A DNA stretch of 64,000 nucleotides, taken from the NCBI GenBank assembly GCA_963920665.1, contig OY987267.1, forward strand, positions 13,082,001 through 13,146,000, in the 5' to 3' direction. The stretch is from Straminergon stramineum (taxonomy: Eukaryota; Streptophyta; Bryopsida; Hypnales; Calliergonaceae). The notes under the pieces are model-generated. The model saw only the letters and a list, made by a program, of their open reading frames with translations. It was not told the origin of the DNA and made no database searches. This document shows, in pieces, positions 1 through 64,000 of the stretch (within the stretch, counting starts at the first letter, position 1; each line of letters opens with the position of its first letter). The translations under genes were made by a program, and so were the position numbers.

Positions 1-14
1 CTTCGGTTCGCCGG

Positions 15-34
15 TGTTTTCTTTCCCTTTGCAG
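15..34 (+). promoter_or_regulatory. Candidate 3' splice site of a 5'UTR intron, eIF(iso)4G copy A
   Basis: A pyrimidine-rich run followed by TTTGCAG ends at base 34, 13 bases before the ATG at 48. It matches a plant intron acceptor. The sequence then reads CTGCCGCCCAGCT up to the start codon. I infer that the 5'UTR is interrupted by an intron whose donor lies left of the window. Copy B also has acceptor-like AGs just upstream of its equivalent ATG, but they do not align with this one. Confidence 0.5.
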
Positions 35-47
35 CTGCCGCCCAGCT

Positions 48-2582
48 ATGGATGCCGCCGCGCCGCCCACTTCGTACCCCGCCCCGCCGTCTGTGTCGTT
101 GCGACCCGGGGGTGGAGGCCGATCCCTCTCCCTCCGCCCCTATAGTGCGCCCAACCAGAATGGTGCCAAGGGGGGGTTGTTGTTTGCTGAGACAGAGGCT
201 CCAAACCCTAATGCGGGGGGGAGCAAGTTCGTGATGCGAGCCGCGGAGAGGTTGCCGCGGGCGTCGCATGATAGGATTCGGTACGCGAGGGATCGTCTGT
301 TGGAGTTTCGCGACGCGTGCACAGAAGCGCCAGAGGAGCTAGTGAACTCGGGGATCGATGGCTTGACGGCCGGTGCGGGAGCTGAGGAGGAGTGGAGTCG
401 GAGGGAGCCTCGGGATTTGCCGCAGCAGCAGCAGACGGGGGGGCGAGTGACGGAGCCGGATACGCGAGATTGGAAGGCACGGGCGCCCGCGCCCGCGCCT
501 GTGGTAGAGGAGAGGTCGTCGTCGCAGCAGAGGGATAGAAACCCTAAGCAGCGGAATGAGAGGACTGAGAGGAATGATAGGGGCGACAATCGGGGCGGGC
601 AGCGGGAGCAATCGAATTCGGGTTCGCAGGCGATGCAGCAGCGGCAGCAGGAGAACGCGCCTGCCGGGCCGGCGCCCGCAATTGTGAAGGCCGCAAATCC
701 GTGGACGGCTCGCCGGGGCGCGTCGTCGGAGAAGGAGAAGGTGTACCGCACGGTGAAGGGGATCCTGAACAAGCTGACCCCGGAGAAGTACGATCTTTTG
801 GCGGAGCAGATGGTGCAGGCGGGCATCAGCAGCGCGGAGATCCTGCAGGCCGTGATTTCGCTCATCTTCGACAAGGCGGTGCTGGAGCCGACGTTCTGCG
901 CCATGTACGCGCAGCTGTGCGTGCACTTGAGCAAGGAGTTGCCTGAGTTTCCCGGGGAGCATGCCGGGGACAAGCCGATCACTTTCCGTCGTGTGCTGCT
1001 GAACACTTGCCAGGAGGAGTTCGAGGGCGCGGACGCGCTGCGCGAGGAGATCAAGAAGCTGACGAAGGCGGATCAGGCGGTGGAGCGCGACGAGAAGGAG
1101 AAGCGCGTGAAATTGCGTACGTTGGGGAACATCAAGCTGATCGGCGAGCTGTTCAAGCAGAAAATGCTTCCTGAGAAGATCGTGCACGCGTGCATTCAGG
1201 AGCTCCTGGGTCAGGACCCGAAAGCCACCCCTGCGGAGGAGAACGTGGAGGCGCTGTGCCACTTGTTCACGACGGTGGGCAAGCAGCTGGAGGAGAGCGC
1301 CAAGTCGAAGATGGCGTTTGACACGTACTTCGCCCGTCTGAAGGTGATCGGGGAGACCCGGGGTCTGCCTTCTCGAATTCGGTTCATGGTGCGCGACATT
1401 CTGGACATGAGGTCGAACAAGTGGGTGCCCCGGCGTGAGGAGATGAAGGCGAAGACCATCAACGAGATCCACGCGGAGGCGGAGGCTAAATTAGGTCTGC
1501 GACCTGGGATGATGGCCCTGCGCAATGGCCGAGCAGCGGCCATCCCAGGCTTCATGCCTGGGGCGGGAGGGATGATGCCGGGCATGCCAGGGATGCCTGG
1601 AATGCCTGGAATGCCCGGAGGCGGAGGGAGCATGCCTGGGGCCCCGATGATGGGGAGCTATATGGGTCCTGGTCTGGAGGCTGACGGGTGGGAGACCGTG
1701 AGCAACCTGCGCAAGAGCCGGAAGGACGGCACGGGTGTGTTGCCGGTGCCCGGTTTTGGGGGTTCAGGTGTTTCTATGGGCGGTGCGATGCCCGGCGCGG
1801 GTGTTCAGGCCAGATTTGGTTCTCCGGCCATGCGTGCGAGCGGCGTGGGTACGAGGATTCTTCCACAGGGCAGTGGGTATGGATTCATGGGCAAGCCGAG
1901 CGCTTTGCTGGGCTCGGGTTCGCCGAAGCCTGTGGCCGAGCCCGCGAAGGCGCCTGAGCCCGCTCGGGAGGTGGTGGCACGGCCTGCACCTGCGGCGTCT
2001 GTGGCTGCGACTCCCGCTGCGGCTGCAGCAGCTCCGTCGGTGGATTTGACGAAGAAGTCGGAGAGTCTGCTGAAGGAGTACTTCTCGATCGTGGACCTGA
2101 ACGAGGCTCTGCTGTGCGTGCAAGAACTGAAGAGTCCCAGCTTCCATCCTGAGTTTGTGCGTCTGGCGATCGCCACGGCACTGGACATGCGAGAGAAGGA
2201 GTGCGAGTTGGTGCTGAAGCTGCTGGTGCACCTTCAGTCGAAGGAAGCGATCTCGAGCTCGGACTTGAGGGGTGGCGTGTTGCTGGTGACGGAGGGGATG
2301 GAGGATATGGCGATGGATGCGCCATTGGCTCCGAAGCGGTTTGGAGGCATGTTGGCCGGTCTGGTGTTGTCCGGTTCTGTGGATCTGCGTCTGGTGCAGG
2401 AGGCGGCGCTGAAGCTGGAGGACGAGTTCTTACAAGAGGACGTGCTGAAGGCTGTGGTTGGGAAGTGGAAGTTGAAGGAGAGCGAAGTGCAGCTGGGCGA
2501 GGTGTGTCGGAAGGCTTCGGTGGACAAGGAGGGTCTTTTGAGCGTGTCCGGGGTCAGTGACCTGGCGAAGCTCTTAGGTTGA
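48..2582 (+). CDS. eIFiso4G: Eukaryotic translation initiation factor isoform 4G, copy A (844 aa)
   Basis: Scaffold subunit of the plant eIF(iso)4F cap-binding complex. It bridges eIF(iso)4E, eIF4A, eIF3 and PABP to recruit ribosomes to capped mRNA in the cytoplasm. Visible in order: an N-terminal disordered segment; a canonical eIF4E-binding motif YARDRLL (YXXXXL-phi) at residue 79; a short Gln tract near 125; an Arg/Gln/Asn-rich linker; the MIF4G HEAT domain at about 220-455; a Met-Pro-Gly repeat at about 505-530; an Ala/Pro linker; and the MA3 domain at about 665-790. The length fits the family (angiosperm proteins are just under 800 aa as I recall). The start MDAAA is conserved in copy B at 52696. 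The CDS is uninterrupted, whereas I recall introns in angiosperm orthologues. From codon ~135 to the penultimate codon it appears identical to copy B; the N-terminal part is a diverged paralogue. Confidence 0.95.
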   Translation: MDAAAPPTSYPAPPSVSLRPGGGGRSLSLRPYSAPNQNGAKGGLLFAETEAPNPNAGGSKFVMRAAERLPRASHDRIRYARDRLLEFRDACTEAPEELVNSGIDGLTAGAGAEEEWSRREPRDLPQQQQTGGRVTEPDTRDWKARAPAPAPVVEERSSSQQRDRNPKQRNERTERNDRGDNRGGQREQSNSGSQAMQQRQQENAPAGPAPAIVKAANPWTARRGASSEKEKVYRTVKGILNKLTPEKYDLLAEQMVQAGISSAEILQAVISLIFDKAVLEPTFCAMYAQLCVHLSKELPEFPGEHAGDKPITFRRVLLNTCQEEFEGADALREEIKKLTKADQAVERDEKEKRVKLRTLGNIKLIGELFKQKMLPEKIVHACIQELLGQDPKATPAEENVEALCHLFTTVGKQLEESAKSKMAFDTYFARLKVIGETRGLPSRIRFMVRDILDMRSNKWVPRREEMKAKTINEIHAEAEAKLGLRPGMMALRNGRAAAIPGFMPGAGGMMPGMPGMPGMPGMPGGGGSMPGAPMMGSYMGPGLEADGWETVSNLRKSRKDGTGVLPVPGFGGSGVSMGGAMPGAGVQARFGSPAMRASGVGTRILPQGSGYGFMGKPSALLGSGSPKPVAEPAKAPEPAREVVARPAPAASVAATPAAAAAAPSVDLTKKSESLLKEYFSIVDLNEALLCVQELKSPSFHPEFVRLAIATALDMREKECELVLKLLVHLQSKEAISSSDLRGGVLLVTEGMEDMAMDAPLAPKRFGGMLAGLVLSGSVDLRLVQEAALKLEDEFLQEDVLKAVVGKWKLKESEVQLGEVCRKASVDKEGLLSVSGVSDLAKLLG

Positions 2583-2884
2583 TGGAGCTATGTTTGCCGG
2601 AATCAGGTGTTTTGGAATTGGCCAGCAACTTCTAGAGAATTGGGTTTCACACTGCCTTTACTTATTTAGTAGTCACTGCGTTATAGGATATGTACACTCA
2701 TGCTGAGGTGTTGTCATGTTAGTTTTATCTCTGTCTCTCTTTCGAAGAGACTCGTGAAATTTTTCTTATTGCAATGAGTTACATCTTTTTAGTTCCTAAT
2801 GATCTCGATTTTCGCTGCCGTTATTGTTTTTCACAACAAATTTATTTTTTCTTTATTAATGTATCTGTTTGAGTCAACGGCCTT
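2583..2884 (+). other. 3' flank / probable 3'UTR of eIF(iso)4G copy A
   Basis: AT-rich sequence without an open frame directly follows the TGA. It has no visible similarity to the 3' flank of copy B, which diverges at the stop codon. I see no clear poly(A) signal that would fix the transcript end. Confidence 0.4.
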
Positions 2885-2961
2885 GTTAGGCTTTTGTTTA
2901 TGACATTTTGCTCTATATTCACTGTAAATATAGATCAAAATGTCATAAACAAAAGCCTAAC
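2885..2961. repeat. Near-perfect 35-bp inverted repeat (hairpin)
   Basis: The left arm 2885-2919 begins GTTAGGCTTTTGTTTATGAC. The right arm 2927-2961 is its reverse complement with a single mismatch at arm position 27. The loop is only 7 bases (CACTGTA). About 300 bp past the eIF(iso)4G stop, this could fold in a 3'UTR or read-through transcript, or be a tiny palindromic MITE or a miRNA/hairpin-RNA precursor. Two TTTAGGG telomere-like units follow at about 2967-2985. Confidence 0.85.
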
Positions 2962-3421
2962 GAGACTTTTAGGGTTTAGGGTTTTATTGATGTGTATTCT
3001 GGTCACCACGAGATCCTAGTTGGTCGAAATGTAGTTGACAACCAATTGTAATACGCTCGGACGCATTCTATGTGGCGAACTGAACGAACTTTCATATCGC
3101 TGTGGTTGCTCTTGTATGTGAGTCGCAGTACTCAAGTTACTATGGTGACAGGATTGTCTTGTTATCATGAGGATTTCGTTTGACAGTCTTATGTTTTTCT
3201 TTCTATTTCTGGGGCTGTTTTCTACTTTGGGGGAGCATCCTGCCAGACTCCTGACCAGCACTTGGCCTTTCGTTTGAAAAACATTGGGTTCACCAATTTA
3301 TCCTTCTAAATAGGGCTCTATCCGAATTTTTTGCCATTTCAAGTACCAAATAGAAACTTCTGTGTGCTTGCAAGTTTTGAAGAGTGAAACTCATTTGTGG
3401 TTTGAAGGGTGAAACTCATCT

Positions 3422-3770
3422 TAACCCCTAAATGATGTTGCAGATGGTTTTTGTTTGATGAATGACGAAGAGTTCTCCTCTGTAGGATAGAATTGTAACT
3501 ATTCATCCTTGGAATTAGGGGTGGAAAGGAGAGATCTTCTACAATAGTTTGACTTCTAATGAGTATTTTGTTTTTCTTAAAGTGGATGATGTCACATTGT
3601 TCCAAAAAGGCATGATTTTCATGGTCACCAACCCAATATTTAGGGTTAAACTTGGAATGTCGGATTGGTCACCGTAGAAATCATCCTTTCCTATATGAAT
3701 CATTTGCTTAACCCCTAAATGATGGGGCAGATGTTTTTTGTCTGATGGATATCAAAAAAGCAATTTCTAG
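3422..3770 (+). repeat. Dispersed repeat, one full and one partial copy
   Basis: The segment from TTAACCCCTAAATGATG at about 3422 to the GTCACCAA words at about 3640 recurs, inverted and diverged, at about 56935-57145. Shared landmarks in order are GACGAAGAG/GACAAAGAA, AGGAGAGATCTT, CAATAGTTTGAC, GATGATGTCACA and GGTCACCAA. Its end word (GATTGGTCACCGTAGAAATC) and start word (TTAACCCCTAAATGATG) are repeated again at 3663-3760, so a second partial copy is joined in tandem. No coding capacity is seen. Confidence 0.65.
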
Positions 3771-5084
3771 GATGTAAACAAGTTGTTTTTCATTTATTCT
3801 TTTTTTAATTGTGATTGTGCAGACAAGTGTAGTTATGAGAAGCCAAAAATAGCTTCATTAAATGCATTGTTATTTTTGGGTATGTCGGATAGTGTCAAGA
3901 CATCTAAGAGAATTAGAAGATGGTATTACATTGCATGTTGTCTTTCCTTCAATTTCCGTGAGGGCAACATGGGGTGCGGACTTTTACAAGCATAGGAACA
4001 ATGCCTTTTTCTATGGTTAGCACACTTATTGATATTATTCACAGCTTGCCTCTCCCCCACGGTGACTAGCTTGTCGTTTAGGGATTAATCTTGAAAGAAT
4101 AGCCTATAACCAACGTTTTCTAAAGTGGAAAAAATTTGCTCCAGTTCTATTTAGATTTTGAAGGTGCTAAGTGTACATTCCAAAATTTAGGGCAAAAATG
4201 AAGATTTGAGCAATTTTGCCAACGTCACTAGTAGCAAGATATAGAAATACATATACAATAAAAATAAAGTTAGCATTCATTCCATATGTTGTAAGATAAT
4301 GGTTAGCGTAAATGTTATTTGTACTGTTGGATTTTTGTTGGGTGGCTCCATCGCAACCATTCATGTTGTAGCCATTTCCTTGTCCATCACCTCCACCTAC
4401 ACTCGCGGTTTAGCATCCCTCTCTCTTTGTTACCTAGAAGTTTAGTAGGAGCAATCCATTGATTTTTTTTGTTACATTTGGTTCTTGCGTGTACAATGGT
4501 GCCTTGAATGAATTTTAAATGGATTTGTTATTCCCTCGTTGTTTTTGCTTCTTGGGCTTTGAATGTGGGTTGCCATTTTTGAAATTAGGAGTGCCAATTC
4601 CTTTCTGTTGTGAAAATTTGAGAGATGTTTGCTTCAATTGTCTCGTACATTCACTCCAATTGGGAAGTGGAGGTTGCATGGATTCAATGTGTTAGAAATT
4701 GCAATGTTGTGTGCATTGATGCATGTTGGGGCCTCACGGCAAATGCGTTTCGGAGGTGTGCAACTCTACATTGTGAAAGGTTTGCAATGTTTAAGCAAGC
4801 TTGGCAAACTACAAATTGCGCTTGCTAAAGATGACATCATGTGCATTTTTGGTTGTCTCTGTGCATTGTGCTTTCAATTTTGTTTTTGTGTTCAAGTCAT
4901 TGCTTGGTTGTATTTTCATATAGTGTTGCTTCAAGTTCTTCTCTTGTGCTTCATCATATTGCTTGTGTCCTTTGGTTTGTATTGTTGGGGTATTTACTTG
5001 TGGGTACAGGGTTGTGGTTTAGGGATGGTATAGAGTTTAAAATTCACTTGAAGAAAACAAGGGGTTCTATGACTACTATTTGCA
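3771..5084. other. AT-rich spacer, no gene recognised
   Basis: Only short frames without recognisable motifs occur here. The 134-codon frame at 4629-5033 is rich in Leu/Cys/Phe, overlaps competing frames and matches nothing I know. I treat the stretch as non-coding. Confidence 0.4.
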
Positions 5085-5945
5085 ATTAGTTTTGTAGTTG
5101 CATGAGACATTTGCAACTAAGTGACAATTAAGAGCCCGCAATTGCAGTGGATAAGTTGCACTAGTTGCAAAGTAGTTGCATAAATTTTCACAGCTGTTTC
5201 TTATCTGAACTTTTCTAACGTGGTTGTTGATGTAGAAATTATTTGTGTGCAATTTGTTTGCGACTTATTTATAATTTGTCTGTAATTCATAGATTTGTAG
5301 ATTCAAAATTTTAGATCTATTTTTTTTAGATTGCAAATCCAAAAATTTCTTAAACTTTAAATATTTGTAGAGTTTTGTAGATTGTAGAAATCTATGAATT
5401 ATAGAAATCTATAAGTTGTAGAAATCTACAAAATATAAAAATCTACATGTAGAAATATTAGAATTTTGTAATCAAAATTCAATACACAAGAATGCTATAA
5501 CTTACAATTTTTATATGTCTAACCTAATGGTATTCTTTACAATTGATGCAGGACAATTAATAAAAGACTTAGTAGTTGCATGCTAGTTGTATTCTAGTTA
5601 AAGTCTAGTCATTTTTTAGTCAAACTCTAGTTGAATTGTAGTTGTAGTCTACTTGTAGGCTAGTTGCATTGTAGTTGCTTTCTAGTTGCAATTTAGTTGT
5701 ATCACAGTTGCTTTGTAATTGAATTGCTATCAAATTTAGATTATATGCAATTGTAGATAGACACATTGGACTCTACAAAATTTTGATGAATAATGGATGT
5801 AAAATACCTCACATCAACTCTTCTATTACATTCCTGTAACCGTAATTACATTTTGTGACTACTTTGTGACTACTTTACAACTACAGTGTAACTATGTCAA
5901 ATTTGGTGCAAATACATAGGATTGTAGTTGTAGGGCAGTTGCTTA
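5085..5945. repeat. Degenerate short-word repeat region (TAGTTGCA and TAGAAATCTA words)
   Basis: Three kinds of simple structure share this AT-rich stretch. At 5090-5190 and 5571-5727 the words CTAGTTGCA/GTAGTTG recur every 10-15 bp. At about 5340-5460 self-complementary TAGAAATCTA-type words are tandemly spaced. At 5850-5940 the complementary word ACTACTTTGTGACTACTTT and then TAGTTG reappear. The region could be the body of an AT-rich MITE or decayed satellite. I could not define terminal repeats or a TSD. Confidence 0.55.
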
Positions 5946-6294
5946 GGACAATAGATGCATTTCAATCTGTTGTAGCAAACGCATTTTTCTTCTAGTAATT
6001 TCTTGGCAACTTTTGAATGAGGACATTTGGATCTTTACACAATACTCATAGGTTGGGGGAAGGATGTTGATGCTTGCTACTGTAGAGGTAATGTGTATCT
6101 CTAAGTCATGTTTGTCAGATTCTTTACCTAGGCCTAGACGTTGCTTTCTTTTGCCATTTGAGGTGACGGTGGTCTTGGTAGAGCTTCTTGATCGGATGCT
6201 TGAGATTGCCAATGACAAGAAGCAGTGCGGTGCTCCTATGGCGTGCAAAAGGTGAAAAGTTATTTTGACCATCATGATGAGGAGATGGTAGGAG

Positions 6295-9200
6295 GTTTGG
6301 GCTTGCAAATTTACTTGGGTTGAAGGCAAGTATGATGCTGCAAGCAATCTCACCAGGATCATCTGCAAAAGTTGTAGTAGTGTGAGTAGTAGAAGAAAAA
6401 TCATGGTGCCGAATGGTTACAACCTCGAGAACACGGGGGGAAGCAGACCTATAAGTTTGATGGCAAGACTTTTCCACATCTAAAGAAGGGCAATACATAT
6501 GTCAACCGCGATTGCAAGCATTTGCAATTCAACAAGGTGTGGGCGGGGCAACAACTAACTGGTTCTGTTATAGACCAATTCTTGTTTGGCAAAAGGGGAG
6601 TATAATTTTCTACTTTATTCTAAGTTCTTAGTTTTGGTTGTCCCATGTGCAATTATGAACAAGGGCAATATTTACAAAGGTACCTTAAGGTCAAGAATGT
6701 ACTTAGGAAGCAATGGTTTGAAACATCCGATGGGAGATGAATGAATACCTTCATGCTTGTGTCATGTCTGCCTCCTGGGGAGATCACTTAGTGTATTTAT
6801 AACAAACCACATGTGTTAAAGTGATTTTTTCACCCCCTATATAATTTTTAATAAATAATAATTTCAACCTATAACTTTGAGCTTTGTTTAAAAATGACTA
6901 TATGTTTCTATTGCCAAAAATTCCCAATTCAAATAACATATGAAATGATTTCTAGAATAGATTGAATAATGAACTAAAATGGCATGTTTTTTAACTCAAA
7001 TATTTATAGAGGATACATTTTAGATGACCATTGCATCATTATTCAAAAAAAATGAACTTTCAATAGGGTGCTATTTTTAGGAATTTTTTTTTCATTTTTT
7101 AAACAATTTTTTCTAATATAAAAATATGGGTGTGAAAGTTATTTTTAGCTCTACAGTGTATCTTTTTACTTCAAAAATTTGTAACTAATTATCATTACCT
7201 AACAAAAATACCAATAATTCACAACATAAACTTTCAAAGTAGGAAAATCTAGTCAAAATTTTTTTTTCCTTTTATTTAAATTTTAGAATAGAATATAGGG
7301 GGTCTACAATCTTAACACATGTAGTTTCTAATGGATACACTAAGTGATCTCCCTAGGGTCTGCCTTCAACGTCATAGTCCAATCTCTGAGGGTTTTTCTA
7401 TTAGTATTGATGAGGTGATGGCAATAGACAACACTTCTTGGGTGCATGTTTATGTTGTTGATTTGTGAGAGAATTCCACACCTACTCCATCTTACTTGTA
7501 TCTATGACTATAGCACTACAAATCATTTGACTAACATGATCATGCATGCATTACTTGGAGAAGAAAGACTTACGCATGAGTAGATTGTAGGTAAGCTTGT
7601 GTCTTTTGGGGTAGATGGAGTCAACACTTTTCAAGGACTGAAAATTGGGGTCTCCATTCAAATTTGCGAGAAATGGGCTTGATTTTGCCTTGGAGCTAGT
7701 TGTACAAGCCACTGCATCAACCTAGTGGTTGAAATTCTTTTGAACCATCCTATGGTGTCTTGCTTGTAGATTGTCTACCAATCTCTGTACTCTTACTTTT
7801 GCCAAAGCCACAAACAACACACTAAGTTCCAAAAACTTGTTGATCTCATGAAAATTAAGGGGAACAAAATGGTCAAGAATGTAGAGACTTGGTGGATTTC
7901 AAAGTAGAGCCTAGCCTTGTGCATTAGTCTGAGTAGTGAGTACAAGCCCCTATTGGTGAAAATGGGCCTTGACATCATATAGCTACTAGCTACAAAGCCA
8001 ATTCTTCAATAGTCAATAGCTTTGATTACCTTGTCAATATTGAGGTCTTATCATCCCTTGAGTGCTTTATTCCAATGTTGAATTTCATTCACTACCTTAT
8101 CAAACTATCACAGGCTCGTGACATTTTCATTTGTGACTTCTTGCAATTAATAAAAGTGTGTCAAGCCAATTTGGTGAGGATGTTTGTAGATCTGTCAACA
8201 ACATTTACTATGCAAGAGTTCCAACGTTACTAGAAGCTGATTTTGCTTTCCTCCATTGAAATCTCTTTGGAGTGGAGGGAGATGCCTAGGGTGAGTGATG
8301 TTTCCCATGTGTTCTTAAACTTAAGTTGCCGTGGTTGTCAACTTGACATCACGTCTAGACAAACAGTTAATCGATAAAATGTCAAGATTCAACCCGATGT
8401 CCATCAAGATCTTATATTTTTTTTGATGAATTGTCCATCGATTGAGATGGTTTGTGCATCGACTAGACAACTTGTCCGTTTAAAAAATAAAATTGGTTGA
8501 TGTGATCCTAACGAGTTAGAACGTTGACGGACATCCCGACAAGTAATGCTAGTGTTACGTTGGGACGGAATTATGGAAAACCCTGTTGGTTGCACTATTA
8601 TCTTCGCCCACTGCCACTGCAAGTTGACTAGGGATCACATATTTGTGACGAAGGAGATTCTGCGCATGCAAGCAAACATCCAACAACAAATTGTTGGTAG
8701 TTTTTTTTTCATTTTTCTATCTTCCAATTTTTTCCTTATTCTATAGTTTTTCTTTGATTGTATGGTGTTTTGAGTTTTGAATTTGATTCAATCGGTGATG
8801 ATCAAGACTCATGCAATTGTGCTAGAATGAGGTTATTAATTTCAAATCCTTTTTGTTTTTGATTGTGTTTCATCTTTCACTTTGTGCTAAAAATGTTGTT
8901 GTAGTTATTGTATGTCGATATGCTTCTTTGTACTGTGATGATTTCCTTGGGCATTGTGAGCTATTGTGATCATTCTCTCAATGTTGAATTGCCTTTTAAA
9001 TCATTATGTGTGGAATTTCTTGTTCATTCATTGTTGATTCATTGTTCTTTGTGTCTTGATTCACTTTAGGAGTGAGTGCACAATTGCTTATTGTTTTTGT
9101 TTTGGCTCTTTTATGTCTGACGTGTTCAATGAATATCATTTAGTAATAGATAACTATTGAATTCATTTGAATGGCTAAAACCACCTATGTTCATTGACAT

Positions 9201-9853
9201 TAGTACTCTCGGTTTGGCATAGATTGCTTAGTCACTTGCCAATGAGTTGGATAGATGATTTCCACAACAGGAGTTACTTGATGTGTTTGGATCATTTACT
9301 CGCAATACTAGAAGCAATTGGGGCTGATGAGAGCATTAGTTACCACTTCGTAGTCCTCAAATTTTTTTATTTTCACCCAAAAGTGTTGAATGCAAGCAAG
9401 CCTTTGTATGAATGAGGGACTGGCTACACTACACTCGAGATGCTTTCTAGAATTCTCATTGCAACCTAGATAACCAAACTGGGATATTCAAAGTGACTGT
9501 AAAAGCTAATTGTGATGTTGCTTGTGCATCAACTTCTCATATGAATCCAATTATTCATCTTGGTGGAGCTTGTCCCAATCACGGCACTTGAAGAATTTCA
9601 TTTTTGAATACTTCAAATTGGCGAAAATTGGTTACTATTTGGTACTAGGGGTCTAGGGTTGGTGAAAAATGAGCATTGCTTTTCTACTTTTAAGTTTTTG
9701 AAGTCTTGCCAAAGGAATAGGCTGGGCAAATACTTGCCACTTGTAGTACGCATGTTTGGCCAAAAATATTATTCCTCGAAAAATTTCCCATACAAGGAGG
9801 CTATAGAGTCTTGGAAGAATGATATAAAGGTTTGGAGGCATAGGGATTTGTGA
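6295..9853 (+). pseudogene. hAT-like transposase relic (ZNF862/C17orf113-like type), broken
   Basis: Following frames through stops and indels gives a nearly complete protein of a hAT-related family common in plants. At 6295-6560 there is a C-x2-C finger segment (IICKSC) followed by K.MVPNGYNLENTGG-type sequence. From 7366, ISIDEVMAIDNTSWVHVYVV (the acidic DDE-type core start), then FGVDGVNTFQGLKIGV, then NVETWWIS. At about 8090-8230, IKLSQARDIFICDFLQLIKV. At about 9340-9415, FVVLKFFYFHPKVLNASKPLYE-like sequence. At 9659-9853 the C-terminal hAT dimerisation region (HCFSTFKFLK, then LVVRMFGQKYYSSKNFPYKE). Numerous stops and frameshifts are present. A MITE interrupts it at 6774-7357; the stretches 8370-8560 and 8740-9190 may be further insertions. 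Confidence 0.8.
6774..7357. mobile_element. 584-bp MITE with ~46-bp TIRs and 8-bp TSD
   Basis: The terminal inverted repeats are 6774-6819 and 7312-7357. Both begin CCT(G/A)GGGAGATCACTTAG and continue, with few mismatches, to ACATGTGTTAA. The 8-bp target duplication GTCTGCCT lies at 6766-6773 and 7358-7365. Removing the element and one TSD joins the hAT relic's frame (HACVMSA to FNVIVQSLRVF), so it inserted into that relic. There is no ORF inside; the interior is AT-rich. The 8-bp TSD fits hAT-type mobilisation; the long TIR would also suit a MULE with a 9-bp TSD, but base 9 does not match. Confidence 0.9.
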
Positions 9854-12736
9854 TCCATGTTCAAGTCATTAGTATCCTCCCCCTTCAAAAATCTTTAGTT
9901 TTTATGAGACTATGTTAGTTTTGGGCCTCAAGATTGTTGACTTTCCTTGACATTGGATTTTATTTTTGGGACATCTTTGACAATGCACATTGCATAATGC
10001 ACACTTGTACAAGATGGAGTGCAGGATGGGACACCATCAACTTCAGTGAGCCTTTTACACTGAATAGGGATTGTAGGATGATTGCAAGAAACACTTGTCT
10101 TATTTTGCGTCACACTTTCAATGTAGAAGTTGTTTTGTGCCATAACTATTAGAGAAATGATTGAATGGAGATGAAATTCGAAATGTAGCTTCTTCTAGCA
10201 TTGACGAATGAACACAAATTAATTTCATTTTTCAAATTTATTTTAGGGTGTGAAATTGGATTTCACTTATATGTTCCACATGCGGTTTTTGGTAGTTTTT
10301 AGTAATATTGAGTACCTTTTCTGAAGAGTTACATTATCAAAATTGGATAGTAAGTTGTTAGAGTGGGTTTACAACTTCTCAAGAGAGGGATTTCCACAAA
10401 TTGCCTTTGGCATTGCTTTGATGTGTGCAACATTTACACATCATTTTCTAAGTACTACAAAATGTTTTCCAATTTTTTCTTGCTCCATTCAATAGTACTC
10501 TCAGTTGGCAACAATGGTCACTTTGAAATTTATTTTTCCAAGAGCATTTACTATTTTCTAAAAAGGAAAATATTGCAGCCTCATTTTTAGTGGTAAATCG
10601 AAGATGTTGTCAAAAAATAGTATTCCAAGGTATACAGTAGGACTCCTTAGTACTAAGAGGGGCTCACAATGGTTGCACTTTGTTAGCGTTGTCAAGTAGA
10701 AAGGCCTTGCCTTGGAAAAATGCGTGACTTCTAGCTACAGCTAAATGTGGCCCCAAAAATGAAAGATCCCATGGTCATATAAACTCACAAACATAATGAT
10801 AAACCCCCAAATGATGTCATATGAACCAATAAAATATCACATCTCCACATATCCCTTATAAGATGTCATGAAGTATTAATATACATCATATGTTTGTAAA
10901 AGATAGTGGAAAAAGCTCATATCCTTCAAAAACTCCCCTTGGAGAAGTGTCTGATATAAGAATGGGTACCACAGGCGCTTTACACCTCCAAACTAAGAGT
11001 GTAATATGTTCCTGAAAAGCTAACACAAAATTCTACAAACTCTTCAAAATTCACTCAAAACTAAGATATTTCTTGACTTTTATAGTCAATCAAAGTTATC
11101 CCTTTCCAACTCAAAAGCAATTCACCTTTATTTCACTCCTAAACTCATAATTTTCACATAGTAACTCTAAACTAAAAAATTAATAGCATTTTGTAAATTT
11201 AATATAAGAATATACAACTTCTACAAGTTTCACTCAAAACTAAGTTACTATCCGATTTTCATAATCTTCCAAAGTTCACTCTCTTAAAAAACCAAGGCAG
11301 TTCTTCAACACTTCACTCGCAAGTTTATAACTTTTGCATACTAACTCCAAACTTAGTGAGTAATAGATTTTCGGAATTACAAAAACAAGATGCAAAAGCT
11401 CTCAAAATTTCATCGCAGAAATCTCTATGTACAATGTGCAATGGCTCCTCAAAGTCATAGCTTTCCCAAACGAACAAAGAAGAGGAAGAAGATGACCCTT
11501 CACCTCATCCACCACCTCCACTTGCATGCCATCCACCTAAGTTAGTGGATTTTGGTCACTAAAATGCCACATGAGTCACCATACACCTATGGGTCACCTC
11601 TTATCTTCCATAAGTCTATCCATATCACCTATGTGGACTTCTAGTCTATTAAAAACAACCAAAAAAAGGTAAAGCAAGCTATACCTTTTGTTTTCTACAA
11701 CTTCAAATATGCAAACTAAAATATGAAAATATCTTTAAGTATAGAAATCAAAAAACAAAAATCAAATGTTTGTCAAATAGAGGTAAAAAAAAGAGTTCAA
11801 GTGGAGTATGACCCTATTTATTTCTTGAAACTCTAGAAACCCCCCCCTCCAATTTAACAAACAATTATGTATTTCACATAATGAACACATATACAATGCG
11901 ACAACATGGTCTACTTTCATAGAAACCTCATCATGGTTGGTTTTCTAGTGGCTATGTGTTTCGGTCGTTGAGCGCTACCGCCAGTTTTGGTTGCACAATG
12001 CTGTGTACCTTTGCTTCTACAAGCTGTCATAGGAAGGTAGAATGATTGCCATAGAATTTTCGCAATTATTATAGGTGGAACACCGTGAATACTATCATTG
12101 TAGATTATGTGTGTAGACACTAAAAGTTGATGTGCTGGTATGGATGGTGTCCATCAGGACGGTCGTCCAAGTTTACAGATTCAAGTGCGACTATTGGCTA
12201 TTGCATAGGAGAATCAACGAATTTGTTTGAGGGATTGTCAACAGAGTAGTTAAGCGATCCGTGCGACCTAGCAACGAAGAGGTGTACAAGTAGGGGAGCC
12301 ATGTGAACCATTATATTGGTTCAATATTTAAAAATCCAAAAATATAAACATTAGGCATGAATTTATAAATCCGGAAGTGTTAGTACTCCAGATTAAGCCA
12401 TAACCATCAATTAAGGAGTTTTCCACTAGATAGCAATGGAAACTTCAAGAATCAAGAGGTTAGGGCGAGATGCAAGAAAATGCAATTAGGAGGAAATTTG
12501 GGGAAATTCTAGGGAAAAATTAGGGAGTTAAAACTAAAAAGAGGTTAAGCAAGATTTGGTAGAGTAACCAAATTAGGCTAACGATAAAATGATGAGAAAA
12601 TGAAAACAAAAAATGAAAAATGAAAATGAAAACAAAAGACTAGAAGTAGGAAATGAAACTAAAAGTAAATTAAAAAACACAAAAATAATAAATAAGAAAA
12701 AACACAAAAGAAGTTAGTTAAACTAAAACTATGACT
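9854..12736. other. AT-rich spacer, no gene recognised
   Basis: Only short unrelated frames occur. CCCC-rich and poly-A runs and telomere-like words appear but no coherent protein. A 67-codon frame on the minus strand at 11917-12120 has a faintly histone-tail-like stretch that I do not accept as a gene. Confidence 0.35.
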
Positions 12737-12900
12737 AAAACACTAGTGTAGTGGGTAAAACACTAAAATAGTGCTCAAAACACTAAAATAGTGCTCAAAA
12801 CACTAAAATAGGATTTTACAGTAAGTTAGAGGGTTTTACAGTAATTTAGGGGGAAGAACACTAAAATAGAGCAATTTACACTTAATTAGCGGATTTACAG
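12737..12900. repeat. 20-bp tandem repeat followed by 19-bp repeat
   Basis: About four units of AAAACACTAAAATAGTGCTC occupy 12737-12812. Two ~19-bp units of the form GTTTTACAGTAATTTAGGG follow at about 12814-12852. Looser variants (GATTTACAGTAACCTAG, GATTTGCACTAATTT) extend to about 12960. This is a small degenerating minisatellite. Confidence 0.7.
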
Positions 12901-13277
12901 TAACCTAGTGCGATTTGCACTAATTTGACGCATTTTGCACCAAATTAGTGGATTAACAATGAATTAGTGTAGGATGAAAGTAGTTTAGAAATTTAATCCG
13001 TTAGGAAGTTGGATATAGGCAAAATTAGGGTTTGGAGCCCTCTCTCTCAACTCTCTCTCAATTTTCCCAACTTTGTGTGCATGTGTGTTGGAGAGCATTC
13101 TTGGTAATGAGGGGCGTTTTCAAAGCATGAGAAGCTAGAGACTAAGATGAGGGAACCAAAGTAGGACAATTTGTCGAGTAGGTCACCATTTTTTGAGAAA
13201 AAATGGTGAAGGAATGATGGGAGTGAGGTCAGATGGGAATTGGAGTGGAGAGAATTAGGTTTTTGTTGAATTGGGAG

Positions 13278-13637
13278 GGGACTGACAACTTTGGTGACTA
13301 ATTGCGGAAGATGGAAAGAGCGGAGTGGGTTGAATTTTTGGGAAGATGGAGAGGAGAAAGTCAGCTTTCCAACAAGACCAGTCTCGACCAATTCCAAGCA
13401 AGGACGAGGACGGAACGGCCGATTTAGTGCGAGGAGGTCAAGCCGCCCCCGCCATGGAAGACCGACGACTTTGGCGAGCGACTGTGGGAGTTCGGCGAAG
13501 CGGATCAACGTGAATTTTAGGGAGGAGAAAGATGGGGAAGTCAGCTTTCCAACAAGACAAATCTCGCCTAATTTGGAGTAAGGACGAAGCCGGGGCGATC
13601 AATTGAGTGGGACAAGGTCTGCTGCCCATCTAGCGGC
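13278..13637 (+). repeat. Tandem duplication, two ~180-bp GC-richer units
   Basis: Unit 1 (13278-13457) and unit 2 (13458-13637) share, at an offset of 180, the words GACTTTGG.GA, GTGAATTTT/TTGAATTTT, AGTCAGCTTTCCAACAAGAC, TCTCG.C.AATT and GGTC..GC.GCCC. The duplicated block is GC-richer than its surroundings. It may be the remnant of an LTR leader or other TE part; no protein is encoded in a convincing frame. Confidence 0.65.
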
Positions 13638-14447
13638 AGTTGATTTTGGGTATTTCATCTTTTTTTTTCTTGTGATTCAGCTAAATCCAAATGTAATGTT
13701 AATTACAATACAATCTTTTCTTATCAATCTTGAAGCAATAGTTCAATGACTTGCATGCAATGTTCTTGTGGGGTGTGAGGGTGTAGAGGGTATATGCAAA
13801 TTTTTTAGGGTTTTAGGGCAAGCGCGGAAGCGTTGCCCAAATTGGGGGCAAAATGAGGGTTAGGATATGGATTAGGAAATTGAAGAAAAAAACCTAATTG
13901 GCCTAAAAGGAATGTGTGAATATGTTAGGGATGGAATCTATGAAATTAGGGAAGTATTTGGCATCAATTTAGGAAGTTAGTTAGGAATTGGGGTGGTTGT
14001 GGTGTGCTAGAATTTAATTTCAGGACACCAATTTGACCCATTTGGGCCCCAAGGGCTAATTTTAGGCAAAATTAGGTCTAGTAGGTTGCCCTAACCTTCC
14101 AAAGTAGGTACTAGGGTCATTGGAGGATTTTAGGGTGCATATTAGGATGGTGTAAGGGTGCTGCCCTCATTTCACTTAGAGTAGTTTAATGTTAAAAAAT
14201 TGATAAAAAAGTATTTAGGAGTCCATTGCTTGGAAGGCAATCTAGGTAAGTGTCTCTCATACACTCCCCGCCGGCCAACTCTAGGGGGTTTCTTTGCCTT
14301 GCGGTGAAAAAGCCTCATAAGCCAATAGATAGAATTGACCTTAATACACTTCAATGGGGCTCTAGGAGGCATTGGATAAGTGTCTAGAGAAGTGCTCAAC
14401 AAATCGCGAGTTCTCTGATACAATTATTGGCATGAATTTGGAATCCT

Positions 14448-15023
14448 ATTTTCAGAGCGGAAGTTCTTCACAAGGTATTTAGTAGTTGCCACGTTGGTCC
14501 TTTACTTCTTGATTACTACCCCACGTCTAAAGAAGGACGGTCCTAGAGGGAAATCCTACAGAACATTCGTGTCGATTTGCAAGCCTTAAAGATCCCTCAT
14601 TCTTCAGGAATGCTATCTCGGAAGCACACAATCCTAGAAGTAGTGGTTGGTGAATTAGACTTAGACCTCATGAACTTCTACAACATTCTTGGTACATGGA
14701 AGGAGAATTTGGTGGCAGTTGTACAATGCCTCTAATCTACTACAAAGGTTATGTCAGTTTGATATGAAGTCCCACCACGGAAGAAACAAGAAAGGGAGAT
14801 TGACGATGATGTGAAGGCTCTTGTGCTGCAATGGTGGATAGAGGAAACTCAAGTTAGTTCAAGACGTCAAGACATTCGTAAGAAACGCTTGGGTCGAAGT
14901 TTGTATGTTACACATGCAACTCATCAGCTCTTGGAAAGCCAAGTTACTCTTTTCCCATTGTGTTATTTGTTTGTGAAAGTTCAATGTAGAATGCTTTGTA
15001 GTTATGGTTCAAATTGCGTGTGA
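14448..15023 (+). pseudogene. N-terminal half of a transposase-like protein, with three in-frame stops
   Basis: A single frame runs from 14448 through stops at 14544 (TAG), 14733 (TAA) and 14760 (TGA). It contains LDYYPTSKEGRS, ALKIPHSSGMLSRKHTILE, FYNILGTWKENL and ALVLQWWIEETQVS, then DIRKKRLGRSLYVTHATHQL followed by LESQVTLF. I recognise it, from memory, as the front part of a TE protein family of non-seed plants whose back half carries the CDYMCTVCN finger and a DDE-like core. That back half lies on the same strand at 38935-40680. The family resemblance ends at about 14955; the open codons after that do not fit. Confidence 0.6.
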
Positions 15024-16540
15024 AGTAACTTATTTGCAAAGGAGTATGCAATTGTCGGTAATGTAGATATGTTCATATGCATATGCAAAGGAGTTATGAT
15101 TGTGTGCACTACACTCTAATATATACCACATTGGCACCTGACCAGAAGTAATTATAGAGTACCTGAGGTTGTCCTTGGACGTCCTCCATCATCCCTTTTT
15201 AAACCTTGTTTCATGATGAAACTATACACACTGGTCTTCCAATACTCACTATATATATGTGGCCTTTCAAGCATGAGGTACTTTCAAGCCACGTCCTTAG
15301 TATTATATAGTTCCCCATTTTACCCATAGGACTTTTTCTGATCTCCACAATCTATCTAGATGTTCTAGACTCGAACGAGACACTTGTCTATAATGCATAA
15401 TTTATTATGCACATCGTTGATAGTACTTCTGAAGTAAGCAGAAGTCCTTTTAGCCAAGGCAAACTGCAAATGACTAGATGACTCTTAGTAAGTAGTACAT
15501 GGTTTTACCGAGGTAGTACTTCATGCACGTCACTTAGGACATTGCATGATGAACATTACTAGGCACTACTTCAAGAGTACCCTCTACATGCCAAAGTAGC
15601 ACCTTCCAATGCTTTGCTATAGCCGAAGTCCATTGCGGAGTGTACATCAACTCCTTCCACCACACATCTCCATGAGTCAATTACAATATACTAGAGGGAC
15701 AGCTTGCACTCCTTTTTTTGCCATTTCAATTCCTAGAAGTATGTTATAGCATTGGATTCATTTATGCAGTATTGCTTGATGTATTTCTAGTAACTTCTTA
15801 TACACTTGGTAGGCATGATATTGTCCTTGTTTGCAATGACGTAGTCCTTCGGAATCACTATTTGGTAATCATTGTCTTCTATAGAGTGCAAGGGTCATCT
15901 ACTATCTATCCTTTTGGAGTTCCTAGAACTCTTGAATGTCAAGTGACGTCTTGTAGAGGTACTATTGCATTGCTCTATTGTACAATATGAGTGACCTGAG
16001 TATTATTTTTTTTTCTTGTGAGTATTGTGAATAGTACTATCAATAACCTTGTAGTGCTTGAATGAGTACTTACTATAGTGTGAGTACTACCAAAGAACTA
16101 CTATGATAATACTTTCTTTTGGACTTCCGGTTTGATGTGACTTGAAGTTGACATTCCTAACTTCTGTTTTGTCAATGTCTTGTAGATGCAATTATACACA
16201 CGGTTCATTGAGAAGCAACCAAAGTGTTTCATCTAGCATTAGGCTTTCATCAAACTCTATCCTATCTCTGTTATCAAGTGCAAAGAGCAAAATGTATACT
16301 ACTATAGGTACCACATTTAAGTGCTTTGTTTTTTAGAAGCTTGTAAGCGCCAAATTACCAAACTTTGGTAATTTGTGAATACAACCAAGTTTTGAGTTTC
16401 GGCTAAGTGATTGCTACTTTTGGGTGTCTAAGCGTGGTCCATTGAACCTTCCAAGCAATGAATCTTTTTACTAAGTGCCTAAGTGACTCCAAATTGCAAG
16501 ATTTGCTTAAACTTCTTCCAAAGGTTTGGGCCTTCCAGAT
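15024..16540. other. Spacer left of the giant hAT, no gene recognised
   Basis: No coherent protein is visible. AGTACT/GTACTTC-type words are frequent between 15200 and 16130. A 12-bp-arm palindrome (CAAATTACCAAA, one base, complement) lies at 16351-16375. This sequence is the left target flank of the element starting at 16549. Confidence 0.4.
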
Positions 16541-16548
16541 GGAGGGCT
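16541..16548. repeat. Left target-site duplication of the giant hAT
   Basis: GGAGGGCT immediately precedes the terminal CAGGGTTGAC. The same eight bases follow the other end at 35095-35102. Eight bases is the duplication length characteristic of the hAT superfamily. Confidence 0.85.
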
Positions 16549-16589
16549 CAGGGTTGACGAAAGTGAGAGTCCTGGGCAAAATCGCGTCC

Positions 16590-16710
16590 AAAAATCGGTT
16601 GTCCGGCCATCCGGACCCTGCGGACACTACGTCTCTGGTGGGTAAAAAACACCATCCGCAAATTTACCTTGGGTAAATGCGATCGGGCAGACGAGCGGAC
16701 GGCTAGTGGC
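16590..16710. repeat. Subterminal GC-rich block, left end
   Basis: Words GTCCGGCCATCCGGACC, GCGGACAC, CCATCCGC and GAGCGGACGG lie 40-160 bp inside the left terminus of the giant hAT. The equivalent block inside the right end (34830-35075) contains GGACGCCGGACATCCGGACG. Clustered subterminal motifs are typical transposase-binding regions of hAT elements; that role is inferred here. Confidence 0.6.
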
Positions 16711-17175
16711 TAGTTTTTTAATACAAAGCTTCAACTCCTTCAAGTAAACTTTGATTCCTTGAATGCTTTTTACAATAACATATGGAGTTATGGACTATCC
16801 TTTGTAGTGTACTCAACCAAAGAAATTGTACACTATAATTGCAATTATGAATTATCAAGGGAAAGGATTAAAAAAAAATTCAAAATTCTCTTCACCTTGA
16901 AAATTACCAAATCTATAATTCTATGACAATCATGAAGTCAAAATTGTTGCATTATATATGTATCTTGCAATGTATCATGCTTCATACAAAGAAAGAGGAA
17001 CACAATCAATTTGGGGGGGACTTCTTTTAGGTTTTGCAATTCACAAAAAAATTATCATATTTTCAACATCAATAAGCAAACTCCAACTGCAATGGAAGCT
17101 TCAGACAATCAATTGCCATTACATGCTCAATGTATCATAAGCACCTAAACACCTAAGCCTACATCCCTTGAATCT

Positions 17176-20100
17176 CTAAGGCTTGTAATCACTATCTCCT
17201 TTCACCTCAGCCTCGCTATTGTCACATCTAGTTCCCCATTGGTTGTCTTCATCGCTAGATGTCTCTTCCATGTCGTTTGATGAAGATTGTACAATTTTCA
17301 CTCCTTTTTGTACTTGTGTAGATGTGAATGATCTCATTGATCTACCGGTCTTCTTCTCCATTTTGGCTCTTAATATAGACTTACCAATAACTTCCTTAAG
17401 GCTAGGGATTGTTTTCATTTTTTTCTTTGAAGAAACTTGATAGGTATCAAGTGGGGTTCTACCCACATTCGGTCTCTTGCTGGGAGAGGTAGCAAAGGGT
17501 TGCATTATTCTTTTTTTACGAGCTTTAATGGAGTCTTCACCGTGTGATATCTCTACTTTTGGCACTTCTTGAATAATTAACTGCATTGCATTCAAAGACT
17601 ACGATGTGTGGCCTAATGATTTCAAGGAATAGTGTGGTGGATGGCCTCGATGTTGAATAAACATTGAAGTCAATGTCTCATCCTTATCATCATCATCGGT
17701 ACATAATAAAATGGTTCGACTTGGATTGCCTCCAAAACCCATCTCTTTCGTAGAAGACAAATGTCTTTTTTCAAGTCGTGATTTCCTTGAACCATTCAAT
17801 GTAGTGGCATCACTTTTAAATAGTGCAAGTGGAGGAGTGCTATGTGGTGGTTCGGGAGAATCTTCCATAAGGTACATTTTGCCAACAGCATTGTTGACAA
17901 AAATTGGGCTGCCTGACTCTATCGAACGTGCTTCAACATTGTCTTGTACTTCGTGTGGTTTGGCATTTCCAATATTTGCTTCCCCACATTTCTTGCTTGC
18001 CAATACCACTATTGACGCACCAATTGCATTGGACATGTTCATTTCAACGTTCACCTCACATCCTCTTTTGTCTTCATGTTGGTAATTTTTTTTCTACCGC
18101 CATTATTGGGGATGGAGCATCGGAAATGGGAATCACTTCATCCTTTTCAAGACTCCCATCATTCGCAACCGTTGTCCTATTGGTCGCCCTTATCTCTACA
18201 TACGTATCCTTTATGTTTGGTAGAAGATTTCTGCTACTCATGAATCCGGTTCTATCTACAAATCTAGCTATCAAAGTTACATCATCATCAAGCCTGCAAT
18301 CGTCCTCATCTGATCGAAACTCATACATGTCTCCATCCGCGACTCCGAAGTCTTCATTGTTTTGATTAGGAGTCTCAAACATTTCTTCATCAAAATTGTG
18401 CATATCATAATTCACAACATCTCTATCATCAGATATAGATTCATCATCCTCGTCTTTCGAGATAGGCCCTTCCGAATCTTCGGACTCCATGTTGTCATGG
18501 TACCACTTCTTTTCATCCTTCTCCTTCGATGCGGCTATGACTTTGGAATTGGTATATACATACACCAAATCGGCTGCTCTCTGTGGCCTCAACTTGTTCC
18601 GGGATTTGTTGTGAACAAAAGAGTAGCTACTCTAATTTCGTTCACATAAAGATGATCACACCGGTTGGGCCAAAATCCTCTTTGCAATTGGAGCAATGAG
18701 CTTGCCACATGCACCCTCAAAATCCCACCAAGCATGTGCTGACAATTTCTGCTCAGCCGGATCCAACATGTCGTGGAACGGAGGATCTCGGTGTTGAAAT
18801 GCTACAAACTCCTTCACTACGTCAAGATAAGTTTCCGGTTGACATATTTTCCTGATAACGCACTTGCATGCATTTGTTGCATCTTGATCATCAGCTAGTT
18901 CTTTATTGTGAAGAAAGTAAGGGTTCAAAAGAGCTCCTGCATAATGTAGATCGGTCTCTACCATTTCCTGTTGCTTACCAAACAACTTTTCGATAGGAAT
19001 GGCTAAGTCCAAGGACAAACCAAAGGGTTTTTTTCGTAAAGAGAAGACATGCTTCTCTAAATTCCTCATGATGTGCAACACCTTGCCCATGCATGGTGTC
19101 TTCGCATCCAAATCACGTAAACCAAACACCACAAGAGTCATCAATTCTTGGAAATTAGTGGCATGGGCCCAAAAATGCCCATCTAAAATTGTCTTCTTCA
19201 CCTCCCGAGGCTCCGTATGAGATTTTGCGTTCTTCGTGTCCCGTAACTTGAGGACATATTCTACCCATTGTGGATCCACCACACTTTGTTGCAATCCAGT
19301 CTTGACCTTCAACAAACGAGAAATCATGAAGAAATTTGAGGCAAATCTTGTTTTCACTGACATCAATAAGCTATTCTTTGTTTCGTGCTTTTGAAATATA
19401 GCTAGCGGCATATGTTGCAATCTGAAGAACTTGACAACGGTTAGGGCCTTTTCCACGAGGTCCTTCAACCATTCTTGCTTTCCCCAATCTTGAAGCAACA
19501 AATTCAAGGCGTGCACCACACAACCTTGAAAGAAAATGTGCGGATATTTACTCGACACCATATTCCATGCTGCCGGATTTACAGGAGCGTTGTCTGCAGT
19601 CACTTGCACAACATTTGTGGGGCCTACTTGTTCTATAAAATTTTCCAAGACAGAGGCCAAAAAAGGAGCATTCTTTTCGATTCCACTTGTATCCACCGAT
19701 CCTAGAAATTGCTCACCCGTAGAAGATACAAGCATGGCATTTATCAATGGTCAATTGGTAACCGAGCTCCATCCATCAATAGACAATGTTGCTCCAAACT
19801 TCCGAATGCTATCTTCGGTCTGACTATGAAGCTTTGTCTTGATGTTGGTCTTCACTTGGTCAAGCAATTTATGGCATAAATCATGATACGATGGTGGAGC
19901 GTAGGGCCCATGGTACTCGGCTGTTTTTTCCACTGCTTCTTCAAATGCCGGATTTTGAGCTACGGCAAATGGTATATTTGCCGCATAGAAGAAATTGGCC
20001 CACACTGCATTCAAATTGTGTTTTGCTGCGGAATCAAAGCCATCCACTAGACTACTCTGTCTTTGAGGTCTACTGCTTGATGCCCTTGGAGTGTCACGAT

Positions 20101-20485
20101 CACTGGATGTTTTTGTAGTTCGGTTTACTTCGGATCCTACACCAACAAATTCTTCCATTGCTGCGCATGAGTCCTCTTGAGTAGAACGCGCCATATCCCT
20201 TTCATTTGAAAAATCGCAAATGACCATACGCATGCTACCAACATCTACATTGTCAATGATCGGTCTCTGCGGGAATGCCCCATTAGATCAAAGAAATAGG
20301 ATTCGAACATCCGGCGTCAATTGCGAACAAAGACTCACTTATGTATCACGAACACCTGATGGGCCTTCATATCCTAAATGGCTCAACATACAGCTTATCT
20401 TCTTCGCAAACACCGAGTTGCAAGCCTTGCACTTTACCTTACTAGTTGATGGGGTACCATACCAACCAGACCAATCCTTACTCAT
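17176..20485 (-). pseudogene. Gene A: BED-finger hAT transposase with acidic C-terminal extension
   Basis: One reading frame runs from an ATG at 20485 to about 18090, then shifts by one base in an A-run near 18085-18092 and continues to 17176 (~1,100 codons). Order: BED-type finger (VKCKACNSVFAKK... LSHLGY); an Arg/Ser linker; DUF659-type core with TLSIDGWSSVTN; VTADNAPVNPAAWNMV; the hAT CxxH signature GCVVHALNLL (19511-19522); and the hAT C-terminal dimerisation region at about 18600-18700 (WWDFEGACGKLIAPIAKRIL, then SLCERN, SSYSFVHNKSRNKL). A ~450-residue extension rich in Asp/Glu/Ser follows, unlike typical 600-800 aa hAT transposases. In-frame stops are TAA 20339, TGA 20288, TGA 19751, TGA 18656, TAG 18632 and TAG 17599. 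It would excise and integrate the element; this copy is inactive. Confidence 0.85.
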
Positions 20486-20789
20486 AGTGGCAAGGCACAA
20501 ATTTTCATTCCGTATATTGGAATAAAATTCAAAATGTGAAGACCGGATGAACAATGTCCAAATATAATAAAAAAATGAGTGCACAAAGCCTTGAAAATCA
20601 AAGCCCTCTTGTCCACTAAACTATACATTACCAAGCAAAGGACACAAAAATTGCAGCTCCTAGCCCCTAGAAATCTTAGCGTTCAGTTTTCAAGAGTATT
20701 CTCAAATGACTTCTTTCCTACGGTTATAGTCTTCCAAACTGGCCTGATCATTGGAGACCATTTTTGAATCCACAGAACATGTAATCTGA

Positions 20790-21025
20790 CGTCGGTTGAT
20801 TCTGCAGTGGACGGGCGGGTAGGCGGACGAACGGTCCAGCGATCGGGCGGTCGGGTGGGCGGGCGGACAAACGGTCCACCGGACGGGCGGTCAGGCACAT
20901 GGGGGTCAGGCCGATGGACAATGCGGACAAGCGGATGGAGTGATGCGAAGACAGGCGGACGGGTGGTTTAGGGCAGACGGGCGGATGGGCAATTTAGGCG
21001 GACGGACAGATGGGCGGGGTAGGTC
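20790..21025. repeat. CGGACGG-type block upstream of gene A
   Basis: A dense run of GGACGGGCGGG, GGCGGACGAACGG, GGGCGGTCGGG and GGCGGACGGACAG words lies 300-540 bp upstream of the gene A start. G-rich on the plus strand, hence C-rich on gene A's coding strand. Composition is strikingly different from the AT-rich neighbourhood. Possible promoter or transposase-binding array. Confidence 0.7.
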
Positions 21026-21434
21026 GTGTTCAAATGTTCAATGCTTCAAGAGATGTGGGACAAAATATGGATTTATGGATGGAATGAGCTAATGAGGAGA
21101 TTTCAGAAAATTATGGTTTTGTCAAAGGGTCTTATAATTTAAAATTTCTAGATGAGCATGAAAAAAACATACTTCACAAAAAAGTGTCCTTCATAAATCA
21201 CTATAGCATGAATTTAAAAGAAAGCAAAATAAATGATTAATTCAAAGATATATATATATATTGATATTTCATATTTGGATATATAAAGAACTTCAAAACA
21301 AATCAAAATTCATCATGAGTACAATGAATTACTAGTAGTACTCAACCCTTATAACATTCAAGCCACACTTGCCGGTATACTTCTATACTATTAAACATTT
21401 AAACATAATAAAATAAGGAAAGCCTCTCTTATAT
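21026..21434. other. AT-rich spacer between genes A and B of the giant hAT
   Basis: No gene is seen. It contains a (TA)n run near 21251 and separates the GC block upstream of gene A from the 3' end of gene B. Confidence 0.4.
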
Positions 21435-22362
21435 TTAAGAACCACTACCCTCTCCTAATTCGTGAGATGGCCCCTCCTTAGCCAAAAGTCTTGCACTCAT
21501 TTGTCGAGTATTTGGCCCAAGATTGTAGACAACACCTCCTCCGGATCTAACCTCCATGTCAACCACTGAAAACTGTCGTTAGGTTTCCGGAGAGTGGTCA
21601 TCGTCATTGTCATCCTTTCTTCCGTTTTGAGCTTCACTTTGGAGACAAATCTACTTCTTCAACCTTCAAGGCCCTCAACGTAGCATCCACTCAATCTACG
21701 AACACATTGACCTATTCATCATCACCTTTGATGGGTAACCCTATTGGTCGAAAATCGGCCAATAGAAACCCCCTCCATTCAGCTATGATGTCACCTATCC
21801 TCTTGTCAAATGCCCCAGCTACCTCCACAAATGAATGCCCTGTAGTTGTTTCCCCATCTATTTCAACAAGAGCACGAGCTTTGGCAGCTTCTTCCAACTT
21901 TGACAAGGAAAGGGCCCTACCAATCAAAGTGTGATTATAAGCCTCGTATTGCTCATTGAACTCTTCAACATACTCTACCTCTACCCAAGTTTTTTAGGGC
22001 CCTTTTTGCACTTCTTTGTTGGGAAACCGAAAAAATTTCTTGTGTTGCACACTCCAATGGCCCCCCATGTTGCAACAAAACAATTCACGAGCCTCGCCAT
22101 CTTCAATATCCCGGGCTCGCAACTCCACTTCTTTGTTAACAGTCATCTACATGAAAGGATCCACTGGCTCTCCAGACCCCTTATATAATCCATGTTGGCA
22201 ATCAATTGAATCCCACGTGAGAGGTCGCCCCAAATGCAAGAAATTCTGGAACTGATATGGCCCTTGATCAAGAGGAAGGGTCCATCGGTTGTATTCGTGG
22301 CCGAGGGGCATATCTTCTAAGATCCCAAGCATTTCGTAGAACCGAGGGCTCAAAGAAAAATG

Positions 22363-22485
22363 ACACTCGGCACAAACCGAACGAATGAGTGATGCTTTCA
22401 CAATGCATGTCATGTGAAAAGTGTGGTGACATTGGCCCATGGTCAGGGCTCCTTCAGGGCCAAAAGGACCTTGGCAAAGGCTACA
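22363..22485 (-). other. Intact RING-H2 domain within gene B
   Basis: Counting from the local Met at 22677, ligands are C65, C68, C83, H85, H88, C91, C102 and C105. This satisfies C-x2-C-x14-C-x-H-x2-H-x2-C-x10-C-x2-C, the C3H2C3 RING-H2 spacing. The domain lies in a 176-codon stretch free of stops, the best-preserved part of gene B. Confidence 0.85.
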
Positions 22486-22821
22486 ATGACTCTTCAAGAT
22501 TCCTAGGGATGGATCGCAAGCATGCACTACTATCTTGTCTTTCTCCTTGATGTGCGTTGAAAGCGTGTTGTAAGGGACCCACCCTTCCTCTACTTCCAAG
22601 GCCCAATCAATGTGTGCAACATTGTCCTTCTTTGTGTGGTTCAACCGCTCAAACATGTCATCCATGTCCCCCAACATGTAATTTCGGTGGAACCCCTTGA
22701 ATATTCATCAAACACTTTCTTGAACCAAAGCAAAGAGGTCTTCACGGCATTGCATTCTTCATCCGACTTCATTGCCAATTTCATAAGCCCTTTCATTGCT
22801 CGAGATACTATAGAGGGTTTG

Positions 22822-23944
22822 TGTCGCGCCCCTTAGTGACACTTACCACCTTAAGCTCACTTTCCAAACACTTAACACCTCAATGCCACCAAGGTTCACA
22901 CTCTCCTAACACTGCACATGCCACGCACCCACAATGTTAGGTTCCAACTCAAGTCACGGGGTTCCCCATTCCTCCGTGACTCCCAATCCTTTCCTTCCAA
23001 TACTCAACTCCCACAAGACACCGGGCATGTCATTTGATGACATGGGGCGGAACTTCCATTGATGTCCAAGCACTCGGTGAGGCACTACTCCCACCAGTAC
23101 TAACCGCCCTTGAATGGGACCCAACTCCCCACTAGGCCCAACCCAACTCATTTCGGGACTCACTAATCGGGACTCACCAAACGGGACTCACACCATGGCC
23201 AAGTGTGGAGTGGGACACCACCCAACCGGTATCAAGGAGTGCACAAGCACTCCATGGTAACACACAAGTGGTGGTGAGGCTCCAACACTAACCTCACCAC
23301 CCGGGGCCACTTAGGCTCACCATGGCACCATCCGGGAGTGAGGAGGGAGACCACCCTTCCTCATAGTACTCTCTGCGGGATTCGGCAGCCCCCCCCCATA
23401 CTAGAGGTCACCGGGAACCCCCAAGATGCACCCCATCTTGGAAGACCACCCATTTCTCCCGATTCGCACTACTTTGGGACTCCCGAACTTTCACCCGGCA
23501 TAACTTTGCGGTCCGGGATCCAAATCGCACATGCGACCCCATTTTCGACATCTACGCGACGCGTAGATGCCGATGGACTACTCACTTTCTCCATTCGGAC
23601 AAGTACTCGCAAAGATATCGCCCTCCAAAGATTCGGGACACTCCCGGTGCGGCCAGGGCACTCCCGGCGCGACCGGGACACCCCCAACTTTGAACGCCTA
23701 TAACTTTTGACTCGCAAGTCCAAATCACGCGTTCTTTGGACGGCCAGAAGCGTCTTCTCAAGACCTTTCCAAGAACGTATCACACGCCCCCAAATTCGTC
23801 CGGATCAGAGCGCTACATCGCTCTGATCGCTCGGGACTCCTAGTCCCCTTCACCTCATCTCTTGCAAGGCTTGGGGAGTCACCCCCAATGTACCCCTTGC
23901 TCACCAAGGTGGCACGGGCACGCCTTGTGATGAGGGTCGTGACA
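22822..23944. mobile_element. Solo LTR (1,123 bp) with 5-bp TSD, inside gene B
   Basis: The element begins TGTCGCGCCCC and ends GGGTCGTGACA, so it starts TG and ends CA with related inverted ends. The 5-bp duplication GTTTG lies at 22817-22821 and 23945-23949. It is GC-richer than the surrounding DNA and has no gag or pol. Excising it with one TSD restores the gene B frame (VQKLQDK to SIVSRAMKGL). These are hallmarks of a solo LTR left by recombination between the two LTRs of a retrotransposon; the strand is undetermined. Confidence 0.88.
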
Positions 23945-26159
23945 GTTTGTCTTGGAGTTTTTGTACCCATACCAACCATCAAGACTCTAATATGCTCTTC
24001 AACATGCATTCCTCCATGCTCATGATTTTTTGAAATCGGTCCAACTCCACCTCAACAAGGATTTTCTCTTGAATTGCTTCATCTAATTTCAACTGTAGCT
24101 CCTCGTTTGTGTCAAAGCATCCTACAATGTACGGGAAACATTAGGAACGATGGTCCGTACTACTTCTTCACATTTCTTGTCATTCCCAACCTCATCCAAA
24201 TTCAAGATGATGGACGTCTCTACCACTTTTGCCTTCTCAAAAAAAAGAGAGAGTTGATCGCTCTCTTGACTTTCTTGCACAAATGGAATGATCACGGAGT
24301 CCATAGTAGGCCTACCCCTCTTCAACTCTTGTACTTCGAGCTCCAATTCTTCGATGCGCTTTCTTTGAACAACCTTGTTACAACGTTCCTGCTCCATGTT
24401 TTTTTGCGACAACTGCAACTTCATTTCCAAGTCCTCACACTTCATCTTTAGTTGATGAATGTCTTCCTCTAAGGCCATCAAACTTTTTAAGTTCATCACG
24501 CCACCTTCCAAAATTGGTGCCACTTTCTCGGTGAAATTGCAAAAAGCCAAGGCACTAGTCAACAATTCAGGTGCCATTCTGGAAAAATTCCTCAGCCAAG
24601 TCCCTTACCCAAGGAGTAATTTCAACTACCATTTTAGTTGAAGATCTCAATCTGTATGCAGTTTGCGAAATAGTACCCCAACCACCTTTTCCTGCGGGCT
24701 GACTAGAGCTCCCTGCCTCATTTTCGGGATCAGAATCAAGATGTTGTTTTGCTAGTACTCGCCAATGACTACAACATTCTAACAGCTTTTCCAATTGATT
24801 GGCAGTGGGTATGGAACAAAGAATCTCCAATTGAGCCGAGCTTAAAGTTGCCAAATGTGGATGCCTAACAAGTCTTGCGTTTAGTATTTGTCTTGGGCTC
24901 AACCTTCGACTTGGGCTTATTTTTTGATGCGGACTCAACATTCGAATTGGGCTTAGTGTTTGGCTTCGCCTCGGCGTCGTTGGCAGCTGAGAAATTGGAG
25001 TTGCATATTCCATCAAGCTCTCAAGAGCTTTACTATCTATGTAACCCTGTATTGTAGCATTGGTCCTTGCAAGTTGGTCCCCATTGACCTCTCCATCTGG
25101 CGAAAAAGTTGACCCACGTTCTTCCACCAATGTTTCCTTGTTTGCAACCATGTCTAGACCGCCCAAGGTTGTTTCATTCGTTGTAGTTTCCTTGCTTGGA
25201 GCCATGCTTTGTTCACTCAATGTTATCACATTCGGTGTGGATGTGAAGCACGTTGGAGGAGTTACAAAAACCTCTCCATCCACACCTCCCGAGGAGACAT
25301 TGCTCACTTTCGTGCAAGGTTGTGTCACTTCTGTGGACCTTCATTGTATTGCATCACCTAAAACCTTGGAGACATTTGTTGTACGCGTTGTAGTATTTTC
25401 TAATACTTTTGGGGTCTTCGTTGGTTTACTTGGTTCTACCTAAGAATTGTACAGATCAAGAATGTCTTTTTGATTGGGTTGTAGTAAAAGTAGAGAATCC
25501 ACTTTGGATGGATAAGTGCTCCAATCTACCTTGCAGTTTAAAATGAGTTATGCATACACCGTGGATGCCACGCTGTAATTTATGCATCCCTTACTCCTTG
25601 GCTTGTCCCCAAATTGCGCCCGCCACACCTCCTCCGATCGATGCACAAAATGCTTATTGTTGCAATTACGTGGCTTACAACAAAAACCATGTGTATGCAC
25701 CACGTGGCAATTCCAAGGCCACAACTTGTCAATGTGGTACATTTTAACATACTTCTTGCATGTTTTGAAGGTCCAATATTCCCCTTCCTCCTCCTCCCAA
25801 CCGCTCTCCGCTTTGATGTTCAGGTCATCTAAAATCTCATAGTGAACCCATAAGGGGCCCCCTTCGCTTTAGTCCCTTTCTTTTTTTTACCTCCTAAAGT
25901 CCTCCCATCGTTGGTAGGAACACCTTGATCCGCCATGATAGATGATTTGAATTTTTGAGCCCTTTGAAAAATAGCACCACAGCACATGAATACTCTGAGA
26001 TGTGTGTAAATAAGTAACAGTGTAAATCAACAATAGTAACAAAAGCTCAAGGACCCCCACTCTCCACCTTGTAGGAGCAACTGACACATAAAGCAGCAGT
26101 AGCACATCCAACTTGGCGCCAAAGGAGAGTAGAAGTGAGCAAATGAGGAGGCCATCCCC

Positions 26160-26460
26160 CCATATACCCGTCTGCCACCAAACCTAAAAAACGTCCGCCG
26201 CAGCAAACGCCGAGTGATTGCTCAGATTGGCAGACAGGCAGCTGTCCGCCCGCTCCGAAATGAAACCAGACCTCCCGTCTTCCAATCCCAACCGCCAGCC
26301 GCTCCTAAACCATCCCGTCCACTCAGGCCGTCCGCCATCGCTAACCGACCTCACACTTGGCCATCTGCTCAGGCCGTCCACCGTCGCCGACAAACCAGAC
26401 ACAACACTATTCACCTTGCTAGGGCCCCCACCTGACAACAGTCCGCCGGCAGTCCTAAAG
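26160..26460. repeat. CGGACGG-type block upstream of gene B
   Basis: C-rich on the plus strand (ACGTCCGCCGCAGC, GCTGTCCGCCCGCTCC, CAGGCCGTCCGCCATCG, CAGGCCGTCCACCGTCGCC). It begins about 220 bp upstream of gene B's ATG at 25937. The repeated word CAGGCCGTCC(G/A)CC(A/G)TCGC occurs twice 50 bp apart. Confidence 0.65.
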
Positions 26461-28249
26461 CATTGAATTCTGAGAAGGATAGATTCATGTACAAAAAATA
26501 CTCTTGAATGCTAGAAGTATCCAATGTAGTATTAATGTAAGAAAAGGTAATTCCAGATATTCCTTCCCACATTTAAACATGCTCTCCAAAGTCCAAACCC
26601 TATATCCTAAACCCTAACCCTCCAAAAAAAATCAAAATTATACAACCCTCAATTGTACATATTGAATTTATAACATTGCACGAATTTTCAAAATTATTGA
26701 TACAATGTGTGGAATATGTTTTACCTATGAGACTATGATTCCATTGCAGTTTGGAATGCAATTATGACAATATAATGCAGATGTAGACCTTTCTTACTTT
26801 GTCATGTACTCATGTTAGTATGTTACTCATGTAGGTTTCAATTTTTCTTAAGATTTAGTACCTCAATTATCACTTTATTATGAGCCATTAAATAAATGTG
26901 GAACATTCAATTATAACTTAGAGTGTGTTTTCAATTTTTGTTGTCGAATGTATTCATAGTTTAGAACACCAATATGAAATTATGAATATACTAAAAGAAA
27001 TTATATTATCTCATTATTATATTATAACATTTATTGAATGTATAGGATGGTGCTAAAATGATTCAAGCATTTTAATGTAATGTGAAATGTTGTAGACAAG
27101 ATTAAAGTAAGAATTTATACAACAAAATGAATTGAAAATTCATATCATACACACTATGGCACTTATACCTATGTATACTTATGTGCATCCTAAATTGTAA
27201 ATTGATCATAAATTTATCACAACCCCAAAATATTAGAGCTTAGGTAATGTACAATGTGATGGACCTTCAAATATGATGAGTTTTCAATTACAAGAAATTA
27301 GAAATGGTCATACTTTAATGATTACAAGTGTGTTTCATCTCAAAAAAATTTTGCAAATGATTATATAGAAAGGTTCATAATATTATATCTTTTGAATTAT
27401 AATTTTACAATATTGATTGAATTGCTTATGTTAGTTATGTAGTTATGTAGGCCTAGGATTTTGTAAAATCTTGAACCCCTAAAGCCTTCATGCTTTTTTT
27501 CCCATTGAATATCACTCAAAACTGCCATTTCGAATGCAAAGAGACAAAAATCTTAAAAATTGATTTTTGGGCATATTTAACCATAGGAATTTATACTAGA
27601 CTAGTATACAAGTTAATTGAGTAATCTTGTCATCTTGAAAACTTTGAGTACATACATTGCGCATGGTATTTGCATTTAAAGTAAGCCCAAGAAATCTTTT
27701 CTTCCATCTTGCTATACTAGATTGTTGGGCTTCTCATTTTCTTCACTTTAGATTTTTGACACTAATGAATTTTATTTTAGAATATCTCGTGTTGAAAAAT
27801 TTAACTCTTGAGTGAAGAATCTTGAACCAAAAATTTAGAAATAAATCATTTAATTGAGATCACATATCATAAGAGTCCCATATAAGAGTGTAGCCGTGTA
27901 GGGCCTTTGGGAGTTTAGGGATTCATTATTTTCCTTGAAAGGCATGAAAAAGAATAATAAATATTATAAATTGAACCACGAAGGCTTTTGTTACAATCTT
28001 AACATTGAATTTCTTTTGCTATTAGTCAAAAAGTATTGTTGACATCACAAACTTGTACAAAAGCACCAATGTAAAACAAAATTTCTTTACGCACTTATTT
28101 GAATTCTTTATTTACAAATCAAATGATTTTTCAAACAAGAAACTTTGGGATGTCACTTTAGATAGTTGTATCAATTTAAGACCTCATGACATAACATATT
28201 AAAAATAATTTCTCTAATTTTCTTAATTCACCATGTAATACAAGCTCTG
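26461..28249. other. AT-rich centre of the giant hAT between divergent genes B and C
   Basis: No gene is recognised. AAACCCTA-type telomere-like words occur at 26595-26620. The part from about 27460 to 27790 is a diverged copy of about 30800-31110 in front of gene D. The shared order is AACCC(C)TAAA, GCTTTTTTTC, TGCCATTTC.AAT.CAAAGA, TTTGCATTTAAAG/TTTGCATTCAAGG and ACTAGATT.TTGG.TTCT. Confidence 0.5.
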
Positions 28250-28900
28250 CCTGCTAAACCGTCCATCCACCCATCTCTACATAGTTCAAAACACCTCTCC
28301 CGCCCGTCCGCCCGTCCACCAATTCAGAAATTGAAAAACTCCTCCCTCCCTCCCGCCCACCTCTCCCCTCCCACGCTCCCCTCCGTCTACCCATCTGCCC
28401 GATCGCTCGTCTACCCAACCGCTTGTCCACTGTAAACCAAACACCAACTCCCAAACTCAAAAACGCCTCCCTCCCTCCCACCTCTTCCTCCCACCTCTCC
28501 CTCCCACGCTCCTCTCCGTCCACCCGTCTGCCTAAGTAACAATTCAGAAATTGAAAAACACCTCCCTCCCACGGTCCCACCCACCTATCCCTTCTCATGC
28601 TTCTCTCCATTCGCTCGCCTGTCCGCCTGACCGCTCGACCGCTGTAAATACTAAACCAAACACGAACTCCCAAACTGAAAATTGCCTCCCTCCCTCCCTC
28701 GGTCCCACACTCCCTCCCACACTCCTCTCCGTCCGCCCATCCGCATTTCCCATCCACGTCCGCACTGCTCCGTCCACTACTTGTCGGTGACCGTGTGATC
28801 TAGCGGATGGTGATTTCAGACCGCCCGATCTGCCCATCCGCCTTTGTGCCATCCGATGCGGACGGTAGTGTCCGCATACCCTAAAGCGCTGACCGCATAA
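28250..28900. repeat. CGGACGG-type block upstream of gene C, with internal tandem repeats
   Basis: C-rich on the plus strand, with CCGCCCGTCCGCCCGTCC and CCTCCCTCCC runs. A module of about 115-210 bp (AACTCCCAAACT.AAAA, then CCTCCCTCCCTCC, then CTC.TCTCCGTCC.CCC, then AATTCAGAAATTGAAAAAC) occurs about three times between 28310 and 28760. It ends about 420 bp before the gene C start. Confidence 0.65.
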
Positions 28901-29318
28901 ATGGCGGCGCGGACCACTCATTTCTTCACAATCGTTTCCCTTCCGGAATGGGTGATCCAGTGCCTTTGGGAATCTACGCGCCCCTTCCGGCTTGGTGCGT
29001 GAACAACTGTGTTCGTATTACCTTTTTTTAATCGGATTGGTTTGAGTGATTAGGGGCTGCCCCAACTTATAAGTCTTGAATTTTACGGAGTTCATTTGAG
29101 TGTTCTTAATTACTTGAACCGTGTTCAAGTTGATTGGGTTGTCAGAAACTCAAGGTGTTCACTTTTACGGTTGATTTGGTTGTCGGTAACAATAGGTGCA
29201 CTTTGTTTTAATCCAAATTCTTACTTTTCATTTGGTAAATTTAGCCAAAGCGAGCGGAAATTGCATTTAAACTTTGTAATCCTTTTGGTTCATTATTAAT
29301 TGAGGTTTGGAGGTTATT

Positions 29319-30407
29319 ATGTCACGCGGAAGTGGTGGAGGAAGTAAGAAGGGGAAATCACAAGAGATGAATTCGAAAGAATGGGCAGACATAACCTGCG
29401 TTGCGGAAGATGGATGGGAAGAGGAGCCCAAGAAAGTATGGGACTGCACAACATGCAAGAAGTACGTAAAAATGACGCACCTCTCCAAACTATGGTCACA
29501 TGATTGCGCAAAGGTGCAAGTTCGTCGTTGGAAAGGACAAATGTCCACATATAAGAGTGAACACTTTGTTCGCCAATATGAGGAGATAACATCTGCATCA
29601 AGTTTACCAAGCTCCAAGCCAAATGTCATGAACTATTCAAACATGGCTATGATTTGGGCAGAGATAGTACTCCTTAAAGAAGTAGATTGGCACACGGTTG
29701 CAGGGCGCAATGTCAAGAATTTAACTTGTCAGGAAGCCATAATTCCTACTAATTGGGTTGGACCAAGCGATTGTATGCCAGAGTGGTCCAATCAAGGCTA
29801 TGGAGGACTTCCTTCGATCGTCTTGAAGGATGCTGAAGATGATTGTTCAAATGAAGATGATATTGATGATGATATAGCACCCATGACATTTGGTGAGAGA
29901 CATGAACATCGAGAAGATCGGGAAGACATTGAGTACCAACAACAAATGCAAGAGGCCATGCGCTGAAGCGTGGAAGACCGGGGTCGGCAACATGATGGGT
30001 CCTACTATCGTGACTATAATGTACGTGGATCACAAGATGGGACAGGTGGTTCAGATTATGGTAACACCCCCCGAGTTGGCTTTCAAAGTATAGGAGGAAG
30101 CCATGGAACGACACACTATGGTGGTTCTAGCCAAGGAGGCTCTCAATACCACTCTGGATCGACTACACATGGTTCATATGGGCATCAGGGAGGCCCTTAC
30201 TATGGTGGATCAAGTCAAAGAGGGTCCTGGGAGAGTGCTCCAATTCCTCCTCCAACCTTTGGAGGTCCTTCTTTTGGAAATGAATATGGACAAGGAGGTG
30301 CATCAAGTGGATATGGTTACAACTATGGGGGTGGACCATATATTGGGGTACATCCTTCAGGCCCAAATGACAACAAGGATTCCAATTCGGATTCGGATTC
30401 AAAGTAA
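29319..30407 (+). pseudogene. Gene C: finger protein with Gly/Ser/Tyr-rich tail, one in-frame stop
   Basis: The frame runs from the ATG at 29319 (MSRGSGGGSKKGKSQEMN) to a TAA after SDSDSK at 30407; a TGA at 29964-29966 is its only stop. Residues ~35-70 carry WEEE..K.VWDCTTCKKYVKM, then THLSKLWSHDC. This is a C-x2-C...H...HDC pattern matching the gene B N-terminal segment (TCKKYVKMYHIDKLW) but with the first Cys retained. An acidic patch (DDCSNEDDIDDD) follows. The last ~140 residues are a low-complexity GGS/YGG/QG region like RNA-binding or phase-separating proteins. It may be a DNA- or RNA-binding accessory protein of the element; I do not recognise a named family. The single TGA could equally mark a natural end of a shorter 216-aa protein. 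Confidence 0.55.
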
Positions 30408-31489
30408 AGTAGAGTATGGTATTCTAGTCATCTTATGTTTGTTTTACTGTATGGTTCACTCATTGTAATGTACATAGATGGTAGAGTGCGGCAAATATAG
30501 CACAATGCTCTTGACGAGTTGTAATCACCTTTTTGTGATTTCGATACAAATACATTGTATTTTTATATTTTAATAAAGCGATATTTATGTCACGTAATTT
30601 GTAGGATTTAATACCATTGATGTATGACTATGGGTTAATGGGTATTTGTGAAAATGAAAAATGTATTGGACCACTTTCTATAATTTTATCACTTCAATCA
30701 TTCAATGTGAATAGGTGAATTGCAAATGCAAAGGATGTCCCAAATATACAATAGAGATTTGTAGAATAGCGAGAACCACCATTTTAGTTTCATTTGCTAT
30801 TAGAAATTGAACCCTAAACCCTAGAAGTCCGAAGGCTTTTTTTCATCGAAGACCATTTAGTGATTTAGAATTGCCATTTCAATTACAAAGAAGTAGAAAA
30901 TGTAGGAACAATGTTTTTGGCATGTCGGATTGTATGATTTTGTACTATAGCAATTTATGAATGTGTAGAAGTAATTTCAAAAACTTAACCCACATAGATT
31001 GTAAGATATTTGGCTATTTGCATTCAAGGTGACTGAAACAAATGATTTTGCTATTTGCTTGACTAGATTTTTGGCTTCTAATTATTGAAATAATAAATAT
31101 TTCCACTTGTGAGTACTATTTTATAATTTTGTATGTTGAAGACTTGAAGAATTTAGATGAGAGCATGAGAATGTAGGAAGAAAAATTCCCCCAAAAGATG
31201 TTTAGTTTTTATTCTTAAGAGAATTGATAAGTTGAGTATATTCAAGATAGATACTAGAACATTAATAATTTTAAGATAAAATTATGTAAACATGAGAATC
31301 TCAACGGTGAGAGTATTTCAACAAGCAAACCTCACCGGCTATCCCTTTGTAAATTTTTTTCATTTTCATGATAGATGATTTACTTGATTCTTACTTTCGT
31401 TTGAAACTGAAATGTTGAATATCATACCTATGTTTGACTTAGAGATGTTCATGAGAAATTGAAATCTCCGATTGTGCAATTCATCTCTT
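30408..31489. other. AT-rich spacer between genes C and D, partly a duplication of 27.4-27.8 kb
   Basis: No gene is seen. The stretch ~30800-31110 matches ~27460-27790 in word order at perhaps two-thirds identity, on the same strand. The 5' flanks of genes C and D therefore appear to descend from one duplicated upstream module ending in a GC-rich block. Confidence 0.5.
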
Positions 31490-31900
31490 CTATCCGCCTC
31501 GTTTCATCCATCTGCCATCGCCGGACAGGCTGCCGCATCCACGCCATCTACACAGTCCGATCCTGCAGATAGCTTGCCGTCCATCCGATCGGACGAGCTC
31601 ACGGCGTCCACGACAAGCCGGCCGTTGGATCTGGCGGACGCTGATCGTCCTATTGATCGGACGGCCGGTTCGAGGCGAACGGATGACCGTCCACACAGTT
31701 GGAAGGCTAGCTCGGGGCAGACGGAAGACCGTCCTCGGAATCAGACGGCCACGACAAGGCGGACGGCCACCTCAAGGCGGTTGGAGTGTGGCCAAACGAT
31801 CGGACGGCTGCGACGAGGCGGACAATCGGACGGCCACGATGAGGCAGACGAAAGGCCATCCACATGATCAGATGGCCATGAGGAGGTGGACGGCCCGTCC
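31490..31900. repeat. CGGACGG-type block upstream of gene D
   Basis: Mixed-orientation words: ATCGGACGGCCGG, GGCGGACGGCCAC, GATCGGACGGCTGC, CCGTCCATCCGATCGG, ATGACCGTCC and GAAGACCGTCC. It ends about 185 bp before the gene D ATG at 32085. As in the other blocks, the composition contrasts with AT-rich flanks. Confidence 0.65.
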
Positions 31901-32084
31901 GCAATCACTTTTGCCTTGTCCCTTGTGTTTTGCAAGTGTGGAGTGGAGAGCTTGGTGGTTCGTCCTCCATTGGTTCCTCTCCTCGAGAAGGCGGAAGTCT
32001 TATTTGGGGGCCCCATTATTGCCATTTTTTGTAGCGAACTTCTAAGTTTTAGTTACAAATTTCGAGTATTAAAAATTTATCACG

Positions 32085-33553
32085 ATGCCAAGATCGAAGA
32101 AGGCGGCGAAGGGAAAACAAGTGGTACAAGAGGTGGAAAGTAAGGAAATTCCATCCGATGCATGCAAAGCATTCATGACCGAATGCATTGCAAAATTCTA
32201 TGAATCGGAAACCACTGTGTCTCTTGACACAAAATATGTAAGATATGGAGAGGAGTGTCCATCCAAATTCAAGGCAGACATGACACAGAGAATGTTGGAT
32301 GCCTTATACGTTCTGCAATGGCAATATGAGACGGAGAAGAGGGGCTTCAACAAATGTTTGGAGAACAAGGTGCATGATGCATTGTAGAACGCCGATGTGG
32401 TTCTTGAAAAATACGGCAAACAACACCGTGCAAATGATGAAGGCTTTGAGCAAGTCATTCTCAAAGCTCAATTGTTTATTGGGCGTTGCGCTCCATATGC
32501 GAAGAGGCGTAATAGACGAAGGTCATTGGGTTGGTGGACTAGTCGTGAGGATCTTACTGAATTGGATATGGGTAGATGTCATCTTATAGTGCTTCCGGAC
32601 ACGGCACGGGTGATTCCCCAAGATGGCTTAATCATGAAGGGAAGATATGCAACGATTCGAAGGGTGAGAATTGAAGGATGTCAAGGGATAGCTCCATCTT
32701 GGGAGTTCGCAGCAAAGATATCCAACCACCACGGTACGCAGCCTCAGCTTGCAAAGTTGAAACATCAAAATGAATCAATGGCAATGAGGATTCCACATTC
32801 AGAAGTCATACGGTTTACTGCACTTCATGCAAGAACAAATGAAGGGTACTTGTATTGGTGGAATGGCGGAACACTTCGGCAAATGTTGAACTTGGATAAC
32901 GATTATCCAGACAACATATATGTTCGGTTATAGTATTCGAACCCAACAGAGTCAAATGTGACTAAAGCTTTTCATCTCGCTCGATTTCGGAAGAAGTGCA
33001 CCAAGTTTGCTTCGGCATTGGTGCATATCATGAATGCGGTACATGTGTCTAGACATCTACACAATGATATTCTCCAGACAACATCATGTTTCATTTTCCT
33101 GATGATAAATCACGTGTTTACATTGGCATTTGTGATTGGGGCATGACTACTATAGCTACCGAACCAATGAAATCCTTGTATACATTCACATCTGCAAGTG
33201 ACATGAACGAAGCTTTAACAAGGAGGTGGTGGGTGGATCCAAGCATTGCATATTTGCATAGAAGAGATGCAAATGTGGAAATCATTCCACATTTATCAAG
33301 TGCATCAGAGGAATATGGGATTGGTAAAATAGCTCAAAGGATCAATAAACAATGCATGTCTGAGAACTACAGCAAATTGCAACAGGAAACAAATGCAATG
33401 GCCATGTTTAGCCACCACCAATTGGGAATTGTGTTTCACCAATACTTGGACTGGCTTTGTCAAAAAGGTGATGGTCATCGGGGTGGTTTGGCCCACATCA
33501 TCAATCGGTTCACTGGCCAATTCAATTGGCCTATGCCGGATGAAAACTTCTGA
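32085..33553 (+). pseudogene. Gene D: protein-kinase-like protein of the giant hAT
   Basis: The frame from ATG 32085 (MPRSKKAAKGKQ, Lys-rich) has TAG stops at 32385 and 32931, and a one-base deletion near 33075 shifts it; about 490 residues result. Kinase-fold landmarks in order: a strand resembling the glycine loop (MKGRYATIRRVRIEG); the beta-3 lysine in WEFAAKISN (K211); a hinge-like GYLYWWNGGTL; a catalytic-loop HND (H326, D328) followed after the frameshift by DNIMFHFPDD in place of HRDxxxxN; and CDWGM (D at 33134) in place of DFG. The APE motif is not obvious. Thus Lys, catalytic Asp, Asn and the metal-binding Asp are all present. It may phosphorylate the transposase or host factors, or be a pseudokinase. 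Capture of a host kinase gene or an element-specific family are both possible. The N-terminal ~130 residues match no domain I know. Confidence 0.7.
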
Positions 33554-34829
33554 CATTCATATTAGTAATATAGTGCAAGAGTGCACTATATAGAGTTTTA
33601 TAAATATTTAATAAATGTAGAACTTCAGATTTATGCATGTAGATTGCTTAGTATATATGCACCCCTAGAGTATGTCAATATATGTGAAATTAGACATACA
33701 TTTTGAATTTTTCAATGTATTTGAATTGTTTTTGAATGAATATCAATTTTTGACAAATCAAAAATATCTCTTGTTTGAGTGCAAAGTGCAATATTTCTTC
33801 TTGAATGTAGATGGCTATTTAGTTGACAAGCTTGTATGACAAATTGCATGATGTATGATGTGTGGGTGCAAAAGTTTCTGAGCCCATTCAATTTCATTTG
33901 GAATAAATCTTGGAAGAAGACCATTTCATTTATGATATGGAATTACTTGGACCTTCTTAGAAGTTGTGTTCCAACAATTTCATTGATATTTGAATTATCA
34001 TGACGACCTGTTAAAGCAATTGTGGTTTTATTGTTTTAGTGTGTATACTTATAATGAATCAACTATGAAGAGATGTAATTAGTAAATTCATCACAAATTT
34101 ACAATGAAGGATTTTAAAGTAATTTACATAAATGATTTGTTTGAAAAAGGAAGTTGTATCTTATTCACCTGAAATCTTTGGAAGCAAACATGAAGCATGT
34201 GACCGTATGTCCGTATTTTTGATGGCATGTAATTTTGAAATTAAATTGTTATATGTTGTTTTTTTAAGAGAATTTTCCAATAGCAAATGATTTTATCAAT
34301 TCAAACAAAATTCTAATGTGATTCATGAAGTGAAATTGAAAAACAAAGAGAGTGATTCAATTTTAGTGTTTTTTCAAAAAGGTTGAGGACTTTAGTACTT
34401 TACGACACTTGGATTTTTAGAGGCCTTTGGGTTCCCAATTTAGACCCTCAATTTTTTTTTCGTTGCATTGTTTTCATAAAATGAACAAAGAAAAATAGGA
34501 AATTAAGCTCTAAATGAATGGGTTACAAAATGTATGTGTGTCCAATATTTTCCTAAACCCGAAACCATAATTAATTTGTTATTTTGAGTACCGGTTCTTT
34601 GTATATTTATTAAAAAAATCCTTTGAAATTCTATTGCAACACTCAAAAATGAATTATGAAAATAAATGACTTTTCTCTTTACAAATTTGTAAAGTGCAAT
34701 GTTCTTTTTGTTCATTGCTAAGGACTCTTAGAAATGAGCATGAATTGTACCAAATTTCAAAAACAAAATCGCATTAGAAATTCTCTTAGAATAAAAAAAT
34801 AAAGATAGAGACAAAATTCGGGGAGTCTT
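33554..34829. other. AT-rich spacer between gene D and the right end
   Basis: No gene is recognised; short frames only. It lies inside the giant hAT. Confidence 0.45.
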
Positions 34830-35075
34830 AAGCGGTCGGATGGGTTGGCGGATGGTCTCCAGAGACCGTGGTCAAGCCGACGGATTGGCGGACAGGCTCC
34901 AGAATCCGTGGACGGGGTCACGGATGGGCGGACGGGATGGCGGATGGGCTGTAGAAACTGCGGACGGGGTCGCGGACGGGAAATTACCCCAAGCTAAAAA
35001 CCAAATTTTCCGAATGTCACAGGACGTTCAGGGGGGTTGCGGACGCCGGACATCCGGACGCTGGCGGCTGCGTCA
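34830..35075. repeat. Subterminal GC-rich block, right end
   Basis: G-rich on the plus strand: GGTTGGCGGATGGTCTCCAG, ATTGGCGGACAGGCTCCAG, ATGGGCGGACGGGATGGCGG and GACGCCGGACATCCGGACG. A ~50-bp unit (GGCGGA.GG.CTCCAGA..C.GTGG) recurs two to three times. It ends within about 20 bp of the right terminus. Confidence 0.65.
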
Positions 35076-35094
35076 AGATGCCCTGTTAACCCTG

Positions 35095-35102
35095 GGAGGG
35101 CT
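35095..35102. repeat. Right target-site duplication of the giant hAT
   Basis: GGAGGGCT directly follows the terminal GTTAACCCTG and equals 16541-16548 exactly. Confidence 0.85.
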
Positions 35103-36431
35103 TGCTAGATGATTTGGATGGAACCTACCCCAAGGCAGAACTCTCCTAGGAACCCTCTAGTTCATCTCGTGCCATTTAAAAAAATGTAAGACTGGACCTT
35201 ATCCAACCTTCCTAGCCAAAGTTATAGGTGGATGAAGTTTGACCTCTACTCGGTTCCTCAAACTTCATCCATCTATTACACCTAGTTCTCCAATTCCGAA
35301 AGATCCTAAATTTAGAGGGATGGTTCACAAGGATTGTCCCTACCCAAATCTGGAGTTGGACCCTGATCGGGGATTTCTACTAAATTTTCATCCAAGCCTT
35401 ATCCAAAGTTCATCCAATAATTTCTACCAACCTATAACTCAGAATTGACTTTTTTCTTCAGCCTTGGAACCTAGTTGGGAGCCTCCTCCTAATCTATTTA
35501 AATCCCTATCAAACTCAGAGTTTAGCTATTCTTCATCCAATTCGATCCTAAACTTCATTTGGCAATAATTTTCCCAATTTCCACCTGATTTGGGTGTGCT
35601 TTAGGGTTTTGGAAAGCCACGGCCTCCTTCTTTAAGCTTATGCCCTTGGAAATGACCTGACCTACAGTCCTAAGGGTCTGACCTAGAGGTAGGCCTCGGC
35701 CCAAGCTACTAGCTTCTAATCAGGGGCCTAGGGAGGGGTTGGAAAGGGTTAACTCATACCTTGGAATTTGCATTGCTGCTTGCACCCACCAGAAGCTCTA
35801 CCTCCCTCACCATGAACTCCTTTGCCGTGAAGCAATGAACCACCATTCTAATCATAAATTAAATTGGTACAAGGGTTTAATTGTTGATTTTTATCCTGTT
35901 TCTTTCTCCCTTCTTCCTTTTCTTTCCTCCCACAATTGAAGGTGGACCAACTACCCTTACTCCTACCTACTAAGCTCACCTAAAGGACATACTTTATCCT
36001 TCCCCAAGGTTGAGCTACTTCTTACGTCCTATACTTACGCCTTATACTTAATCTTGGGGTGATTACCTACTTCTAATCTAAGGGCCTAAGTAAGTCTTGA
36101 GGATTACACCCTATCCTATCTACCTTCACCCTCCCCCTTCAAGTGGTCTTCCCCCTTGTCATTCCTCCTCACTCTTTTGGCCTTCCAACATCTTCACCAC
36201 CCCTCCCTTGGCTTGCCTTTGTTAATGCGTTGATAGTTATAGGTGACGGGGAGTTGGATTCCCCGTCCACAAGTTGTTTTAGTGTGGGTGTAGTCTCTGG
36301 CTGGTCTTCTTTTACTCATGGACTCGCTGGTTCTTTACTCCCCTACTGTTTTTGTTGCAGCCCCCCTTCCCAACTAGACTCCCTTCCTCTTCCCCATTTG
36401 GACTCCCCTTCCTCTAGACCCCCCTTTCCCC
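35103..36431. other. Spacer right of the giant hAT, no gene recognised
   Basis: Less AT-rich than the element interior and CT-rich in places. Only short frames without motifs. Possibly part of an older non-coding retroelement together with the arrays that follow. Confidence 0.35.
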
Positions 36432-36660
36432 AACTGGACTCCCTCTCCTCCGTCCCCTTTTAATTACGGGACCCCACCTAGTTCTTAATTATGAACACTA
36501 GCCTTCTAACTACTGAACTGGACCCCCTTCCTCCGTCCCCTTTTAATTACGGGAACCCCCCTCCCCCCTAGTTCTTAATTATGACCTCCCGGCCCTCCTA
36601 ACTGTTGAACTGGATTCCCGGTGCCCAACTACTAATTGCTGAATTGGACTCGCGATAATC
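36432..36660. repeat. Tandem repeat, two ~84-bp units plus partial third
   Basis: Units start at 36432 and 36516 with AACTGGACxCCC. They share CCTCCGTCCCCTTTTAATTA, then CGGGA.CCCC, CTAGTTCTTAATTATGA and CTCCTAACT/CTTCTAACT. A third, partial unit starts at 36608 (AACTGGATTCCC). Confidence 0.75.
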
Positions 36661-37002
36661 GGCCTTGCCCCCTTTCCGGGTATCGGGGCTTGGGTGTTGA
36701 GGTCTAGCATGTTGGGGTGTTGGTTTTAGGGTGTTGGGCGTGTATTGTCCTACTCTAAACGTTGTGCTAACTCCTAAAGGTTTGGGGAAGTCATGCCTAA
36801 GGCTATCATGGGGCAACTTCAGTTTGTAGGGGCAAGGACCATCCTTCTATTTTCTTCTCGTTATCCTACGTGTTCATCTTGACCTCTAGTTCCTCATTTT
36901 TGGGACCTAAACCTTGGTTTGTTCCCAACATGTTTTGGGAACTAAACCTTGTAGGGAAAAGGGCCACGTGGTCTTACGGTGCTCCCGTGAGGTGGTTTTA
37001 AT

Positions 37003-37176
37003 GCACCGCTAAGACTTTGAACCCCAAGGGGGTTCAAAGCTTCGCTGTCGTTTCCCTTTTTAACGTACTACTAGGACTTTTTATTCCACAGGGGTTCAAA
37101 GCTTCACCATCGGTTCCCTTTCTAACACACCACTAGGACTTTTCTACCCTATGGGGGTTCAAAGCTACGCCATATG
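37003..37176. repeat. Tandem repeat, three ~62-bp units
   Basis: Units begin at about 37003, 37065 and 37127. They share CACTAGGACTTTT/CGCTAAGACTTTG, GGGGTTCAAAGCTTC, CATCGGTTCCCTTT and TAAC. GGGGTTCAAAGCT recurs in all three. Confidence 0.75.
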
Positions 37177-38934
37177 GTGGGGCCCACTACCCTCACACCC
37201 TTGTGTCTCTCAACAAAGAATTACACGTCATTGTTAGGAACAAGGACAAAAGACAAAGAAATGGCCTTGGACACTCAAGGGCTAGCAATATGGGTTAGTA
37301 ACATCAATAACTTGAACTAAAGGCCCCCCAAAGCGACATCGCCAGTCATATGGAGGGTTGCTCTAGGGTTCGTACATGACAAAACAAGGAGAGTGACCAA
37401 AAGGGTCTTCCAAAGGTAAGCACCTTCGCTCTAGCAACCTAGTAAGTTAGTAAAAACTTCCAAGCTCAAGTTTGGAAGAGTTAGTACCACGCTCAATGAA
37501 AAGAAAAGGCAAGGGACTCACAAAAAACCTTGCAAGCTCCAAAAACAACAACAATGGCCAAAAGTGCCCAAAAAACACCATTGCAAGGTTGGTGGCTAAA
37601 ATGCCACAATTCCAATGTTCATTGGACCCAATGGACCCAATTACACAAAAAAGGGGTGGTGAGAGAGGAGAAGGGGTGCCCTTTTATACTCTTTCTCGGG
37701 AACCCACCTCTCCTCGTTCATCTAAGTTAACCTTATCTTCTTAGATTTTCATCCAAAACTCAAGGTTTTCATCCTATGTTAGCCCACTAAGCTAACTTTT
37801 GGAGATTAACTCTGAATCGCAAACGGATTGGGCCATTGACTTCAGAAGGTCATTTTTAGTCTAAAGAAATCCCCCTTCCCTTTTTCTGTCTTCAAAATCA
37901 CAATGAAACCTAACGCCAACTAAATACCAAAAATTGGGGAAAATCCCAACTTTGGGGGGTTGACTTTTCTAGCAAAAGTAACTAGCTTAGGCTCCTAAGT
38001 AGGTACAAGGGAGTGAGAAAAGACCTATTTTGCGCTCCATTCTACTTTCATATGCTCCCGCTCCGCCAGTCAAACCCAACATGGACTTTAATTTCCATTA
38101 ATTGTTAGGGAACGCTACAAGTTCGGGCACTTCTGACTATTGGAATGTTGTAAAACTTTTTGGGGAAGCTTATTAACATAAATGAAGCTATGCTAATTTT
38201 TAGTGGGAATTTAACACCACCTGGGAAATTTCTAGGAATTTTCCATCGTAGATTTGGGTAGTTGACCCTCCAAAAAGACATCTTCTGACTATCAGAAAAT
38301 TCCGAAACTTTTCGTCAAACCTCCCATGGTATCCCAGGACACATGTGTAGACTCATATTTTTACTCTACACATTGAACTAGGGGGGACAATTTCTACCCT
38401 CTAGTTTAATTATCAGTGGCCGGAGAATCTTCCACACTAGGGGGAATCTTGGCGAACTAACTTCGCCGTTGGTTCCCAGGGATGGATTTAACCCCAAACC
38501 ACCCTCATTGGACCTTAGATTCTTCCACGGTCCCGCCTTGGTATTTTCAACATCTGCAAGCCAATAATTTGGGGTTTTGTTATTTTGTCGGTGGAATGGG
38601 GAAACTAGAACCTATCTCCGGGAATTGATTCCTATACCTTACCAAGGTTTCCTCAACCAAATCTAGCTTAGAGATGTCCGTTCCATGTGGGGTTTTGAGC
38701 CTGATATGCCCATCACTCAGAATTGACCAATTTGCCATGATTAGTTGGGTTCTAACCTATTTACAACTCGTGGTTGGGCAATTCTAGCTACAACATACTC
38801 AAACTAAACCAAATACTATATTGGAAGGTGACACTCCTATTTTGGTTCTATACTCTTTGGGGGGCTTTTTGTATAGAAAAGTGCATTTAAATTGACAAAA
38901 TATTAAAAAAAAAGAGTGAGCCCCTGATGATGAA
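37177..38934. other. Spacer, no gene recognised
   Basis: No coherent protein. A 9-bp-arm hairpin GTGAGCCCC/GGGGCTCAC lies at 38916-38946, at the junction with the following transposase-like relic. Confidence 0.35.
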
Positions 38935-40680
38935 TTGGGGGCTCACAAGGCTATGAACTCCTTCCGCAATCCTTCTAGAGGGGCGCATGTCATCTTCCTT
39001 TGTGACTACATGTGCACTGTTTGCAATGCCAACCAAGAAGGAGTCTACAATGTTTGCCGAAGTCGATTTGCTACTATCATGACACTTTGGGAAGCCTTGC
39101 TATGTCCAAAGATAGAAGATGAGGAATTCCACCACCCTAAATGCTTGCTAGGAGCTTGTAGTAGATGTGGTTTGCAATTCTTTGACGTTTGTCTACGAGG
39201 AAGGGTGATCAACGCTACTCACACCATTCAATGGAAGTAGTTTCAATACAAAGTAGTCAATAGACAGTCAGCCGAAGAAGTGCATGAAAGAGGTGCTCCA
39301 AACAACTTCATTTTCACAGTTCCTTGATTTCTTCACTCCTTCACTTCAACAATTCATTCGATATAATTTCGTAGCGAAGTAGAAAACACACTTAAACCAA
39401 ACTCCTCCAAGCAATCAAGCATGCCTACAAAGAGGGGTTGTCTTGACCCATATCAATTTCTTTGAGAATTACACCTTCAAACCTCAAAATGAGATTCAGT
39501 CCATGTACTACCATTCTAACCAAGTTACAATTCTTGTGCAAATGATGTGTTCACCGTATGTTGGGGAAGATGTTGTGCAAGGGGGTGTGCAAATGATGAG
39601 AGACACACACTACTACATCTCCAATGACAGAATGCACGATACCGACTTCGCACAACATTGCCTCATGCTCCATTGGAGGTGGATGCAATCAAAGGGATTG
39701 AGTCCAACTATTCACTACGTTTATAGTAACGGATGTGCTGGTTAATTCAAAAGTGCCAAGGCCAAGTACTTCGTAGCCAGGTGATGCTTCGCTCTATAAT
39801 GCTTCATACTGAAAACTATGTTGGAAAGGACTCATTTGTTGTTTCTTGTTGTTGTGTGTAGTACTCACTAGTACTCACAGTATTGTCTAAGTCCTATATG
39901 TAAAGCAAATTTTCAAAGCGTTTGTTGTTCTGTACAATGGTTCATGCCACATTCATCTACAAACACATTCTGAGAATTCACTAACGAGGTCAACTACCTT
40001 CAACTTCATGCACATTGTGCCTGTTCTAAGTGCACATAGATATCCAGCCCTTATTGGTAGCTACAAGATGCTCTAGAACTATTATGGGATGGGCCATGGA
40101 AAAGGTGAACGAAATGGTGGTGGAGCAGTCATCAAAAGGTCTCTTTGCAATGAGCAGCTCCTAAATCCTCATAGATGCCTCCCAAATGCAGAAGATTGTG
40201 TTTAGTTCTTTAATGCTACCATAGTAGGACCAATTCCTAATCAACACGGAAACATGAGGTTCCTCATCCCACACTTTCCTTTCTTTAGCTGTTGTACATG
40301 TCAATCTCATAAGCTAGTGGTGTCTCAAATTATCCACTACCACCTTTCTCTATTTTAAAAAAAGGTCTCTTAAATTAAACTATGTATACCTTATAGTACT
40401 CACTGCCACAATATTCTTCCTAAGGTAAGCTATGGGTGCCCCATAGTACTAACTGCCCTAGAGAACAATCTATGGAGGTACTTGGAGACACTGCATCTTC
40501 CTTTGCGGCACTCGTACAAGATTATGCAGTCCAACATACCCTAGTAACTAAATATGAAGAATTAGTGCATTCGTTACTAACAACTCTTTTCTGCATGCAT
40601 GTAGGTCATACCAATATTTCCATCATGTATGGGAGTACAAAGTCCGCACTAAGTGACGACAACTATACACAAAGGACCTA
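38935..40680 (+). pseudogene. C-terminal half of a transposase-like protein (DDE-like core), decayed
   Basis: Frames give, in order: a Cys-rich finger with CDYMCTVCNANQEGVYNVC, TLWEALLCPKIEDEEFHHPK and CSRCGLQFFDVC; FFENYTFKPQNEIQSMYYHS and QVTILVQ (39443-39600); YISNDRMHDTDFAQHCLMLH and W.WMQSKGL; HYVYSNGCAG.FKSAKAKYF; and at about 40080-40230 GMGHGKGERNGGGAVIKRSL with LPNAEDCV. The spaced acidic/His motifs (ENY, the SNGC strand, GHGKGE) resemble a DDE-type catalytic core; the superfamily is uncertain. Stops and indels abound. The finger start joins, in family order, shortly after the end of the N-terminal half at about 14955, on the same strand. Confidence 0.6.
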
Positions 40681-41754
40681 GAAGGAGAGAATCTGAAGTA
40701 TTGGAAGAGGAATCGCAAGCTCAATCCCTCAACAGAAAAAAATGTTGTTGGCTAGAAGAAGGTCATGCTTCATACGACGACATTGAAGAAGATTGTGTCG
40801 GGTAGAGTAGGGCAACCTACAATAACAAGCAAAACATGCAGAAGGGTATCACGTAGAAAATGCAGTCCTACGTGAACTAGTAGATAATGCATTGGAGCAT
40901 GGACAAAGAACTAGCAACATGAAAATAGCAAGGCTTCATCAACATGCGTGACCTAAATAGGCCCACGCATCATAAAGAAGGCAATGGAGGGATGACAACC
41001 AGCAACAAAGGAAGAGCATGACAAACATGAAAGCAAATGGCACTTACCCACAATTACTAATATAACATGAAAAAATAGTTTCTATTGAAGAAAAAAACGA
41101 GTTTATTATTGGGAATGCATGTGGACTTTATGTTCCATTCTAAGAACACCAAGCATGGAGTCTCACAAAGTGAAAATGATTTTTGCATTAACTAAATACT
41201 ATGGGTAGTAGAAGAGGACGTATTGTGCTATTGAACTTGAAGCCATCATCCTATTCCTTGCTTTCTAGGGTCAACATCCTCAAAATCCACAAGGCTGAAG
41301 TGTCGTCTGGACCTTGTTGTAGAAGCATCATCCGGGGTGGCACGAAATTTGTCCTCTGCCACTTGAGGCCGTTCATGTTCGGCTCCATGAGGTAAACTAT
41401 GCTGTAATTTCGTACATTGTGCATTGCTCTCCTTGACTAATTCCTACAAACTAATGCGGTGTTTCTATGAAGGCAGAGGTCTTGATCTTCAAGTTGTCGC
41501 AATATGAAACTTTAATTTTTTTTGGATTACCTAGGAAAACTAACCAGAAACCCAAACATAGGTATCCGGATCTAGCTAAGGAACCATCGGGAGCTAAAAT
41601 AGAGAAGGAAAATGAGGTAGTGGATGGATCAGCTTGAATCCAGTCCCAACAGGAGAACAGATGAGAACGTAAGTCTGATCGGATAGGGGATGGATCGGAT
41701 ATCAAGAGGATCAGATCCGGAATAGGTCATGATGAGGTGATAGGGGTCCAATGA
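40681..41754. other. Spacer, no gene recognised
   Basis: Short frames only. It may include the tail of the preceding relic and the 5' LTR-like region of the following gag-like relic; I could not define LTR boundaries. Confidence 0.35.
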
Positions 41755-41763
41755 CTATATAAG
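41755..41763 (+). promoter_or_regulatory. TATA box ahead of the gag-like relic
   Basis: CTATATAAG lies in a GC-balanced context and is followed within ~60 bp by a CT-rich leader (CTCTCTACGCTCTGAGCTC). This is the layout of a retroelement promoter and leader. The coding relic on the same strand begins about 330 bp downstream. Confidence 0.45.
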
Positions 41764-42074
41764 GGTTGGCTTGCCCAGTTGAACCTCTTTTGCGTTTTTC
41801 GCCTGTCTTAGTGCTCTCTACGCTCTGAGCTCTCTGCTCTCGTCTATAACTTAGTTGTCCGTGTTGGGTTTGTGTGAGAGTGTCTTTTTCGAGAGTTGTG
41901 TTGTTATTGTTTTGATTTCCGATTGAGATTGGAGAGAGAAAGTGAGAAACGGGATGTGCAGCTAGGAGAGAGTAAGGTAGAATTGGAAAGGGGTTTCGAG
42001 CTCACATCTATATCCATGCCACAGCTCAAGAGAAGTAGAGGCTGATAAGCTAGTATGTCCTCGATAGAGGTGAA

Positions 42075-43679
42075 GCTCCGGAAAGTGATTCCGGTCATTC
42101 CCTCTACCAAACCAACAAAGTCCCAACTCATGGAAGATTTGACTTCCATGGATTGTGTGGGTTTGCAGAGAAACCCTGGGGCTTTAGGGAAGAGGTTATG
42201 GTGAGGGAACTCGTGGGTAAGCTATCCAACGAGTTCGACAACACCATGAGAATAGTTCCACATCTCTAGACGGAGGAGGTTTGGAGAGCAGTGTATAATT
42301 TCTAGTCAAGAGGATTGGGAATGGTGAATCGAAAGGACGAGTTTGTCCGGGGTAAGTTCTAGGGTGCTCTCAACCCAAAGGACGACTACGCTGTGGAAGA
42401 CTATGTCGACGAATGCCACCGTTGGCTTCTGTAGTTCCTCGTTCCGATCCTACATCTGGAAAAACCAACAAGGGTGACGATTTCCCTCGCAAATACAATT
42501 TTCGACGCCCTGAAGGGAGACCGGAGAGTCAACTGGGCCCGGATCATTTTCAATCTGGTTACCTAGCTTGTAGGTAGAGTTGGAAAGAGTAGGGCCACTC
42601 CCATGTGTCCCTACCTCATCCATCTCTACCATTCCCATTAGCTCCTGAGCGCTGGAGAGGAGAAGGTGTAGAGGGCTCAGGAAGTCCTCCTGAAGTATGG
42701 AGAATCGGAAACGGATGATGAAGCCGATTCCAGTTTCGATCCGGGGGATGAAAGCGAGTTAGAGGATGAGGAGCCGGCGATGCCGCTAATCAAGCGACAG
42801 AAGACGACCTCTCCTCACAAGCGAGGGACGCCACCCAGTCGTAATACCTTGGCCCCAGAAGAAAGATTGGAGGTCAAGAAGACCGTATCAAAGGAATTAG
42901 ATCTTGATGATCCGTTCAATCCTCTCGTCAAAATCTTATGTGACGTGAGAGCAGATTGGGAACTGAAGAGAAGGATCCTGCTCACAATCGGAAAGTTGGT
43001 GGGAGCACCGCTAGACAGAGAGCTACCAGAGAAGGTGGCGAGCTGCATCTTCAATTCGGTCGAAACCCAGAAACAGGAGACGGAGATCCGCAGGCTACAG
43101 AAGGAGGTGGATTGAGTGAAGGCAAAACTCCTTGTACTCAAGGAGAACTTTGCAGCCGCTCATTCGATGGCGGAGGAGGCTCAAAAAATGGTTGAGCAGG
43201 TGAAGGCCACATTTGGGGAGACCGGAATGGCCGCCGCCAAGGCTAAGCTGTTTAATGAGAAGGTGCATGACAAGAAGAAGCCATTTGGTTCCCAGATGGT
43301 CCAGATTCTCACAGACTTTGCTGAACAGGTTGAAGCGGCAATGAAGAAAGCGTGGAAAGTGGCGGACTGGATGGAGGAGAGTACCCGGATACTATCGGGA
43401 GCCACCTACTCTTGAGGGATTTGACTCTCGGACATATCACTCCTAGATTCGTTCCTGGATGTAGCAGTAGGGGAGGGGAAGGATGCCACTCCCAAGTCCA
43501 AGAGATTGGAGGCCAAGGCGAATCCGGCCGGCACGCCTAGAACGGCCATCGACTTAGATTCGACCCCCGGATCCATAGAAGGCGACCCGGTTCCTAAGCC
43601 TCAGGAGGGGGAATGGAATCGGAACTTGAATAAGATCTTTGAGCAGATGGAGCCGGGAACTGAGAGTACCACTATTTGA
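42075..43679 (+). pseudogene. Retroelement gag-like protein relic with coiled coil
   Basis: One frame can be read from about 42075 to 43679. Segments: YQTNKVPTHGRFDFHGL, KPWGFREEVMVRELVGKL, EEVWRAVYNF, GDRRVNWARIIFNLV and MCPYLIHLYHSH. This region resembles the so-called putative plant transposon (gag-like) domain. An acidic patch follows (ESETDDEADS, ELEDEE), then a Glu/Lys/Ala coiled coil with VKAKLLVLKENFAAAHSMAE. Stops: TAG at 42267, 42303, 42360, 42432, 42564, 42639 and 42669; TGA at 43113, 43413 and 43422; the frame ends with TGA at 43677. No TAA and almost no indels. No protease, RT or integrase follows, so it may be a non-autonomous element. Confidence 0.55.
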
Positions 43680-46600
43680 TCTCGAGTGGGTACTTAGGTG
43701 TGTAAATATTAGGAAGAGTAGGAACGGATTTGGATCCTGTTCCAATCTGGTCAATAGTAGATAGGACCAAAAATCCGATCTAAGTTGTGGCAAAACTTTT
43801 GTAGGCTTTTACGCTTATTTGTACTTTTAGGTTGTATTTAAGTCAATCCCTGCGAAGGGTACTATGTGTTTTCTTTTTGCAAAATTCTTGTACCTTTATA
43901 TATGCTCTTGTGTTGTATGTGTATCTCCCAAGCTTGGTAGGGTTGCATGGCGTGGAGTTAGGAAGGTGTAGGTCTGATTTGTGAATTGATTTCTCCCCTT
44001 GGTATGTAAGTTTCCGATCCTTAGTGTATGTGATCGAGTTGTGGAAGTATTGGGAGTGGACTTCAGTGCCTTAGCAAATCTAGAGTTTTGAGTTCCGGGT
44101 GAGAAAGCCGTTGTTAGGCTAGGCGGATAGGGAGGGTATCCTTAGTCGTGCTAGAACTCCTGGGTAGGAAATCCGGTTGAGTGTCCGATCTTCTAAGAGG
44201 TCTCACCACCTTAGTTGGTAAACAGAATAGCTCTGGTAAGTGCTGGAACGGACAAGTACACTTGTGACCACCTAACTTCGCACGGGTAGGAACTGGCATC
44301 AAGGTCGTTGTAGTAAGAAAGGATCGTATGGGGGGTCTCTGTGTGACCTGCGAACCTAATTGATGTTCGGGTTGTTGTGAGGGATCAAACCGGATCCAAG
44401 TTAGTTTAAGAGAGGAAGAGATAGGACAATGGGCCTTCAGCCACTATAATCTATGGAAAGAGTGGTGGGCCTACCACTCACAAAATCAAGTGGCGCCTCC
44501 TCTGATGGTCTAACAGAGGCAAAACTAAACTGGAATAGGCGTGAGGATATATACGGGCAATCTGGAACAGATTCGTCCAGAGGAGTACGAGGACCGGAAG
44601 TGGTGTGGTCCTAGGATTGGATTAAATTAGATCAATTGGAGATTTAGGGAACCAGGAAGAGGATGAATCCGATTTGATACTATCTGGTGGTTGGATGTTT
44701 CCGGTTTTAGATCTAGGACCAGAAGAAAGGTTTAGAGGTTAGTTAGGCTTACTCGCTTAATAAAGTTAAATACTTCACAAAATCTCGTGGGTTTGATCTT
44801 TAGAGTCACTTAGTTATGCTCTAGAGTGATTTTTGTGAATATAACAGGGAATTTACTTGCTTTGTGCTACAACACAAGTCACCACAATCAAAGCACCATG
44901 TACACTAGCAGAAGGCTCCTCACGACTAAATCCACCTTTCTTCACATGATTACAGTCATTGGGTTCCTCTTCTTCATCACTCAACATAATTTTCCATTTT
45001 TGTCTTCTATGAAGAAGAACTACCCTCACTACCTTTAGTTTGACTATGCTGCCACTATGGTATTATGATGTACGATACTTTGATCATAATGTCAGAAGAA
45101 GAATTGTTACACCCTAAAGTCATCGAGGAGGAAGCAAGCAATCAACGCTTGCCCTAGGCAGAGCGTTTCCTTAGGTGAAAATGATGATTGAATAGGAAGC
45201 TCAAGGGTGAACGCATAATTCACGAAGACTAGACAGGGAACTAGTTACATTAGGCATTGCGCTACATGTACGTAATTGAATTGTCCTAAGTGATTGTAGT
45301 TGTAGCCAAATGAAGGAAATCTCATCAAGCAGCTTAACCCTGAACCCTATGTCATATTCAATTTGCATAAGCTAAAATTGGACAAGAAAGTATGACAACA
45401 AGTACACCCACAACCAACATTTGATTTCACTGAACCCTAAACCCTAATGTCCTATGCCTCAACCCCATCAAGCAGCAAAGCTTTGCTGATGGGGCAACAA
45501 TTCGTCCCAACAAAGAATGTTGGAAACCCAAATTCATAATAGAATTGAAAACCGAAGTTTGAAACCGTCACTCACCTACGTAGTTGTCCAAATGTGTCAC
45601 TTGTAAAGCCCTTGGAGCAACAACGACAGTACTGGACATACGCCTTGACAACTGCCACTGATAAGCCAAGTCCACATTGATCCACTCTATCTTCCAGTGG
45701 AAGCATACACATAGCCTCTCAGTCGTCGAAGCCCTTCACACCACAATTGTGGATGCACAATCTCAACTAAAAACATGAGCGAAAGCCCCACAGTCAATCT
45801 TCAAACACTTTGCTGTTGTCGTTGAAGCCCTTAACACTTTAGAAGCGCAACGGTTAGATTGGGATGTTGTTGGGAAATGGATGATTATCTAGCACCGGCT
45901 ATAGTAGAAACACAATCTTTTCCAATTCGTAAGAAACCCTAGGCAATCTTCACCAATGAATTAAACCAAAATGGCAAACTAAAGGAGACAATGGAATTGC
46001 AGATGAAAGCCAATGTCCCAAAAAATCATCCTTCACAAACATTTGCAACTATCATCTACTACCATGCATTCGCGTAGTGTCCCATCATTTCATCTCGATT
46101 CCAATCAATGGTCCAAATTTCATCTTCCGTACCCTTCATAGTACTCACAAGACTCGTAGTACTAATAGGATTGACCGAGCAAAAACCAAATATGCAACAA
46201 ATAGTACAAGTGTTTCTTACAATCACCCCAAAGCACTTTGCAGGAACTGAGTCCATGCAATTTGCATGACTTTCTCTCTCTCCCTGAAATCCTAGAATCT
46301 TTGTCGACATCATCATGAAGTCAATTTATTCTTTTTTTATATCCACTCTACAAATTATTCAATTATGTAGTCATCCATCTCCAATATTGCTTTGAACTTA
46401 TCTATTTCCAACATAGACTTAGTTTTTTGAATCAAAGTAGGACACCTAAAATCCCAAATGCCATCAAAATGTGCATCAAATCTACAACAATGATAACCAT
46501 ATCTTCTCTTTATAATATTGGAGTCACTACTCACTAAACTACATGTGAGATTTTTCTCTTAGAAACAACATAAAACATCAACTCTCATTGGTTGTTTTTT

Positions 46601-47179
46601 AAATGGTTAGTTATATAAAACAAAGGTATTTGATACCAAAATACTTAAAATAAATTAGTGGTGGTGGTTCTCATCAATTACTTTAAAAAAACTTCAAGCA
46701 ATTATCTTAATCTAATACACCATTGCCTTGAATTCTATATTACTCTACTTCAAGCATTCTAATTTTCAAATACTCTTCGTCATAAACTCTTTATAAAGAT
46801 TTCTAATAGTTCACACATTGTGTCACTAACAACATCCAATTATTGAATCTCAAAGTCTTAATAATACTTTGCATAGATTTTTAGTGGTTAAGTCATTCAT
46901 CAATTTAGTAAATAAAAACAATTCTTGAATTTGTGGACAATATCCTATTAATGCAAAATTTGATATTACTTCAAAAATCTTCTCTATTGATCAAGAAGTA
47001 CTAGCTTTCAAATGAACCAGTTATGATGTGAAAAGATGATAATTTAACACCTCAAGGAGAGTTGTCCACCAAATAGACACTTAGAAACTCAAGTAGGTTA
47101 CTACAAAGTCAAATACCTCCTTACTGGAATTTAAGAATTTTGAGGATCAAGTGCTAGAGCAAAAGTTATGTTGCCCAAT
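43680..47179. other. Spacer, no gene recognised
   Basis: Until about 44830 the sequence keeps the base composition of the gag-like relic and is probably its 3' part or LTR. Beyond that it is AT-rich with telomere-like AACCCTAAACCCTAA words near 45425. No coherent protein is seen. Confidence 0.35.
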
Positions 47180-48260
47180 GCTTAATAGGTCTTGTTTAAA
47201 TTGAATTCAGTAAGAATGCCAATGATTGAAAGTGTCTAATGAATCATTCTCAAAGAATTTGGATAACTAACTTGATGATAGATGTAGTAACTAAGGTCTA
47301 TAAGGACACCAAGGACCAATAATGTCTAATAAAGAAAGATTCTTAAGAATTCAATCTATCTAATTACCATGATAGTCTCATCTTTTCAAAATAAAACTAA
47401 TAAGGACACTGAGGATTTAAATTGTTTGATGTAGAATTGTCTAGGGAATCCAATTTGGCTAATTACCTTTATGATCAGTCTTGTCTTTTCAAACTAATAA
47501 ATCCAATGAACCTAATGAGGACATAAACAAATGAAAATGTTGGATGAAGGATCGTCACAAAATTTGATTAGGCTAGCTACCTTGGCAATAGGTCTTGTCT
47601 TTGAAGGTAAATCCAGTAAATCATTGAGGACTAAAAATGTTTGATAAAGAATTGTCAGGGAATCCAATCTAGCTAACTACTTTGATATATTGTATGTCGT
47701 GTCTTTTCAAAATAAACGTAGTAAACTCGATGAAGACACTAAGGATTGAAAACTTCCAACAAAGGATTGTCAAGGAATCCAATCGCCTAATTACCTTGAT
47801 GGTACCTTCAAGTAGTAAAATGTTTGATGAAGGACAATTACAAAATCTAATCTCACTAACTACCTTAATTGATAGGTCTTGTCTTTCCAAGGTATACCTT
47901 ATAAAGACACAAGGACTAAAATGTTCAATGAAGGAATATCATGGAATTTCATTTAACGAATTCATTCCACATGATGATACTTCTTGTCTTTTGAGGAAAA
48001 CCCAATAAAGACACCAAAGATGAAAAACTTCCAACAAAGGACTGTCAAGGAATCTAATCCTAGCAACCACCTTAATAGGTCTTGTCATTGATGTAAAGTC
48101 CTAGTAAAAACACAAAGGACTAAAAATATTCTATCAAGGACTATCATGGAATCCAATCCAATTACTACCTCAATGATAGGTCTTTTTCAAAATAAACCTA
48201 GGAAGGACACCCTGGATTAGAAATGTTTAATGAAAGATTGTCATTGACTTCAACCTTTCA
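47180..48260. repeat. Degenerate ~100-bp satellite, about ten units
   Basis: A unit with GGTCTTGTCTTTTCAAAAT, then AAACCTAGTAAGGACAC, AAGGACTAAAAATG, TGATGAAGGATTGTCA, GGAATCCAATC and CTAACTACCTTGATGATA recurs every ~95-110 bp. Starts lie near 47189, 47289, 47390, 47490, 47590, 47697, 47873, 47980, 48080 and 48178. Divergence between units is high, so this is an old array. Confidence 0.75.
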
Positions 48261-48485
48261 TGGATTTTAGACATGCTTTCATTCTACCTCTCAAGTATGA
48301 ATCCATCTAATCTCTATGGCTTGCATGATTTGAAAATTATGTATTTGCTCTTGTAATCTTGTTGATTTGAAAATTATGGTACTCATAGAAATACTTCAAA
48401 TTTAGAGTAGATATTTTTTGCATTGCATCCTATTCAAACTGTACTTTCTAATGAAAATTTGACCCTTGAATTTCAATATAAGATT

Positions 48486-49185
48486 TTTTTGAATTTTATT
48501 TTTGAAACAAATGGACAATTCCATTGAAATAAGGAACAATACAGAGAACCACAGGACAGACCCCAACGAGAATTTTTACATTTTCAGAGTGCTAAACCTT
48601 GAAACCAAACTGACACTAAGACAAACTCTAAGTGAATGTGCCCATCTTGGGGATGGACTCGTTCCACCTGATTGCTAAGAACGAGTACCGAAGAATCTTG
48701 TTTGTAACCATGTATTTGTCAAACCTCCGTAAGAAGATGTCCACTTTGTCAGGGTAGAGTTCGCAAAGCTTCAAGGCCTTCATCCAAGCTACCGTGGCAT
48801 GATCGATGAAGGCCTCCAAGAGTGTCTACTCCAGCTTGTGATCAGACCATGGTTCGTTATTGAAACAGAACGCATTCCTGTCCAACCATGTGAGCCAGAT
48901 AACTAAGCCTCAGAAGAGGGACCGCATTGTGTCACCTTTCCTCAAACGGCGGGGAGGCTCAACCCCCTTGGACACACTGCTGCCAAGTAAGTGCAGGCCA
49001 TCGTCCTGCCACTGTGGGGATTTCCAAGGCCGAGTGAAGGACGGAGAGGGCGAAGTCCCATGCATGTCTGGTTTTAGCACATTGGTAGAAGCGATGCAGA
49101 ACCGCTTCGTCCAGCTGGGAGCGATTTGTTGGCGCCAGCAGTTGACCGCGACCGCACAATGATAGACGGACCACAGGAATAAGAT
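48486..49185 (-). mobile_element. 5'-truncated L1-like LINE fragment (3' end)
   Basis: On the minus strand, frames give the zf-RVT-type zinc-binding tail of an RT ORF (LLAPTNRSQLDEAVLHRFYQ with CAKTRHAWDF). This is followed by RLRKGDTMRSLF, LVIWLTW.DRNAFCFNNEPW, AFIDHATVAWMKALKLCELY and VDIFLRRFDKYM. One frameshift and TAG stops are present. The 3' end at about 48486-48520 is A-rich on the minus strand. Both the tail-like end and the 5' truncation fit target-primed reverse transcription. Confidence 0.65.
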
Positions 49186-50146
49186 TTTGAAGTTACAGAT
49201 GAGTAACCAGGAAATACCCAAGCAGAAAAAAGTGTTACTCAAGGAATTTTGCAACGTTAAACGATATACCGGTAATCATTCAACCTACTGGTCCAATCCA
49301 ATTGACAAGAGTTTTGGCATTTTATTTGAAATTGGTCTGGCTCAATCGAGTAGATTTTCCATATTTGGTTTGAAAAATTGACCGAAGAGCTAATCTTTAT
49401 TTGAAATATCGGCCATTTTCAGAGTGCCTCCAAAAACAAGTCCTCGCAATGACCTTCCCCAGCCCATTAGAGTTTAAGCAATATTCAACGTAGCACGATT
49501 CACTTCCCAAGGATGAGAAACTCAGGAATCTGGAAGGGCACCCACAAGTCAGACTGGGCAACCTAGGCCCCTGCATTCCAGACTTCCTGCCGTATCAAAC
49601 AAGAACCAACAGAGAACATTTTCAACTTACCCAAAACTGAAAACCAGTAACAAGGAAAAGTCCAAACATAAAGAGAAAAAACTCGAGCGTAACTCAAATT
49701 TGAGTTTCACACCTTCCATTTAGGTTGTATAAATATGTCACAACTAAGGCATGCAGGCTTGCAGCGAAACACAAGCACATCCCAAACATCAAGAGAAAAT
49801 ACACTGGATACTTCCACATAACCGCTAAGAGAAACTACATTCCACTCTAGACGAAATAAATTCTTGAAAAAATCAAATTTATAAGTCCGAGTGAGAGCTA
49901 GGTCAATCAAGCAAAGTATATGCTATAAACTCAGTGCAAAAAGAAGTATCGCAGGTCTCAAAAACAGAGATAAGACAGAACTTACATCACTAGCATACCT
50001 TAAGACATGAGAGAGTATCCTAATAGACATTAGATCGCCTAACTAAACCTATCTCCTTGAGTCATAGAACCTGGCACATAAACGCCGTCATCAAGGCTAT
50101 GCTCAAAACCATATCTCAATAATGGAACCATTCGCAGTACCAAACC
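49186..50146 (-). other. 3' flank of eIF(iso)4G copy B
   Basis: No gene is seen. Downstream of the copy B stop on the minus strand the sequence differs completely from the 3' flank of copy A. A GT-rich stretch near 49985-50010 (AAGGTATGC, GTAAGTTC) contains splice-donor-like words, so a 3'UTR intron is possible but unproven. Confidence 0.35.
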
Positions 50147-52696
50147 TCAACTTAAGAGTTTCGCCAGGTCACTGACCCCGGACACGCTCAAAAGACCCTC
50201 CTTGTCCACCGAAGCCTTCCGACACACCTCGCCCAGCTGCACTTCGCTCTCCTTCAACTTCCACTTCCCAACCACAGCCTTCAGCACGTCCTCTTGTAAG
50301 AACTCGTCCTCCAGCTTCAGCGCCGCCTCCTGCACCAGACGCAGATCCACAGAACCGGACAACACCAGACCGGCCAACATGCCTCCAAACCGCTTCGGAG
50401 CCAATGGCGCATCCATCGCCATATCCTCCATCCCCTCCGTCACCAGCAACACGCCACCCCTCAAGTCCGAGCTCGAGATCGCTTCCTTCGACTGAAGGTG
50501 CACCAGCAGCTTCAGCACCAACTCGCACTCCTTCTCTCGCATGTCCAGTGCCGTGGCGATCGCCAGACGCACAAACTCAGGATGGAAGCTGGGACTCTTC
50601 AGTTCTTGCACGCACAGCAGAGCCTCGTTCAGGTCCACGATCGAGAAGTACTCCTTCAGCAGACTCTCCGACTTCTTCGTCAAATCCACCGACGGAGCTG
50701 CTGCAGCCGCAGCGGGAGTCGCAGCCACAGACGCCGCAGGTGCAGGCCGTGCCACCACCTCCCGAGCGGGCTCAGGCGCCTTCGCGGGCTCGGCCACAGG
50801 CTTCGGCGAACCCGAGCCCAGCAAAGCGCTCGGCTTGCCCATGAATCCATACCCACTGCCCTGTGGAAGAATCCTCGTACCCACGCCGCTCGCACGCATG
50901 GCCGGAGAACCAAATCTGGCCTGAACACCCGCGCCGGGCATCGCACCGCCCATAGAAACACCTGAACCCCCAAAACCGGGCACCGGCAACACACCCGTGC
51001 CGTCCTTCCGGCTCTTGCGCAGGTTGCTCACGGTCTCCCACCCGTCAGCCTCCAGACCAGGACCCATATAGCTCCCCATCATCGGGGCCCCAGGCATGCT
51101 CCCTCCGCCTCCGGGCATTCCAGGCATTCCAGGCATCCCTGGCATGCCCGGCATCATCCCTCCCGCCCCAGGCATGAAGCCTGGGATGGCCGCTGCTCGG
51201 CCATTGCGCAGGGCCATCATCCCAGGTCGCAGACCTAATTTAGCCTCCGCCTCCGCGTGGATCTCGTTGATGGTCTTCGCCTTCATCTCCTCACGCCGGG
51301 GCACCCACTTGTTCGACCTCATGTCCAGAATGTCGCGCACCATGAACCGAATTCGAGAAGGCAGACCCCGGGTCTCCCCGATCACCTTCAGACGGGCGAA
51401 GTACGTGTCAAACGCCATCTTCGACTTGGCGCTCTCCTCCAGCTGCTTGCCCACCGTCGTGAACAAGTGGCACAGCGCCTCCACGTTCTCCTCCGCAGGG
51501 GTGGCTTTCGGGTCCTGACCCAGGAGCTCCTGAATGCACGCGTGCACGATCTTCTCAGGAAGCATTTTCTGCTTGAACAGCTCGCCGATCAGCTTGATGT
51601 TCCCCAACGTACGCAATTTCACGCGCTTCTCCTTCTCGTCGCGCTCCACCGCCTGATCCGCCTTCGTCAGCTTCTTGATCTCCTCGCGCAGCGCGTCCGC
51701 GCCCTCGAACTCCTCCTGGCAAGTGTTCAGCAGCACACGACGGAAAGTGATCGGCTTGTCCCCGGCATGCTCCCCGGGAAACTCAGGCAACTCCTTGCTC
51801 AAGTGCACGCACAGCTGCGCGTACATGGCGCAGAACGTCGGCTCCAGCACCGCCTTGTCGAAGATGAGCGAAATCACGGCCTGCAGGATCTCCGCGCTGC
51901 TGATGCCCGCCTGCACCATCTGCTCCGCCAAAAGATCGTACTTCTCCGGGGTCAGCTTGTTCAGGATCCCCTTCACCGTGCGGTACACCTTCTCCTTCTC
52001 CGACGACGCGCCCCGGCGAGCCGTCCACGGATTTGCGGCCTTCACAATTGCGGGCGCCGGCCCGGCAGGCGCGTTCTCCTGCTGCCGCTGCTGCATCGCC
52101 TGCGAACCCGAATTCGATTGCTCCCGCTGCCCGCCCCGATTGTCGCCCCTATCATTCCTCTCAGTCCTCTCATTCCGCTGCTTAGGGTTTCTATCCCTCT
52201 GCTGCGACGACGACCTCTCCTCTACCACAGGCGCGGGCGCGGGCGCCCGTGCCTTCCAATCTCGCGTATCCGGCTCCGCCACTCGCCCCCCCGTCTGCTG
52301 CTGCTGCTGCTGCAAATCCCGAGGTTCTCTCCGACTCCAATCGTCCTCTCCACTAGCAGTGTTAATCAAACCATCGATCCCAGAGTCCACTAGCTCCGCA
52401 GGCGCCTGCGTGCACGCATCTTTGAACTTCAACAGCTGCTCCCTACTGTACCGGATCCTCTCTCGGGAGCTCCTCACAGGCCGACTTTCCGGCGTCCTGA
52501 CAAACCTCCGAGCATTAGGGTTCCTCGTCTCCTCCTCCTGCACACCACTGCTGTGACTGCCAATCTGAAACCCACCACTCAAGCTACTACTCCCTCCAAA
52601 CGGCCGAAACGCGACGGACTTCCCCCCTCCCGGCCGCAACGACACAGACGGCGCAAGCATCGACGTCGAGGAGGCGGTATGTGCGGCGGCATCCAT
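50147..52696 (-). CDS. eIFiso4G: Eukaryotic translation initiation factor isoform 4G, copy B (849 aa)
   Basis: Second scaffold protein of the eIF(iso)4F cap-binding complex, with the same architecture as copy A: eIF4E-binding motif YSREQLL at residue 83, Gln tract, MIF4G domain, Met-Pro-Gly repeat and MA3 domain. I chose the ATG at 52696 (MDAAAH), matching MDAAAP of copy A. An in-frame ATG 14 codons upstream (52738) runs through acceptor-like AGs and is unlikely. Residues 1-~138 are a clearly diverged paralogue of copy A (six Gln versus Pro plus four Gln; many substitutions). From base 52278 down to 50153 the sequence appears identical to copy A bases 451-2576. The last codon differs by one base (AGT versus GGT) and the 3' flank is unrelated. 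Copies are inverted, 47.6 kb apart. Confidence 0.95.
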   Translation of the reverse strand: MDAAAHTASSTSMLAPSVSLRPGGGKSVAFRPFGGSSSLSGGFQIGSHSSGVQEEETRNPNARRFVRTPESRPVRSSRERIRYSREQLLKFKDACTQAPAELVDSGIDGLINTASGEDDWSRREPRDLQQQQQQTGGRVAEPDTRDWKARAPAPAPVVEERSSSQQRDRNPKQRNERTERNDRGDNRGGQREQSNSGSQAMQQRQQENAPAGPAPAIVKAANPWTARRGASSEKEKVYRTVKGILNKLTPEKYDLLAEQMVQAGISSAEILQAVISLIFDKAVLEPTFCAMYAQLCVHLSKELPEFPGEHAGDKPITFRRVLLNTCQEEFEGADALREEIKKLTKADQAVERDEKEKRVKLRTLGNIKLIGELFKQKMLPEKIVHACIQELLGQDPKATPAEENVEALCHLFTTVGKQLEESAKSKMAFDTYFARLKVIGETRGLPSRIRFMVRDILDMRSNKWVPRREEMKAKTINEIHAEAEAKLGLRPGMMALRNGRAAAIPGFMPGAGGMMPGMPGMPGMPGMPGGGGSMPGAPMMGSYMGPGLEADGWETVSNLRKSRKDGTGVLPVPGFGGSGVSMGGAMPGAGVQARFGSPAMRASGVGTRILPQGSGYGFMGKPSALLGSGSPKPVAEPAKAPEPAREVVARPAPAASVAATPAAAAAAPSVDLTKKSESLLKEYFSIVDLNEALLCVQELKSPSFHPEFVRLAIATALDMREKECELVLKLLVHLQSKEAISSSDLRGGVLLVTEGMEDMAMDAPLAPKRFGGMLAGLVLSGSVDLRLVQEAALKLEDEFLQEDVLKAVVGKWKLKESEVQLGEVCRKASVDKEGLLSVSGVSDLAKLLS

Positions 52697-53134
52697 ATCT
52701 AATAAGAAATCACAAACGACCTCTGCGAAAATCCCCAAACCACAGCACCCACCACCTTAAAACCCTCACTTGAGCTCCCAACCACAAGAGCAAAGCCCTT
52801 CGGTGCGAAATTCCAACAAGGGGCAACCCCTTCAGACCCCCTTCGCCCGCTCCCCCCACATCCCTTCACAGGACAGCTTGCAGCAAACCCTGGCGACGGG
52901 CTTCGAGAGCTGCTACGTTACCGGAAGGAGAAGTTCTCCAGTAAGTTACTCGGGATTGCTCCGGGAACAATGGACTGAGAACTGAGTCGTCGTCAAAACT
53001 CCATTCAGTCAGTCACCCTACTCGAGCGGGGGCCAGCCACCTGCTCCTCCCATGGCCGTCGTCATCGTCATCACCACGAATGATGTTGGTTTCCGCAAGG
53101 TTTGTTCGTTTAGTTCGTTCCATTCTGCTCCACC
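52697..53134 (-). promoter_or_regulatory. 5' leader of eIF(iso)4G copy B with candidate UTR intron
   Basis: On the minus strand, acceptor-like TTTTCGCAG (near 52722) and TTCTTATTAG (near 52700) lie directly before the ATG. A donor-like CGGTAACG occurs near 52918. A 5'UTR intron is plausible and would parallel the acceptor seen before copy A. Confidence 0.35.
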
Positions 53135-53151
53135 AAACCCTAATTTGGGCC
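53135..53151 (-). promoter_or_regulatory. Telo-box plus site II-type motif upstream of copy B
   Basis: AAACCCTAA at 53135-53143 and TGGGCC at 53146-53151 (followed by GGGCCCGGCC) lie about 440 bp upstream of the copy B start. In plants, telo-boxes paired with site II (TGGGCC/T) elements are known in promoters of translation-apparatus genes. This fits promoter function for an eIF gene; the transcription start is not established. Confidence 0.5.
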
Positions 53152-53299
53152 GGGCCCGGCCGGGCCGTTCGCCCCGTCGCACGGACGACCGCGACCGGCT
53201 GCTGACTCACCGGTCACTCTCGCTGCCTGCCGGCGGGCTCTCCCTGTTGACCTATTTGACTTTCGACTGCCGGGCGTCAGTGATAGTTCCATCTTATCC

Positions 53300-55627
53300 T
53301 TGAGTTTTTCATCCGTTTGTATTGGATCTTGGATGAAGTGCTCAACTGTTTGTGCCTGATGGGATGAATGAAAAAACTCTGAGGTTACGCTCCTACAACT
53401 AACCCTAGAAATCTGTTAGAGTCGAAAGCATGGTTTCAATTATTAACCTTGGGAGGATGTTGCCTCGGTGATAGGTACTTACTCAAATATGATTCAATTT
53501 TTGAACTAGTAGGTGCAATCTCTATTTCTATAGTAACAAAGAAAGTCATTCATCAATAACTTTGTGACTTTTAGATCACATTTTTATTTAGAGGCTAAAG
53601 CTCCAAAAGTGGATCCACCCTTTGCATTCCATTGCAAGTGGAGCTCCATCCAAGCTTCCAACTCTTGTTTTTCTCTTCTACAAAATTCGAAGGCTTGGAT
53701 GCATGGTTGGAGGGGCTTAAAATATATAGAAAGTCAATTGGAGGGCTTGAATTCCTTGCTAATTTCTAAGAAGCGTGGGTATTAAAAATGAGCCCAATAG
53801 AAATAGGCATGATTATTCAAGCCCACCTAGGATGTCAAGCCTTCGTCGAGTTCCTAGCCCTCTAAGTGCCCAATGAAAATAGTCTCTTAGAATTGTTTTA
53901 AAGTTGAATTGTCTTAAAAAAGTTTGGGTCAAGGTTAACCTTTAGAGTTTATTCAAGGTTAAAAGGGCTTTTAAATCTTAAATCTTATTGGCAAGTAGAT
54001 TGTGTTTGAGGGTAGCATGGAGCGAAAGTGTATTATATCAAAATAATCCTTTACTCTTGATGCTCAAATAGTAGTCTCTTTTACATATTTATATAATTCT
54101 ATAACTAATATAAATGAAATTGCCAAATTGGAATTAAAAAAGGACATTTATGAAATTAAAGAGTGATTATTTGTTTTAGAGATGGATGAATATCAAAATT
54201 TGTTTCCTTACCAAAATATGAGCGATTGCTATCTAGGAACTTCTTCAAAATTGAAAAAAAAGGTTTGTCGACTTGTCGTACATTGAAAGGAGATTTGAGA
54301 TTCTCTTAGAATGTATTTTTCACCCCTAAGCACTTTGAAGTCCATATTCTAGATGAAGAACATAGGGCCTTGAGGCAATGTTTCATCTAAACAACTTCTC
54401 ATTCATTGTAGTAATGCTTGAATTTTTATAAAGCAACCTTTCTTCTTGGCTAATTTGATGAAATTCTAATAGGTAGATGTACGAAGACATATTAAGCAAA
54501 AATATGTCAGAACTCAATAAACAAAATTGGTAGTTCTAAGGTTATTTAGAACACCAAAAAAATTGAACTACAAATTATTTAAATAGTTGATTTTATCTAA
54601 CCCAAAGATTAATCTTATACTCTCAAACTTGAAATGTGCACATCTAAGCATGTATGTTTATGAATTGGATTGGTAACATTTTGCTTTCAATTCTTGTATT
54701 ACATTCTTGTTTTCTTGTGAGATTGGGAGTACTAAATTGCCTCTACTCTAGGATAAACCTACCTATGATAAGCCAATCTTCCATAATAGGCTCCTAGAAA
54801 ACTCCCCATGAGTGGTTTATATCAAGTCATGACAAAAAAGTTCTAATAAATGGGATTAGGACTACAATAGATTGATTTGTGACCATAATCAATGCCTTTG
54901 GAGATGGTCATGGAGTTATTAGTGACTATCATAGGACACTTAGACCTCTCTAGTGTAAACTCGTCATAAAAAGTTATTTTTTTATTCCTTCATGTCATGG
55001 CCATGTTAGGAAATCTTGTAGCCATATTAGAAAATGTTGTGCTTGTTTTAGGTGGTAAGATGATCCTTATGGAAACACTTTTTGCTAATTTGAGGTAGTC
55101 TAGAGACTCTGTCGGGCCAATTGGGCTATACACTTCAAAAATTCATTAAAAAATTCCTACTTTGTCCATAAAATAGAATCTTGATTGCTTCCTTCATTTC
55201 TCACATTTATCTTTGTGTGGAAAAAAATCTGAATTTTTTTGCTAATGGCAACAAGACAAACCATTCATTCTACTTGTCATAGGCAAGTTTATCTTAAATG
55301 TGCCCCTAAAACATTACACTACAAAAGTGACATTGGATTCTTCAATGTATTGACAATGAACATTTAAAAGTAGAGATGTTTACTGAGCACTTTTCTTAGT
55401 TCAAAAATTTATACTTCAAAAATTCATAACTAATTCCACAAAACTCCAAAAATATGAATCAATGAAAGCAAGTGAAATGCCACTTTAAGTTTTTATTCAA
55501 AAGAATTTCATTTTGAAAAACATCTCAAGATGTCTAGCCCTTGAAAATAATAGAATGAAGCCTTAAAAGGTAGCTTTCTAGACACCCAAATGAATCTTAT
55601 TGTACACATTGATATAACTAATGTCAT
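53300..55627. other. AT-rich spacer, no gene recognised
   Basis: Short frames only; no TE domain recognised. Confidence 0.4.
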
Positions 55628-56480
55628 GTGGATTTGTCAAATCGAGAACTCTGTAAGATTTCAATTATCTTGAATTTTTTTTATATCATTATAAATCTTG
55701 GAAAGGTTCAATTTGTTGTCTCTTGATGAGGGTTAGAGATTGTTAGAATGTTAGAGAACATCTAGATCTTCTTTCAATTACCAACAACCAGATTCAAGAA
55801 AATCTGAGATAATTTTATAATCATGAACCATCCTAAGATGCTTATTTGGACACTTTCAGGGTAGTTACATGAAACACCTATAGGCGGATGTGCCGGTGGG
55901 TGGATTTGTCAAATCTAGACCTCTTTAAGATTCATATTATCTTAAATTTTCCTTATCTTATTACAAATGTTAGAAAGGTCCAATTTGTTGTCCCTTATAG
56001 AGAGGCCTAGAGGTTGTTAGAGAACATCTAAGTAGATCTTCTTTCTTTCAATTGCCAACAAACAAGATTCAACAAAATCTTAGACCACCATTTTAATAAT
56101 CATAAACCATGCCGAGATGCTTCTTTGGACATTTTTGGAGGTAGTCATCTTCCCTAAAAAGCTTGCACATGGGTACGCTGGTGGGTAGATTTGTCAAATC
56201 CAGACCTCTACATGATTCAAATGATCTTCAATTTTCCTTATCTTCTCACAAATCCTCCAAGGAAAGGTCCAATTTGTTGTCTCATGCAGAGGTCTAGAGA
56301 TCGTTAGAGAACACATCTACAATACATCTTCCAAGAGTTTTCTTTCAATTGCCAACCAACAAAGACTCGACGAAATCCAAGACCGTTTTAATAATCATGA
56401 ACCATGCCGAGATGCCTTCTCATTTGGACGCTTTTGGCTGGTAGTTACCTTACCTGAAAAGCTTGCACGTGCACATGCCT
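55628..56480. repeat. Tandem repeat, three ~280-bp units
   Basis: Units start at about 55628, 55900 and 56185 with GTGGATTTGTCAAATC. They share GACCTCT..A.GATTCA, GGTCCAATTTGTTGTCTC, GTTAGAGAACA, TTTCTTTCAATTGCCAAC, AATAATCATGAACCATGCC and GAGATGCTT. Units 2 and 3 are closer to each other than to unit 1. Confidence 0.8.
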
Positions 56481-56934
56481 CACTGGGTGTGCTTTGGGGC
56501 TGTGCACAGTTTGCAACGGGACAACCGAAGCTCCGAATTTTGTAACCGAATCACTACATAAGCTACTGTAGTGATAGGGAGGAACTTACTTTTACTTTAG
56601 ACTTTAGACTTTAACTTTAACCTTTTTATATATATATTTTTAAAAATTAACTTAACTTTAGACTTTAACGTAGTTGATGCCAGAGGGTGAGTGTCTGGCT
56701 GCTCCACCAATTCCAAGGCTATGTTATGTTTCCTGTTGACCAAGTACGGAGGACAAGATTTTCTTTCTAGTTGGGCACTGTGTTCCAAAAATTGCAAGGC
56801 ACGGGAGTATCATAACAGTATCAATTGCCAGGTCAAGGATGCCCCCAAACCGTCTTTTGCATCTCTTGCTCTCTCGAGTAGTGAGATTTTTCTTGACCCT
56901 TTCAGTCTAACCCTTTAAAAGGATGGATTGGATG

Positions 56935-57145
56935 GATTGGTGACCGTGGAAATCATCACTTTTGGGAACTGTGTGACATCATCTACTTTAAAAAAAAATT
57001 AAAAAATACGCATTGGAGGTCAAACTATTGTGCAAGATCTCTCCTTTTTGTACCAAATTCCATGGATGAACAATTTCAATTCTGTCCTATTATACATAGG
57101 AAGATTCTTTGTCATCCACTGGACACATAATGTTTGCGTCAACGT
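56935..57145 (-). repeat. Inverted copy of the dispersed repeat at 3422-3640
   Basis: Read on the minus strand, it repeats the landmark order GACAAAGAATC, GTTCATCCATGGAA, AGGAGAGATCTTG, CAATAGTTTGACC, GATGATGTCACA and GGTCACCAAT of the copy near 3.5 kb. It lies on the 5' side of copy B, whereas the partner lies on the 3' side of copy A. It is therefore a dispersed element, not an extension of the eIF(iso)4G duplication. Confidence 0.65.
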
Positions 57146-57177
57146 TTAATTAAGGGCTAACTTGCAAAGGATAGGTA

Positions 57178-57705
57178 ACACCCCAAAACTATCACTTCTG
57201 CTACTGTGCCTATTTAGTATTATTAGACTAGTCATATTTTTGTATAGGTGAAAGAAGGTTTTAATGCACCAAAGAATTTGGCATTTGGATATTGTATGCA
57301 AATGTTATGAAGGAATAAAGTTTGGTTCTGAAACAATTTTTGTTTTGTAGGTACGCAATTGATTTTGGAGATGTACATGCATTGAAGATGGTGGTTTAGG
57401 ATTAGTGGCACATTGGGGGGGGGCTACTACCTTAGGTTACCCCCCAAAACACCACTTTTTGCTACTTTGCCTATTTACTATTATTAGATCAGTGGAATTT
57501 AGAGATTTTTGTGTTGGTAAGTGAAAGGAGGTTCTAATGCACCAAAGAATGGGACATCTAGATACTATATGCAAAAGTTATGAAGGGTCAAATTTTTTTT
57601 GGTGGATGTTCTGAAATTATTTTTTCAACATATGTACATATTGATTTTGGAAATGTACACAAAGTAATGATGGCAAGTTTTGGTAGGGTGTGATTTTGGG
57701 TGTAT
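57178..57705. repeat. Tandem duplication, two ~261-bp units
   Basis: Units begin at about 57178 and 57439. They share CCCCAAAAC, GCTACT.TGCCTATTTA, AATGCACCAAAGAAT, TATGCAAA.GTTATGAAGG, TTGATTTTGGA.ATGTACA and GATGG...TT. Separated by a G-run at 57415-57423. Confidence 0.75.
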
Positions 57706-60129
57706 TCCAACCTTAGTAATGGATGGGTGGCATTTTTAGTGGGGAAGTATGTATTAGTTTGATATATGTTAGTAAATAGGTTTGATCAATTACTTGGAGT
57801 TGGGTTTTTTTCTTTTCAATTATTGGAAAATTGAATTATCTTCTAATTAACTCCTAGTGGACCAAGGATTCATGGTTTTCCCCCCTAAAAGATGGAGCTC
57901 ATGACCATATAGTCAAACCCCAACATCTTTCTCTTGTCTCTTCTTCATTTTTTCAACTAATTAAGTTTGAGAATTTTTTTATTTTTTATAAAATTTTCAT
58001 ATTTTTTTGTGAAATTTCAAATCAAAATGAACTTATGAAGAACAAGTGAATAAAATTCATTTCAATGAAATACAAAATATGCTTAAAATTTTTTATTTTC
58101 AAAATAGGGGTACAATCTAGTATAGAATATTATAGTATTAAAAAATCCTTTGCCAATTTATATTAAGAAATGTGATTATAGGTCTCCAACTTCAAACCTT
58201 GATAAAATGCTAATGTGTAGATTTCTCCAAATTTTTCAAGTGAAGAAGAAATTACAAGTAAGAAGTTTCATTTTGTTAGTTTTGCTTACAAGCAAAAAAA
58301 ATCATCTTTAATTTCAAAATCAAGTTTTAAGGAAAAAAAGTTCAAAGTGTTAAAATACACTATTAATATAGATACACTATTTTTTTATAAACCATCCCAT
58401 GTAAAATTAAAAAGACAACCAATATGACTTGAACATAACTCAATAATGTAGATATAGCATCAACAATGCTAGTATGTGAGTATAAAAATGCGAGCATGTG
58501 AGCCTTGAGCATATGCATAAATAAAAATATTCTACAATCATTGAAGGTGCTTATAATATAACCACCTATAGTATAAGTATCTATAACATAGTTATACTAT
58601 AAGGTTTCTATAATTGATACTTATAATATAGGTATATAGTCTTCTAGGCTAATGGGCTCATGGTCCCAAGCTCACATATATGTTCATATATTAGGACCCT
58701 TTGATATAGCATTAATAAGCACTCAAAAAATGAATGAAAATTAGTCATTCTTTAATATAAAAAATATTTGTTGATCATCCAAAGGACAATTGTCATTCTT
58801 GATATCCTTAAAAAACACTTTGATGATTTCAAATGAACAAAACATTCTAAACAATTATAATGTATCATTGAATTATTTTTTCGAGTTTTAGAAATGTGTT
58901 TGCACTAGTTGTTGGTCAATACTCCTTCATCAAGGGAATATCCACTTTTGCAAAAAAAACTGTCTAAAGTGTTGCTTTCTTCACATATTTGGGGAACTTC
59001 TAAATGCTCAAAATCTAAAATTTTAGCCAAAAAAATAATCATTTTCAAATTTGAACTTTACTAATGAAATCAAGTAGATAAAATTCACTTTCTACTCTGA
59101 AGATTGAAATTTTTCTAGAAATAAAATATTTACAACAATTTGAACTTTGGATGGATGAAAGTAGTATACTACTAATTATAGAATGACAAAGAAACTTGGA
59201 TATTGTAGTTGTAGGGTGGGGTTGGTGGGAAAAAAATGAATAAGAGAAATTGTAAATGTTAACAAGAATTAAATGATCAAATTGATGGAAAAAAAGAGAA
59301 CATCTAATTTTTGTCAAAAAGTCCAATATAGGAAAATAAAGTCTACAATCTATGACCAAATTGTTGAGAAAAAAGAACTCTTAGTGTTAGTCAAAAAGTT
59401 CAAAATAGCAAAATAAAGTCTACAATCTAGTACAATCACTAGTTTTCACTAAGCTACTTGTACCAATCTATCATTTGACCATGTACCATCACAAAAAAAT
59501 TTGATGGCAAAACTAAGGAATTACTTCATTGACATGTAAAGAAACTAAAGGGTAAAGAGGTTGTTTTATAATGAAATCCATTGTCATGAATCCTCAAAGG
59601 ATATGGAATAATTTGAAAATAAGAGCTTGACTACTTATTGTTAAATTATAGGAATCATGATCAAAGTAGAATTTCATACCTTGTTTTGGTATAGTAGAAT
59701 AATTTTTTCCAAAAACCTTTGAATTATGATAAGTTGGGAAATTAAGCTAGCTTTCATCCCCAAAACCTATTTGTGATTTTGAGCCTCTTCTAAAAACTTA
59801 TAGAAAAAATTCAAAGAAGATATTTAAAGATGTCAAAAAAATGTCTTTTCCAACCCCTCTGAACTTTGTCCATAACTTTTGATCAGAGCTTTAAAATCTC
59901 AAACAAATTTTTGGAAATGAAATTCAACTTGCTTTCCTACATTCACTTAGTTCAAAGTTTAAGAAAAAGTATTACACATTTCCTAAATGAGGTCTAAATT
60001 CTACTTTGAACACAATTCTTGCTTTTGCCTTGACTATGAACAATTCAACATCTACTCTTCGTAGTCTACATATCCCAAATAAATTGTTTTACCTCCTCCT
60101 ACCCTACTTGTATAAAGAACTTGTCTTCT
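57706..60129. other. AT-rich spacer, no gene recognised
   Basis: Very AT-rich with TATA-type runs near 58560-58640. No coherent protein is seen. Confidence 0.4.
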
Positions 60130-63100
60130 CATTACTTTCCCACCAATTAAGAGGCATTTAAAGATAACTTCTAAATGTTCAATTATTCAATAGCCTCAAG
60201 GATTCCATCCAAGTAGCAAACTATCCCTTGACTACCCCCACTCTCACATATTCATGGGACAATGGCTGAATTGATAGTGCCAAAGTTATGGCTCATCTTG
60301 ATCGCTGCTACATTTTCTTGGACTCTACCACACATCAACGGAAGATATTAAAATACCGAATTCGAGGGGATCATACTCGCTCTGATCACTACCCAGTCTC
60401 TCTCATCATAGAACTTGCCAAACCTCTCCATCGCCCCAGTAGATGGATCATGTCTTCACTCTATTTTGAGGATGTAGATATGGAGATTTGCAGAGTCTAG
60501 AAGGTTGCACCAATTAACGCCTCTTTCTTCTCCAAATTGAAATGGGTATCACACTTCTACAGATACTATTGTACTCAACGGGCTCACAGCTATCGCAATC
60601 AAGAAGCAGCACTATGCGCCGATTTAGAGCATAAAACTACCTTGCTGCAAAGCCAACCTCAATCCATACCGCTCCACGATGAGGTACACTATATACGATC
60701 ACATCTTGCATCTTTTGAAAATAGAAAGATAGAAGGTCAGAAAATTAGGTCACGAGCTAGGTGAAGGCTCTTTGGCAATCAGTTGATTGTTGATTTCTTT
60801 CGCGCAATTTGTGAGACCCCTAATACCTCGGCCATCACCGAATTGAGGGATAGTGATGGTCAACTCTGCCACGAACGGGCTAACATCGAACGGATCTATA
60901 CAAATTTCTATACCAAGCTCTACTCTCGGGAAGCTATTTCCCTTGACATTGCGGCAAACAAAGAATTAATCTTGGCAACAGTGGAAAAACGATTCTCTCC
61001 ACAGATGGCGCAACAATTAGCTCTCCCACTAACCAAAGATGAACTACATCGAGCCTTACTTCAGATGGCTAAAGGCCGAAGCCCCAACCCCAATGGCATT
61101 ACGATAGACTTCTTTTGCAAGTTCTAGGATTTCATCAGAGAAGAATTTTTGACAATGGTACAATTGGCAATAAACCAAGGCCAGTTACCACTTGGTACAA
61201 CCTTTGGGACAATCGCACTCATATTCAAATCAGGTGACTACGTAGACCTTTCTAATTGGGGTCCGATTACTCTATTAAATGTTTCATACCAAATTATTGC
61301 TAAAGCTCTACAGTTATGGCTTCAACAATTGCTAAGGGAGGTAATCAGTCCAGAACAATCAGTGTTCCTCCCTCACCGGCACATTTTATGCAACATCCTC
61401 CTTCAATACGAAACTATCGAGTGGGCCAAGGAATTAGAGCAGGATCTGATTTTTCTCAAGCTCGATTTTGCTAAAGCTTATGATGTCGTCTCTTGGGAAT
61501 TCCTTTTTTAGGTTATGGAAAGGATGGGCATCCTTGACACTTTCACTTGTCTAGTCACGATGTTACTCCAAGATGCCTCAGGGACAATGATGCTAAATGG
61601 ACAGATGACAACTCATTTTCCAATCTAGCGTGGGGTGTGTCAGGGTTGTCCCTTAGCACCGTATTTGTTTCTCCTTATAGATGAAGTTCTCAATATGGCA
61701 GCCAACAAAGAGCAACGTCTCAGCAACATCAAAGGCATTCAACTCCCAGAGAGTGACTTACAACAACTACTAGCACAATATGCTGATGACACAGGCTTCT
61801 CAATCCTAGGGGAAGAAGAGAATTTACGGAATACCATCTCTCTACTCGAACGCTTTGGGTCAACTTCAAGGTTACTAATAAATTGGACCAAGAGCATCGG
61901 TTATTGGTTCTCATCTGTCCCGTGCCCTTCCTGATTGGATAATTTCGACCTCACCTGGGCCCCCATAGGTTCATTGTCCAAGTTGCTTGGGGCACCTTTT
62001 GGCATTACCCTCGACACCACCGATATCGATTCCTTCCTACAGCAAAAGATCGCGAAGAAATTGACTTATTGGGCAACTCAACGGCTATCTTTAGCAGGGC
62101 GAGCTTTGGTAGTCAATGCGATGCTCTTGTCCACACTATATTATTTTATTGCAATTTGGAGCGGCTCATTACAAGCCATCCGAACAATTCGCAACAACCT
62201 CAGGAACTTCCTGTGGAGTGGGACAGAACATGCCTCACGAGCTCGCGTCAATTGGGACGACTATTGTCTTCCTAAAATGGCAGGCGGTCCGAGACTTCTT
62301 GACCTTGAGGTGTCCTTCACGGCCTTACTAGCCAAATGGGTCCTATTCGCTATCGAACCTAATATCTCCAACTTAAAGATCCTACTTTGATACCGCATTC
62401 ATAAGATGAAACCACACCTAAAGAGTGGATATTGGTTTCCTTCACCATCATGGTTGATAGTCCATAGACCCTCTGTTACCCATGGCTCTCAGGTCTAGAA
62501 CTGAATTACAACCACTTGGCAACAATTGGTCAAACATATTGAGCTGCGTCGACCAACCAATGCAGATGAGGTACTTAATACGAGCATGGTGGTCCACTAG
62601 TTATATTGGTTCCAATTTTAACTTTTTAGCGACTAGAGAGAGAACATTAGCACAACAGGGGTTACGAAAGATTGGAGACTTATGGGACCTAGACACACAA
62701 GCCTTTAAACCTTGGGAGGTGGTATCCTTGAAGTTCTCTCTTACACAACTCAAACGACAACATTGGTCCTACTTGATTTCGAGGATTCCATATCATTGGT
62801 AGCAACTCATTACAATACACGTCGATATGGTGTAGCACGTTGAATGGGTGGGAGTCTTTTCAACATCTGATGACCGCATCCCGATGATTGTCTAGTGGGT
62901 TAAGGGAGCCAACTTCAACCTCCAACGTTCCAAATCCCACTCCTTTTCCCTACCAGTTGGGACCACATGGGCGATAGTTGGACACCACTCATCGCGGTTG
63001 TCTCTACTCCCTTGTAATGATAGGGCCGAAGAACTCTATGGATATATACATCGAATTAGGATTTTACAATCTCAGAAGACTCAACATCACGCCTCCCCCT

Positions 63101-64000
63101 TACTCTTTTACGGCATCATTCAGGATCTAGACTTTGACTCGGGTAGATGGAATTGGAACAATGGGCGGCAACTCATGGAATACTCCACATCAGTAGGTTG
63201 TCAACTCCTTACCCAACATTGCCGGCCAAAGACCACAATTAGCTTAAAATGGTCATGCTTGCTCCCTCCCACTTTCACCCCTAACTGGTAGGATGTGTAG
63301 TATAAGATGCGGTCCTAGAAAGATGCCACATTTATTTGGTCAGTTTGGCACAAAGCTATTGCAGTTCACTCATGGAGGGCTCGGATTGCCCTAGGCATCA
63401 ACACCAACTGCAATTGTTGTGACTTACGCACTGAGGAAATCCCAATCCACAGATTTTATCTATGCTCCAAAGCCCAAGAAGTGTGGGATTATGCTCAGTT
63501 GATTCTTTACCACATCCGTGGCACTAGTCCTATTTTGGAACCACATCATAGGTTTGACTTCAGCCAATGCGTCTTTGGCATTAATATCCCTCGATGCTTC
63601 CATAACCTTTGAACTATATGGTCCCTCCTTCGAGGCACAGCCCTATGGATCATTTGGATCTCCCCCAACAACAAAGTTTTTTCTTGTAACCAGTGGCCTT
63701 TAGTCTATACCCAAGAAACTTTATGGGACTCCTTAGTGGACTATGGCCGTGTTGCTCATTTGAAGGTCATATCAAGGACTTGTCATCAACCTCACCGTGC
63801 TCTTCACATTTGGACTAAGTTTGATAGTATTTGGCTTCAGTCTTCTGTTTTAGCTAGCCACTGTGGTGCTACTATCATCTAGAGCCACCGAGGTCCCTCT
63901 CTCTATTCCTTTCTTTAGTCTCTCTTTCATGCTACGTCTTTTCTCCGGTTTTTTCTAAGTTGTTCTTTCTCTTCATTGACCAGCTTTCGGGCTTGGTTGT
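60130..64000 (+). mobile_element. L1-like non-LTR retrotransposon (LINE), 5' truncated or decayed, runs off the window
   Basis: ORF2-type order: the tail of an APE-type endonuclease (YSWDNG, then AHLDRCYIFLDST and RSDHYPVSLII at 60230-60410); reverse transcriptase (GTIALIFKSGDYVDLSNWGP, VISPEQSVFLPHRHI, motif A LKLDFAKAYDVVSWEF, VCQGCPLAPYLFLL, motif C QYADDTGFSIL at about 61780); thumb/connection; and a zf-RVT domain (FIWSVWHKAIAVHSWRA, CNCCDLRTEEIPIHRFYLC) at 63330-63460. One frame is kept from 60288 to 62390 and a second after a single shift near 62440. Premature stops: TAG at 60498, 61125, 61509 and 61626; TGA at 60762, 61932 and 62388; TAG codons before zf-RVT at 63291, 63297 and 63315. 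Inactive. Confidence 0.85.
61150..61930 (+). pseudogene. Reverse transcriptase domain of the LINE
   Basis: Catalytic residues are preserved: the motif A Asp in LKLDFAKAYD (about 61465) and both Asp of YADD (about 61780-61791). Two nonsense codons (61509, 61626) lie between them at positions where Gln is expected, as in FPI-stop-RGVCQG. The polymerase fold is otherwise continuous. Confidence 0.85.

Follow-up and report, generated by a model that had tools for sequence, protein, structure and literature searches.

The interval 16549-35094 of the window, i.e., the whole stretch of 64,000 nucleotides of Straminergon stramineum DNA that was analysed, is a real hAT-type element and one copy of a multicopy family. 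The results support its interpretation as a giant multigene hAT. With good confidence, the explanation retained is that: (i) the elements of this family measure about 17.5-18.2 kb; (ii) they bear four intronless genes (A to D) that move as a unit; (iii) genes B, C and D most likely serve the element; (iv) the repeated motif CCRTCCG likely corresponds to binding sites.

The window copy is flanked by an exact 8-bp duplication, GGAGGGCT on both sides (16541..16548 and 35095..35102). Its termini are CAGGGTTGAC on the left (16549..16558, plus strand), read in the window and in other loci, and GTTAACCCTG on the right (35085..35094, minus strand), replaced by GTCAACCCTG in copies c05, c10, c18 and c16. 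The termini of c18 and c16, CAGGGTTGAC...GTCAACCCTG, form a perfect 10-bp inverted repeat, which suggests that the window copy acquired its mismatch by decay of its own. Among 165 CAGGG...CCCTG pairs of the window (0.3-25 kb apart), the flanking 8-mers agree at 7 positions or more only for the pair 16549-35094. No full 10-bp terminus (CAGGGTTGAC or CAGGGTTAAC, both strands) was found inside the window copy; a shorter AACCCTG occurs at 25043. The hAT-form termini and exact duplications described by a first-pass annotation are therefore present. The short terminal inverted repeats of hAT elements range from 5 to 27 bp (excerpt of PMC12506042), a range that includes the 10 bp observed here. The 8-bp duplication, the short inverted repeats and a transposase with DUF659 and dimerisation signature together place the element among hATs.

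The size of 18.5 kb initially proposed is right for the window copy and does not hold for the family: other two-ended copies, except c05, measure 17.5-18.2 kb (17,742 bp for c16, whose ATCTGGAC duplication is perfect). The extra length in the window copy is due to a solo-LTR-like insert of 1,123 bp in gene B (22822..23944; TGT...ACA ends, 5-bp duplication GTTTG), which is not present in the other copies spanning that point.

The left-end search of the moss's own genome gave 40 scored matches, window included, out of 291 candidates. The left boundary (window positions 16546-16550) is common to all 19 other loci listed by this search. Of 11 further copies retrieved over 20 kb, five remain colinear up to the right terminus (its final bases in c12 and c18 came from a separate reading), and genes A to D keep their order and orientation in each of them. 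Further copies with the same termini and the recurrence of the four genes, both of which the first-pass annotation had proposed to look for, were thus found, and the case in which genes B-D never accompany gene A elsewhere does not apply. The remaining copies depart from colinearity in various ways: c02 leaves the fetched stretch after an insertion; the matches of c19, c20 and c09 end at window positions 29816, 26019 (near an assembly gap) and 22822, respectively; c05 lacks 22588-30708, across an assembly gap; c11 is interrupted by an inverted right end. Nested insertions of the family were seen in L003 and c11.

In-register 8-bp duplications with 7-8 matching positions occur in five of the eight two-ended copies. 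Besides that of the window copy, they read ATCTGGAC/ATCTGGAC in c16 (8/8), CACCTCCT/CATCTCCT in c10 (7/8), CGTTGACC/CGTTGACT in c12 (7/8) and CGCCTGCT/CGCTTGCT in L006/L041 (two ends read, middle not fetched). Copy c18 has ACTTTATAC at both flanks, i.e., nine matching bases shifted by one and out of register. The flanking 8-mers of c05 agree at 5/8 positions only, which was counted as no match, and no matching duplication was seen in c04, both ends of which were read. Between-copy divergence is alike across five modules of the element (means 5.6-6.6%, window and ten copies). The copies read are decayed, and none of them has four intact frames.

Among the copies read, no transposase copy ends inside the interval with its own termini and duplication. 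Only one shorter element bounded by its own termini and duplication turned up: it measures 4.04 kb, lies in the c09 stretch, matches none of genes A to D and is apparently an internal-deletion derivative from a diverged subfamily.

Each of the four genes is a single reading frame. Gene A (17176..20485, minus strand) is the hAT transposase, with DUF659, C-x2-H, the SSxxCERNWS signature and a long charged C-terminal extension. The first-pass annotation had placed a hAT transposase inside the element, and the Pfam search with window pieces agrees (DUF659, PF04937, E 1.9e-25). The motif SSSSCERNWS...RNKL, which we take to be the hAT C-terminal dimerisation signature, is present in c02, c19 and c18; the window pieces gave no match to any Pfam dimerisation model. 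A BED finger is matched weakly (PF02892, E 0.0091, 16.5 bits, under the cut-off of 20.6). Gene A is a single frame of about 1,100 aa in c02, c19 and c18, each with 3 in-frame stops ahead of the terminal stop; the window copy has stops and frameshifts. A split of the transposase and gene B into exons was considered and dropped, since the copies show single reading frames.

The three further genes announced inside the element (RING, finger/Gly-rich and kinase-like) were all located. Their description as unrelated types stands in part only: the N-terminal modules of B and C are paralogous. Gene B (21430..25936, approximate ends, minus strand) is one frame of about 1,100 aa with this module, a coiled coil, a RING-H2 (C3H2C3) and a C-terminal region; the window copy is broken by the LTR-like insert and frameshifts. 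Eleven relatives were found elsewhere, five of which cover at least 97% of the query. The C3H2C3 ligands are invariant in 11/11 relatives, and zf-RING_11 (Pfam) is slightly over its cut-off in a window piece. Gene B thus has the zinc ligands of RING-H2 ubiquitin ligases, and ligase activity is predicted from its sequence. Gene C (29319..30407, plus strand, about 365 aa, one in-frame stop in the window copy) combines the C/H-rich folded module with a disordered Gly/Ser/Tyr-rich tail. It has 33 relatives elsewhere (11 covering at least 91% of the query), and the comparison of this gene family with solved structures gave no convincing relative, whether in sequence (best E of 0.1, within the tail) or in fold. 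Genes B and C are separated by an AT-rich centre of the divergent layout (26537..28200), noted in the first reading as well: 28.1% G+C vs. 42% for the element overall, two other intergenic stretches being equally low.

Gene D (32085..33562, plus strand) is a protein-kinase-like frame of about 493 aa (GGYATI loop, K, N-D...N, D-W-G) with a helical N-terminal domain; the window copy has stops and a frameshift. Fifty relatives were found elsewhere, also in Ceratodon moss, and 28 cover at least 92% of the query. The residues K, N-D, N and D-W-G are invariant in 23/23 aligned relatives. In seven relatives Pkinase is matched with E 1.6e-6 to 4.6e-4, all under the curated cut-off, while PF07714 is slightly over its cut-off in 2/7; the two window pieces of gene D match no Pfam family. 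The fold model matches PDB kinases (Foldseek) with a probability of 1.00 and low TM-scores. Model and sequence agree on a kinase fold with its catalytic residues, and kinase activity is predicted.

The full-length relatives of B, C and D show 32-69% identity. Some relatives of B and C, at about 53% identity, lie on metagenome contigs of equal size (17,649 bp). This shared size is the sole indication that B and C may co-occur in a diverged family, and no D match lies on a contig of that size.

The majority codons across copies (gene pieces counted) contain no stop in B, 1 in C, 1 in D and 2 in A. The split of changes into private and shared is informative for A and B alone, and in non-deamination transitions alone. 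Shared changes of this kind (synonymous:nonsynonymous) are 11:3 in A, 7:3 in B, 9:8 in C and 0:3 in D, i.e., they favour synonymous change in A and B and not in C and D. Shared transversions show no synonymous excess in any of the four genes. Codon-position counts over ten copies are uninformative because post-insertion decay dominates.

These values bear on the possibility that B-D were captured from the host and ride on a giant hAT as passive passengers. The lack of synonymous excess among shared changes in C and D is compatible with it, hosts commonly have kinases and RING proteins, and a function of the three genes is inferred only. However, B, C and D are complete single frames with conserved full-length relatives, in which the catalytic or zinc residues do not vary, one and the same element holds both paralogues (B and C), and motif clusters tie the gene-upstream regions to the termini. 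The passenger explanation is thus rather unlikely.

The motif CCRTCCG was chosen by a k-mer scan of the window element. It occurs 32 times within the element vs. once in the other 45 kb of the window; 300 shuffles gave a mean of 2.25 and a maximum of 9, a control made after the fact since the motif came from the same element. Terminal or gene-upstream regions contain 29 of the 32 occurrences: 3 in the left terminal region (16549..17148, plus strand), 5 upstream of gene A (20621..21220), 1 upstream of gene B (25937..26536; 2-6 in four other copies), 7 upstream of gene C (28201..29318, with imperfect repeats of about 220 bp), 6 upstream of gene D (31441..32084) and 7 in the right terminal region (34495..35094, minus strand). 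The distribution is similar in the four other copies, which are homologous, hence not independent.

Internal clusters could also be relics of old termini, in a composite formed by fusion of formerly separate hAT-type elements and now moving by its outer ends. The motif shared by internal clusters and termini, as well as the nested insertions, would fit this origin. On the contrary, the window copy has no full 10-bp terminus in its interior, every internal cluster lies upstream of a gene and gene order is constant in full copies; a composite is improbable.

That the transposon derives from a virus or fused with one, B-D being what is left of the viral genes, is very improbable. The genes are several and intronless, the fold of gene D is matched by viral kinases, large DNA viruses often encode kinases and RING proteins, and Teratorn is reportedly a piggyBac-herpesvirus fusion. 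But PDB kinases match gene D at least equally well, no capsid, polymerase or packaging gene was seen (ORFs by eye; nine pieces in Pfam), and no kinase relative was found in viral_contigs (nor, in a further search, in genome_contigs). A small hAT with unrelated neighbour genes bounded by chance duplications, which the window copy by itself would not suffice to exclude, is refuted by five more end-to-end colinear copies at other places and by the different duplications of c16, c10 and c12, together with the shifted one of c18, and its probability is negligible.

In the explanation retained, the transposase would cut at the 10-bp CAGGGTTGAC inverted repeats and insert with an 8-bp duplication, as expected from hAT chemistry. 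Gene B (finger module, coiled coil, RING-H2), gene C (finger module as in B, disordered tail) and gene D (kinase-like) travel with A as a unit. As judged from the majority codons, B-D were probably intact in the copies founding the burst; they most likely work for the element, e.g., in transposition control or in countering host silencing. The CCRTCCG clusters are likely bound by one protein of the element (the transposase or the B/C module), which would thereby act on ends and promoters together. A bolder version is offered tentatively and is on the whole doubtful: a self-contained regulatory system, long persistent in plants with mosses as likely hosts, in which an element protein, either the transposase or the finger module common to B and C, would read the CCRTCCG clusters at both ends and ahead of the four genes; the RING protein and the kinase-like protein would switch off or adjust host silencing or repair, allowing a hAT of 18 kb to amplify.

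The usual picture of a hAT element is that of a small one-gene transposon, and the present element is several times the typical size. It shares with Ac, Tam3 and Hermes the 10-bp inverted repeats starting with CAGGG, the 8-bp duplications, motif-rich subterminal regions and a DUF659 transposase with C-x2-H and dimerisation signature; it differs from them by a transposase of about 1,100 aa with a long C-terminal extension and by three further genes. VANDAL/MuDR elements have a Mutator transposase and 9-bp duplications and, to our knowledge, no kinase or RING. They are likewise multigene plant DNA transposons with a short motif repeated across non-coding parts, a likeness that concerns motif distribution alone here. 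They have sequence-specific anti-silencing proteins (excerpt of PMC12730594). According to the same excerpt, the hAT7 elements of rust fungi also add an enzyme gene, possibly anti-silencing, but they are fungal, with 7-bp duplications and a TET/JBP dioxygenase unrelated to B-D. ToxhAT/ToxTA of wheat-pathogenic fungi, formerly named hAT, is a 14-kb class II element with cargo, but is given as single copy, with a TA duplication and 74-bp repeats, and as likely a non-autonomous Tc1/Mariner (excerpt of PMC12506042). No multigene hAT of comparable kind was found in the literature at the level of titles and abstract openings, which is not proof of absence.

In genome annotation, such kinase and RING genes may be miscounted as host gene families. 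How the element controls itself or its host can be tested directly through the B/C module and the motif clusters. A multicopy hAT of about 18 kb with three further conserved genes would show a plant DNA transposon evolving towards a multigene mobile entity.

The first-pass annotation had placed a giant hAT-type transposon at 16549-35094, and the sequence of the window agrees with it: the termini CAGGGTTGAC and CAGGGTTAAC of this 18.5-kb element are flanked on both sides by GGAGGGCT (16541-16548 and 35095-35102), and a hAT transposase (A) is found inside with three other genes, i.e., RING-H2 coiled-coil (B), finger/Gly-rich (C) and kinase-like (D). The layout is divergent as described, A and B leftward, C and D rightward, around an AT-rich centre (28% G+C). 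Among the 165 CAGGG...CCCTG pairs of the whole window, a single one has flanking 8-mers agreeing at 7 or more places, that of the element.

Further copies, which the same annotation had suggested looking for, exist in the source genome (326 Mb, 59 contigs): a probe of 220 bp from the left end gave at least 40 scored matches, window included, among 291 first-look candidates. All 19 other loci among the matches listed start at positions aligned with 16546-16550, and in 18 of them element sequence continues for 1.7 kb. The remaining one (L003) is a rearranged locus, where a copy apparently sits within the C-D region of another copy. On contig C11 of this genome (G000; 17.4 Mb), about 5% of the total sequence, lie 14 of the 40 scored matches listed; from this distribution, C11 may represent a sex chromosome or another chromosome with little recombination.

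Eleven copies drawn from the 19 listed loci (ten, and c16 in addition) were read over 20 kb, and a twelfth (L006/L041) was read in its right half. All four genes recur, colinear from end to end, in 5 of the 11 (c04, c10, c12, c16 and c18). Copy c02 has an insertion and then extends beyond the stretch read, c11 is interrupted by an inverted right end, c05 lacks 22588-30708, the match of c09 ends at 22822, and those of c19 and c20 end at 29816 and 26019, respectively, with no resumption. One 200-N assembly gap is present in each of c05, c09, c19 and c20; since it falls within the missing part of c05 and directly after the stop of c20, the c05 loss and the c20 stop may be assembly effects. L006/L041 contains C, D and both ends, which would belong to one copy with its middle outside the sequence read.

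Both ends were read for eight copies. The in-register duplication is 8/8 in the window copy and in c16 (ATCTGGAC), and 7/8 in each of L006, c10 and c12; in c18 nine identical bases flank both sides, with the register shifted by one base; the flanks of c05 agree at 5/8, and in c04, with both flanks read, no matching duplication was found. The 10-bp inverted repeat is perfect in c18 and c16. Lengths calculated from coordinates are 17,471 bp (c10), 17,598 bp (c04), 17,742 bp (c16), 17,862 bp (L006), 17,872 bp (c18) and 18,180 bp (c12). The window copy is longer, at 18,546 bp, and part of the excess is an LTR-like insert of 1,123 bp at 22822-23944. Like a solo LTR, this insert shows TGT...ACA at its ends and a duplication (GTTTG); it is absent from the other copies covering the insertion point. 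Downstream of D, 34014-34343 corresponds to about 1 kb of different sequence in c12, c18 and L006/L041 (up to 34503 in c16), i.e., a subfamily difference.

Diverged relatives are also found. The stretch read for c09 contains an element of 4,044 bp (L026:4191-8234) with both ends and a duplication (CCACACTG/CCACACTA). Its matches are confined to the two ends and the centre (about 75% DNA identity for the two longer matches), and comparison with A, B, C and D gave no match; a diverged subfamily probably gave rise to it as a non-autonomous derivative. Beside c05, L024:6469-7374 holds a partial second, diverged gene D with stops (83.5% DNA identity).

Elsewhere in the window, a 2.3-kb gene stretch, presumably eIF(iso)4G-like, is present twice in inverted orientation (270-2582 and 50147-52462; 98.1% identity), the right copy having a long open frame of 869 aa that is not listed for the left. 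By eye, an ORF at 61935-62390 resembles the C-terminal portion of a LINE-type reverse transcriptase gene.

A is one reading frame of about 1,100 aa in c02, c19 and c18 (4 stops per read-through, terminal stop included) and is frame-shifted in c12. It comprises, in this order, a weak BED finger match, DUF659 (E 1.9e-25), SSSSCERNWS and a long charged tail. B is a single frame of about 1,100 aa (two stops in c20) with an N-terminal finger module, a coiled coil and RING-H2. C (about 365 aa) has this N-terminal module in common with B (hhalign probability 99.8, E 1.8e-28, 147 columns), followed by a disordered tail; its structure model has a mean pLDDT of 56, with folding confined to about residues 20-130. 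D (about 493 aa; model pLDDT 81) is kinase-like with a helical N-terminal domain, and matches PDB kinases with a probability of 1.00 and low TM-scores.

Relatives were searched for in 5.8 billion proteins. D has 50 matches (28 spanning at least 92% of the query; identity 42-69%), B has 11 (5 spanning at least 97%; 32-53%) and C has 33 (11 spanning at least 91%; 44-62%). The kinase residues are invariant in 23/23 aligned sequences (the query and 22 of the 50 D matches), and the RING ligands of B in 11/11. Two relatives of D are proteins of Ceratodon purpureus (M758_3G001500, and KC19_VG055000, which represents a cluster of 126 members); another (P0004) is assigned to a «Bacilli» MAG, a bin probably contaminated with plant sequence. 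No relative of the D kinase was found in genome_contigs. For P0052 (relative of B, 53%) and P0068 (relative of C, 54%) alike, the longest contig measures 17,649 bp, which suggests one same contig. The host is probably a bryophyte.

The mean pairwise divergence of the five modules (window and ten copies) is 5.6, 5.9, 6.6, 6.1 and 6.2%, similar values of the kind that joint movement of the whole unit would produce. Among private changes C-to-T or G-to-A predominate, and the non-synonymous/synonymous ratio is near the no-selection expectation; the copies therefore decayed after insertion. None of the copies read has an intact set of the four genes.

The motif CCRTCCG is present at 32 sites in the element vs. 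1 in the remaining 45 kb of the window. In 300 shuffles the mean is 2.25 and the maximum 9, a post hoc control since the motif was picked by a k-mer scan of the element. The terminal 600 bp (3 sites left, 7 right) and the regions upstream of A (5), B (1), C (7) and D (6) contain 29 of the 32 sites; one of the other three is within the LTR-like insert. Four other copies have 26, 22, 41 and 37 sites per stretch read, with a like pattern, and c16 has 33; c10 has none at its left end. In Ac, subterminal motifs are bound by the transposase. CCRTCCG is subterminal in the element and also marks the gene-upstream regions.

As for precedents, rust-fungal hAT7 elements carry a TET/JBP gene (PMC12730594), the hAT assignment of ToxhAT has since been dropped (PMC12506042), and a 2018 survey detected no hAT in Physcomitrella (PMC6027215). 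In the portions of text covered by literature searches, no multigene hAT resembling the four-gene element was found.

Beyond the unit structure, ends, recurrence, gene content, conservation and motif observed here, a mechanism may be proposed. Against it count the duplications of c04 (none) and c05 (5/8), the lack of a diverged four-gene family among the loci read, and the comparison of changes among copies, where C and D have no purifying-selection signal within the family and A and B have one in non-deamination transitions only. In this mechanism A would cut and paste the element in hAT fashion, CCRTCCG would be a candidate binding site, and B, C and D could act as accessory factors in transposition control or silencing evasion.
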